Shown: positions 1 through 64,000 of the stretch, piece by piece | How positions within the stretch are numbered: the first letter of the stretch is position 1 | Layout of the letters: the number at the start of each line of letters is the position of its first letter | Source of the DNA: Apostichopus japonicus | Taxonomy: Eukaryota > Echinodermata > Holothuroidea > Aspidochirotida > Stichopodidae | Assembly (NCBI RefSeq): GCF_037975245.1 | Contig: NC_092561.1 | Location: 18,468,508 to 18,532,507 of the forward strand | DNA length: 64,000 nucleotides | Reading direction: 5' to 3' | Program-made: the position numbers and the translations under genes | The notes under the pieces: generated by a model | What the model was told of the DNA's origin: nothing | The model's database searches: none | What the model saw: only the letters and a program-made list of their open reading frames with translations

Positions 1-469
1 AAAAACAAATATCGTTATCGCAGTGTATTAGCAGTATAATAATTATTTATAGGAAGTGCGTATCACGTACGATTGCTAGCTTCGCTTCATAACATGCTGT
101 TCGTGCAACAACTTAGGACGACTCATTGAACGAACATTGTCGACGTTGTTGTGCATACAGTTCGTGACATTCCATAGAGTGCGGTTAGGTAGGCAATATG
201 TATTTTATTATGCAGTGGCCAACTGTAGGCTTGTAATTGGCTATAAGCTAAATTTAGCTAATTGCATCTGCCAAACTAAGTAAGTAGTTGAATCAGTAGG
301 CGTGAATGTTACTACGATTACAATCGAGTTAACGGAGCTGACGAGTATTCAAGACCAAAAGAGCACTGACAAAATATCATGCTAAAAAAACGACAGTTTA
401 AAAAAAAAAAATCGACACTGAAAGGGGGGGAGCGGTCGCTCCCCCTGCTCCCCCCTGGCTACGTCCCTG
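1..469 (-). mobile_element. hAT-like MITE, 3' part, cut by window edge
   Basis: The reverse complement of 335-469 and of about 30-85 matches the left part of the complete element at 50,578-51,125, including the terminal word CTGGCTACGTCCCTG at 455-469. About 250 bp between these blocks has no counterpart there. The next 8 bases (470-477, GTGTACGC) would be the target-site duplication. The equivalent sites in units B and C have this word without an insertion. The other terminus lies outside the window. No coding capacity is seen. Confidence 0.7.
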
Positions 470-3400
470 GTGTACGCGGACCTTACAACGTTATTGTGCA
501 AACTGGAGCTACTTTTTATATTGATGGAAAACAGCGGAGTACCATGAGAAGCAGGAATAATCCAATACGAGATGCACATTATAACCTGCGAGAGGATCTG
601 TTCAGAGATGTGGCTTGTCTGTGTTAACAAAAAATAATCTGGCACCTACTTTCTTTCGTATATCACAGTCAATGGAATCGCCTGAGAGAGTCCCATCAAG
701 GACACTTCTGAATACTATACGGATTTAGTTGACTAAATGGCAGGGATACCAGACGTCCGGACTTTCCCGGGCATGTCCTCGTTTTACTGACTTACGTTGG
801 CCTCCGCAGCGGATTTATAATATTGCCTAAAATATCCGGATATTAAACTTCTAACCAAGTCTGCCAAATGTGAACAATTGTGCTGTAGAAAATCTATTTA
901 ACCGTGATATCAATATCATAGGCCTTTAGTGCACTATATCATAATTCGGCAGATATTTATGAAATATATGGTTAATGCTGGCAGCCCCTTTTAGTATTAG
1001 CTTATTGACAGTGTTGGCACGCAAAAATTTCAGAAAAATGCACAAGGACATGGAAAGCGGCAAATTTGTTGCATAGCCTAGAGCACAAAAATAATGAACT
1101 TTAAATTACCATGAATTTCTACAAATGGTATTCCATCAAATTGCGTTTCTTGTGGGACTAAATTGCTATAGGACATATTTTTCTTGCATAGCAAACTAAA
1201 TAAGCTTTTGGATCATGACATTTTGTTTCAAGCAAGGCGCAGGAACATCTGTATAAGGCTACACATATGGCGCCATTTAAATGCTTGTAGACAACCTTCG
1301 AAAACAAATATTCAGAGGGTCCCTTTGAGCAGCTGCCCCCCTGAGATTTCCACCTCCTGAATGAATCAAGGCCCACGACAGTGTGAACGCCTGGACAGTA
1401 TGAGCTATTTCAGTTAGCTTTAACGAAATGTTTATATCATTCATTGGTCAGTAGTGTCCAACCTCAAGAATCTAGACACGTATTGTAGGAATGGCGTTAA
1501 AAAAAAAGAAAAAGAACACAAGGTATTTTTTTAAGAAAGTTCACACAAGAAAAAAAATGGGCATGAAAAAACAATTAAACCCCAGTCCCTGTAGAAGGTG
1601 ATGGTGTAATCATCGTTACGAGTGTATCACGATTCCCCTACTAAGGGAACATAATGCTACACAAACAAATCAAATCAAAAGACCGCTCATCGCGTATATT
1701 CACGATCGCAGATGCGATGACCTTGCTTTTGTTTTGGTTTTTACAAGTTTTTGTTAGAATAAATGAAGAGAGCTCCTAAGATTTAACCTGAGTGAACAGT
1801 GTAGCAGTCTAATGTGAAACTAACTGTTCATAAATATATGTATTACGTCTATATGTTTTATTTAGGCTTATCAGTTTTATTTGTTAGTCCCTTTATCAAT
1901 GCCGCAATGCTTTAACTAAGAATATTGAGGCACACTGTCCCCCACACAATTTTACCCGGAATTTATCCCAAATAAAATGCATCCCAGACCGCTCTTGTTA
2001 GGTTGTTTTTTTGTTTGCGTTTTTTTTCTTTTTACTTTTATGTTTTACTTTAAAAATATACATTTTACTTTTTAATGTATAATAATGTGCCCCTTAGACG
2101 TCAGGTTAAATAGTTTTCGTATGCTTCGAAGATTCCTTCGTAAATTCATCTTCGTCATTTGAAGGTTTTTTTTCTTACTTTTTGGTATAACTTTGTAATT
2201 ATATATTAATAGTTTCTATTAATTATGTAGAAAAGATAAGAATTCCTCAAACTTGGAAATTGTTCTTATATGTTCCTATTTTAATTTCAATATCATTAGG
2301 AGATCAAAGAAAATGCGAAATCTATCATGAAGAAATAAATAAAGTAAGAAATAGGTACTGTGTCAGATAAGGACGTTACAGCCACCCGATGGTCAAAACC
2401 AGATCCGAATACCCTGTGAGCACATTGGGGTTATAGACGTAAATTTATTAACTAGTTCAAAGCATCTTAAGTGTCTATTTGCTTCACAATTTTTATTCAT
2501 TTATTTTCATCACTGGTATTAAGTATATCTAAACGGGAGTATAGCTAAGGTTATATATGTAAAAAATATTAATAAATACATATTAGCGTCAAGATGCAAA
2601 AATAAGATTCATACATGGTTAAAAACTTTACATTACCAGAAAACGAAAGTAAAAAACTAGCGTTAATGTGCTTCCCTTTGAATTTAAAAATGATAGTATG
2701 TTATAGTTTAGCAAGATATTAGGATTTTGTATTTTTGTGGAGGGGGGTGGAGGGGGGGGGCTTTAACTAAAAGACCTTTTAATGCATGATACAGCGGGTG
2801 GTTTTCATCATTAATTCAATTACTGTCACATACTTATGAAGTAGTATGACGACTTCATGTAGTTATACAAAATCTAATATTTATATATGTATAAGTATGC
2901 CTATGCCACTAATTTTGTTTTGCTCAGACTAAAATATATCTCACCGACACGTCGCATGCTAGTCAGTTATGTTGGTGTTTCGTCGTTCCAAAGACGTATT
3001 GAAGAGACACAAACCTTGTGTGATATCGAAAAGAAAATTGAACCATTAGGTTAATATTAATTCACATGGTTAAAATGTGCATGGTAGTCCGTGTCGAATT
3101 TATGTTCATCTGGCTTTTGATTGGCTCGTCTTTATATTTTCTACTAAAATGTTCAAAGTGCACTCGGCCGTTCTGTCTTACTAATTCGTAATGTTTGCAA
3201 ATTAGCTTGTTTTGACTGACCGTAGTGAAGAAGATCTCATAGTCGATATCAACGCGATCAGGATTGTGAGAGCAAGAAATTGATTGATACAAAAGAAAAA
3301 AATGACTTAACTTTTCCCGCTGGTTTATTCGTGTGATATTTATAATCGCAAATTTAATTTAATTATTGTTATAAACTTTACTGCCTTTTATTAGAAAGAA

Positions 3401-5204
3401 ATTGTTCCTGATGTCAATCAAACCAACAATTTCAACTTTTGGCCAACTGAGATTTCATACGTAGGATAGACACAATTACTCTTAGTTGTCAGTACCTGTT
3501 CGCAGAAGTTCCGAGACAAATATTTTGTCTGTTAAAAGATGCATTGAGATTCATTCAACACTTGTTCTTGGCTTGACAATCTCTAAAAATAATACATATG
3601 CGTACACATTTTACAGTGCAAATATTTAAATGTTGTAGGGAAGTCTCTCATTCTTTTGATCAAATCAAAAAAAGTATCCTTTAATGGTTGTTGAAAACAT
3701 TTTCAAGTTCTATAAATACATGGAGTTATCTTTATTGCGTAATATAGATGTTGAGCAGGCTTCTTTAATAGTCCTCGAGGTAAGGAACGGTATCATCTGT
3801 GCATCTCTATCACTTGACGCAATGCTCTTAATAACCACAAGATACTGAGGAAACAATTATCCTGCCCTGTAATCAAGTATCCGGCACGTAAATGCCATGA
3901 TAATGATAGCAAAATCGCTTCAATGTCTAAGACAAGGCTTACCATGCGTATGCTCCATTCTGCAGCGATTGTTGCATCAGAAAATAGTCTTTATGTTTTA
4001 ATGATTTATTGTAACTTTTTTTCTCATACTTTGGAACAATTTCCATTTCAAAGTTCTTAATTTACAACGGTGAAAATAAATAATTACTCCATCAACTACA
4101 CCGCATTTCAGCTTGGCATATAACGTGGATTACTCTTTACCATGGTATACAGTAACTTTAACAGCAAGGAAATCAACTATAAGAACGATTTCAGTTTGCA
4201 CATAGCATTTGCTATCTTTACTTGTATGATTAATGCACTTATATTTCTTTCATTCACTCAAACAAGGAACACAAAACCGGATACCACAAAAAAATAATAT
4301 AATAATCTATGAATATTGTTAGTATATGGAGTAAACAAACATGTGAAGATTAATTGACAAAATTTAATTTAAATTAACGCTGTTAATGTGAATCTGCTAT
4401 TTTTGGTTCAAAATTGTTACTGAATCGAAAGCAATTTACGTACTATATACATCTTTTATAAATGGAATCAACTTCCTCTCCCGTTCACACTTTGGAACTA
4501 AAAGAAGTTAAAAATACACCAACACCAACACATAATGACTTCAGTCGGAAACCATACACCATTGCATTAATTACAAGAGAAGTCTCTAATTCTCTAAAAT
4601 TCTTATGAAATTGAATTTAGGGAAAGAATAACACTATTTGTTGTACAACTATTAAGTCGTAGTAAATAGGAAGCAATTTTTTCCATTTGTTATCAGTTAT
4701 TACGTAAACTGACAGATGATTAACTTAAAAGTTACCTTTAAGTTTATACTAAATAATGCTTTTATGAGACTGTCACCAATATGAAATATTAAAATATACT
4801 AATATATAAATCTAATATCATTAAGACAAAAGAATAGTGAGAACATATCCTGCACTAGGCTAAATTATGTCATTAGCAGATTTGTGTTGAAGGTATCATT
4901 CGTCTCAGAAATGTCAAAAATTTTCTAAATGATTATTCTGAAGAGCAAAACAGGCACGCTTAACTGCACTTCAATTAATGTGTTACCCAAAAACAAAGCA
5001 GTATTACTCATTCTAACCCGGATAAAAGGAAACATGTAATACATTTCAACTGGTTCACCTATACTAACGACCAAATTAACTTCGAGAAATGTTGCCATCT
5101 TTCCCATCATGTTCCCCCAGAGTGTAAACGACATACACTGGAGCAGATCTCTGTGTTATTGATTTTCTCATCCCAACTATATTTTAAATAACAATTGACT
5201 TATG

Positions 5205-5210
5205 TTTATT
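5205..5210 (-). terminator. Polyadenylation signal for OAS-like copy A
   Basis: TTTATT on the plus strand reads AATAAA on the gene strand, about 130 bases past the stop codon. The same hexamer at the same relative place follows copy B (13,913-13,918), which supports it being used. Confidence 0.55.
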
Positions 5211-5340
5211 GTTCTATTACCAAATAACATCGAAGATTTGTCAAACCCAAAGCAAACAGTTCTTTTCACGAGTTTTACTTCATATTAAGCTCAAAAACCT
5301 GAACAATGTATGGTCACACATATCCTGGTTATTACAATCA

Positions 5341-6690
5341 TCAAAAGTTGAAGCCGACGTCAAGTATCTTCGGTATTCCCTTTTCATCAGTAAAAGGAAT
5401 CTCTAATTTTGCATCTCTATTTGATAGAGAGCCACCTGGACCCCAGCTAGCGCCAGGAGCAATCATTTGCTGGACGTCTGTCTGGACCTTTTGCGCAACA
5501 TTTGGGATTCCCTTCTTCTTAGAACCAGCTACGGCTACTTCTGAGAAAGAAAACAAAAAGTTTTCAATAATCTCTCGATCGGATTCTTCCATGCTTTTCT
5601 TGGTTACCGTCTTTGGCATCATCAAATTACCTCCATCTCTCACAGAAACGTAGAAATTCTTAGGTTGGCTACGCCTCCGCATATTAAACGGCAATTGCAT
5701 CCATTCAGGTTGCGGCTTAAACAAGCTTAGAAGATCCACGGTTTCTCCACGTAGTGCTCTGCATTCAGCTTCCTCTAGACGATTCATTGAGACTCGAGCA
5801 AACTTGGCCATTTCCACCATAAACGGTTTATTCTTTCGTTGGAGGATGTTGTTGTAAGGGTTTGTTGGGTCCAAAAGTAGGGGACGTGAGTTTTTTATCT
5901 TTGGTTCAACATCACCTATCTTGTAGTTCTCGGTCCAGTAAATAGCCATCTCTTCAGGATTTGACACTATCGTCAGAAACCGTCGGAATGCCTTCAGGGT
6001 ATTTTCCCTTCCTGTGCTTTGCTCCCTCTCAGTTGATCGAATGGCTATATACTCCATGATACTGGAACGTCCTGAATGGAAGCCTTCAACGCAAACCGTC
6101 TTGCTCCAAAACTTGGCCAATCTTGAAAGAGTGCTACAATGAAATAATTGGTTTTTGCGTTTCACAAATGCAACAGCGGTTTCCGTGAGGGCAGTGCTTT
6201 GGTTGTTTCCCTCGTCAAAAGGATTTGATGAATTCAGGATGTAAGCTAACGTCATTTCATATTGTACGTCTTGTGGACTTCTTCCTTGACTCAACCCGCT
6301 TCTAGGAACTCTGTTCGTTGCGGGAAGCAAGTCTATGTTCAAAGTTCCTTCGGCCACGAAGAATAGATGGGTTCCATCCAGTGTGCAGTTGGTATAAGAG
6401 TCGGAAAGCTCGATGTGCTCCTCCAGATCACTCACAAAATCATCGAAAGGATACTCACAGTCGTTCAAGAAAACGACCAAGTCCAAATCCATCATGATGC
6501 GAAGGGAGCTTTTCTTTGAATAGCTTCCAAAAGGGACAATTCTGTTAATGAAGCGTTTCCATTTGAATCTGTCGCTATGGAGATGACGGCTGAGTCGATC
6601 GATGATGCGTCCCACTTCATTTACAAGGGACTGGGTCGGTGCTAAGTTGTCGGCAAACTCTTTCAGAGCTGAGCAAAGGTCGGACGACAT
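5341..6690 (-). CDS. OAS-like nucleotidyltransferase, copy A
   Basis: Predicted 449-aa protein of the 2'-5'-oligoadenylate synthetase / template-independent nucleotidyltransferase fold. The active-site hallmark is visible: G55-S56 followed by the D68-x-D70 pair in MDLDLVVFL, and a third acidic residue, D120, in NIDLLPA. The helix RLAKFWSKT (190-198) and the segment LLLDPTNPYNN (271-281) match conserved OAS regions. OAS enzymes make 2'-5' oligoadenylates from ATP, in vertebrates when activated by double-stranded RNA; RNA activation here is not shown. The reading frame is uninterrupted and has no intron. The ATG chosen is the first in frame and is conserved in copy B. Residues from about 365 form a C-terminal extension I cannot assign, with the words APGASWGPGG (411-420) and EIPFTDEKGIP (430-440). 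A paralogue lies 8.7 kb away in the same orientation. Confidence 0.88.
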   Translation of the reverse strand: MSSDLCSALKEFADNLAPTQSLVNEVGRIIDRLSRHLHSDRFKWKRFINRIVPFGSYSKKSSLRIMMDLDLVVFLNDCEYPFDDFVSDLEEHIELSDSYTNCTLDGTHLFFVAEGTLNIDLLPATNRVPRSGLSQGRSPQDVQYEMTLAYILNSSNPFDEGNNQSTALTETAVAFVKRKNQLFHCSTLSRLAKFWSKTVCVEGFHSGRSSIMEYIAIRSTEREQSTGRENTLKAFRRFLTIVSNPEEMAIYWTENYKIGDVEPKIKNSRPLLLDPTNPYNNILQRKNKPFMVEMAKFARVSMNRLEEAECRALRGETVDLLSLFKPQPEWMQLPFNMRRRSQPKNFYVSVRDGGNLMMPKTVTKKSMEESDREIIENFLFSFSEVAVAGSKKKGIPNVAQKVQTDVQQMIAPGASWGPGGSLSNRDAKLEIPFTDEKGIPKILDVGFNF

Positions 6691-7087
6691 TGTAACAATT
6701 GTTTAGTGGGCCAATTAACTGGTTCGTCGGGAATATAGACTACAAACAAGGTAGGAAAAGATACAAAAGTGTTGCATCCGATTATTTTACTTAAAAAAAT
6801 AGACTTCCAGCATAAACAGCATCAATCAAGTTCTGACAGATGTTTGTACAACTACACGATGTTTATACAACTACCGTTAAGTTCATGAGTCGCAGTAAGT
6901 TTTTTATTTTATTTTTATTTTAATATTCGAAACAACCTATCGAATTGCATCTAAATCAAAGCTTGTCAAATATATATTCTTCATTACTCAGATAAGAACT
7001 CATACATTATGTAGAGTAGAACCTACCTTTATAGTGACAAATCCACATTTACTCAAGCTTCCAAAGCTTCAAAAGAATCGAAACTAT

Positions 7088-7935
7088 ATGAATTGTTCAA
7101 ATCGTGATACTTGTCTTGTGCTTGGCTGGAAACATTGGCTGCAATGAAACATCTGAGAGCAAAATGCCAGTTTATAAGTCAGATAAGCTATTATTAGATT
7201 ACATAGAATATCCCTGTGATTGCGAAATTATTATTCAAACAGTTGTTTGACCTTCGACCGTCTTGGAGTATTTGTTTATCATAGAAAGAGAAGTAATATT
7301 GAACTTCAATTTTTATGGTGTTTATATATTTATTAAGTACTGTAACAGATAAAACAACAAAGGTAGCAGAACGTGTAAAAGACAAATAGAGAGAAAATAC
7401 ATCAAAAATAAAAGTAAGAGAATACAAAAAAGTTATTATATGAATTGATTCAAATCGTGACTTGTCTTGTACTTGGCTGGAAACATTGGCTGCAATGTAA
7501 CATCTTAGTGCAGAATACAACTAAGTCTTCAGATAAAGTATTATTAGAATACATGGAATATCCCTATGATTACGATATTATTATTGAAACAAATGTTGAC
7601 CTTCGACCGTCTTGTTTGTTTCTTTATCATAAAAAGAGAAGTAATATTGAACCTCAATTTCTATGGTGTTTATATATTTATTAGGTACTTTAACAGATAA
7701 AACAACAAAGGTAGCAGAACGTGTAAAAGACAAATAGATTGAAGATACATCAAAGATAAAAGTGAGAGAATACAAAACAGTTACTATATGAATTGATTAA
7801 AATCAAAACATTGGCTGCAATGCAACATCTGAGTGCAGGATACAACTAAGTCAGATAAAGTATTATTAGAATACATGGAATATCCCTGTGATTGCGCAAT
7901 TATTATTGAAACAGATGTTTGAACTTTTAACAATT
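7088..7935. repeat. About 350-bp tandem repeats, 2.5 copies, unit A
   Basis: Copies begin near 7,088, 7,441 and 7,786. Each contains the words ACTTGTCTTG, GGCTGGAAACATTGG (or a partial form), GGAATATCCCTRTGATT and CAGATAAAACAAC in order. The third copy is shortened and runs into the AT-rich flank of the GAT microsatellite. No conserved protein is encoded. Confidence 0.8.
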
Positions 7936-8034
7936 AAGGCAACAGATAAATAAAAAAGATATATAGACAGAAGATACATAACAAATAAAAGTAAGAGAAT
8001 AAAAAAAAACAGTGCATAGACAATAATTATACCG

Positions 8035-8480
<446 letters not shown>

Positions 8481-8617
8481 GACGCTTAATCGACCACGAA
8501 TGTGGGAAAAAATCACGGAGATTGACTCCCAGTTCATTATTGTAACTCAAATTTGATTTTTTTTTTTAAATTAAAATTCAATTCAGATGGGAAAACCGTC
8601 GATTGCTAATTGATAAA

Positions 8618-8815
8618 AAATAAATAAAAATACACCTGACTATGACTTGTTCGGGGATCGAACCCTGAAGTTCCCGAACCTCCCGATTGTTAAGCCTCAC
8701 CGCTTGCACATACCACCGCCTTTATCTACTCAACCACATCACTTATTTAACTAAATATAAATAACTAATAACTAAATTTATCCATTTATTATCATTTATC
8801 CATATTCCATTTAAT
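8618..8815 (-). mobile_element. tRNA-like SINE-type insertion in unit A
   Basis: On the minus strand the segment contains a good B-box-like word, GGTTCGATCCC (around 8,652-8,662), and upstream an A-box-like GTGCAAGCGGTGAGG. The arrangement is that of a tRNA-derived SINE head. The interval is missing from the matching place in unit B (near 16,970), so it inserted after the duplication or was lost from B. Exact ends are uncertain because of the AT-rich flanks. Confidence 0.5.
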
Positions 8816-8879
8816 TTATTTACTGATCGTGTTCCACTAACCGGGTTTTGCTAGCAAGATATTTCTTAACGTATATATT

Positions 8880-9325
8880 TGTTTAAACCGGAACTACTGT
8901 ACTCTTCATGTGCTTGATGTATTCAGGCAGAGCATTCCAGTGTTTAATTGCGGCGAATAAAAAACTTTACGATCGGCCTGTCCTTTTATTCCGGGAACAA
9001 GAAACATGTATGGGTTACCTAGCTTGGTACTGTGTCTGTGAACGCCACTCAATTGGTAAAAATTTGAATTCAGATACGGGGACGAGTGTCATGAACAATA
9101 AATTGGTATTATGAATCGATTCGTCCAGTTCCTCCGTCCTGCCCAATGTGTGTACGCGGACCTTACAACCTTATTGTGCAAACTGGAGCTACTTTTTATA
9201 TTGATGGAAAACAGCGGAGTACCATGAGAAGCAGGAATAATCCAATAAGAGATGCACATTATATCCTGCGAGAGGATCTGTTCAGAGATGTGGCTTGTTT
9301 GTGTTAACAAAAAATAATCTGGCAC
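8880..9325 (-). pseudogene. LINE reverse-transcriptase C-terminal relic at A/B junction
   Basis: Minus-strand translation in broken frames gives HNKVVR (thumb region) and, further on, words like FLVPGIKGQADRKVF, NALPEYIKHMK and LRNILLAKPG. This is the usual order at the end of CR1/L2-type non-LTR retrotransposon polymerases (QNKxVRxIL, then FxVPRxKGxxxxxFxYxAxxxWNxLP). It is disrupted by frameshifts and stops. A sister copy is at 17,030-17,440, and the left part of a third is at 471-645. Confidence 0.65.
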
Positions 9326-12300
9326 CTACTTTCTTTCGTATATCACAGTCAATGGAATCGCCTGACAGAGTCCCATCAAGGACACTTCTGAATACTTCAC
9401 GGATTTAGTTGACTAAATGGCAGGGATACCAGACGTCCGGACTTTCCCGGGCATGTCCTCGTTTAACTGACTTACGTTGGCCTCCGCAGCGGATTTATAA
9501 TATTGCCTAAAATATCCGGATATTAAACTTCTAACCAAGTCTGCCAAATGTGAACAATTGTGCTGTAGAAAATCTATTTAACCGTGATATCAATATCATA
9601 GGCCTTTAGTGCACTATATCATAATTCGGCAGATATTTATGAAATATATGGTTAATGCTGGCAGCCCCTTTTAGTATTAGCTTATTGACAGTATTGGCAC
9701 GCAAAAATTTCAGAAAAATGCACAAGGACATGGAAAGCGGTAAAATGTTGCATAGCCTAGAGCACAAAAATAATGAACTTTAAATTACCATGAATTTCTA
9801 CAAATGGTATTCCATCAAATTGCGTTTCTTGTGGGACTAAATTGCTATAGGACATATTTTTCTTGCATAGCAAACTACATAAGCTTTTGGATCATGACAT
9901 TTTGTTTCAAGCAAGGCGCAGGAACATCTGTATAAGGCTACACATATGGCGCCATTTAAATGCTTGTAGACAACCTTCGAAAACAAATATTCAGAGGGTC
10001 CCTTTGAGCAGCTGCCCCCCTGAGATTTCCACTTCCTGAATGAATCAAGGCCCACGACAGTGTGAACGCCTGGACAGTATGGGCTATTTCAGTTAGCTTT
10101 AACGAAATGTTTATATCATGTCGTCTGATTTCATTGGTCAGTAGTGTCCAACCTCAAGAATCTAGACACGTATTGTAGGAATGGCGTTAAAAAAAAGAAC
10201 ACAAGGTATTTTTTTAAGAAAGTTCACACAAGAAAAAACATGGGCATGAAAAAACAATTAAACCCCAGTCCCTGTAGAAGGTGATGGTGTAATCATCGTT
10301 ACGAGTGTATCACGATTCCCCTTCTAAGGGAACATAATGCTACACAAACAAATCAAATCAAAAGACCGCTCATCGCGTATATTCACGATCGCAGATGCGA
10401 TGAACTTGCTTTTGTTTTGGTTTTTACAAGTTTTTGTTAGAATAAATGAAGAGAGCTCCTAAGATTTAACCTGAGTGAACAGTGTAGCAGTCTAATGTGA
10501 AACTCACTGTTCATAAATATATGTATTACGTCTATATGTTTTATTTAGGCTTATCAGTTTTATTTGTTAGCCCCTTTATCAATGCCGCAATGCTTTAACT
10601 AAGAATATTGAGGCACACTGTCCCCCACACAATTTTACCCGGAAATTACCCCAAATAAAATGCATCCCAGACCACCCTTGTTAGGTTTTTGTTTTGTTTT
10701 TGTTTTCGTTTTTTTTTGTTTTTTACTTTTATGTTTTGCTTTAAAAATATACATTTTACATTTTAATGTATAATAATGTGCCCCTTAGACGTCAGGTTAA
10801 GTAGTTTTCGTATGCTTCGAAGATTCCTTCGTAAATTCATTTTCGTCATTGGAAGGTTTTTTTTTCTTACTTTTTGGTATAACTTTGTAATTATATATTA
10901 ATAGTTTCTATTAATTATGTAGAAAAGATAAGAATTCCTCAAACTTGGAAATTAAACTTATATGTTCCTATTTTAATTTCAATATCATTAGGAGATCAAA
11001 GAAAAGGCGAAATCTATCATAAATAAATAAACTAAGAAATGGGTAATGTGTCATATAAGGACGTTACAGCCCACCCGAAGGTCAGACCAGATCAGAATAC
11101 ACGGCGAGCATATTGGGGTTATATACGTAAATTTATTAACTCGTTCAAAGCATCTTTAGTGTCCTTTTGCTTCACAGTTTTATTCATTTCATTTCAGTTT
11201 TCATCACTGGTATTAAGTATTTCTAAACGGTAGTATAGCTAAGGTTAAAATGTCAACATTATTAATAAATAAATATGAGCGTAAAGATGTAAAAAAAAGA
11301 TTCATACATGGTTAAAAACTTTACATTACCAGAAAACGAAAGTCAAAAACTAGCGTTAATGTGCTTCCCTTTGAATTTAAAAAAGATTGTATGTTATAGT
11401 TTAGCAAGATTTTAGGATTTTTTATTTTTTTTGGGGGGGGGGGAAGGGGGGGGCTTTAACTAAAAAGACCCTTTAATGCATGATACAGCGGGTGGTTTTC
11501 ATCATTAATTACTGTCACATACTTATGAAGTAGTATGACGACTTCATGTAGTTATACAGAATTTAATATGTAAATATGTATAAGTATGCCTAAGACAATT
11601 ATTTCGTTTTGCTCAGACTAAAATATATCTCACCGACACGTCGCATGCTAGTCAGTTATGTTGGTGTTACGTCGTTCCAAAGAAGTATTGTAGAGACAAA
11701 AACCTTGTGTGATATCGAAAAGAAAATTGAACCATTAGGTTTATATTAATTCACATGGTTATAACGTGCAGGGTAGTCCGTGTCGAATTTATGTTCATCT
11801 GGCTTTTGATTGGCTCGTCTTTATTTTTTCTAACAAAACTTTCAAAGTGCACTCGGCCGTTCTATCTTACTAATTCGTAATGTTTGCAAATTGGTTTGTT
11901 TTGACTGACCGTAATAAAGAAGATCTCGTAGTCGATATCAACGCGATCAGGATTTTGAGAGCAAGAAAATGATTGATACAAAAGAAAAAACTGACTTAAC
12001 TTTTCCCGCTGGTTTATTCGTGTGATATTTATAATCGCAAATTTGATTTAATTATTGTTATAAACTTTACTGCCTTTTATTAGAAAGAAATTGTTCCTGA
12101 TGTCAATCAAACCAACAATTTCAACTTTTGGCCAACTGAGATTGCATACGTAGGATAGACACAATTACTCTTAATTATCAGTACCTGTTCGCAGAAGTTC
12201 CGAGACAAATATTTTGTCTGTTAAAAGATGCATTGAGATTCATTCAACACTTGTTCTTGGCTTGACAATCTCTAAAAATGTATACATTCGCGTACAAATT

Positions 12301-13912
12301 TCACAGTGCAAATGTTTTAAATTTTGTAGGGAACTCTCTCATTTTTTGGATCAAAAGAAAACATGATCCATTAATGATTATTGAACACACTTTCAAGCTC
12401 CATAAATACATGGAATAATCTTTATTGCGTAATATAGATGTTCAGCAGACTTATTTTAATAGTCCTCGGGGTAAGGAACGGTATCATCTGTGCATCCATA
12501 TCACTTGGCGCAATGCTCTTAATAACCACAAGATACTGACGGCAACAATTATCCTGCCCTGTGATCAAGTACCCGGCACGTAAATGCCATGATAATGATA
12601 GTGAAATCGCTTCAATGTCTAAGACAAGGCTTACCATGCGTATGCTCCATTCTGCAGCGATTGTTGCACCAGAAAATAACCTTTATGTTTTAATGAATTA
12701 TTGTAACTTTTTTCTCATACTTTGGAACAATTTCCCTTTCAAAGTTCTTAATTTACAACGGTGAATATAAATAATTACTCCATCAACTATACCGTATTTC
12801 AGCTTGGCATATAATGTGGATTACTCTTTACCATGGTATACAGTAACTTATAACAGCAAGGAAATCAACTTTAAGAACGATTTTAGTTTGCAGATAGCAT
12901 TTGCTATCTTTACTTGTATGATTAATGCACTTATATTCATTTCATTCACGCAAACAAAGAACACAAAACCGGATACCGAAAAACAATAATAATAATGATA
13001 ATAATAATAATCTATGACTATTGTTAGTATATAGAGAAAACAAACATGTGAAGATTAATTGACAAAATTAAATTAAAATTAACGCTGTTAAATGCGAAAT
13101 TGCTATTTTCGGTTCAAAATCGTATGAGCTAATCGAAAACAATCTACGTTTTACATCTTCTATAAATGGAATAAACTTCCTCGCCCGTTCACACTTTGGA
13201 ACTAAAGCTTTTAAAATTACACCAACACTTTTTGAAGGATAATGACTTCAGTCGGAAACCACACACCATTGCATTAATTACAAGAGAATACTCTAATTTC
13301 CCAAAATTCGAATTAAATTGAATTTAGGGATATAATAACACTATATGGTGTACAACTATTTAGACGTAGTAAATAGAAAGCCATTTTTTCAATTTTTTTT
13401 CAGTTATTACTTAAACTTAAAGATGATTAATTTAAAACTTATCTTAGGGTAAATACTAAATAATGCTTTTATGAGACTGTCGCCAATATGAAATCTTAAT
13501 ATATACTGAGCTATAACTAATATCATTAAGACAAAAGAACAGTTAAAGAACTTGGCCTGCACTAGGCTAAATTATGTCATTAGCAGATTTGTGTTGAAGG
13601 TATCGTTCGTCTCAGAAATGTCAACAATTTTCTAAATGATTATTCTGAAGAGCAAAACAGGCACGCTTAACTGCACTTCAATTAATTTGTTACCCAAAAA
13701 CAAAGCAGTATTACTCATTCTAACCGGGATAAAAGGAAACATTTAATACATTTCAACTGGTTCACCTATACTAACGACTAAATTAACTTCGAGAAATGTT
13801 GCCATCTTTCCCCATCATGTTCCCCCAGAGTGTAAACGACATACACTGGAGCAGATCTCTGTGTTATTGATTTTCTCATCCCAACTATATTTTAAATAAC
13901 AATTGACTTATG

Positions 13913-13918
13913 TTTATT
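13913..13918 (-). terminator. Polyadenylation signal for OAS-like copy B
   Basis: AATAAA on the gene strand, about 130 bases past the stop codon, conserved in position with copy A. Confidence 0.55.
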
Positions 13919-14048
13919 GTTCTATTACCAAATAACATCGAATTTTTATCAAACCCAAAGCAAACAGTTCTTTTCACGAGTTTTACTTCATATTAAGCTC
14001 AAAAACCTGAACAATGTGTGGTCACACATATCCTTATTATTACAATCA

Positions 14049-15398
14049 TCACAAGTCGAAGCCGACGCCAATTACCTTCGGTATTCCCTTTTCATCAGTA
14101 AAAGGAATCTCTAATTTTGCATCTCTATCTGATAGAAAGCCACCTGGACCCCAGCTAGCGCCAGGTGCAATCATATGCTGGACGTCTGTCTGGACCTTTT
14201 GCGCAACATTTGGGATTCCCTTCTTCTTAGAAGCAGCTACGGCTACTTCTGAGAAAGAAAACAAAAAGTTTTCAATGATCTCTCGATCGGATTCTTCCAT
14301 GCTCTTCTTGGTTACCGTCTTTGGCATCGTCAAATCACCTCCATCTCTCACAGAAACAACGAAATTCTTAGGTTGGCTACGCCTCCGCAAATAAAACGGC
14401 AATTGTATCCATACAGGCTGCGGCTTAAACAGGCTTTGAAGATCCACGGACTCTCCACGTCGTGCTCTGCAGTCAGCTTCCTCTAGACGATCCATGGAGA
14501 CTTGAGCAAACTTGGCCATTTCCACCATGAACGATTTATTCTTTCCTCGGAGGATGTTGTTGTAAGGGTTTGTTGGATCCAAAAGGAGGGGACGTGAATT
14601 TTTCATCCTTGGTTTAATATCACCTATCTTGTAGTACTCGGTCCAGTAAATAGCCATCTCTTCAGGATTTGACACTATCGTCAGAAACCGACGGAATGCC
14701 TTCAGTGTATTTTCCCTTCCTGTGTTTTGCTCCATCTCAGCTGATCGAATAGCTATGTACTCCATGATAGTGGAACGTCCTGAATGGAAGCCTTCAACGC
14801 AAACCGTCTTGCTCCAAAACTTTGCCAATCTCGTCACTGTGCTGCAATGAAATACCTCGTTTTTGCGTTTCACAAATTCAACGGCGGTTTCCGAAAGGGC
14901 AGGGCTTTGTTGGTATCCCTCGTCAAAAGGATTTGATGAATTCAGGATATAAGCTAATGTCATTTTATATTGTAAGTCTTGAGGATTTCTTCCTTGACTC
15001 AGCTCGCTTCTAGGAAGTCTGTTTGTTGCTGGTAGCAAGTCTACGTGCAAAGTTCCTTCGGCCACGAAGAATAGGCGGGTTCCATTCAGTGTGCAGTTGG
15101 TATACGTGTCAGAAAGCTCGATGTGCTCATCCAGGTCCCTCATAAAATCCTCGAAAGGATACTCACAGTCGTTCAAGAAAACGACCAAGTCCAAATCCAT
15201 CATGAAGCGAAGGGAGCTTTTCTTTGCATAACTACCAAGAGGGACGATTCTGTTAATGCAACCACTCCATTTGAATCTGTCGCTATGGAGATGACGGCTG
15301 AGTCGATCGATGATACGTCCCACTTTATTTACAAGGGACTGGGGCGGTGCCAAGTTGTCGGCAAACTCTTTCAGAGCTGAGCAAAGGTCGGACGACAT
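14049..15398 (-). CDS. OAS-like nucleotidyltransferase, copy B
   Basis: This paralogue of the gene at 5,341-6,690 aligns with it over all 449 residues without gaps. By hand count about 65 residues differ, or roughly 85% identity. The catalytic pattern is intact: GS at 55-56, D68 and D70 in MDLDLVVFL, and D120 in HVDLLPA. LLLDPTNPYNN is identical. Differences cluster, for example at residues 45-47 (KRF in A, SGC in B), while the last 80 residues are more conserved than the middle. The start codon follows CAATTGTTACC; copy A has the same context. Both copies are open, so both may be functional. Whether they bind RNA or sense something else cannot be read from the sequence. Confidence 0.88.
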   Translation of the reverse strand: MSSDLCSALKEFADNLAPPQSLVNKVGRIIDRLSRHLHSDRFKWSGCINRIVPLGSYAKKSSLRFMMDLDLVVFLNDCEYPFEDFMRDLDEHIELSDTYTNCTLNGTRLFFVAEGTLHVDLLPATNRLPRSELSQGRNPQDLQYKMTLAYILNSSNPFDEGYQQSPALSETAVEFVKRKNEVFHCSTVTRLAKFWSKTVCVEGFHSGRSTIMEYIAIRSAEMEQNTGRENTLKAFRRFLTIVSNPEEMAIYWTEYYKIGDIKPRMKNSRPLLLDPTNPYNNILRGKNKSFMVEMAKFAQVSMDRLEEADCRARRGESVDLQSLFKPQPVWIQLPFYLRRRSQPKNFVVSVRDGGDLTMPKTVTKKSMEESDREIIENFLFSFSEVAVAASKKKGIPNVAQKVQTDVQHMIAPGASWGPGGFLSDRDAKLEIPFTDEKGIPKVIGVGFDL

Positions 15399-15769
15399 GG
15401 TAACAATTGCTTAGTTTGCCAGTTAACTGGTACGTCGGGAATATAAACTATAAACAAAGAAGGGAAAAGATACAAAAGTGTAGCATCCAATTATTTTACT
15501 TACAAAAACTGATATCTTGCATTAATAACATTAATCAAGTTCTACCAGATGTTGATACAACTACCGATAAGTTCATGAGTCGCAGTATGTTATTTTTTAA
15601 TTTTAACATTCGAAACAATCCTATCGAATTGCATCTAAACCAAGGCTTGTCAAATATATATTATTCATTACTCAGATAAGAATGCATACGTTATGTAGAG
15701 TGGGACCTACCTTTGAAGTGACAAATCCACATTACTCAAGCTTCCAAAGCTTCAAAAGAATCGAAACTA

Positions 15770-16350
15770 TATGAATTGATTCAAATCGTGACTTGTCTTG
15801 TACTTGGCTGGAAACACTGAATGCGATAAAACATCTGAGAGCAGGATACAACTAAGTCAGATAAGCTATAATTATACAGATTTCATGGAATATCCCTATG
15901 ATTGCAAAATTATTATTCAAACAGATGTTGACCTTCGATCGTCTCGTTTGTTAGTTTTTCATAGAAAGAGCAGCAATATTGAACTTCAATTTCTATGGTG
16001 TTGACCTTCGATCGTCTCGTTTGTTAGTTTTTCATAGAAAGAGCAGTAATATTGAACTTCAATTTCTATGGTGTTGATTTATTTATTAAATTCTGTAACA
16101 GATAAAACAACTAAGGCAGCAGAACGTGTAAAAGACATATAGATAGAAGATACATCAAAGATAAAAGTAAGAGAATACAAAACAGATACTATATGAATTC
16201 ATTCAAATCGTGACTTGTCTTGTACTTGGCTGCAAACATTGGCTGCAATGCAACATCTGAGAACAAAATACAACTAAGTCAGATAAGCTATTATTAGATT
16301 ACATGGAATATCCCTGTGATTGCGAAATTATTATTCAAACAGATGTTTGA
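15770..16350. repeat. About 350-bp tandem repeats, unit B version
   Basis: This is the counterpart of the array at 7,088-7,935 with about 1.5 copies. It has its own internal duplication of about 67 bases: the GTTGACCTTCGATCGTCTCG block at 15,927 recurs near 16,003. So the array changed its copy number after the segmental duplication. Confidence 0.78.
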
Positions 16351-16449
16351 ACTTTGAACTATTAAGGGAACAGATAATGAAAACAGAAAAATAGACAGGA
16401 AATCCATAAAAAAATAAAAGTAAAAGAATAAAAAAACAGGGCAAAAAAA

Positions 16450-16815
16450 ATAATGATACTGATAATACTAATACTACTACTTATACAACAACTTAAACTG
16501 ATAATAATACTACTACTAATAAATATAATACGAATAATAATAATAACAATAATACGAATAATGATAATGATAGTGATGATGATGTCTATGATGATGATGA
16601 TGATGATGACGACGTTGACGATGACGTTGACGATGACGACGACGATGACAACGACGATGACGATGACGATCATGATGATGATGATGATGATGATCATGAT
16701 GATGATGATGGTGATGGTGATAATGATGGTGATGGTGCTTGTGATGGTGATGGTGATAGTGATAGTGATAGTGGTAGTAATAGTAATAGTAAATAATAAT
16801 AGTGATAGTGATAAT
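16450..16815. repeat. Microsatellite: AAT/GAT/GAC type, unit B
   Basis: Same position in unit B as the GAT tract of unit A, but interrupted by GAC and GTT triplets and much shorter in pure GAT. The open frames in it are artefacts. Confidence 0.93.
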
Positions 16816-17029
16816 ACATTTTAAGACGCTTTATCGACCACGAATGTGGGGAAAAAATCACGGAGAGTGGCTCCCAGTTCATTATTGTAACTCAAATTTG
16901 GATTTTTTTTTTTTTTTTTCAAATTATAAATTCATTTCAGATGGGAAAACCGTAGATTGCACTTTGATAAAATTTAATTAATTTACTGATCGTGTTCCAC
17001 TAACCGAGTTTTGCTAGCAAGATATTTCT

Positions 17030-17440
17030 TAGCGTATATTTTCAAACCGGAAGTACTGTACTCTTCGTGTGCTTGATGTATTCAAGCAGAGTGAATAAAA
17101 AAAAACTGTACGATCCGCCTGTCCTATAATTCCGGGAACAAACAACATGTATGGGCTACCTAGCTTGGTACAGTGTCTGTGAACATCACTCAATTTGGTA
17201 CAAAATATAATTCAGATACGGTTGTCATGAAAAATATTAAGGACCAATTTCAATTGTGGCAAATGGAATCCATAATCGATCTGTCCAGTTCCTCGGTCCT
17301 GCCTAATGTGTGTACGCGGACCAATATATAAAATTAACCGTACAACCTTATTGTGAATAAACTGGAGCTTCTTTTTATTTTGATGGAAAACAGCGGAGTA
17401 CCATGAGAAGCAGGGATAATCCAATAGGAGATGCACACAT
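17030..17440 (-). pseudogene. LINE reverse-transcriptase C-terminal relic at B/C junction
   Basis: The best-preserved copy of the junction relic. The minus strand reads LLDYPCFSWYSAVF, KKKLQFIHNKVVRLILYIG and PRTHI, typical of the thumb region of CR1/L2-like LINE polymerases, before the frame is lost. No intact protein. Confidence 0.68.
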
Positions 17441-17864
17441 TTGGAATGTCTATGTTACAAAAAATAATCTGGTACCTACTTTCTTTCGAATATCACAGTC
17501 GATGGAAACGCCTGAGAGAGTCTCATAAAAGGACAATTCCGAATACTTTAGTTGACTCAATGGTAGGGATACCAGACGTCCGGACTTTCCCTGGCATGTC
17601 CTCGTTTTACTGACTTACGATGGCCTCCGCAGCGGATTTATAATATTGCCTAAAATATCAGGATGTTAAACTTTTAATCAAGTCTGCCAAATGTGAACAA
17701 ATGTGCTGTAGAAACTTGCTATTTTAGAAAATCTATTCGACTGTGAAATCAATCAAATACGCCTTTAGTGCACAATATCATAATTTATGAAATATATGGT
17801 TAATGCTGGCAGCCCCTTTTAAGTATTAGCTTATTGACAGTGTTGGCACGCAAAAATTTCAGAA

Positions 17865-18123
17865 AAATGCACAAGGACATGGAAAGAGGTAAAAGGTTGC
17901 ATAGCCTAGAGCACAAAACCTATACGTATATGTATACATACGTGTGACATCATTGATAGTGTGAGGTGAGTCATTGTGCTAACGACACACTCGCAGTTCC
18001 GTACTACCAAACATGTCTCAATGTATTAGAACACCTTTGTGGAATACGTGACTCGAGGTAAAATTTCAGAAAAATGCAAAAAGGTATGGAAAGTGGTGAA
18101 ATTTTGCATAACCTAGAGCACAA
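17865..18123. repeat. Local duplication inside unit C (about 200-bp period)
   Basis: The block starting TTTCAGAAAAATGC and ending CCTAGAGCACAA occurs at 17,865-17,922 and again at 18,065-18,123, separated by about 140 bases absent from units A and B. The spacer includes a CATACG/TATACG-rich palindromic stretch (17,927-17,945). Confidence 0.7.
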
Positions 18124-19033
18124 TTATAATGAACTTTAAATTGCCATGACTTTCTACAAATGGTATTCCACTCATCCAATTGCGTTTCTTGTGGAACTAA
18201 ATTGCTATAGGATATAGGCTATTTTTCTTGCATAACAAATTAATGAAGCTATTTGATCATCACATTTTGTTTCACCCAGGGTGCAGGAACATCTTTATAA
18301 GGCTACACATATGGCGCCATTTACATGCTTGTAGACACCCTTCGAAAAGAAAAAAATCCTCAAAAGGGGCCCTTTGAGCAGCTGCCCCCCTCCCCCCCCC
18401 CCCCCGAGATTTCCACTTCCTAAATGAATCAAGGCCTACGATAGTGTAAACGCCTGGACAATATGGGCTATTTCAGTTAGCTTTATAGCGAAATGTTTAT
18501 ATTATGCCTTCTGATTTCATCGGTCAGTAGTGTCCAACCTCAAGAATCTAAGCACGTATTGTAGGAATGGCGTTAAAAAAAGAACACAATGTACTTTTTT
18601 AAGAAAAGTCACACAAGAAAAAACAGGATCATGAAAAACGGAACTGAACTACAAACTACAAACTACTGAACTACAAAAACCGAACTACAATTGATCCGCT
18701 CTCAATCCCAGTCTGCACGCATGTAGACTGTGATGGTGTGGTCATGCGTCGGCAGGTGTGTAGGCTATCACGCTTCACAAACATAATCAAAAGCTTACCG
18801 CTCATCACGTATATTCACGATCGGATGCGATTACCTTGCTTATGTTTTGGTTTTCACAAGTTTTGTAAGAATAACAATAAATGAAGAGAGCTACTATATA
18901 TGACTTAACCCGAGTGAACAGTGTAGCAGTCTAATGTGAAACTAACTGTTTATAAATATATGTATTACGTCTATATGTTTTATATAGGCTTATCAGTTTT
19001 ATTTCTTAGCCCCTGTATCAACGCCGCAATGCT

Positions 19034-19265
19034 TTAGTTTAGTTTTGTTAAGTTTAGTAGAAAAAAAAAAGGATCAGGATGGACACTCAAGTCCCCATCA
19101 AGGACCCTATAGGAGAGGAAAAAAGCCTGAAGACACAAACACTCAGACCCGATTACAATGCTAAAAGTGCTTGTCCGAAGCATTCTTAAACCCAATGACA
19201 CTACTTGCAAGTACAACTTTCTCAGGCAAACCTTTCCACTCATCCACAACCCTATTAGAAAAAAA
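19034..19265 (-). mobile_element. LINE 3' tail fragment inserted in unit C
   Basis: Minus-strand translation near 19,250-19,165 reads NRVVDEWKGLPEKVVLASS, then GFKNASDKHF and a stop. This is the standard end of a LINE polymerase. It is flanked by ATGCTTTA on the left and ATGATTTA on the right, a plausible imperfect target duplication. In units A and B the same place reads straight through. Related fragments are at 30,765-31,060 and 39,428-39,602. Confidence 0.72.
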
Positions 19266-19804
19266 AAAGTTATGATTTAACTAAGAATATTGAGGTACAC
19301 TGTCCTCCACACCGCCCACCCACTCAGCTCATTTCTGCAACCCCCACAGCCCCTCCCCCACCCCAGTAGATCCCTTTTTGGCATGTCACCAAAATAATGA
19401 TAACACAAACCTAACATTTAATTACTTTAATCACAAGTAACAGTAACATAAGGGACACAAACACACACAGAATGCAGATAGGTTAATGAGTACGGTTAAC
19501 ACAATAAGATACATGTAAGGGCATTAGTAGACAAGGAATGGAGAGACGAAAGCAGCAGGGGAAGAGGAGAGGTAGGAGTAATATATCTTGTCAGATATGA
19601 CTATTCTTAAAATAATTATGACTGACATATCAATTCAGGGACTAAACAGAAGCAGACTTGAATTTTTTTAGATGTCAGTTTGTGCCCCATGGGCTTCCGC
19701 TGGGGGATATTCTCCTTCATCCAACAGGGGCCCTACTGCGGGCCCCTGGGCCCCACTGATAAACGCTTTGCGCCATGCCTTAGTAGTAGTAAGTTGAGTC
19801 TCGT

Positions 19805-20790
19805 CTATCCGACATGCTCAGTGATTAACCTCCGCCACGTATCACGATCTTGCGCAAGGTTTATTGCTTCTTCGAAATTGTTAATATTAATGTCCTTGAA
19901 TTGCGATTTTATTTTTCCAAGCAATGTAGTCACGGGCCTTCCAACTGGTTTAGCAGTATGTCTCAGTGCTTCTCTTAAAGCAACCTTTGCTGGAGCGTCC
20001 TCTTGGAGTCTTGCTACATGACCGAAAAATCTCAATCTTCTATGTGCGACTATCGATGACCAAGGTGTTTGGTTGGTTTCGTTGAAGAGCTCATCATTTG
20101 ATAACCAATTATTATTGGTCCATCTAATGTTGAGAATATTTCGAAGTAGTCTCCTTTGAGAAGTGTCAATTTTGCGATCAAGATCCTTCGTTGTACCCCA
20201 CAGTTCGCAATTGTACAAAAAAATACTCTTTAATAAAGTCTCATAGATCCTAAGCTTAATTTTCCGGCTTATGTTTTTGCTTTTAAAAATGCTTGACAGT
20301 GTGTTGAAAGCACCGTTGGTTATACCAATTCTTCTGTTAATGTCTTCTTCGGTCCCCAGCAAGCTTCCAACATATTTACATTTCTTCCAACTGTCATTTC
20401 CTTTTCTTGTGATTGTAAATTTCTCAGTTTTTGTGCAATTGATTTTCAGATTTCTTACTGCCAGTTTGTCAGAGACTCGTTTTTCGATGTCTTGCAGTAT
20501 ATGCTGACCAGTTGATGCCCAAGAGATATCATCAGCGTATTGTTGGTCTACAGTGAAAAAAAGAATTAGTGGTGGTAGTGCTGTAATCATGATCAACTAA
20601 CTGCGATGGCAGGATAACTGCATCGATATCATTATCATCTGATTTCATAGAGTTGGCAAGATCAGTTATAAAAAAATAGTGCACTTGCACTATCTCCTTG
20701 TGGTGAACCAATGTTAGTGATAAAAGGAAGTCCTAGTTTGCCCTCTAATTTGACGGTGTATTCATGCCTTGCAAGGCGTTGTTATTGTTA
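19805..20790 (-). pseudogene. Broken LINE reverse transcriptase (ORF2-like)
   Basis: Minus-strand coding relic. From right to left it shows a GSPQGDSASALFF-type palm motif (about 20,720-20,680), then the catalytic YADD box (about 20,531-20,520), then thumb and C-terminal sequence to a stop at 19,805 (LRIYETLLKSIFLYNCELWG and RRLRFFGHVARL). At least two one-base indels in homopolymers (A runs at 20,670-20,676 and 20,556-20,562) break the frame, and the 5' part is missing. It is a dead, 5'-truncated copy. The preceding 19,320-19,800 holds its GC-rich 3' flank and unassigned sequence. Confidence 0.85.
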
Positions 20791-21035
20791 TTATCTCTCT
20801 GTGTGTTATTACGTAGTATGGAACCAAATATTGTTTTGGCCGATTTTTTCTGTGCTATTTGGCATGTCTTTAACGTATGAGAGTGGTAACACTTCTTCCT
20901 GTTCGCGGAACCGGTTTAGTAGGCGTATTTTGTTAGGTAGTCACGAACGATTCTCAAAGAGCAACCAGTGAAATTGACGTTTAACGTTCGGGTCCATTTC
21001 ATTATAGAAGATAAAAATCACACAGAAGACTTAAA

Positions 21036-21086
21036 ATGGATGCTGATGGTCTCCCGCTAGTTGGACCAGGGGTCGATCTTTCTAAG
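21036..21086 (+). CDS. WASHC3: WASHC3 coding exon 1
   Basis: Encodes MDADGLPLVGPGVDLSK, the conserved N-terminus of the family. It ends in phase 0 and joins the phase-0 exon at 43,018, 21.9 kb away. Confidence 0.93.
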
Positions 21087-24000
21087 GTTTAGAGAGGATA
21101 ATCTTACAAACTAAATACTTGTTATGTTATTAGGCTTCTAAGTTCTAGGCTGTTGTAGATTACATGTTGTTATATACGTAAAGTGACTACATACAGTACT
21201 GTAGCATGGACACTGCGAAGTTCGGACACCTAAGCCTTGAAACAGACCAAAACTTCATCTTATGGTATAAATCACCTGAAAATATACTTGATATGGTGGG
21301 TTCATTTTGGAGAGAAAATAACTGTAGCTTCGTAGTTTTTCGTGAAATTGGCTCTTGCTGCAGCCGTAGGTTGTCATAAGCAAAAATTTATGATATTATA
21401 ACCTAGACTAGAGTTGACCTAGGCCTTACACCAACAGTCAGGTGCATAATAAAATTGGCAGTAGCTTAAAGAGTATCATTGAACTAGGAAGATTGGTTGT
21501 ATTGTATATAGCCTAGCCTAGGCCTAGCATAGTTTTGAAATATAGCCTATCCCACAGGAGCTCCCAATGTTTGCCACACAGAAATGTAGCATGACTGATG
21601 GTAGGCCTACGGTAGAATTGAAAAGACAGCTGTGATGAACAGCTTGCTTGAAGCAAGAAAAAAAACCTTCCCTAACTTGGCGCATGTGTTAAACTTACTG
21701 TAATTCAGCTAAATTGTTCCAATAATCCACATTAGTGTCTTCCTGTTTCACAATAAACAAACAAACAACAAAAATAACATAATTCAATACATTTCAGTAA
21801 ATTTTGTATTTCATCGTTTTTAAGGCATTGAAGACTCGCCCCAAACGGCGTGCCCCGCTCTGAAAAAGTTAACTTTACGTTGCCTGCAAGTGAAGTTTTC
21901 TTCTTGTCGCTACGAAATGTAGACAGTAATGAAAGTGATACCTCAATCTTTTATCTAGATCTAAAATGTCCATCACTGCTATGTACACTGTGTTGTGGGT
22001 ACCCTTACCAAACATGATGGCTTATTTAGGCTTCTGAATGCCTTCATTAAGGCTTCTGAATCCTTAAATAAGGATGTGAAGCCTTAAACTAAAGCTTCAT
22101 GACTATGAAGCCTTAAATTGAAGCCTAACAAGCATTCAGAATTAAGGCTTCATGAACTTGAATAAGGATGTGAAGCCTTAAATAAAGCTTCATGACTATG
22201 AAGCCTTAATTTGAAGCCTAACAAGCATTCAGAATAAGTATTCATGAATCCGAAGCCTTATTTTCTCACTTCTGTGAAGCCTAACAAGCAGTCAAATAAG
22301 GATTCATGAATTTGAAGCTCTATATTGACATTGCTGTGAAGCCTTACAAGTCCTCATGAGTTTGAAGCCTTATTTTGGCATTGCCATCGAAGCCTAACAA
22401 GCCATCAAAATAGGGATTCATGAATTTGAAGCTCTATTTTGACACTGCTGTGAAGCCTTACAAGTCCTCATGAGTTTGAAGCCTTATTTTGGCATTGCCA
22501 TCAAAGCCTAACAAGCAATCAAAATAAGGATTCATGAATTTGAAGGTTTATTTTGACATTGCGGTGAAGCGTGCACAAGCTTAATTCTTCATGAGTTTGA
22601 AGCTTAATTTTGGCATTACTATGAAGCCTAACAAGCAGTCAAAATAGGGATTCATGAATTATTTTTTTTTTAATATTGGCTATAGGCTGCATGCATTGGC
22701 TTTGGAGAATTGCCCAAGACTTTTGTAATGGACAGATCCTTGGTCATATACAATTCAGTGGACAAGCACATTCGAGATACTATAGGCATTTAAAGGAAGG
22801 CATGTACGCACGCTAGAAAAGAGTAACAACCGTCAAGGCCAAGACTACATTGGTACCCCCCTTTTACAGTGTCAGCTCCCTGGAGAGGCATTGGCTATGT
22901 GCAGTACTGATGCTAGCCAATTAGTGCAAATACCATTATATGAAAGAAGTATTCCTATATACTTAGCACTTACTGGACAATAAAGTGATGAAAAGCTTAA
23001 TGAATGGTAAAATATTTCCTGTGTAGCCATATACCATGAGTTAATTTTGACACGGAGATATCAACTAAAGCTGTTTAAATTATATACAATTGAATATTAT
23101 TGCTACACTGTCAAGGGAATGCCCTTCTGATCACTTTTTGTAATAAGTTTAACCCTACATCAGAATTCCAGTGAACATCAGTATGTATTAATTGGAACTC
23201 ATTACTCAAATAAAGAAAGCAGAGAAAGTAAACCATTGTTCTTAAGTGTTGTGATACAAGTGGAAACTGTTCTCCATCCATGGTGGCCAGGGTATCAGGG
23301 GATCCCTAGCTCTGTAGATGATTCATACAAATGACATATAAAAATCAATGTCCAGCCATGAAACTTATGATGATTTGTCAAGTACCATTCAATTTTATTG
23401 ATATTTCTCTCTATCAAATTAACAATGATGATGATTCAAAAACAAACAATTAACTGGTTTTGGAAGATAGTAGATACAATGAATTAGAAGGGAAAAAAGC
23501 TTGAGCTGCCCAAGAAACTACTAAAATGAGGGGATTTGTTAACAATTCCAAAATGGCATTCACTTCTCTAGATTCTTCTCTGGCATTCACTTCTCTAGGT
23601 TTATTCTGATTAAAAGTAGGATATGGTTTGCACCAATGGTGACCAATCATAACTTACCCAAACCTAACACAGGAACTATTTGGCAACATCGTGCTGGAGA
23701 GCTTATTTACAAAATAAATAAATAAACAAGAGGCATCAGTAAGGGCCAAGATATATATTTGTAGGGACCTGATTTATTCATGAACTTACGAGCTTCTTAC
23801 CAGGTTTAAGCAGTATATTGTTCCACATCAGATGCATCTTAATTAAAATTTACAATCATCGTAATTGGTAACTCATGAACCACTTTAAACTTTGAGGTCT
23901 TAAACTGCTACAACAACATCCACCATGTGGTTTCATTAGCCCCAAGGAACCATATTAGAAAAAAAAGCAAAACCTTCCCTTCTTGAGATATCATGTTAAC

Positions 24001-27000
24001 AAGCTGGGTATCACAAATGCACACACATGCATATACACACACATATGCCATCATGAATGCAAGTTGGTTACGATTATCATCGAAACCAAAAATCAGTGAG
24101 CTACTTTAATTTTACAGTATTTGTCATTATCACACCTATTTGGTATCTCACACAAATACATGTGCTATCATTATCCTCAATGTAAATACAACTACATAAT
24201 AATTGATCAAGTTTTATCACTTCCAAGTTTAGATCTTGAATCTGTGCTTTCTTGCTTCGGTGCATATACAGAAAAAATCAGTCCGGCATTTTAAATGTAG
24301 TGTTAGTCTTTATCACACCTATTTGGTATCTCACACACATACATGCTATCATTAACCTCAGTGTAAATACAACTACATAATAATTGATCAAGTTTTATCA
24401 CTTCCAAGTCTGGATCTTGGATTACCTCTTTGATATGATCTGTGCTTTCTTTTTGTTTCAATTTAAAGGGTTCAATGAAAGCTACACAAAGGTCACCTTC
24501 CCCTAAGATTGCAAAAAATTGTACAGAACCGTACTGTTGTGCAGCAGGCTCTGAATTTGTAACATACTTGACAACACTTTGATTTCTTCGTATTAGTTTC
24601 TTGTAAAATGAACCATAGACGAATGAATCTGTGTTCTGAATGAAAATTTTTAAAAAACATCTGACAGATAAATCTGTTACCTGAAACTTTCTCTTAATTG
24701 CTGAGGATTCCTCAAAAGTCAAAATCCTTCTATAAAGGGAACCGATCCTGTAAACAGAGTTTGTCAAGTGTTGCCATGTTGCATGAGTCCTTCCCATCAT
24801 GGACATAACACAGTTCTGCACTTCATAATTCAAGTCTAAAAAATTTTCTTCCAAAAGTGGAATGCTATGAATAAGACCAATGGTATTTATAACTTGTGTA
24901 TCAATACCCTGTGTACCATGCATATGCTGAACTAAAAAACCATTCAAATCTTCAAATATGAAGCAGTTATTCACAAAAAGAGGGCCGGTATAGCGAACAC
25001 ATCTCCCAAGATGTACTAGCTGGTGAACATTCATTGTGACATACCTTAAACTATATAAAGTTGGAAACTTTGTGACAAATTCTGCAAGACAGGTTTCAGC
25101 TATAAGAAAATCATTTTCATTTATTGAGTTTTGTGAGAGAAGAAACATAGCTCTTACCAGTAGGCAGAAATGAATGTAATAAACTGGTTGCAGAATATTT
25201 CTCAATATTGGAACCCCCCAGAAATACAAAAAGTTTCTATATTCAGATGCCTTCCAAAAAGCAATATCATCTAAGGAGCGAGGCACCCTAGTGATGGTAA
25301 TGGTTGGTTTAATTGCCTTTAGAAGGTTGCTCACTGTTTCCTTATACTGATAAAATGAAAACTCCTTACTTTTATGTTCCCTGGAAAACCAAAGTGTTAG
25401 CATTAGTTTCATGACACCGGAGCAAACACCATGCATGTAGTCAATTACAAATCCATCAATTATATTAAAATATTTCAGGTACACAAACCAAGAAGGACCT
25501 TTGACACCCTTGTCTGTTGAAACACTACGACCTGCTTTGATGTCATTCAAAATTTTGTGAACAGATGTCAGCACTGATTCCTTAGTTCGAGGGGGCCCAC
25601 TAAGATCACCAATTTGTGGAGGATAAACATGACAATTACCACCTGCTTCTGTTCTAAAATTTTCACCTTTTTGCAAACAATGCCAGCAACCATAACTACC
25701 ATTAAACTGAATGCTGTTTGCTACCAGGCTTTTTGCAGGCAAATCACATGTGCATGTTAATATTGTTGCTTTGCAAATAAACTTATTTCCAGTGAAGTCT
25801 TGAAACTCAACACCTTCCTCAAGTGATGTGATGTCATCGAAAAGTGGTTTCAGAAAACTCCACATTATTGGTTTCTTTGAAGAAATCCACATTCCATAAA
25901 AAAGTGTATTTTCCCTCAGTTTACGATCTTTAACAGGCAATTCATTGACAAGCAAATAAACAGGCCACAATGAAACTTTTGAACTTTTGAAAATAGACAC
26001 CCCATCTGTATTAATAGCAAAAGATAAATTGTTTGGATTACTAAGAAAACCCTGTTGCCACAAATTTTGGTACAATACCCCATCATAGACATCACTGACA
26101 ACACCTTTCTTTGATGATCTACAAAATCTATGATTCCTAACACTTTCTGTGAAAGATTTGCGATTAAATAAGACCTGCAGCTGTTTCACTAAACTGTAAA
26201 GAACAAAATATGACAAGCCTCCTGTAGCAGTCAAATCATTATTACAAAAGTGGTTTGGACAATGCTTCATATCTTTTTCAACATGTGCATAACAAAATGA
26301 ACAATAATACCTTATTTCAGGCATATACGTGTAAACGGAAAGGTACTTTCGAAGTGAATACAGTGATGTTGGACATTTATGATTATCTGGTAATAGTATG
26401 CCTATGATTGTAAGCAAATGGGTCATTGCCTCATCTGACACTTTGAACCTGATCATGAAAAGGCATAGTAATAACATGACGGCACCAAGACATTTTTTAG
26501 AACCAGGGAAATGTTCAACATTTAAGTTATTCTGCTCTTCATTATTTGAGAGTACTTCAGCTGATTGACTCATGCATACTTCTGCAAATTTCTCGGTTAA
26601 TATTTCAGCTGTTTCTGTAGTATCATCGCACAAATCCTCAAACTTCTCTTTTCTAATTACCTCTTGGAGATCATCAAACAAGGAATCCAGATCTGCATCA
26701 GTCCCAGGAACATACTCAGGGGGTGGTTGGTCATCGTTCTCATCTGTGAATATCTGCAACAGAATTTAATAAAAAATTAAAACATATTTTCAGCGTTTAA
26801 ATTTAGCGGTCGTCCAGGACGAAAAAGGCTACCCAATGTGTATACACTTCCCCAAAGCAACCTTGAAAATCAACATGCATCAACAATCACTTAATAATTT
26901 CTGATGTTTGTTAAAATCAGACACAAGAAAAGTCCTATTGAAAATACTGATCCTACAATGTGCCTACCACATTTAAACAATCTTTGCTTTAGTCAACACT

Positions 27001-30000
27001 AGTGGAAAAAGGTAAGGGCATGGAAATAAACACAAAATGTTTCAACTGTATAGAATCCATAAATTTGCTCAAAACAGTTTCTTATAAGAGTCTCAATCAA
27101 TTAAGTTACCTTTTTCCAAGGATAAATTACTATAGTTGTTACTTTGAAAAGTATCTGTTCGCTGTACAGTACAGTGCCATATTCCGGACTCAGACAACCA
27201 TTTGAAATTTCTTAAATTATACACTCATTTTATCGCATGAAGCTATCCTTCCATTACTTGCCAACCCATAAGATGCTTTATCCACTATAAACTGTTCAAT
27301 TTGTGATAAAAAAAAATGTGATTTTTGTTGGCTTTTCAAACTGAAACATTTTAAAAAGTAGAATGTTTGTACGTATGCCCAACTAGGCTTATATCATTTA
27401 GCCTTCAGAAAGAAAACAAGAATTGTCCTATTTTTTTAAAAAATACCTCATCTTGGATTCCAAAGATTTCAGTTTCATCTGAAGAGAGTGCATTCTCTGG
27501 CTGATCCGAGTCCCACTGCAAATAATAAATGAACATGACAGACGTTCATATTATAATAATTATATGCATCTATATCCTAAAATTGCAGGCCTTAAATTTC
27601 AAGAAGAACAAGTACCATTAATTGGCACATTTTACTGACAATATGAAATAGAGTTAACATTCCATTCAGCTATATTCCAACTTCTTACAATTATTGTGGG
27701 AGAACTTAGAGAAGCAACAGTCGGTCAGTCTAACTTGTTCTGGAAACTGAAGTAGCCAGCTAGGTGTACAATGGCATGTACTCTTAATAACAGGTAGGCT
27801 ACAACACTTCAAACAATTCAGTCTTTCTTTTATCCATAAACCTATTTTCAAACTAACTCTGGTATTGTTCCATCATGACTTCGCTATCTGACCTAAATTA
27901 AGCCTCTAGGCCTAGCCTAGGCTATTTTGAATTTCGTTTGGTGCAAATTTTTGAGCGCCAAAAAAAGGTAAAAACAAAGCAAATTGAATTCAAAATTGTA
28001 CTTTAATTTAATAATTTGAGCGAAAGTTGTTACAAGATGTCTGGAGTATACATCGATAAGGGGAAGTGAAGGTAGCGAACAAGTTATGAGCTTACATCCG
28101 GCGTACTAAACTACCAAAGCCTCTGCAGACATTAGCCTTGTAAGTTGTAGGCTACTAATACTTGCCTCTATTACTACTATTGGTATATAACGTTAGGCAT
28201 TCACATGGATAGGGTAGGCATACTTACAACCAAAGCAGTTAGCTGATCATCGGAATTTAACGGCATAGGCACCTTGGTTTTCCATTTGAGGTACGGACCT
28301 TTCCTTTTTCGAACAGCACCATGTTCCATTTAATCTCTGAGATTCTGATCCAACTTTTTAGTAGAAGTTAAAGTTGGTCTAGGCTATGTTAGGTGAAATC
28401 AACCGACTTCCAAACGAAGAAGTACTAAGTAGGCCTACGAGAATCTATCCAGGTATCGTACATAGCCTGCGCGGCCTGGATCAACTAAATACGGTTGCGA
28501 GCTGAAACTAAGATCACTGCGTGCTAGCTACCGTAGACGAGCACATACAGTGCAGCTATTCGCGACTTGTACGTATACTTACGTTTGATTTGGCGGTAAG
28601 TACAAAACACGTAGTGAAAATTCTTACGTCACTTTTTCCTTGTCATTGTTATGTAATAGTGCGTGTATCTAAAACGGCTATATACGGTGCGGCAATAATT
28701 AGCCGCTCGACAGCTAATTAGGGATTTCCTTTCAAAATAGCCAACAGTCTTTCACAAAAGAAAATCTATTATTTTATTATATACATTTAGTAAACTGAAG
28801 ATGTAAATGGGATATCAAGTTGCTGCGCAATAGTTGCGAGCTCGGGTTGGTTTTTTATAATAAAAAAGAAATGAAAGAGGCGGCAAAGAACAAAACTACA
28901 AAAATTATTACGTCATTCCGGTTGCTTTGATCAATTGCGCTGACAAAGCTATATCGGTATATGCCTAGTCTAGTATAACCTGTACGTCGGTTGGATAGTT
29001 CATATTGACAACACAATTACAAAGTTCAGCTATTTCAAGCATATTTAAATTATAAATCTTTTAAGAAGATGGAGGAAATGGATGTCTTCGTTTCAAAGGA
29101 AGAAGTGAAGGAGATTGCCAGAAAACTAAAAGCGGAACACGAAGAGGGCGACTGGATCGTCGTGTTTTATATAGAGGAAAGAGTATTTGGAATTGTCCCT
29201 TCTTCTACCATTAGTTTCCCCAACTTTCGGCATCAAAATGTTTCAATTGAAACTTTCCAAAAAGTGACAGCCAGATATGGTAGCACCGACCTAGAGGTCC
29301 TCTACTTTTACAGAGGTAGGTATAGACTTTATATAGCCTAGTAGAAGTTTAGTTAAGGCTACGAAAATATTTCTTGAACGGGGGCCTAGGCTAGGCCATT
29401 GGGCCCAACATTAATGTTAACGTTAGGCTAGGGTTAATCATGTATACTTTTCAAACTCAAAAGCCCTAAAAGAAAAGTTAGGATTAGCAAATTTATAGAT
29501 TGTTAGATTTGTTCCCCACTCTCAGACATCACACTAGGATAGTCAGAATTAGTAGTCCCTAGCTATAAGCTCATTTGACATGGGCCTACAGTAGGCTAGC
29601 CTTGCCGAAGTCAACTGAATCAATGTTAGGCTAGGCCCCTAGGCTAGGCCTAGAATTTTATTCAATTATGACCGCTACCCAAACAGGGAAGGAGAGGGCC
29701 TTGGCTAAGCCTATTTGATGCCTTGGCTAAGCCTATTTGATTTTTATAAGTTTCCTAATGTTACTTGCTAGGTTTCTGTCCTTCTACTACTACTATTACT
29801 AGTACTCGCCTAGCCTAGGGCAGGCGTCAAATTGCGAATATCTAGCTAATTTAGTACTAGGCCTAGCCTAGGCTGCGAAAAAAAAAACATTTTACAGGGG
29901 GTCAATAATAAAAATAATTATATTCTTGGCGACTACATTGCTTTAGATATTGTTCAAACCACCTTGGCTAATGACCTAGACTATGCCTAGGCCTAAGCCT

Positions 30001-33000
30001 ACGCTAACAAAAAACGTTGCATTCCGCATACCAAATGTGTCAGCGGAAAACACCGTTTTTGTCAGCGGCAATTATTTAGGCTAGGTGGACCGAGATGGGT
30101 AGAATTTGGGTGGACCAGGATAAAATTTGGATCCGAGACTGTAGACTCCGAGTCTCACTCTCATCTCAGAAGACAGGATAGCCTAGGCCCCTAGGCCTAG
30201 AATTAGGTTAGGCCTGGGCTAGGCCTAGGTTCGGAATGATGATTTTGGCCTAGCCTAGGCCTACATCATTTAGCCTAGCATAGGCTAGTATAAGTAGCGA
30301 AAGTGGGGGGGGGGGAGGATAGGCGTAATTACCCTATCGTAGTCGCTAAGAACCTGAATAAATTTGATTATGGGCCTCCTTTAAATTCGTTATGCCTCAG
30401 TGTAGTAGTAGTAATACAGTACTAGCCTAGGCCTACTAGTAGTACTAGGGGGCCCAGGCTACTGACCTTGCCTACTACTACTACTACTAGTACTACTCCT
30501 AGTTCTAGTACTACTACTAGACTTTATACTTCTTTGTTTGTTCTTGCCTTAGGCACAAGTGACGAAAAGATGGAGTCTTTTGCAAAAGAGCTAGATAAAA
30601 CAAGGAGAATAAACAAGAGGCAGCCAACAAACAACACACAAACCAAACGAGTCAGAAAGAAAAAACAATTTGCAGAGTATGAAGTATGCCTAACAGAAGG
30701 TCAAAGCGGTAAGAAAGTTTTCCTTCAAAGTTCTAATCAAACTAACTCGGGGAGGGGGGGGGGATCGGAACTCATAAGTAGAAAAGAGGATCAGGAGGGA
30801 CAATCAAGTTCCTATCAAGCCCCTAGGCCTATGCGGGAGAAGAAGAAAAAAACGAAGACACAAAAAGTCATACCCGATTACAATGCTTAAAGTACTTGTC
30901 CAAAGCATTTTTAAGGCCGTGGCTATTCTTACAACTAGTAACAATTATTTATAAACTATTCTTACTAGGCCTAGGCCTAGCCTACTTGCAAGAACAATTT
31001 TCTCAGCCAAGCCATTCCATTCACAACCCTATAGGCCTAGTATTTGAAAAAAAGTTATGCCGAATATTAAACCTACTTTGTAACTTCTGGAGTTGAAGAC
31101 AATGACTTCTGGAGTCTGGTACAACTACTTTTAGCAAACCTTAAAAAGAATAGTACAGCTAGCGCTAGCGTCTCTAGCCTAGGCTATATAGGCCTAGGCT
31201 AGGCCTATAAAAAAAATAATAAACTTAAAAATACTTTTTTACCACGACTCACGAGAACAATTCCATTTGTGCATTGTCCATAACTTTACTTGAATAAGTC
31301 ACTATAGTAAATTATCAGTGACAGTACTAGTAGGCCTATATAGCCTAGGCCTAGTAAATACTGATTCGGCCTAGGCTACATTGCTACAGTACACTAGCTA
31401 AAGTGCTAGAACTACTTACTAATACTATTAGTACTTTAGTAGTAGTACGTTTAGTATTTGCCTAGGCTAGGTAGCAGTATAGTCACCAGTCGAAGCAAAT
31501 GTGTCCAAATGTTCGTTCTCGTGAATGCATGTGTTGCACTTATATCCTGAAACAAAACTAACAAGTCATAATCACAGACATTGTCATTAAGTTCGCCATT
31601 CCATTCGAAAATAATCCAAATAAGTCCTTTGTAATTCCAGAAGTTTGACTTAAGAAATGAACGCAATCATGTGAAGAGACGTTATAAATATAAAACATGT
31701 GTCACGATATGCGTGCATTGCGCAAGCGCGCGTAAAATTGAACACCATGCGAGTTCATCATTGCATAAAAGTGTAACGTAGAGCGCGCGTTTAACTATGT
31801 TACATGAAGTTGATGTTGTTTACGTGAATAGTTGTGCGCGCGTAAAATTGAACACCATGCGAGTTCATCATTGCATAAAAGTGTAACGTAGAGCGCGCGT
31901 TTAACTATGTTACATGAAGTTGATGTTGTTTACGTGAATAGCTGTGTTTATATCTAGACATCGGCAGCTTTGAAACTTTTTGTATATTGATCTATCGAAG
32001 TCGGAATGATACAAATGAACATAATTGTTACCAATTAGGTTTGTTGATAGTGCTAGTAGTAGCTATATGATCGTAATCTTGCAATCTAATTACATGTTTC
32101 AGGATTAATGATGGCTAAATATGATTTACTGGCGAGCAATAAATAAAGGCGGGGGGGGGGGGGTGTAAGTTGTATATGCAGTTGTAAGATTTTTTTATCG
32201 TTTAGGGGTTAATCTCGATTAATGTCAAACCACTAATCCATCAACTGAAGCAGAAAACACATGTTTGTCGTAGGCTCAAGGGCGGCGAAACCGGGGGGGG
32301 GGGCACGTGCCCCCCCCCCATTTTCCTCAGGTTAAAAATGTGCTCTTTTTCTACATAAAAATTTCTAAATAAAAAAAGAGTTTACAAAGCGAAACCCACG
32401 TCGAATGAAATATTTCGGGAAGTTTTAAATGTTTACTACCACAGGCATAGGAGCCCAATTTGATTGGGGGGGGGGGGGGGGGCTTTAACGACTTACTCGA
32501 AAAATATTACCAAAATTTTTCGCGCACTACGCGGGCGTTCAACATGTTAATGTGCATATCATATAGGCATGCGTTGGTTATTACATCGCATGCCAATAAC
32601 ATACATCATTTGCCGTGTTATAACCCTTCCAAATTGGTTATAATTATTCGGAAAGTCGTTACAATAATAATGATCATAATATTATCAGTTTAACCATTGA
32701 AAAACACATAGAAAATTATTTTTCTTTCAGTATTTTGACATATTTCATTTGCTTTCGTGCATGTATCGATCGCGTGTGCAGGGACTTGCACTTTATAATG
32801 ATTTCACCTCATTTTGTCTTTTTCCTTGTTTCCCAATTTGCACATTAGATATTGCAGTGCTAGTATGCATTGTTTCCTTGCGGAGGGGGGGGGGGGGTGG
32901 CGTTCATGGAGTGATGCGTATACGCAAATAAGATAATACAATAAGAGTTATAAAGGGTACTAAATATCAGGCTGCATCAGTCCAATCGAATTTCTGCAAA

Positions 33001-36000
33001 GTGCCCTTCGACGTTGGTGCCCCCCCCCCCCCTCCAGATTAAAAGTGCTTCCGCCGCCCTTGCGTAGGCTAGGTGCCCTTTCTTTTAACAATTCCCCCCC
33101 CCCCCTGTGTGGTTCAAATCACGCACCACCGCAAAAAAAAAAAGGATTAGGCCTATATCGGTAAGAAATACTCAGAAGTTAAAACCTGCAATCCATCGCC
33201 ACGGCAACGGTGAACGTAAAGTACTACATTCCCTCTTCAAGATATAGCACATACTTTCCAAATCACAGTCGATTTTCGGCTAATTGAAAGTTGTAAACAA
33301 GGCTACGAAAAGTGTGATCCCCCCCCCCCACCCCAAACATATGGTTAGGCTCGATTTCCAATTGACTCAGTGTGGTGTTAGGCTATACCATGTGGTTCGA
33401 GATCGAGATACAATTGAACGTTTTCGGTGGGAATTTAGTGGAAGATATACTGCAATAGCATGTAGCCTGGATTGGGGGTAGAGCAACTGCTCATATCAGG
33501 GAATTGATAATGTACTACATGCTACAGTAGTTTGTTCAACAACATCGACTAAATTTTGGCTAGTAGACTAGGCGTTGCCAAACTTTTATGTTCGATCTTT
33601 AATTTTTTAATATGAGTTTACAAACGCTGTGGCACAATTATTTTCATCAAGTAACAGTAGATGTATACTGTTTTACAGGTACATCAAAGTTTGTGCAAGG
33701 TTTGACATGTTCAAGGAACATACACTCATGTTTGTACTGCGTGGTTTGAACAATGCATTTGGCGTTGGTATATTTGACTCTTTGCGTGCACGCGTATGAC
33801 GGGTTTGTAATTCTGAAGTCGGAGGGTAAAGTTCGAAGGTTTAGACAAAACGCAATTTATTCCTTTCAAATTACTAAAGCATGGAATGCTACAAATATCA
33901 AAATCATTGATAGATAAAAGTTACCGCGATAATACAAAATTTTTCGATATATCGCCCAAGACTACTCCTCCCCCCTCCCCCTAAACAAACTATTGGTTCA
34001 ACTATTGAGATATATTCCAGCAGGTACATGGTTGGTGGCAACGGCTCAATCCTTACATACTTATTTGTTTAAACATTCATTTCTCGAAACAAACAAAAAA
34101 CTGTCGATGACCCATTTTTCTCCCGTTTCAATCGTTTCAATTTTCAGGCAAATCGTAAACTGTTCCCCCCCCCCAAAAAAAAAAAAAACAACAACAACAA
34201 CAACTTAGGCTTACATGATATTGATTATAGCTAAACAAAGAAGGAAAGCTATATGGGGAATTAAATTAAAATAAAAACAACCAACATAACTTCTTTTAAA
34301 AATTGTACTTTTTATTGAAGAATGAAACCATTTCAAATGCCTCAGCTCCACAGCAAAAAGAGAACACAAGTCTTCCAGCTCCAGCTCAGAGGAGCAAAAA
34401 ACTGAAGAAAGATGTCAGAAAAACTGCACCAGCCATTAACAACGAACCGGACGTAAGAAACATGGCAATGATGGCTGGATTCTCAGGGTTGATGGATGCC
34501 ATCCATCCACTTTCTACATTGGAACCATCCAGCCAACTGGAGTCCCTATCCTCTCTGCTTGCCGAAAGCAGAGAGGAACTAGAGGGACTGGAGACTCAGT
34601 CGGAAAAGATAAGAAGGTTGGAGGCGCAGCTTGAAGTTGAAAAATCAAAAGTCTTGGAGCTGCAGTTAAAGCTGATTGAGAAGGGTATGTGTTTATCAAC
34701 CTATCACTGGTATTTCTTTTCTGCTTCAACCCCAATTATCAGATAGTATGCTAATGTTACATGCTTTTCTCTATTTCTGATGCAGAGCAAATACCAGATG
34801 ATGTGAAGTTCCACATATCTGCATTGATGGAATTGTTGAGCAAGTTCCAGTGTCAAGGTGCAAGCAAATCCTCATTTGAAAGACTAAGCAAATCAGACAC
34901 TGTTGTTAATTGTTACAATCCCAGCGTTAAAGATGCAGATCTTCCCACTTCGCCACTGCAATGCCCACTCCCACTGACGCCACCAGATTTGCCATCTACT
35001 TCACAACCAGTACTACCACCAGCACAAAAAGTGTCAGCAAAATCACAAGTTAGTAGAATTACTAGAAACAGCATTACAATTTACCTAAAGATGCTCAACT
35101 TAAGCTTGTAGTCTCACCATTGATAGTTTTTGACACAATTGATGTTTGTTCTCAAGATAAGTTCTAGTTATTCGTCACTGTTGTCATCCTCTTCTGAACA
35201 AACATGTTCCATATCCAAACCTAACTTTGGACCTAACTACCATTCTATTCTCATTACCATATCAATATCTAAATTGTGAAGCTTTATGTTCAATTTAATT
35301 TTCAGCCACTAATAGTCGACCCAAAGAACAACGGCCGATTCGCAAGTGTAAAAGTGGACACGTATAAATTGTATCAGCTGGAGCAGTATGCTGTGAAGAA
35401 GAACAATCCCTACCACCTGCTAAATGGAATTATAAAATTAGTATTTTCTCAGTTGGAGCTGGCGTCGTGTTCCGGTTTGGGGCTCCGAACAAATGGAAGT
35501 GGAACAGCAGGCCCCAACCCTCTGGAGCAAGTCAAAGTTCTGGCGACAAAAGGTTAGACTTCATAACCTAAAGTTTATCACATTGTCTGGCACGCTGACC
35601 TGTCCACACCACAGCTATCAGTTCAAGCGCATGCGACTTTTCTTTTTTTCTCCAGTGTACGGCGAATCCCATCCGACTGGTATATACATTTCTAAAACGC
35701 AACAGCAGGACCCAGGGGTTAGAGAATGTCCCTTCTTTTGAGAGCTGTAAAAAGAAAAAGGGCAAACCAATGACTAGTGAATTACCAAGTTCATTGAAAA
35801 TGCTAGCCCTGTTCGCAGCCTCAGCTCTCCTGAATGATCTAGTAATCAAAACAAATAACGGTTTTGCTTTACTAAGTATTTACATTATTAAAGGAATGCT
35901 CCTTGTGCCTATAAGAGAAAGATATTTATTCCTGGCAATTACAAAAAGGCATCAGGTCATGCCAGCCTTACATTATGAGGCCAAGGGCCTCAGTTGATTC

Positions 36001-39000
36001 CATTTTTGGCTCACAGTCTTTTTGGTTTTGGAACGACTGGGAGCCATTTTTCTTGTTAACAAGTGGCACAAATGCACATTTTACTTAATGCAACTCTTCT
36101 TATGTAAAACAGACTCTCATGTGTCCTTTTGTATGTACCAAACCACCTCTGGGGTTTTGCAGGAAGAAAAGGAAGAGATTTACTACAAATTTCCAAAGTA
36201 AAAAAATATTGACATCCTACCAAGAAACCATGTACCGTAACTATTTATGTTTATGTAGCAAATGGCCTAACCGCTTGATTGTGTATGAAATCCATGTTAC
36301 CTGGTAATGCACTAAGAAAAGTTACTCAAAATATCCATCTTAAAAAGCATCTCAGAAAAATCATCCATCTTCAATCTTCACCAAAATGTATATTTTAATT
36401 ACCTATTCCTTACATTCCGTCATTATTTTGTACTTATGTTCAGTTTTATTCCGTTTATGAAGAAATAAACATGTAACGAACTTGATGTTAAACATCCTTG
36501 TTCGTTACTCCATTCAAGTTCAATTAGAAAATGTAAGCTTAGGCCAATCAAACTGCATCATCGTAACTTGTCTAGAATTAAAGTAGAACAATACCAGATT
36601 GATTTAAAGAAATCACAACGACTAAACCCTTCTCCAATACTGTTTTTTAACATGAAAAATTTGCATTTACTCATGCATCATTAATTTGAGCTAAATTACA
36701 AGCCATATTTCGAGGCCTGTTCTAAATGTTACAACCTAACGTTAGGCCTACTGTAATTAACGCGACGGCTAGGGATCCGACTCCGTTGCATTTTTGCCGT
36801 ACCACTATAAATTATTTCTTAAGGGCATTGCAGCAAACCTGAGTTTTCTTTTTAAGTTGTTGGTTTCCTAATAGATTAAGTTGCTTGAAATCGATCGATT
36901 AACGTTCGCAAATTTTTGCGTTTAAACGATCATGTGCTGTATTTTCTACAAGGTCACGCACAGCCCTGCCCTAAAGAAGTAGGCCTAGTACTGCAAGTGT
37001 TAGCCTAGGCTTCTTACTGTAATACTAGTGTTACTGTAAAGCTATATGTAATTTCGTAAGACAGTTGACCAATCGTGCATAACTTACTGCAAATGTTACA
37101 CTACCGTAGACTAGCCTAGGTCTGGGAGCCAAAACACCAGGTAAAATACTTGTAATAAAACCTCAGAAACTTTTAACAAATCTTAATTTGCAATAATATG
37201 AATAGAAAAAATTATTACCTCAGACATTATTGATCACGAAAGGGACTCGGTACGCCATAATAATGCAAATTGAATTGTTGTTGATCTTATGACAAAGGCT
37301 CCTTGTTGCATGAACAGGCACTCGTAACGTTATGTAGGTGTATAGTATATAAACACGTGTTTATATAATATACACCTACATAACGTTACGAGTGCCTGTG
37401 GTTGCATGTAGCATATCAGCGGTTACGAATTGTCTACTTCGGCTTCGCTACGCAAAAAAGAATGTTTCAACTCAAGTGTGCCGTGTGCCCAACCCTAAAA
37501 GGAATGGACACCCTTGGGAGTCGATGTTGCATGAAAAAAAAAATGAAGGGGTGCCTCCGGTCGATCCTCCCATTGAAAACATGTAATTAGAACCGTCCAT
37601 CTGGCGTCAGATTTAAGTCGGAAGTAGGAGTTTTTTTTTTAAATAGTCTGTTCCACCTCGGATGAACCGACACTCGACCTTTATCCGCAGTGGCGTAGGG
37701 AGGTACTTTTGAGTGGGGGGGGGGGGGCTGAAGACTGATGGCCAGCCTGGGGGAGGGGTCTAAGGAAATTTTTTGCATTTCCAGGTGGCCTCAGATGCAA
37801 TTTGGTGCAATATAGCACACTTCAACACCCACTCCATTTTGTAAACTTAATTTTGTATTTTCACCTGGCCTTAGATGCAATTTGGTGCTCCAAATGAGAT
37901 TTTTTTTCTCATTTGGAAATGAAAAAGGGGTTTTATGACTTGCGAACAGGGGGGGGGCGGAATAATACTTCCGCCCCTCCACATTTTTCACTGGGGGGCT
38001 GGCACCCCCCAGCCCCCCCCCCCCCGGTTCCTACACCCTTGTTTATCCGTCTAGTAGGACCATAATCTGACGAATTCATCACATTCAAAGAAACTTTTTG
38101 AGAAGGGAATGGGTTAAAAAGAGTTAAAGGTATGCTCTATATTGGACCCAAATAAGCCAGATTTCCAAATATACATCACCTTAATTTGGTCCAAATTAAT
38201 TCTTCAACTGTTTATCACCCCCTTGGAGGAAGTTTACCTCATTGGGACTTTCGGTCATCTTGTGTGCATGCATGTTCATTAAGAACGTCTGAGAACAATT
38301 TTGAAAGTACAGACCTCCATGCAGGAAATTACTTTTTGAAAACTTCTAGCAATTAAAGCTTGCCATCATTTGGGGCATATACAGACTACCTTTAAGTCTA
38401 CTCAATTACACACAGTTTTGACATGTTTGCTTCATTTTTTTTAATTCTACGGACTGTATATTCTGTTTTTTTTTCCTTGCAGAGTACATGCGATCAGCAT
38501 TAAAGAAATATAACTGGACGCCCATAGACGAGAAGGACATAAACCGAAAATTTACTTGTCAAATTACTAATGCCCGGAGGGATCTGAAAATTTTGAAATA
38601 GACTTAATTGACAATTTAAAATCATCATAATCATATATCCTGTTCATGTCGGCTGTTTCTATCTTCTTTTTATTGTTGCAATTTGGCTGTTTTGTATTTT
38701 TTTGACGGAGATGCAATTTTTAAACTCTTTCACAACTTTTTTTTCTATTACGTATGCTGATGCCTAAAATTAGCTCTGCACTTCAGAGAAAACGTATGCA
38801 AATTTAAGGAACATCCCTCTATCGTCCATTTACTTGAAATCATAATGGTAGTCTGACAATTTGGCTATATGCTATAATTGACTATATTATAATAGCTGGT
38901 GTGAATTTTGGGCAGATTCATCTTGATGCATGCAGGTTCATACAGGAAGTAAATATGCATTACACATTCAGGACAATATTATCCATTGCTTTTGTAAATA

Positions 39001-42000
39001 AAATTTTCCTTCTACCCGTCCTATACAACAAACCATGCAGGACTGATATATCTATAGGCTACTCAATGCATTTTCTTATTGTATTGAAGTTACAGTATGT
39101 GTGATGCGGATTTCACGTAAGATCTATTAATAGGATAATTTGGAACGCTAGTTTTATGGAGCATGGTTTAACGTTGCTCATAATGGATTCGCTTCTGGTG
39201 TGATACAAATAAAACATGGCATACAGAAGGTAAGGTAAGTTTGGTATAAGGGAGAAAAGTAAGCCTAAAGTAGAAAAGAAATGACAGAATTCTTTTTATT
39301 CAGGAGAAGACATGTTTGATTTTCATGTCGAAAATTTCAGTCTTGTCTTGACTGCATTTTAGGACCTACACTAACTTTATGCCAAGAATGTGATAGCTGT
39401 GCACTATATCCAGTAGCCCGTAAGTAATGTGTTAGTTTAGTTTAGTAGAAAAAAGGAGCAGGAGGGACAATCACGGCCCTATCAAGGACCCTATGGAGGG
39501 AGGGGGAAAAAACCGAAGACACTAAAAGTCATACCCGATTACAATGCTTAAAGTACTTGTCCAAAGCATTCTTAAACCCATTCACACTACTAGCAAGTAG
39601 CTGACTGCATGGACCCACATTCCCCTAAAAGGCTATATTAATAAAACACTGCAGTGAGCTAGCTGCTAGCTCATTCCAACTGTTGTGTTTGTGATTTCAT
39701 GTCAATATTATATTATAGGAATTTCTGTAATGTATGTCATACACTGATAAACTCTTTGGTTTTCAAATTTCATTCACAATTGTTTCTCAATAATGATGAT
39801 TAAGATTTTGTTGAATTAAAGTGTTCTTCTTACAGAAATAATATAAATCGTTTCTTCATCATTTCATGTGTGGGGTGAAGAGGCATTCATGAATGCATGG
39901 GACGGATAGATTCCTAGTAAAGTCATTCAAGCGATTGCTACGGGTTGGGAGGGGGGCCGGAGAATTGGAAGGGACCTATACAAAATAGCTGTCAAACCAA
40001 ATAATGTGAGGTGCATACAACTAATTTGCTTCATGATATAATTAAGCTAAAGAAGGTAATTTAAGGTTGTTTTAAGTCAATTTAATCGCAAGGTTAAACC
40101 CTACAGTGTTGGGTGGGAAGCGTATATGTACGGTCGAGTCAATCATGAGGAAAACTGAAATGCCTTCACTATAAATCTTCAAAACAATTTCATCAATTTA
40201 AGGCTTCACAGTGAATACCAATATGCAAATTTAAGCCATCAAAGCCTATGCACTTTTTTTGGCTAGATCTGATGCAGCCATACACCGAAGCCTTAGTGAA
40301 GGCATTCTTGGGGCAAATATAAGCCATCATTTATAAGCATTCGAAGCTTTAATGAAGCCTTAATGAAGCCTTCATTTTAGGCTTCAGGGCAAATTTATGC
40401 TAGCATTAAGGCTGCAGAGCGAATGCCTATTTAAAGCTTCAAAGTGAATACTTATATGCAAATTTAAGCCATCGAAGCCTTAGCTAATTTAAATTTTTCG
40501 GCTCTGGTGCAGCCTTAGCGAAGCCTTAGCGAAGCCTTAGCGAAGGCATTCTTGGGGCAAATATAAGCCATCATTTATAAGCATTCGAAGCTTTAATGAA
40601 GCCTTAATGAATGCATTCATGTTTGGTAAGGGTATTGACCGTAGCTGTATGTATTGACTGCACACTAGTGTCTTATCACCGACGACGGTAGCAAGCTGTG
40701 TCTACAGGTATTTTGTAGGATCGATGGTGGTGTCTAACATTTCTGTTACACCTCATTCGAAACTAGGTCAGAATACCAGCATGAGACGTTTCTTTGTGCG
40801 CGAGTCTTCACACCCTTTCACAAACTAAGGTTATTGTTGAATATTAGTCCCACTTATTAGCTTGGTGGACTGGTGGTAATCTGGTGGAGACCAGGGTGGG
40901 AATTTTACGGTACGCCGGTACGCTAGCGTACTGGAATGAAAATATGGCTTACCAAAATAAGAAAATCAAATAGGCCTAGTACCACACACCCTTGTAATGA
41001 GCGTACCAAAAATTCTGACCGTAAGTGACTGCATCGGACTGTAGTAGGCTTATCTGCAATCTGTTTCTAAGTTACGGAGGATTAATTTGTCGCGCAATTA
41101 GCAAAAAGCACCAACGAACTGGCCGCACACAGCTGGCTGCTAGCTCGGCGATCGTGCCTTGACCGTCACATACCTACGACTAACTGTGTATGCATCGCAA
41201 TTTATTCCAACTTCACACATGAACTACGCAATTGCCGACGGCAATTGCGTAGTTCATACTGTACATGTGCTCAGAATTTTCCCAGGTACCCTGCCAAACA
41301 ACTGTGCGCTCATCCCCTGTCTAACACCTGTTTGTTAACATTTTTGGCACATTTCCAAGAAACGTTTCATGGAGTATTCCCCATGATACACGAGGCACAG
41401 TTCATACACGCAGCACAAGATATCAAGTAATGGCCATCTTTATGAAAGTAAACCTTGTAATAAAATATGTTTTAGGCCACACGGCATGATTAACTAATGC
41501 TTAAAATTATTTCTATGTTCTTGTAGAAAACGTCAAGTTCACAAAATACAAATAGTTGTGTTTTTGTAGTTACGTGAGATTCGTAACAGACGAGGTGGTT
41601 AGGCTATTTGCTATTCACTTAACTATAGTAGGACATTATTTTTTCCGTATTTTTGGAAACTCTAGAAAATACTTTCTTTTCCCCCCGCTTAACACCAGAT
41701 GTGGTCTTACAGTACAGGTTATTCATAAATGGGTGTACTACTGTAGAGCCTTGTTTACATGACATTAGTTGCATGTAGCACGATATGCCAGTTTTGCGTG
41801 AAGTTTTCGAAAGTGTTTTGCTGGATCTTCCGTAAAATTTTAAAGGACCGAACTTACTTTTTGTACACAGTTGGTAATTTCTCTACTGATTTTCAGAGTT
41901 TTTTTTTACAATCTCCAGTCGATTCATTTCCTTTGATCATGTATTTGAATAACTAATACCGGAGTATTCAACCAGGTACTGTCTGGTGGGAGAGTTCAAC

Positions 42001-45000
42001 GTGATGGACAGGGATTGTAATTATTTCGATCGAACATGCATTGACTGGATTATCTGCGCCGCCGCTGTCGGCTTGATATAAAGTACACTTGTGCCGCGAA
42101 TCAGGAAGTTTTCACAAAAAGAAAACAGCGTTCAGGTCATTGTGCTGTGCTTACCGATTCATGAATTGTGCTTACCAACTAAGAAATCTTGGCTCATGTT
42201 GGTAAGCACATTTCATCAAAAAATGAAAATATGCTTACCAACTTTTTTTGCCAAATTCCCACCCTGGTGGAGACGTGGACTAAAATGCAACAACTTATAA
42301 TGTAGCTATTAGACTCTCCCGCTGGACACAGTGTTCCAACTTTCGACCAAAGAAATATGGATTGTAACCCTAGAACTAGGAGGCAGGTGTACACACAGTA
42401 CCTGTTGTACCCATTCCTGCTCTGGTCACCACCATTTTACATCCCAATCCGATGGACAAGAGTGTCGCCTGCACTATCTGACCACTTTTTTCCAAATACT
42501 GAGGTCTGAGGTGAAGGTACAGTACCTCATTCATTGTCAGAGCAATGCAATGTTCATGGTGTCCGAGGAAGTCGTTTCAAAACCCCCTTATACCACATTC
42601 ATGGTAGACTGCGCTTAATGTTAACACCAGTTGCACAACAGCAGGTTTAGATTAGGTTTTGAACTTTATTATATTTACTGAGGATGGAATGGTTTATTTT
42701 AAGCAGATCTGTCAAAGTGAAGTGTCAATTTCAGTATTAACTTCAGCTAACATAGTGTAATTAACATCAATTAATTTACCTGTACATATTTAGCATAAAT
42801 TTACATCAAAACTTGCCCCCGTAGCACTGCACCAGTTTAAGCACCACATCACGCTACAAATTTCTTTCTCTCACGATTTTTTCACCTTCAATTGTTACAC
42901 TAGAACTTGCAGAGTTCAGACTATCCATTTTTTGATCACTAGTAGTGTCTTAGAAATATTTTTGTGTGTTTTGTATGAACTGACGAGGTACAAATTTATC
43001 TTTTGTTTCTTATACAGGTCACAGCTATACACCCTAAGAGGATGCTGGCATTTTTGAATCATTTCATTATCCATACCACAAGATTCCTTAACAAGTTTTC
43101 TTGTGTCTGTGAACAGGTAATATTTTGATTGTCATTTTTCTATGAACTGTATCACTAGGTTTGTTAGCCCATTGTTTGCAAGTTTGTCATGGTAACCTTT
43201 GTAAATCATTGAAAATAGCATAAATAATTTTACTTTAGAAATGCTTTTTTCAGACAAACTGGTAGCAGACGAAATCATAAGAGGATGGTAATTCCATAAC
43301 ACAGGTTAGGGAGTATCCAACGTACAATCAATTTCAAACAAAATACCTCAGAACAAATGTTGTTCAACATAACAATTAGATATCCAGTTTCTCTTTAACT
43401 AATTACTGTAGCAGTCTTAGCCTGACCTTTTCCTCTTGGTTCCTGTGCAGCAAAACTGCTATACATATTTGGATTCGTATGGTACTGTAGCAACTTCATG
43501 ATCCTGTATAGCATTTTGTGATGCAACACTGGATAAAGTACTCACAGGGCTTGCTAAATTTGCTATAAAAGGTTAAAAGCCCCAATCAATAAACTTCATA
43601 CAAATGTTTGAGACACAGGACAAAGTTGTCAATTTACATTTAATATTTATGATGATCACAAAAATGAGCTATGCAGTCACGTTTGATATTATCCACGGGC
43701 CACACAGTAAAGGCTGTTTTAGTCATCCCTGCAGTGTAATAAAAACAGGAATTTGTTCAATGACAGTATGCAGTGGTTGTGTATAGAATGATTTACTTTG
43801 GAGGAGAGATAATCTTTCTTATTGTGCAATCCATGAAATTAAAACATGCTCTTTGGTTTCAAAGCCCTTATTTTGCTAAATTCTGAAGAAGAACAAAATA
43901 TTCTAACAAGGAATGAAATTACAAAGTGACTGTGTGATTTAGATGTTACTTAAAGTGTGTAATAGTCTTGGGCAATGATATTAACTTACCTAAAACAATT
44001 TTTTTAATGTTGAATATTACAGTAAGTATATTGTTCAGTATCACAACTGAAGACCAGCTGTTGTGAAAGGTAGCACAGAGCAACTTGTTATTCCCAATTT
44101 CTCTTTTACACAAGATTATGGATTCTTTTGATTTTAATAATAATTATTTCACATAATTATTTCACTTGTCTTTTAGAAATTACTGGATTTGAATCATAGG
44201 ATACAGAAGCTGGAAGTGACAATGAACATTTTAGAAGCCAAGGTACTGTAGAGATTACATTATACGATTTTCTGAAATACTTTGTCTTCTTTGAAAAGAC
44301 ACATTATTCAAATGATATATATGGGCTTATAATTAGGGGTTAACTTATTACTGCCTAAAATAAGTAATTTTGATGAGCGCAACACTCCACGTCATAGCTT
44401 GTACATATTTAGTAAGTTTCCCAGATGTGTATATCTAAGGTGCATATCTTGGAAACAAAAGGAACTTTTCGAAAATTTTCAACAGATATTGAATGAGATT
44501 ATCACCCGCAACAAATGTATTGAATATGGGACAGGTTGGCTGGGTGTCCGTAGTACATTAACTGGTAGGTAGGGAAAAAGGTACAAAATTTTAATCCAAC
44601 CCACAAGATCCAGTCGTTCCTACCTTTCATTTAGATTAAATCAATCTTGGTCATTGTTGAATAATTCGCCAATTTCTTTTTTTTTGGGGGGGGAGGAAAT
44701 TTTTTGGGGGAGGTGGGGGGGAGGGGGAGCGAGGGGAGATATTTTAAGTTCAAGCCAACATTTACCTGCTAGTAAAAGAAATCGCAGTAATGTCATCATA
44801 CAGAAACTGACTGAACACTGTTGATTCTATAAAGTTTCGACAAGGATTGAGGATTTGGAGTACTAGAAAATATGCTAGCAATTTGGAGAGGCATTCATTA
44901 CATGGTATCATTCATAGTTAAATTCTATTTAGCAATAGCCCCATCTACTGGGTACTTTATAAATGCCTTGCTTAGCATAATCATATGACTTCCCAAACTC

Positions 45001-48000
45001 TACAGCCCACCCCACCCCACCCCCTCCATCCCCTGTGGGAATAACTATCAACCTGTGCCAACTGCCATATTTTGTGATCCTGAGTCATGTTGAGTTACTA
45101 TGTTAAGCAGGATATAGGCCCCTCATGTTTATCAACCAAAGTAGCATACATCAAGTAATTTACTAACAGTTTAGTGTAATATGTGTAACTGTGTAAAAAA
45201 AAATGCCAGGTAGGTAATACACCCAGGTCTCATGTGGAATGTCAATTTTCTTACAACTTTCATAGCTTGAGGTACTCACTTGTTTGAGCTTTTGATCACC
45301 CAAAAAAAAGGTACCTTTAGGAGGCCAAAGGGACACTGTAAAGGTTGCTTCCGGTCAATAGGGCTGACATGTTGCTTCAATAATTTAAATATTGAGGGCT
45401 CCTCTGGAAAGCAGTACTTCTGCATTGAGCAGGACTACCCTCATTAAAGATGAAAATAATAAAAAGTAAATAAAAAAAATAGGTTGCAAATTAATGATAA
45501 TTCTCTCACAATTCAGCTTGCCTCCATACCTGGTCTTGAAAACGTTACAGTTGAGCAAGCTACACCACAGCAGCCTCCAGCAACAAATCTTCCTGCGGTC
45601 ACAGCTGGAGACGACCAGGTAAAGATATCGGTTGCACTGTAACTTTGCTTTTAAAGCAATTCACCAACTTAAAGCCAGGCTTTGTATGTTTAATGAACGA
45701 ACGAACAAAAGTTTGATCAGTTTGAAAGATTAATAAATCTATCTCCCATAAGTCAGTAGGTAGTCTTTTTTGAAGCCATAGCATATTTTTAATTATGAAG
45801 CATTGGTCTGCTCCAAAAGTGAATACATGGATTATGATCTTTCTCTTATTAGTAATGAAGGCATTTTTAAATAGATCATTCATGTTGCATTTTTGTTTTT
45901 CTTTTGTTTTTTCGTTTTTAATTGAAAGAAAAAGATACACATGTGTTTTAGTAATAGTGCTGATGGAACATATTGCATATTAAGAACTGTACAATGCTGT
46001 CACCAGAAAGTATGGGCTGCAGGAATATATCAACCGATTTTATTTTCTTAATTTTATTTTTTTTTACTTTATTTAATATTTTCTGTTTTGTTATAATTTG
46101 TTTTATTTTCTTTACTTTTTTTAAAGTTTTTTTATTGATGAATTTTTTTTTTTTCTTATTTAATTTAATTTTTTAAAATTTATTTTTTGTTTTGTTTTGT
46201 TTATCTTATTTTATTTTATTTTATTAGGCTACCTCGGAAACAGAGCCAGCACTGCCAGAAGCCCCACCAACCCTGACAGTCTCTCAAGACCCAAGATACA
46301 TGAAATACTTCAAAATGATCAACATGGTAAGATGGCTGAATGCAATTATCGTCATGTCAGAGGCATATTAATATTAATATCAGGTTGGTACACATCCTGA
46401 ATTTGTTACGTAAGGCAGATGTATTGTTAGTTGAGACAAGACCTTTTCACACAACTTTACAGCAGTTAATCAATGATCATTTGTAACTTGTCACACCCAC
46501 CCATCAAAGGGTGCACAATTCAAAGAGTCACTCCTGTGGCACTACTGTGTGCCACATCAACGTGTTCCCTAGGGCACCTCCCCTAGGTGCAACCACAAAA
46601 GCGTCATACGCAACTGTAATTTATAAGTTACCTGCCAGGTCCCCATTTATACACCTGGGTGAAAAGAGGCAATATACACTGCCTTGCCCAAGGACACAAG
46701 GTAGGACAAAAACCTGCAATCTTTCGATCGCAAGTCCAGTACGTTAGCCATTTGAAGGCAGTGCCGTCAAAAGTATGTGCAGATTTATAGTGAAGGCAGG
46801 TATGGTAATGTCAGATGCTAACGTCATGGTACTGATCCTCAGTTTGGTATTAAGTGAAGTACTATGTTTGTGAATCCAAGATTTACTAGAATACTGGTAT
46901 TCATAATCAATATGGTGCAAAGTCATTAATTTGTCACACAGTGTCTTTAGTGTGTTACAAAGAACATAGATAAATTGTTGATGGAGATAAATTACAACTG
47001 CAGATTCTTAGTATAGGCAGATATTGTTATATCAGAAGCTTACATGACATTATTGATGCCCAGTTTCATATGTACAGTATTATGCACTATGATTGTGAAT
47101 GCAAGATTAATAAGATATCTATATTAATAAGAAATCTTAGTGATTGTAGCTATCTTAGTTTTTTTACTAAAGATCGAGGTGGTGTTATAGTATACATTCC
47201 CAGTGAAGGCTGAAGGCTTGCCTATAATGTCAGATGCTTATGCAACAATCGTGATGCTTAAGAAACGAATTCAAGATACTTGGGAGTCTGGGCTTACCGA
47301 GCTGATCATCATTCGATGTTTTGGTTTCAATTTTTGCCCAGTCTCAGCCGAATGGCCTATGTATTAGCTAAAGAAGAAGATTATTATGATTGTGAGTCCA
47401 CTTACTAAACGATAGTACCAATTGTTATTTGGACCATCCTGATCGAATGCATACTGATTGCTTGAACAATTCCTTTCTTTATCGACTTATAGGGCGTACC
47501 TATAGAACCACTGAGGAACAAAGTATTGATGGACGGACTGGATCCAAATTTATTATTGTAAGTACTTAAGTAACAATTACCGAGCTTGTATGCAAATTAC
47601 AAGTTTCTTCTTTCCTGACCACTATGTAATACAAAATGAGGAGAAACCTTGATGGATGTCTGCGCATTCCATGTCAAATCAGATTAAAAGATATGAAATA
47701 CTGCCATCATTAGGAATTTTCCAGCTTATGAATCTCATCTCACATTGGTATGAGCTTAAACTACTGAGAACTTATGTTCAGTACTACAATGTGTAAAAGT
47801 AAGTTGGCCTGACGTTTCGATCCTAGCAGGATCTTCTACAAAGGCTAAATGACAAGTGACAGTAACAGAAGGGACACTTTTACACATTACTTTTACACAT
47901 TCTCCTACACAGGCTCCCTAGTGGAGAAGCAGTTTGCTAACAGTTTTATTTTAATTTCTTTTATTTAGTATTACAGACAGGCTTATATACTATATATCAT

Positions 48001-48618
48001 GTGTTTGAAGCATAGAGTGAGATTGCTAGAAACGTCCAAGATGTTAGATGGTACACTTTGCTAGTTTCTTCTTCCAATAACCAAGTGTGAAGTTTAATTC
48101 AGTCAGATACAGTCAACCATTTGAAAATATTAGTTTAAATTAATATGAGATATTTCTTATTTCCTTCAGTTTCACATTCATAATGAAGTTTCTTCCTTTT
48201 TTGCAGAAGATGATGATGGAATGTTGGATGACTTAAAAACTATCAAAGGGGAAAACATCATCATGTTGTGAATCCATAATTCCAATGAATGAGCTTATAA
48301 CATTTAAATAAATTTTAAATAAAACTGTTAGCAAACTGCTTATCCACTAGAGAGCCTGTGTAAGAGAATGTGTAAAAGTAAGTTGGCCTGACGTTTCGAT
48401 CAAAACGTCAGGACAACTTACTTTTACACATGTAACATTTACTGAACCTTTTAATGTTTCAACGTGCCTCCTGATATATGTTTAGAAAACACTGATTAAT
48501 TTTTGTCTCCACCTCTCGTAGAACTCCAGATGCTCCGGCGCCACCGCTTACCCAACAGGAGAGCTCGGAATCTAGCTTTGGGAGTGAGGAGAGTGATAAC
48601 GATGAGTTTAGCGACTAA
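21036..48618 (+). CDS. WASHC3: WASH complex subunit 3 (CCDC53), seven exons
   Basis: The spliced product is 192 aa, close to the vertebrate length of about 194. Coding exons: 21,036-21,086; 43,018-43,116; 44,177-44,242; 45,517-45,618; 46,228-46,326; 47,493-47,557; 48,522-48,618. All introns are GT/AG and phases agree throughout. Diagnostic segments are MDADGLPLVGPGVDLSK, LAFLNHFIIHTTRFLNKFS, the coiled coil LDLNHRIQKLEVTMNILEAK, LASIPGLENVTVE, QDPRYMKYFKMINMGVP, DGLDPNLL and an acidic tail ending EFSD. WASHC3 is a small coiled-coil subunit of the endosomal WASH complex, which activates Arp2/3 actin nucleation for cargo sorting. Intron 1 (21,087-43,017) is very long because it contains the 18.6-kb transposon and a 1.4-kb hAT-like element. 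The donor of intron 1 (AAG|GTTTAG) is weak but canonical. Confidence 0.95.
22002..22017 (+). repeat. Left terminal inverted repeat of the large transposon
   Basis: CCCTTACCAAACATGA, preceded by TA at 22,000-22,001. Perfect inverted match to 40,617-40,632. Confidence 0.78.
22018..22665. repeat. Left subterminal repeat array
   Basis: Dense GAAGCCTTA, AAGCCTAACAAGC and GATTCATGAA words. In the inner part a unit of about 114-120 bp repeats: GATTCATGAA starts at 22,301, 22,415, 22,529 and 22,649. In EnSpm/CACTA elements such arrays are binding sites for element-encoded proteins; that role is inferred here. Confidence 0.85.
22666..24121. other. Non-coding interior of the transposon, left side
   Basis: Between the left subterminal array and the transposase end. 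A short local repeat around 23,560-23,600 (CATTCACTTCTCTAG twice) is the only structure seen. No gene and no clear poly(A) signal for the transposase was recognised. Confidence 0.5.
24122..24260 (-). pseudogene. Duplicate of the transposase 3' coding end
   Basis: This stretch repeats 24,305-24,458 with small differences: shared words include CACACCTATTTGGTATCTCACAC and ACTACATAATAATTGATCAAG. It lies directly beyond the stop codon, so the last about 45 codons of the transposase exist in a second, non-coding copy. The period is about 183 bases. Confidence 0.8.
24303..26753 (-). CDS. Transposase coding exon 3 (catalytic part)
   Basis: Follows acceptor TTCTGTTGCAG. 816 codons open to the stop, holding the cysteine cluster and the TNP2-like core. 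Homology-bearing sequence is all in this exon. Confidence 0.9.
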   Translation of the reverse strand: MFTDENDDQPPPEYVPGTDADLDSLFDDLQEVIRKEKFEDLCDDTTETAEILTEKFAEVCMSQSAEVLSNNEEQNNLNVEHFPGSKKCLGAVMLLLCLFMIRFKVSDEAMTHLLTIIGILLPDNHKCPTSLYSLRKYLSVYTYMPEIRYYCSFCYAHVEKDMKHCPNHFCNNDLTATGGLSYFVLYSLVKQLQVLFNRKSFTESVRNHRFCRSSKKGVVSDVYDGVLYQNLWQQGFLSNPNNLSFAINTDGVSIFKSSKVSLWPVYLLVNELPVKDRKLRENTLFYGMWISSKKPIMWSFLKPLFDDITSLEEGVEFQDFTGNKFICKATILTCTCDLPAKSLVANSIQFNGSYGCWHCLQKGENFRTEAGGNCHVYPPQIGDLSGPPRTKESVLTSVHKILNDIKAGRSVSTDKGVKGPSWFVYLKYFNIIDGFVIDYMHGVCSGVMKLMLTLWFSREHKSKEFSFYQYKETVSNLLKAIKPTITITRVPRSLDDIAFWKASEYRNFLYFWGVPILRNILQPVYYIHFCLLVRAMFLLSQNSINENDFLIAETCLAEFVTKFPTLYSLRYVTMNVHQLVHLGRCVRYTGPLFVNNCFIFEDLNGFLVQHMHGTQGIDTQVINTIGLIHSIPLLEENFLDLNYEVQNCVMSMMGRTHATWQHLTNSVYRIGSLYRRILTFEESSAIKRKFQVTDLSVRCFLKIFIQNTDSFVYGSFYKKLIRRNQSVVKYVTNSEPAAQQYGSVQFFAILGEGDLCVAFIEPFKLKQKESTDHIKEVIQDPDLEVIKLDQLLCSCIYTEVNDSMYVCEIPNRCDKD
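24303..28329 (-). CDS. TNP2/EnSpm-like transposase, three exons
   Basis: Exons on the minus strand: 28,329-28,228 (34 codons), 27,515-27,447 (23 codons), 26,753-24,303 (816 codons plus stop). All junctions are phase 0 with GT/AG sites, giving 873 aa with no internal stop. Product order: basic N-terminus KRKGPYLKW; acidic stretch; a CxxC-x10-CxxxxC zinc-binding-like cluster at about residues 208-227; then a TNP2-like core. In the core NTDGVSIFKSSKVSLWPVY contains candidate catalytic D307, CDLPAKSL contains D394, and DYMHGVCSGVMKLML contains D495. CWHC at 413-416 fits the cysteine pair of the family. Such transposases cut and paste elements by a DDE mechanism. It is intact, so activity is possible. 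The catalytic residue assignment is by pattern only. Confidence 0.85.
27447..27515 (-). CDS. Transposase coding exon 2
   Basis: 69 bases between acceptor ATTATTTGCAG and donor GTATTT. Encodes the acidic segment WDSDQPENALSSDETEIFG and four more residues. Preserves the frame on both sides. Confidence 0.75.
28228..28329 (-). CDS. Transposase coding exon 1
   Basis: Starts at ATG 28,329, encodes MEHGAVRKRKGPYLKWKTK and 15 more residues, and ends before the donor GTAAGT. Confidence 0.75.
28330..29068. promoter_or_regulatory. Divergent intergenic region between transposase and BEN gene
   Basis: The start codons of the two transposon genes face away from each other and are 739 bases apart, so their promoters must lie here or in unseen 5' exons. 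No convincing TATA box or other core element was identified. A bidirectional promoter is the simplest reading. Confidence 0.55.
29069..29315 (+). CDS. BEN gene exon 1
   Basis: ATG at 29,069, donor AGAG|GTAGGT, phase 1. Confidence 0.78.
29069..38601 (+). CDS. BEN-domain protein carried by the transposon, six exons
   Basis: Exons: 29,069-29,315; 30,553-30,708; 34,346-34,684 (acceptor could instead be at 34,379); 34,786-35,048; 35,306-35,552; 38,483-38,601. Phases match at every junction, giving about 456 aa (445 with the alternative acceptor). An N-terminal globular part (WIVVFYIEERVFGIVPSS, continuing across the exon 1/2 join as VLYFYRGTSDEKMESF) resembles the region preceding BEN domains in other invertebrate proteins. 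Basic stretches KRVRKKK and RSKKLKK look like nuclear signals. A coiled coil follows in exon 3 (about ESREELEGLETQSEKIRRLE onward), then a Ser/Pro/Thr-rich linker. Exons 5-6 (about residues 336-456) form a BEN domain: PLIVDPKNNGRFASVKVDTY, HLLNGIIKLVFSQLELASCS, YMRSALKKY and ITNARRDLK. BEN domains bind DNA and mediate chromatin contacts. Its role in the element is unknown. Confidence 0.8.
30553..30708 (+). CDS. BEN gene exon 2
   Basis: Acceptor TTGCCTTAG, donor GTAAGA. Contains the basic stretch KRVRKKKQF. Confidence 0.75.
30765..31060 (-). mobile_element. LINE 3' tail fragment in BEN intron 2
   Basis: Same family as 19,034-19,265: the GGATCAGGAGGGACAATCA block, the CCCGATTACAATGCTTAAAG block and a decayed polymerase C-terminus on the minus strand. 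It is interrupted by TAGGCC-rich sequence and starts near the G-run after BEN exon 2. Confidence 0.65.
31726..31945. repeat. Two near-identical 110-bp direct repeats
   Basis: 31,726-31,835 and 31,836-31,945 match essentially base for base. Each begins GCGCGCGTAAAATTG and contains a second GCGCGCG word, so the array shows GCGCGCG at a regular spacing. It lies in BEN intron 2. Recent duplication. Confidence 0.9.
32277..33062. mobile_element. hAT-like non-autonomous element, 786 bp, in BEN intron 2
   Basis: Terminal inverted repeat CAAGGGCGGCG, with the other end as CGCCGCCCTTG. It is flanked by a perfect 8-bp duplication CGTAGGCT (32,269-32,276 and 33,063-33,070). Long G and C runs lie just inside the ends. 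No transposase. The 8-bp duplication fits hAT-type insertion. Confidence 0.85.
33071..34345. other. BEN intron 2, remaining part
   Basis: Non-coding, with C-runs near 33,100, 33,310, 33,970 and 34,165 and an ACA-type triplet run near 34,190-34,203. No feature beyond low-complexity sequence was recognised. Confidence 0.4.
34346..34684 (+). CDS. BEN gene exon 3 (coiled coil)
   Basis: Donor GTATGT is clear. The acceptor is either ...GCCTCAG (34,345) or ...CTTCCAG (34,378); both keep phase 1. A missed small exon in the 3.6-kb intron before it cannot be excluded. Confidence 0.7.
34786..35048 (+). CDS. BEN gene exon 4
   Basis: Acceptor TTTCTGATGCAG, donor GTTAGT. Encodes IPDDVKFHISALMELLSKFQ and a Ser/Pro-rich linker. 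Confidence 0.75.
35306..35552 (+). CDS. BEN gene exon 5 (BEN domain, first part)
   Basis: Acceptor TTTAATTTTCAG, donor GTTAGA, phase 0 in and phase 1 out. Encodes most of the BEN fold. Confidence 0.82.
35553..37314. other. BEN intron 5, first part
   Basis: No gene recognised. One segment, 35,640-35,720, reads ACAGCAGGACCCAGGGGTTAG, echoing the end of exon 5 (ACAGCAGGCCCCAACCC), perhaps a decayed partial duplicate. The rest is unremarkable. Confidence 0.35.
37315..37398. repeat. Near-perfect 84-bp palindrome
   Basis: Two 42-base arms meet at AAACAC|GTGTTT with no spacer. The arms start CAGGCACTCGTAACG and match at 41 of 42 positions (single mismatch at the G/T near 37,345). It could form a cruciform in DNA or a long hairpin in RNA. 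It lies in BEN intron 5. Confidence 0.95.
37688..38041. mobile_element. hAT-like MITE, 354 bp, in BEN intron 5
   Basis: Ends CAGTGGCGTAGGGAGGTAC and, inverted, CAAGGGTGTAGGAACCGG are imperfect inverted repeats. The flanks are a perfect 8-bp duplication TTTATCCG (37,680-37,687 and 38,042-38,049). G and C runs lie inside both ends. An internal 28-base word (CCTCAGATGCAATTTGGTGC type) is repeated at 37,790 and 37,871. Confidence 0.85.
38483..38601 (+). CDS. BEN gene exon 6 (BEN domain end, stop)
   Basis: Acceptor TTTTCCTTGCAG. Encodes EYMRSALKKYNWTPIDEKD through ARRDLKILK and TAG. AATAAA occurs at 38,997-39,002 as a possible poly(A) signal. Confidence 0.82.
39428..39602 (-). mobile_element. LINE 3' tail fragment near the right end of the transposon
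   Basis: The minus strand reads LASSVNGFKNALDKYFKHC then NRV and a stop, followed by the same tail as the other two copies, including GTCCCTCCTGCTCCTTTTTT. Third copy of this family in the window. Confidence 0.7.
40160..40616. repeat. Right subterminal repeat array
   Basis: Same GAAGCCTTAA-type vocabulary as the left array. A longer block starting GAAGGCATTCTTGGGGC is repeated at 40,299 and 40,542 (243-bp period) and includes GCATTCGAAGCTTTAATGAA each time. It runs up to the right TIR. Confidence 0.85.
40617..40632 (-). repeat. Right terminal inverted repeat of the large transposon
   Basis: TCATGTTTGGTAAGGG, followed by TA at 40,633-40,634. Perfect complement of the left terminus. Confidence 0.78.
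40892..42266. mobile_element. hAT-like element, 1,375 bp, in WASHC3 intron 1
   Basis: Inverted termini CAGGGTGGGAATTT and AAATTCCCACCCTG (14 bp, perfect), flanked by a perfect 8-bp duplication GTGGAGAC (40,884-40,891 and 42,267-42,274). No long open frame, so non-autonomous. It starts 260 bases beyond the right end of the large transposon and contains the hairpin at 41,219-41,257. Confidence 0.88.
41219..41257. repeat. Perfect hairpin inside the 1.4-kb hAT-like element
   Basis: 19-base arms beginning ATGAACTACGCAATTGCCG with a single-base loop. Confidence 0.9.
42275..43017. other. WASHC3 intron 1, end
   Basis: No gene or repeat recognised apart from the acceptor tract directly before 43,018. 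Confidence 0.4.
43018..43116 (+). CDS. WASHC3: WASHC3 coding exon 2
   Basis: Preceded by TTCTTATACAG and followed by GTAATA. Encodes VTAIHPKRMLAFLNHF and the rest of the first conserved helix. Confidence 0.95.
44177..44242 (+). CDS. WASHC3: WASHC3 coding exon 3
   Basis: Acceptor CTTTTAG, donor GTACTG. Encodes the coiled-coil segment ending MNILEAK. Confidence 0.95.
45517..45618 (+). CDS. WASHC3: WASHC3 coding exon 4
   Basis: Acceptor ACAATTCAG, donor GTAAAG. Encodes LASIPGLENVTVE and a proline/glutamine-rich linker. Confidence 0.95.
46228..46326 (+). CDS. WASHC3: WASHC3 coding exon 5
   Basis: Acceptor TTTTATTAG after a long T-rich tract, donor GTAAGA. Encodes the conserved DPRYMKYFKMINM. 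Confidence 0.95.
46480..46745. repeat. Dispersed-repeat-like segment in WASHC3 intron 5
   Basis: The run CCTGCCAGGTCCCCATTTAT, ACACCTGGGTG and CCTTGCCCAAGGACACAA is a combination found in dispersed repeats of many aquatic animals. It is followed by a B-box-like CGATCGCAAGTCC. It may be a SINE or old MITE; the ends are not defined. Confidence 0.5.
47493..47557 (+). CDS. WASHC3: WASHC3 coding exon 6
   Basis: Acceptor CGACTTATAG, donor GTAAGT. Encodes GVPIEPLRNKVLMDGLDPNL and ends two bases into a codon. Confidence 0.95.
47878..48430. repeat. Inverted repeat pair in WASHC3 intron 6
   Basis: The block at 47,878-47,947 (ACACATTCTCCTACACAGGC through GCAGTTTGCTAACAG) recurs inverted at 48,324-48,387 with few changes. 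The word GTAAGTTGGCCTGACGTTTC occurs at 47,800 and 48,379 in direct orientation. The segment 48,369-48,430 is itself a hairpin with arms TGTGTAAAAGTAAGTTG. The pair encloses the possible extra exon at 48,207-48,271. Confidence 0.8.
48207..48271 (+). other. Possible alternative or poison exon in WASHC3
   Basis: Strong acceptor TTCCTTTTTTGCAG precedes AAGATGATGATGG. If spliced to exon 6 the frame reads through one more residue pair and hits TGA at 48,211. AATAAA motifs at 48,308 and 48,318 could end such a transcript. In another frame it reads EDDDGMLDDLKTIKGEN to a stop, but no donor gives that frame. It may be a poison/terminal exon or no exon at all. Confidence 0.3.
48522..48618 (+). CDS. 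WASHC3: WASHC3 coding exon 7 with stop
   Basis: Acceptor CCTCTCGTAG. Encodes TPDAPAPPLTQQESSES and the acidic tail, with stop TAA at 48,616-48,618. Confidence 0.95.
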
Positions 48619-50577
48619 TTAATTCATGCGTGGGACCTCCAGGAATGACTACGGCAATTAAGAATCCTGCACTGCACAGCTGGTCTGTGTAGAGTATACA
48701 ACAGCATGGGGGACCTAACAGATCAAGAGATCAGGTTTAATACTTGCATAGCGCCATCTAAATGCAGATGGTTGATGATACCTCTCAGATGACGATGATG
48801 ATGATGACACAATGCATGATGTGGTTGATATCAAGTCAATAGTGATTTTCTTTTTTACTTTTAGAACTCTAAATTTGATAATTACATATATTATGATGTT
48901 AAGTAATATATTGTATTGTACTGACTGGTACAGGGCTCTGACGGAAGGTGCTCTGTTTAAACGGTGGTCTCATATTTCTAATGAAAACGGAGTCTCGCCC
49001 TTTCTGTTGTGCTTCACAGGCAGTATGTGAACTGACCTCACTTTGGCAGATGATACCGTATGCCAAATTTTATCAAGTTGGAATGTTTATAAAAGTGCAT
49101 GGGGAAAGAGATTGAAATGCTGGTTAATTTCAATATCTTTTAAAACATTAACTGTTAATTAAATAATTTTCATGTATATTGATTGAAAGTAAGAAATATG
49201 TAAGCTTGTCTTATGAGGCTCTCTGGAAAGATGTTACCAACTATTTCAGTCACTCTTGTGATGCTTGTGCCTACAAAGGTTAATGAAAGTTGAAACTGAT
49301 GAAAGAGAGAGAGTTGGGGAAGGGGGGGGGGGATTAGTTGATCTACACCAGACTTGCCCAGGTAATAGAATGGTAAGTTCAAGTGAATTTTATATGTCCA
49401 TATTTATATGGTAACAGTACACCATAACATTTGTTGGTAAGTTATACCAAGTAAATTATCATCATATATATCCATAGGGGGTGGAGGTGGGTCAGGGTTA
49501 ACACACTCGCCTGATGGGCAATAGATAAAGGAGCCCAGGAATGTATGGAGTGGGGGTGGCTTGGAATGTATGGATAAGGGCCTGGAAAATTATGGAAATA
49601 TGTCAAAATAAAATTGTGGATAAAGAATGGTGTCTTTTCAATTTGCTAATATACAAAAGTAATAACGATGAGGGTAAACAGGGATCCTGGACTGGACTGG
49701 CTCTGGACTCATCTGTATGTCACTAGGGACAAACATGTCAATGATATGGTGAGCCATCCATTTATGTCATAAACATATAAAGAAAATCCCAGTAAATGTA
49801 TGCATCAAACTTACTGGGATGAAGTATGATGTCCTATTGAGACTTCCATACATTTCATGGTGTTTCAAGATCAATTGTAGATGGGGTGGGTCTCTGTGTA
49901 GCATGAACTGAGTTATGTTGAGGTCCAAATAGAGTGACCTATATTGTTGAAGATAGGTCAAGCTTGCTTCATATATTGTCAGTGTTGAAAGATAATCAGA
50001 AATGAAATTCAAATAAAAATAAAAATAAATAAAAAAATCTATCATATACAGGAAATTGAAAGGACTTTTACTTGTTTTTATAACCTTCAAGCTTTTGTTC
50101 AATTGGAAGAGTTGTAATGGGGTGATGATAAATATGTTTTACTCTCTATTTTTTGTATCACTTTGAAGCAATTAATTATTATGGAACATACACCAAATAT
50201 ATGTCGGTTCGTTATCAAATCTTTGATTTAATTTATACAACACCAATAGTTTAAACATGTCAATACATAATTACATGAAACATCACTTTCCATATCCCAA
50301 TGTTCTCGTGTGCCTCTGATGATCAGCCATTCATAATCCCATCATGCACAGACGGAATTATGTGAGCCTTATGGTAAGACATTTAAATAAAATAGACCAT
50401 TTACTTTAATTACCAGGCCCTCTTAAAATATTCCCTGGTGTATGAAATATGGTAATGGATAATTTCTCGGAGTCTCTTAATCCTAAAGAAATGAAACAAG
50501 CCATTCAATGACAAAGAAAAGAAATCGACATCCTGTGTAACAAATACACATCTACAATTGTGATCAGTGATTTGAAC
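48619..50577. other. Downstream of WASHC3
   Basis: Presumed 3' UTR and intergenic sequence. A GAT-type short run at 48,787-48,805 and a G-run at 49,322 are the only structures. AATAAA occurs near 49,606. No gene recognised. Confidence 0.45.
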
Positions 50578-51125
50578 CAGGGACGTAGCCAGAGGGGAGC
50601 AGGGGGAGCGACTTCTCCCCCCTTTCAGTGTCTAAAGAATGTTCAAAACTGATGTTTTTTTAGCATGGCATTTTGTCAGTGCTCTTTTAATCTTGAATAC
50701 TCGTCATCATCGTACGTGATATGCGCTTCCTATAAATAATTATTACACTGCTAAATATAACATTTTATATTGTCCATTAGGTAAGTTCGTCAAATGTATT
50801 AAAGTTCATACATTGGACAATAAACAAGAATCATCCTACTGAAAAATTGTTAATAAGCCCTATGTTTGTCTGTCTGATATAATGTGTAAAAGATCGAACA
50901 TGTAAAAGAATAATTCGACCCGAAACAAATTGTGCTGCTTAGTGATATAATATGATAATGATGAAACTGGGAAAACGTCGCACCAGATCGCATCTAAGGA
51001 CCTTCAACCTTCAATTGTTCAAAAAATTCTCAAAGGGGAGGGACACCCACTCCCTTTAGACCCCTCTCCCATATCAATCGCAAAATGTGCCCCCCCCCCC
51101 TTGCAAATTCCTGGCAACGTCGCTG
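50578..51125. mobile_element. hAT-like MITE, 548 bp, complete
   Basis: Inverted termini CAGGGACGTAGCCAG and CTGGCAACGTCGCTG (imperfect). Perfect 8-bp flanking duplication ATTTGAAC at 50,570-50,577 and 51,126-51,133. Same family as the fragment at 1-469, in opposite orientation. No coding sequence. Confidence 0.88.
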
Positions 51126-51133
51126 ATTTGAAC

Positions 51134-52469
51134 AGGATTTTGAAATGTGTGGTGGGGTGATTCTAAATTTCCTCTGACTGATGTTGGGCATAAAATTGTT
51201 AGGGGAGTGGCCTAGCTCTTTCCGATTAAATTTAAACAAAAACACTGTCTTACTGATTAAACCATGTCATATCCACATGTTATGCATTAGTCGCGATTTG
51301 TGGGTGCCGTAATAAGCGAGAGGGGAGCGGTAGGGGGTACTATGGCCTACAGTTAGAATGGATAACACAAAACGGCCCACGGAAATGAGTTTAATGAAAC
51401 ATGTTACAACTTAAAAAGCATGCAAAAGCATGGGATGGAAGACAATGTAAAATCAGCAACCTTATCAAACATCCAATTAATTACAACTGGCCTGAAAATG
51501 AATGTGGAAATTATCGTATCGTGTGTGTTTATTTTTGTGCTAAACGAGTGATTTGTCTGTATTAGTATAACACGGGAAGGAGTAGAGACTAATGCGGTAA
51601 CATTATTAAATAATAGCAATAAGTTACTAATTGTGCTCAATCTGTGCAAGGTATCACAGTTGTGGACATAACGATAGACCAAAGCATATTGTATTCGTGA
51701 AATGTAATAGTGTCATTGTAAACAGCGCATATCACATATCCCACCTCATTCATCCAAAACCTCTTCACCACCCCCCTGCCCTCCCCCCCCCGCCTCCCCA
51801 ACTATTCTCTTCATATGGAAGCTGGCTTTACGCCAGCGATAGCTCTGCACGTTTGTTATTGCCAAAAGTGAAGGAAAAAATGGAAGGTAATTTTGATTAA
51901 CTTCTTCCCTGAATGCTGCAGCAATTCTGTATGGAATTAAAGTCAAGCACAGTATGTCTTTGTAACGACAGCTGACGTTTCTTATCGTTTCTGTGCAAAG
52001 TTACAGGTCAGATGTGGCTTTATAAAGTCTTCTGGGAAAATTAGTACCCCACACAGAAATCACTCAAGCGTATACCGCCTATCCTATGCTCAAAGCGTTT
52101 GCTATCATCATTTCACATGAATTCCCCCTCTTCTTTCTCGAACAAAAAAATCGATGAAAATGACATTGTAGCCATTAGTCGGCCTAATTTTGCTCAAGCC
52201 ACGTGAACGTTTCTGTTCCAAATTTTCTTTTAAAAAGACCATTTAGGAAAGAATCTTTTGTCCGCTCTAAAAATCCGACCAAATCTGCTGTCAGCCCGCA
52301 AGAAGCCTTTACCTTTACCAACTGTCATGAGGCCTCAAATTAACCTTTTATATTACTGACCATGTTTCATGCTCTACATTGCATTCCATGTTCAGTCACC
52401 TTCAATAATGCTTTTTTTTGTTTTTTAAGTTTCACAGAATGACATTGTCCGTGACACTCTAAACTCTGT
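51134..52469. other. Intergenic, nothing recognised
   Basis: Only C-runs near 51,785 and unassigned sequence. No supported gene, RNA or repeat. Confidence 0.4.
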
Positions 52470-53303
52470 GGATGCGACACTTGGCGAATGTGACACTGAG
52501 ACACTGACGAATGTGACACTGAGACCCTTGGCGAATGTGACATCGAGACCATTGACGAATGTGACACCGAGGCACTTTGGCGAATGTGACGCTGAGACAC
52601 TTTGGCGAATGTGACACTGAGACACTGACGAATGTGACACTGAGACCCTTGGCGAATGTGACATCGAGACCATTTGACGAATGTGACACCGAGGCACTTT
52701 GGCGAATGTGACGCTGAGACACTTTGGCGAATGTGACACAGAGACCCTTGGCGAATGTGACATCGAGACCATTGACGAATGTGACACCGAGGCACTTTGG
52801 CGAATGTGACATTGAGACACTTTGGCGAATTTTACACTGAGACACTTTGTAGAATGTGACATTGAGACACTGACGAATGTGACACTGAGACACTTGGCGA
52901 ATGTGACACTGAGACACTTGGGCGAATGTGACACTGAGACACTTGGGCGAATTTGACACTGAGACACTTTGGCGAATGTTACACTGAGACTCTTTGGCGA
53001 ATGTGACATTGAGAAACTTGGGCGAATGTGACACCGAGGCACTTTGGCGAATGTGACGCTGAGACACTTTCGCGAATGTGACATTGAGACACTTTTGCGA
53101 ATGTGACATTGAGATCCTTGGCGAATGTGACACTGAGACACTTTGGCGAATGTGACACTGAGACACTTTGGCGAATTTTACACTGAGACACTTTGGCGAA
53201 TGTGACATTGAGACCCTTGGCGAATGTGACATTGAGACCCTTGGCGAATGTGACATTGAGACAATTTGGCGAATGTGATATTGAGACACTTGACGAATAT
53301 TAA
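52470..53303. repeat. Minisatellite, about 25-bp unit, more than 30 copies
   Basis: Consensus GAGACACTTTGGCGAATGTG plus ACACT, with unit length varying by one or two bases (CTTGG, CTTTGG, CTTGGG and a shorter CTGACG form). Higher-order blocks repeat around 52,500-52,680 and 52,620-52,780. Overlapping minus-strand frames of up to 282 codons arise because the unit lacks stops; they are not taken as genes. Confidence 0.93.
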
Positions 53304-55027
53304 TCAAATTTAATACTGTTTACGTTATGCGCATCCGTTACCATTCATATATCATCATATAGATATGAAAGAAAAAAACCTCCAACCCAACGTACTGTTG
53401 TGTTATTACATAACATTAGTGACAACAGAGAATGTTAATATTTTCTATAGAATTTTAATATAGAATTTCAATATCCAAACAACAGTGGGTATTAAGTAAG
53501 CGATGCTTCCCAAAACACACATGTTTATTGAATGATATCAACGGTAGTGTTTTTCTTCAAAATTCCTAGTTCAATGTGTAGGCTGATCTGATTCCATGGA
53601 CTTGTTGAATAAGCCTACCGTTGCCCACAGTGATATGAACACTGTTCTGCCCTGTCGGTTGAATATTAACATCTGTTTTTGTTTCTGAAATATTCATAAT
53701 TTTGCTGCAAAAATGGGTTATGATAAAATTCTGATGCTAGCCTAAAATAATCATTTTGATGAATATTGCTGGGTTTAACGAGTTTATATTTTAAATAATC
53801 ATGATATTAGGAATGATGACTTTCTGATGCGACCGTAATTAAACATGTTGTTGCAAACTCTTGGAGTTGACGAGATTAATTAAGTGATCAATTTGATTGT
53901 TCAGCTCCAATTTTCTTGTAATGATGATCCTCTCACCGTATTGTTCTCATTTTGATTGAAAATATTGAAGTGATAAGAAATGAATTAAAGTGATCCAGTT
54001 ATCATTTTGCTTAATTGTTAAATCTGTTTGATATTCAAGGAATTTGCCATGTCATTATATCTGAACAACTAATCATTTTGTTGAAATTTGCTACTTTTAT
54101 TTACAGAAAGATCTTATCATTTTGACGGCAACTCTACTTTGTCATAACACTGTGGATGTATTTTAAGCCTATATGGTCTACACTAGATAATCGATCATTA
54201 GCCTACTGGTTGCTACGAAATCAAAAATCCCCCCCCAAAATCCGTAATTTTGAATTTAATTTAGAACCGCGAGAAAGCCATTGTATTTGGTTCATTATTA
54301 TTTTATACTTGGCGCATTGCCCAGCAGTCTAAATGATTTTTGTAAGTTCAAAAGTTCCACACCTTTGACTCAATATTTGCATTTTTATTGATTTAACTCG
54401 AGGAGGTGACTAATTCAATGGCTGACATATATAACAACTCTTAGTAACTCTGTTGGTGGTGATTCCGTTGTGGCTCAGAATTTCGACTTTTTTTCTTTAA
54501 CTATTTTAACTCCCTTAGCCTTGTATGACCTGGATTTGTTCATTTATAATTCAATCAAATCCCACTCATAATTCAATGGTTTTCTTTTTCTTTTCTGTTT
54601 TATCTTTTTATTAAATCTCTACTGTAATGTAGCTTATACGTTTGCAATAATAAAAGGCAAAAGTCGGTGCTACGGAGAAAGGAAATTGGCTATTTCTAGG
54701 TCACTTGCGCAAGTAGATGAAAGTTTGAATGATGATGTGGGCGACGTTATCCATTGAAAAATGACATGCCTTAAAGCATGCAGTTAGAATGTCAATCTTT
54801 CATGATGCGACATTAACGTGCGCAAGGAGAGGGTGTCAGAGGCAAAATGTTCCGTGGACGGTCGGGGAAGACTTTAAATTTCAGTCGTTGAAGAATTACA
54901 CGCACTCAGCAACAGATCCACAGGGTTTGAGGGGTGTACATAGCCTTTCTTTTTACCCTTCCACCGAAACAAAGAGAATTGTTTTTTGAGTACAACCTTG
55001 CGTTAAAACAAAATAATAGACGTTGAA
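53304..55027. other. Intergenic, nothing recognised
   Basis: AT-rich sequence without supported features. Confidence 0.4.
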
Positions 55028-55245
55028 TTTCTAGTCTAAGTATGACTCTGAAGTCTAAGTATGACTCTGAAGTCTCAGTATGACTCTGAATTCTTAAATA
55101 TGACTCTGAACTCTAAATATGACTCTGAAGTCTAAGTATGACTCTGAGGTCTAAGATGACTCTGAACTCTAAGTATGATTCTGAACTCTAAGTATGACTG
55201 TGAAGTCTAAGTATGATTCTGAAGTCTAAGTATGACTCTGAATTC
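55028..55245. repeat. Minisatellite, 19-bp unit, about 11 copies
   Basis: Consensus GTCTAAGTATGACTCTGAA, with variants (CTCTAAATATGA, ACTCTAAG) and a few one-base length changes. Confidence 0.92.
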
Positions 55246-57549
55246 CATCATTTGACGTCTGAACTTGTTATTTACTTTGTTTCACTTTGAGAGGACACAA
55301 AGTTCGCTCAACATGGAATTCAACTTCAACGCCACCAGAGCAAAACTACTTTCTCCTGCATAAAATCATGCAACCTCCCATTGCCTTTTCATAACGGTTC
55401 ATGTGCCTTCCTCAGTCAGTCAGGGAAATTAGACCGCTCCCCCCCCCCCCCCGCCTTAATCAACTTATGGGTTTGCATCTGTCCCTCCTATAAAGGTTCA
55501 TCTCTAAATAGGTCAGGGTTGGGGGCGGGGGGGGGGGTGTTACACTTTTACCTCCCCATATTTGATATCCTTTGCATATCACATAATATAACTGTATTCA
55601 ATATAAACCCTAATTGCAATTATGTTTCCACGTAACGTGACGTGGGATAAAAAATCTTTGGACACTATCTTACAATAACATTCAAGTTAGTTCATTGTTT
55701 TGCAGTTCATATGTATTCATATTTATTAAGAATTGATCTATAAAACCTGTCAGAAAGACTGCAAGATTTTACCAGGAAAAAGAAGTACGAATACATTACC
55801 AAACCGAGTGTGGCTGTTTAAGATACGGTAATATGTACAGAATCGGCGCAGTGTGAACTCCGGTGTAGATGTTATTGTCGCGAGTTATCATTTGATATTT
55901 TGCGGGGACATATATTAAGACGGCTGTTGGAGAGATAAATTAATAACAATTCTCAAATGCTCTGATACAATATAACTCACGCAATACCCGGGTTAATATC
56001 GCCATTCGTTGAAAATCATTCACAGGTCTCGTGTAGTTTAAAGTTAACAATTCCAATCGATTTGTTCACAACAGAACTCGACGAGGTCTCAGAAAATTGC
56101 CGCCGGCGTGTAGAAGGGGAAGAGGTCAGATTCATTAACTGAAAAGCCAAGCCTAAGTCACTATTGGTAACTCATGTAAAAGTAAAGCTTTTACTTTAGA
56201 TTCAGTCCTCGTCTGATTCGGTGACCGGGGGCAAGGGCAATAATGCAATCTTAAGAGGCAAACGTTTGATTAAAGAAAAGCTGGATCATCAAGCACCAAC
56301 CAAAAACAAAACAATGATTGCGATATCACTTCTGATTATTCTCCTTATTTTACAGCAGACTACCTTAAAGACATTGAATTAACTTTGATAACCTTGCAGT
56401 CCGATGGAAACAGATTAAAGCTCCAATTCGTCTTCAATTACCTTTGCACCTGATAGCACAATATTTTTCGGTTCTTAAGGGAAAAGACTGCAGCTATCTG
56501 ACAACAATGCGTTATATACTTCAATCCAATAATTAGGCATGAGGGTTGCAAATGAAACAACTTTAATATTGCATTATATTTTCTCGGCTACAAATTTTCT
56601 GTGAAGGATTTTTTTATAAGGGCTAGACGAAAGTTGCTAATCAGACGCGGCTAGAAGAGTAAAACTACGTTTAATATTTTCACCTTGATGGAGAGGTATC
56701 CAAGTATGTGTGAATATTATTTGGTTTCGTCAACGTGACACAAATTTAAAACGAACGCAACACCATGTTTATTTATAAGATATCACCATTCAAACGTAAA
56801 TAACGGTAATGTTACGGCAACGTATGTGAAAAATTGAGTTAAGTTAATACATACGAAGTGTCATTATGTTCCTTGGATATGCTTTCTTTTTCTTCTATTT
56901 TTTTTCTTTTTTTTTAATTTATGAATTCAAATATAATTTCAAATATAAATTATGGAACTTTTAGATCCAGTTTTAACATCTGTTTGTTATGATACTCTAC
57001 CGTTTGATTCTTAAGCGAACATTACTATTGAAAATAGAAGCAATCCTAACTATTATTTTTTATTGTTATCATAAAGATCATTGTGACAAATAACTCGTCC
57101 AAACAGCTTATATATGTTGTTCTGGTTTGAAAATATACTAGTCTAATAGGCCATTCTGGGGCTACCATAAAAATAGAAAAGTTTAAGAAAATTGTAAACG
57201 TGACGTCTTTGTACTCCGTGAAGGTAGCACCTTTTTTACTTGTTCTCTATTTCTGTGTGTGTGTTTTTTTTCTACGTTTCATCGAGAATTTGAACAGCAT
57301 AGCTATCGATCTGAAAAAAATATCAGCATTTAAGTTAGTTCATGCGAAGAACTTTACTTTTTACACTGAACCTTCGCAAAACCGAATGACAGAAAATAAA
57401 GTGGTAACAAATTAACACGTGTGGCTGTCAGTTGTCTCATATTGACTTAAAATATCAGTTTTGTCTGTATAAAGAAACATTAAACTTGCGATATCACCCA
57501 CAGGGCATGAGATCTTTCTTATAGCGGCTTGGGGAAGGTTGTTCGTGAC
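55246..57549. other. Intergenic, nothing recognised
   Basis: Contains C- and G-runs near 55,440 and 55,525. No supported gene. Confidence 0.4.
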
Positions 57550-57815
57550 ACGTATATATCTATCACTTATAATAATTATTATAATGTAATATATAATAAT
57601 AATTATAATTATATAATATATAATCCTTAAAATTATATAATATATAATAATCATATAATATATAATAATTATATAATATATAATAATTACATCATATTAT
57701 ATCATATATAATAAATATATAATACCATAAAAATAAATAATAAGTATTTTATAGGTTTATAATATCATAATATCATAATTATATATTATATTAATTATAT
57801 AATATATAACAATTA
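57550..57815. repeat. AT-rich degenerate ATAATTATATAATATATA repeat
   Basis: Repeated ATTATATAATATATAATA words, internally self-complementary. Open frames here are low-complexity artefacts. Confidence 0.85.
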
Positions 57816-58733
57816 TGGTTTGGGTTGCTTCCCATTGAACTCTGTAGTGAACGCGACAGACATAAAAAAATAAAAAATATAAATAAAAATCGGCATATAG
57901 ATATCAGAATCTGCAAACTTACATTTGTTTATATAAAGATTACATGTTATATCCCATTAAACTACCTCAGCTTTGAGTTTCGTCTCTTACAGTCAAGTGC
58001 GAAGGTCTTACTGAAACCCTCTCCGCGGTTTTGAACAAAAATGTATGTAAATGTTACCTATTGACTTTGATTGAAGAGTGTCATCCCTCCGGTCCATAGC
58101 GTTTTATTTTAAGGAAATATATAATGAGGTTAAAATCATATCTGCTACCATCTCCAAGGATAGCCCTAAATAGAAAATACTTGAATTAGATTGAAAGACA
58201 ACATTGCGTATATTTACATGTTGCTTTCATATACGCAATGTTGACGTCTGCATTGAAATGCAAGCTACGAGCAATTCGGATTAACCAAAAGCTCTGCATA
58301 CTATTGATTGTCTGTTTTGCTCTTGTTAAGTGACAAAAAAAGCTGGATATTTTAGCCTATGATGTGTACGCCTAGTAATAACTGTACTGTTCGATATACA
58401 TGCTGAAATGAACGTACCATCACTCTGTTTTTATCTTGTATTAGCAGAATGCAATCGAACAATTTTTTGGGGAATTATAAACATGGTTTGGATGATTTCA
58501 TTTCAGAGGGATACATCCAACCCCAAACTATCCATTTCAAACATGAACTTTATGTAGGTGGGGTGGGGTTGAGATTGGGGTTGAGTTAGGGGTTGAGTTA
58601 GGGGTGTTGAAGCCACAAAGTAATCATTCGTTTAATCGACAATCATCACAGTTTCCATTCAATGCTTCCCAAAAATATAATATTTTCTTTGTCATAACTA
58701 TTTTAAAAATGTGTTGATTTATAGGTATATGAA

Positions 58734-59018
<285 letters not shown>

Positions 59019-59034
59019 AACCATAACCCTTACC

Positions 59035-62000
59035 TTCCCGCACAAACTAATACTAATAAATAAACATGATGCCAGAGATATGGAATACTATGTGCCAACA
59101 TCGTTACATATATCACAGGTTGGGGGAGTAGATGGGATAACTGAAATTTTGAACGGTTCTTTTAGTACTTTTTAGATGTGTACGAAGTGTATTTCAATAA
59201 TTAAATAATTTCAATAAAGTCAGCATGCAACAACAGTACAATATGAGTCTTACTTCTAGCAGATACGCTAAAGGCTGTAACAAAAGCGAGAAGAAAAAAA
59301 GGATTTCCACGCAATTTTAAGTTCTTTATTATTGTGTTTAATTTATTTTATAGATCATGTTTCTTAATAATTAGATCAAATCATAAAAGGAGGAAACGTT
59401 TCGTTCGTTACAATAACACATACTTCTTATGGACTAAGAATGTCCTCGACACCTCTCACGATGGAAGAATAATGTCCAAGATTGCAACTTACATAGAAGA
59501 AGAAAAAGTATTTCTTTGTCGATTTGAAAGTAAATGACTCTTACATGACTATATCTTTTATATATTACTTTAAATAGCATAATAGCTAACCATATGTTTT
59601 TCACTAATCATCACCAAGGAAATATGTATTTTGTTTTATCAACCCAAGCTCCATCCATCTATCTACGCCCCTTCTCTTGGTTTGGGAAAGAGATAACCTA
59701 AAACGATTATATATAGGCCTATAAACATGGAGGAAAACATGTGATTGGCAAGAATCACAAAATATTATTATAAGGGCAACAATGTACGATATTATCATAT
59801 TGATTACAAACGGTTTATTCGCTTAAAGTCTGAAAGGGTTGAAAATTGAGTCGATTTATTTTATCCAACTGAATTCGTGACTAATCGTAAAGGAAGTTGC
59901 TATAGATTTCAATCAGGTCTTACACGCTTAGTATAGTAATTGGTGATTGAAATGTGCACTTCATTTACCAGTCATTCATTTCTGTTCTATCTATCATCAA
60001 CTGCTTTCAAACGCTATTATCGATTGTGACGTCATTGAATTAGATATGCATGGAACGGCAAAAGGCTCCAAAAGATAGTCCGGGAATATATATCATTGTG
60101 CTAAACGATTTCATTTTAGTCCATGAAGATGTGTCCATATTGCAAACTATGCTTTCGGCTGAAAAAAAAAAATTTGCGTTGTCATGTTTACATGATATGT
60201 TAGCCTACATGTTAACATCGTTTTACATGGAAACAGACTAAATAAACACACCCAAAGCCCAGAAATATGACGTTGCTCTTGAAGAGGTGTTCACAGCTCC
60301 TTCCTTATTTTTAATTTGTTTCATGCTGTATAGAAGTGATGGGCAGAAACAACGAACTTTGTGTGTTTTCTTTAAATTTATGTAGGTTTCCAAAATAGGC
60401 AGATACTTTTTCAAAATGGACATAACTGTTTAATAACAACATCATTACTAAGTATAGCCATTCGGCGTTCCATGGGCATGCACGTAAATATTAGGCGAAG
60501 GGTAACATGTGTACTTTAATGCATTTGAGAAGGACAAGATACATGTTTGCATTGGAAAATTGAAAAAGGAAACTGAACGAAGGATTCTTATTTCTCGTTT
60601 AATACAACCTCTATCTCTAAAGTATTTGAAGTGCTATATTTCACACCAATTACTGGCAAGAAATCAGTCTTAAGGCGGCTAGAAAGAATGTGAGACGAGA
60701 AGGGGGAATTGTATCAATTATATATTCTTAAATAAATCACATTTGTTCGGTAAAATGTAATGAAGGTCACAGTAACGTTACATAACATATGCGCTATACC
60801 TTTCCGGTAGACCAGTTATACCATGTGGTTAGCCACTTGACAATCCGGGATAGGTGTACCCCCACCCCCCCCCCCTCACCCCAACCCGTCCTCCCGCTTC
60901 AAGCATGTTTTACTAACCAATCAATAAATGCGTAATTTTCCCACACTTGTTTAAGTCAACACATATCTAATGATATACCCGTGAGTGCCAACAATATTCA
61001 CCAACTTCTTCCCAAATACATAATTTATCGCAGCATTCTGTTGAGAAAGTGGTTGTTCGTCGCACCCTACTATGCGTACGCTTCGTCTTGGCAAGAAAAT
61101 TGTTTGCTTCACTGAAGTTAAGGAAGATGGATCGCCTTCTTTTATCACTGAAGCCTATGAAGGAAGAGAGAGAAATAAATAGAGAGAGAGTTGTAAATGA
61201 AGGAAAGATCTCGTTTGGTTTAGATCACAGTTGTTTTTAATCCCGTTCTATTCAAAGGTTTTTCAGTTGTATATTCCCTTGATTTTGTCAATTATTAAAG
61301 AAAATAAGAGAGTCTTATTAGGCCTATACATATCGTAGACAAATGTACACAGTTTAATGAGCTGGTGGAAAACAAATAACATTTGCTTTTTGATCATGAG
61401 TTCAGCCACCACCGTTAGCGTATATTGCTTCAACTGTCAGATATATGAATGTGTGTAAATCCGCATGTAATCGGTTCTTATAAATATGTTGATAGACATT
61501 AGAACTATAATCAAAATAAACCCTCCTCCTTTTTGTCGATGTCTATATTGGTGTTGGGGGGGGGTGGGCTGGGTAAATTTCCACAATAATTAATGCTATT
61601 ATTCATAACTTGGGTTAAAAATACACAATCATCTACAATAAACTATATTTGACCCATAATAATTTCATGATCACCTGGTTGTTATATAACAATGAACGTG
61701 CTAACGTCATATTTTGGAACGTGCATTTAGTTTTTCGACAAGAAAATGTTTACAGGTCAAATCGCCACCCTCCACACTTACACCAAAACAAAAATGGTAC
61801 AATGATTTTCATTGGCCAAACAAGTTTTTTTTTTTTTTTGTGCTCGTAATGCTTTTGAAAAACGAACATACAAACCTTAATTATAAACATTGCATTTCTT
61901 ACAATAGTGTGGTCACTGTGCTTTTTAACATACCAAAAGAACGTCGCCTGCGACTACCTTCATGATCTTTGTACACGTCATTACTACACGCTATTATATG

Positions 62001-63600
62001 GAGCTGTACAGCATCCACCGTGCAGTCAACGGTCGGTACATTTTCCACAATCCATAACTGTTCCCACGAAGGTTGCGTTCTGTCGAAGGATAAAAAAGAT
62101 TGAAAACTTGTGTTTAAACTGTAGGTTCGGTGGTTATGTTGCATTAAAAAAATACGATTGAATGATGAACATATATAACGTCGTCAGAGTGCGGCACGGA
62201 ATGTGACACGATCTACGATAAACAAATTCTATGAATTCTGGGTGGAGCTTTTGCTTAAAAGCAAAACAAGAAGATGTCCCCTTCGCTGTGAGAAATGTTG
62301 ATAAATGGAGGGTGGTTCAATGCAAAACGGTGCTATACTTGCCAGTTTTGGAACGATTTTTAGGAACTTTTCGACTGTCATAACATTTATGCACTGTTCA
62401 CTTTGAATATTCTGCCTACCAGTATGAGTAGGAGGGATGGGTGGGAGGGGGTGAGCTAATCCTCTTGGTGGTTCTCTGGGTCTCTATGTCATTCATGCCT
62501 TATGTGATGTAGCGTCTCTAAGTAGTAAGTAGTGACCTTAGCCTGTTAACTACGACAAAGGAGAACGTCATATGCTTATTTGCATTGCCATATTCCATAA
62601 TGCTGCAAGATAAATTCAACATTTTGCTTCAATGTATACGTCCACTTTCCATTAGCTCATTGAGATCGCAGAACCCAGAAAACGAGTTCATGAGATGGAA
62701 TATACTAATAATATAGATTACTGATGTGGTATGTTTTCTTTCCTTTTCGTTTGTGCTTTATTAGTTAATTAACTACTTAATTTTAACGGAATTGGTATCA
62801 ATTATATTAAAAACAAATGATGTGAGTTTCCTCTTTTTGTTTGCATTTTTTCTTAGGTTGTCTTTTTAATGTTAATCTTTCTGTTAGCATCCGTCAACTC
62901 GGAGCACGTTAGATCACATAATTCACTAGGGAATAAGGAAAAGTAGACGCTAAAAATACATACAATTTATTGAGGAAACGAGAAAATCTGTCATTGACAG
63001 ATGATGAAGCAAAATGATTACCCAAATTTATTTTATTGCAAGTTATCGATTGACATTTCGAATTGAGATTATGTACCTCCATGCTATGCGTCATAGCTTT
63101 GTAAACTTTAAAAGGTGTTAACATGTTCCTCTGTCAACCAACCAGCAGTGTTTTACATGTAATAGATTAAAACGATAACAGCCTACATATAAAGAAAGGA
63201 AATAACTAATACATTAACCACACAATAGAACAGTCTTTGCAAAAGGTATGAACAATTGAAACAAAGCAATAATTCCATGTTACTCTTTGTGTACGTTCTA
63301 AAATGTGTTCTTCTTCACAGAATTGCACATAATGCAAACCAAACGAGGAATCAAGGTACGTTACCTGAGGCAGTGTTATTTTAAATGAAATTACAACAAT
63401 ACACAAACACAGAGAGGTAAAAGACAAACAGGACTCAAATGAACAAAAAACAGGAATACTGAAAATCAAAGAGAATCAAAACAGCTATCGAATTGCTTAT
63501 CAACTGTAAAATAATACATTGTTTTAGTAAATATATAATAGTTAGATGGTACTAAAGGGTCTAAACATGAAATACAGAAAATCTCTTGAATATCTCACCC
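59035..63600. other. Intergenic, nothing recognised
   Basis: A C-run near 60,865 and a G-run near 61,557. Several short open frames exist, none with a recognisable product or supporting splice structure. Confidence 0.4.
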
Positions 63601-63820
63601 TGTTCAGCTCTTTAACATATTGTGATTGTTTAACACATCTTTATTGTTTAACGTGTTGTTTGGCATATCTTTGTTGTTTAACATATTTTGATTGTTTAAC
63701 ACATCTTTATTGTTTAACGTATTGTTATTGTTTGGCATATCTTTGTTGTTTAACATATTGTAATTGTTCACCACATCTTTATTGTTTAACGTAGTGGTAT
63801 TGTTTAACATATTGTTGATA
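63601..63820. repeat. Minisatellite with 66-bp period and 20-24-bp subunits
   Basis: TTGTTTAACATATTGTGATTG-type, TTGTTTAACACATCTTTATTG-type and TTGTTTGGCATATCTTTGTTG-type subunits follow one another in a repeating order of about 66 bases. Open on both strands without being a gene. Confidence 0.85.
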
Positions 63821-64000
63821 TCCGGCCTGTCCCGATTGATATCCAGCTCGGGTCAACTCTTAAGCTTAATCTTTTGTATTTACAGTTTTGCAAGTTCCCT
63901 CTGTGTATTTGTATTTTTTTTTGTTATAATGACAGGTGTTAAATTATAGACGAAAAAAAGAGAGTATTGTTCGAGCGTTCCTTAATTTAACACCGATGTT

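Follow-up and report, generated by a model that had tools for sequence, protein, structure and literature searches.

Is the DNA in the first intron of WASHC3 of Apostichopus japonicus a single mobile unit, and if so, why would it carry a gene for a BEN-domain protein next to its transposase gene? A preliminary description of the 64,000-bp stretch analyzed here (the window) had proposed an 18.6-kb, two-gene DNA transposon at this position. The window corresponds to C1:18468508-18532507 of the assembly. The query with human WASHC3 matched the + strand at 21036-21089 and next from 43003 to 47549. Because these matches flank the element on the same strand, the element is located within WASHC3 intron 1, as proposed. 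The inserted unit comprises the 18,631 bp at 22002-40632 and is delimited by the following features.

22000-22001, no strand: left copy of the 2-bp target duplication, TA (single TA in the empty site, other dinucleotides in other copies)
22002-22017, + strand: left terminal inverted repeat CCCTTACCAAACATGA (exact 16-mer in 9/9 left ends examined)
40617-40632, - strand: right terminal inverted repeat, the exact complement of CCCTTACCAAACATGA
40633-40634, no strand: right copy of the target duplication, TA (single TA in the empty site)

The perfect 16-bp inverted ends (22002-22017 vs 40617-40632, 100%) with their TA flanks were thus recovered as first described, and the inverted match including the flanking TA is 18 bp long (100%). 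At a tolerance of up to three mismatches, the 16-mer has three matches in the 64 kb, two of them perfect (the mean for shuffles at the same tolerance is 0.62). The second inverted block that had been noted is also present (22035-22056 and 40598-40619, 22 nt, 95%). A paralogous empty site was found on C8 (L016, reverse complement of 2650-3008), which is ~88% identical to the two flanks in the window. Because this related repeat carries one TA and no element, we conclude that insertion of the 18,631 bp duplicated the TA. The empty repeat is located ~0.5 kb away from another copy of the element.

The ends are not restricted to this site. The left 659 bp have nine matches in the genome and the right 493 bp have 16, the window included in both counts. 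All nine left ends have the same CCC start, and they are preceded by TA, GA, AC, CT, TT, TA, AA, GC and CT. The copies in which both ends were read are listed below.

22002-40632 (window copy): duplication TA
C5:4811159-4820354: duplication GA
C8:40035125-40044431: duplication CT
C8:6076171-6085323 (second C8 copy): duplication AC
C9:36170904-36182273: duplication TT
C5:2078005-2089375 (second C5 copy): duplication TA
C1:12044804-12064651: duplication AA

An identical dinucleotide is present on both sides in 7/7 of these copies, a count that leaves out unpaired left ends on C3 and C10 and right ends on C19, C2, C18, C5:2.094 Mb, C16 (three places) and C11. At the C10 site, the right-end query matched with bases 2-470 only, and no right terminus was found there. 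TA was also considered as a part of the inverted end, and this was rejected, as GA, AC, CT, TT, AA and GC occupy the same place in other copies; it is a target duplication that varies between copies. Together with the empty site, these 2-bp duplications bear out the proposal of one mobile unit.

The transposase gene is open and in phase over three exons, which are arranged as follows.

28228-28329, - strand: exon 1 (34 aa; an identical stretch of protein occurs in RPC2-like gene models)
27447-27515, - strand: exon 2
24303-26753, - strand: exon 3 (last)
about 24786-26513, - strand: predicted RAG1-like core in exon 3, converted from model residues 85-660
about 24327-24761, - strand: predicted BAH-like domain in exon 3, converted from model residues 669-813

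The Tnp2 assignment of the preliminary description is supported by Pfam matches to PF02992 (45.1 bits, cut-off 28.6) and PF06869 (39.2 bits, cut-off 33.1), and by residues D254, D341, C360/C363, H581/H585 and E605, which are invariant in 48/48 aligned rows (the query and 47 of 102 relatives). The role of D254, D341 and E605 as the catalytic triad was assigned from the known order of motifs, with C(2)C and H(3-4)H between the second D and the E. Related transposases occur in Diadema antillarum (P0005), Lissotriton (P0012) and Ambystoma (P0013). A match to the RAG1 core and to HzTransib was obtained with the predicted fold of residues 85-660, at ~10% identity; a sequence search of the transposase against the PDB returned no matches. 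Residues 669-813 adopt a BAH fold in the structure model; the 17 Pfam families listed at E up to 0.1 for the 48 rows do not include BAH.

The element fits the animal CACTA (TRC/EnSpm, CMC) group, and it was placed outside the plant-type CACTA elements because its termini are CCCTTACC and not CACTA. The animal TRC group is marked by CCC termini, 2-bp duplications and a Transposase_21 protein (PMC1636069, in excerpt), and CCC termini are present in the 9/9 left ends, the window included, and in a second family on C17. The EnSpm/CACTA class originally suggested holds for the Tnp2 transposase and the arrays at both ends, but the element is not a canonical CACTA, having CCC termini and a 2-bp duplication. 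SmTRC1 and the animal TRC elements share with it the Transposase_21 transposase, the CCC-starting termini and the 2-bp duplication. However, SmTRC1 is about 4.7 kb long, with 54-bp inverted repeats and one ORF (both comparisons from the excerpted PMC1636069), whereas the window element combines 16-bp ends with long subterminal arrays and carries a BEN gene in divergent orientation. ESTA/Plavaka elements (CMCT clade) are similar in their catalytic plan with C(2)C and H(3-4)H and in their 2-bp or TA duplications, but they are fungal, Plavaka termini are TGT or CATCA, and the accessory gene encodes a TET/JBP dioxygenase (PMC12730594, in excerpt). The Pfam Plavaka model matches 12/48 of the aligned transposase rows. 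The likeness to Transib and RAG1 lies in the predicted fold of residues 85-660, at an identity of only ~10%. Transib target duplications are longer, and we know of no BEN partner described for Transib. Searches of viral contigs yielded no relative.

The second gene is encoded on the opposite strand, and the claim of two open multi-exon genes (three exons on the - strand and six on the +) is correct.

28330-29068, no strand: region between the divergent start codons, 739 bp, presumed shared promoter
29069-29315, + strand: BEN-gene exon 1
30553-30708, + strand: exon 2
34346-34684, + strand: exon 3
34786-35048, + strand: exon 4
35306-35552, + strand: exon 5, first part of the BEN domain
38483-38601, + strand: exon 6, end of the BEN domain, with the TNARR recognition-helix motif

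The BEN gene (29069-38601) consists of six exons with GT-AG introns, and it is open and encodes 456 aa; the splice read from the window is 100% identical over 456 aa to an NCBI-predicted A. japonicus protein. Sequence searches gave little for this protein. Pfam listed neither BEN, for the protein or its pieces, nor BTB (HMMER filters drop weak matches). In the protein database, searched by a method that depends on shared 5-residue words, it had no relative except itself, and residues 336-456 alone yielded 79 candidates, none related apart from the protein itself. Single-sequence phmmer with the BEN region gave one match (E 1.3). A profile of two sequences, made from the C-terminal exons of the window and C17 proteins (40% identical), had only two matches among all PDB sequences at E up to 10, and both were NACC1 BEN chains, with weak E values of 0.12 and 0.16. 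In hhalign against three solved BEN domains, the probability was 91.6% and the score 41.1; for comparison, the highest score among 200 column-shuffled BEN profiles was 19.0, and NACC1 reached 24.6 with the two other BEN domains. The view that there is no BEN domain because Pfam is silent was rejected on these three grounds (the hhalign score, the shuffle controls and the PDB profile search), and the domain named in the preliminary description is supported despite that silence. The single-sequence structure model of the BEN protein is poor (mean pLDDT 47.5); Foldseek and VIA searches with it gave meaningless matches, with no BEN structure among the matches listed.

In the NACC1-DNA structure, R421, D462 and R469 contact bases, R429 and R468 contact the backbone, T465 is named together with R469, and R429A reduces binding to below 5% (PMC11472053, in excerpt). 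Alignment of the element's protein with NACC1, its best PDB profile match, indicates that four residues of the DNA interface (R421, T465, R468 and R469) are kept in both the window and C17 proteins, whereas the position of D462 is occupied by C (window) or Y (C17), and R400, R401 and R429 are kept in neither. Because R429, R400 and R401 are not kept, slightly lower weight was given to the main explanation and to its extension to the group, both presented below. Against broken copies, the BEN gene has overall dN/dS values of 0.21-0.65, and exon 4 reaches 1.05 against the C16:29.93 copy; the underlying totals count overlapping loci more than once and are not used here, but the ratios are little affected. 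These ratios are weak evidence of constraint.

The candidate targets of such a protein are the subterminal arrays.

22018-22660, no strand: left subterminal array of GAAGCCTTA words and TTCATGAA palindromes
40141-40616, no strand: right subterminal array of GAAGCCTTA words

In either orientation, the left 659 bp contain 17 copies of GAAGCCT and the right 492 bp nine, as compared with one in the intervening 17,480 bp and six in 45,369 bp of flank. The 26 occurrences in the ends exceed the maximum of three in 300 first-order Markov simulations of the ends, in agreement with the proposed arrays of common words at both ends. All 18 occurrences of the word GAAGCCTTA in the window lie in the ends. 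One half of the palindrome ATTCATGAAT is the 9-mer ATTCATGAA, for which 10 occurrences were counted in the ends (both strands) and three in the interior. For CATG, the word preferred by NACC1, enrichment is confined to the left end (12 in 659 bp vs 2 in the right 492 bp).

The second family is represented by an element on C17 (C17:15309383-15323045, 13,663 bp), which starts with TA-CCCTTACCCAACACGAATA and finishes with the complement of this sequence (one mismatch) and TA. Its transposase frame is open and 50% identical to that of the window. Two BEN exons are located at its right end, on the strand opposite to the transposase, with 40% and 38% identity to the window; Pfam gave no matches for the C17 pieces. 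An in-frame stop precedes the expected donor site, and this copy may be broken in its BEN gene. The ends have a word of their own, the 9-mer TATTCGAAT, with 26 occurrences on either strand. The window words are nearly absent there (GAAGCCT once in 1,400 bp, TCATGA zero), and CATG is scarce (1 and 0, 700 bp each). Because C17 has the same plan with another word, the gene pair, its order and its strands are older than the split of the families, with the arrays differing between them. The preliminary description would have been contradicted by both genes in the same order without inverted ends in related species, or by ends found only here; within this assembly, the C17 pair lies inside its own inverted ends, and the window ends recur across the genome.

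The same plan bears on two further readings. The BEN gene could be a captured host gene and a passenger, in keeping with a protein that has no database relative except itself. However, the C17 family has it in the same position and orientation (about 40% identity), which indicates an old association, and a BEN relative at C16:26.09 Mb adjoins transposase exon 1, so we consider this reading very improbable. That the unit is a chance composite, in which a transposase element and an unrelated gene were caught between inverted ends, is hardly credible: the other copies with the same ends that were examined match neither protein, as this reading would have it, but the empty site indicates insertion in one piece, and the plan shared with C17 contradicts it.

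As to further copies with the same gene pair, the ends are present elsewhere, but the only intact pair of the window family found in the assembly is that of the window. Further relatives of the BEN gene are located at C16 26.09-26.11, 29.93-29.94 and 30.56 Mb and on C12, and the three checked exon by exon (C16:26.09, C16:29.93 and C12) have in-exon stops. At C16:26.09 Mb, transposase exon 1 is present and differs from that of the window by one silent change in 102 bases. An open stretch there (C16:26091188-26091334, - strand) encodes the first 49 aa of the NCBI RPC2-like isoforms X4 and X8 (P0105, P0106), and on that strand POLR3B exons come next, beginning at about C16 26.072 Mb and continuing downward. 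A window-family copy thus appears to provide the first coding exon of a POLR3B gene model, which is a gene prediction. The short copy at C5:4.81 Mb has only 22002-23438 and 39720-40632 in common with the window and no match to the transposase frame or BEN protein. L016-L019 depart from the window at the same position, 23438, and continue with the same sequence as the C5 copy. Because the left ends of these copies are up to 99.6% identical, they have spread recently, presumably in trans.

We regard it as likely that 22002-40632 is a young, probably autonomous animal-CACTA cut-and-paste transposon with the BEN protein as the array-binding partner of a RAG1-like transposase; since only one intact gene pair of the family was found, autonomy rests on the open frames. 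In the proposed mechanism, the RAG1-like DDE transposase would cut beside the CCC/GGG ends and join these ends to the two target strands with a 2-bp stagger. Repeated words of the subterminal arrays would be bound by the BEN protein, which would also help to pair the ends. The 739 bp between the start codons would drive both genes, and this shared promoter may in turn be controlled by the BEN protein, much as maize En/Spm is by TnpA. Through its BAH-like domain, the transposase may be anchored to chromatin or to a partner, and short copies with the same ends would have been moved in trans. Counted against this explanation were the single intact pair, the C17 BEN stop, the C16 and C12 exon stops, dN/dS, the NACC1 residues that are not kept, the left-only CATG and its scarcity at the C17 ends, and the poor BEN model.

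Plant CACTA elements require a second protein besides the transposase, and TnpA binds the En/Spm subterminal repeats. To our knowledge, the second protein of animal CACTA elements is not settled. The element resembles plant En/Spm, which needs two proteins, in its Tnp2-type transposase and subterminal repeats at both ends, but its termini are not CACTA and its duplication is 2 bp. It would work in an En/Spm-like manner only if the BEN protein binds the arrays. In En/Spm, the proteins come from one alternatively spliced unit, TnpA acts on the element's promoter and TnpD stabilizes TnpA binding (PMC1636069, in excerpt), whereas the window element has two divergent genes. Alternatively, the BEN protein could serve the element as a regulator or chromatin factor (a repressor, an anti-silencing factor or a promoter factor) instead of binding its ends as a partner in transposition. 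Human BEN proteins are mostly chromatin and transcription factors, and the putative divergent promoter region common to both genes and the enrichment of CATG at the left end only are consistent with such a role; conversely, retention of the pair in two families with differing arrays would likewise be expected of an end binder. On balance, we consider a purely regulatory role unlikely.

An end-binding BEN partner could also be viewed at the level of the group. Tentatively, and with slightly more doubt than confidence, we suggest that animal CACTA elements of this group have a BEN end-binder as an independent counterpart of plant TnpA, with a recognition helix that changed in each family together with its own subterminal word, and a BAH-type chromatin module in the RAG1-like transposase. 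The words concerned are GAAGCCTTA and ATTCATGAA in the window and TATTCGAAT in C17. Within the open-licence PMC literature, a search by title found no transposon-encoded BEN partner in print, and nothing was found on EnSpm with a BEN domain or on a BAH domain with a CACTA transposase. Animals use BEN and BAH modules in chromatin; if the present reading is true, these elements would add a mobile-DNA setting for both. The presence in one genome of two families, each with its own BEN protein and array word, makes the end-binding role directly testable by cross-binding.

The 18.6-kb transposon in intron 1 of WASHC3 contains a hairpin and a short repeat, which are positioned in the window as follows:

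37307–37406, long hairpin composed of two adjoining 50-nt inverted arms that are 92% complementary, lying within the BEN gene's last intron
30777–30914 and 39444–39575, two copies of a short repeat, with pieces that are 88–96% identical

Another copy of the family, on the same contig as the window (C1:12044804–12064651), is 19.8 kb long, has the same ends as the window element and is flanked by an AA duplication. It contains a long open frame, within which reading of the frame suggests a reverse-transcriptase-like sequence. The repeat that served as the target of the window element lies on contig C8 (locus L016, 2650–3008), where a further copy of this transposon is found ∼0.5 kb away; this proximity may reflect either coincidence or a target preference. 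On C16, a family copy (C16:26091188–26091334, minus strand) supplies the first 49 amino acids of A. japonicus RPC2-like (POLR3B) gene models. Several clusters of POLR3B exons are found within 2 Mb of this contig, at about 25.46–25.48, 25.94, 26.03–26.07, 27.23–27.25 and 27.36 Mb, and they likely represent a recent amplification.

Three further coding-type sequences were observed in the window, all on the minus strand:

19805–20596, reverse-transcriptase fragment (DUF6451 above the cut-off, RVT_1 below the cut-off)
5341–6702, open OAS/SMODS-like nucleotidyltransferase frame of 453 amino acids
14049–15410, second such frame, also open and of 453 amino acids

The two nucleotidyltransferase frames (OAS1_C matches of 50 and 49 bits) are located to the left of WASHC3, are spaced by 8.7 kb and have similar surroundings. 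The pair possibly arose by tandem duplication of an innate-immunity gene.
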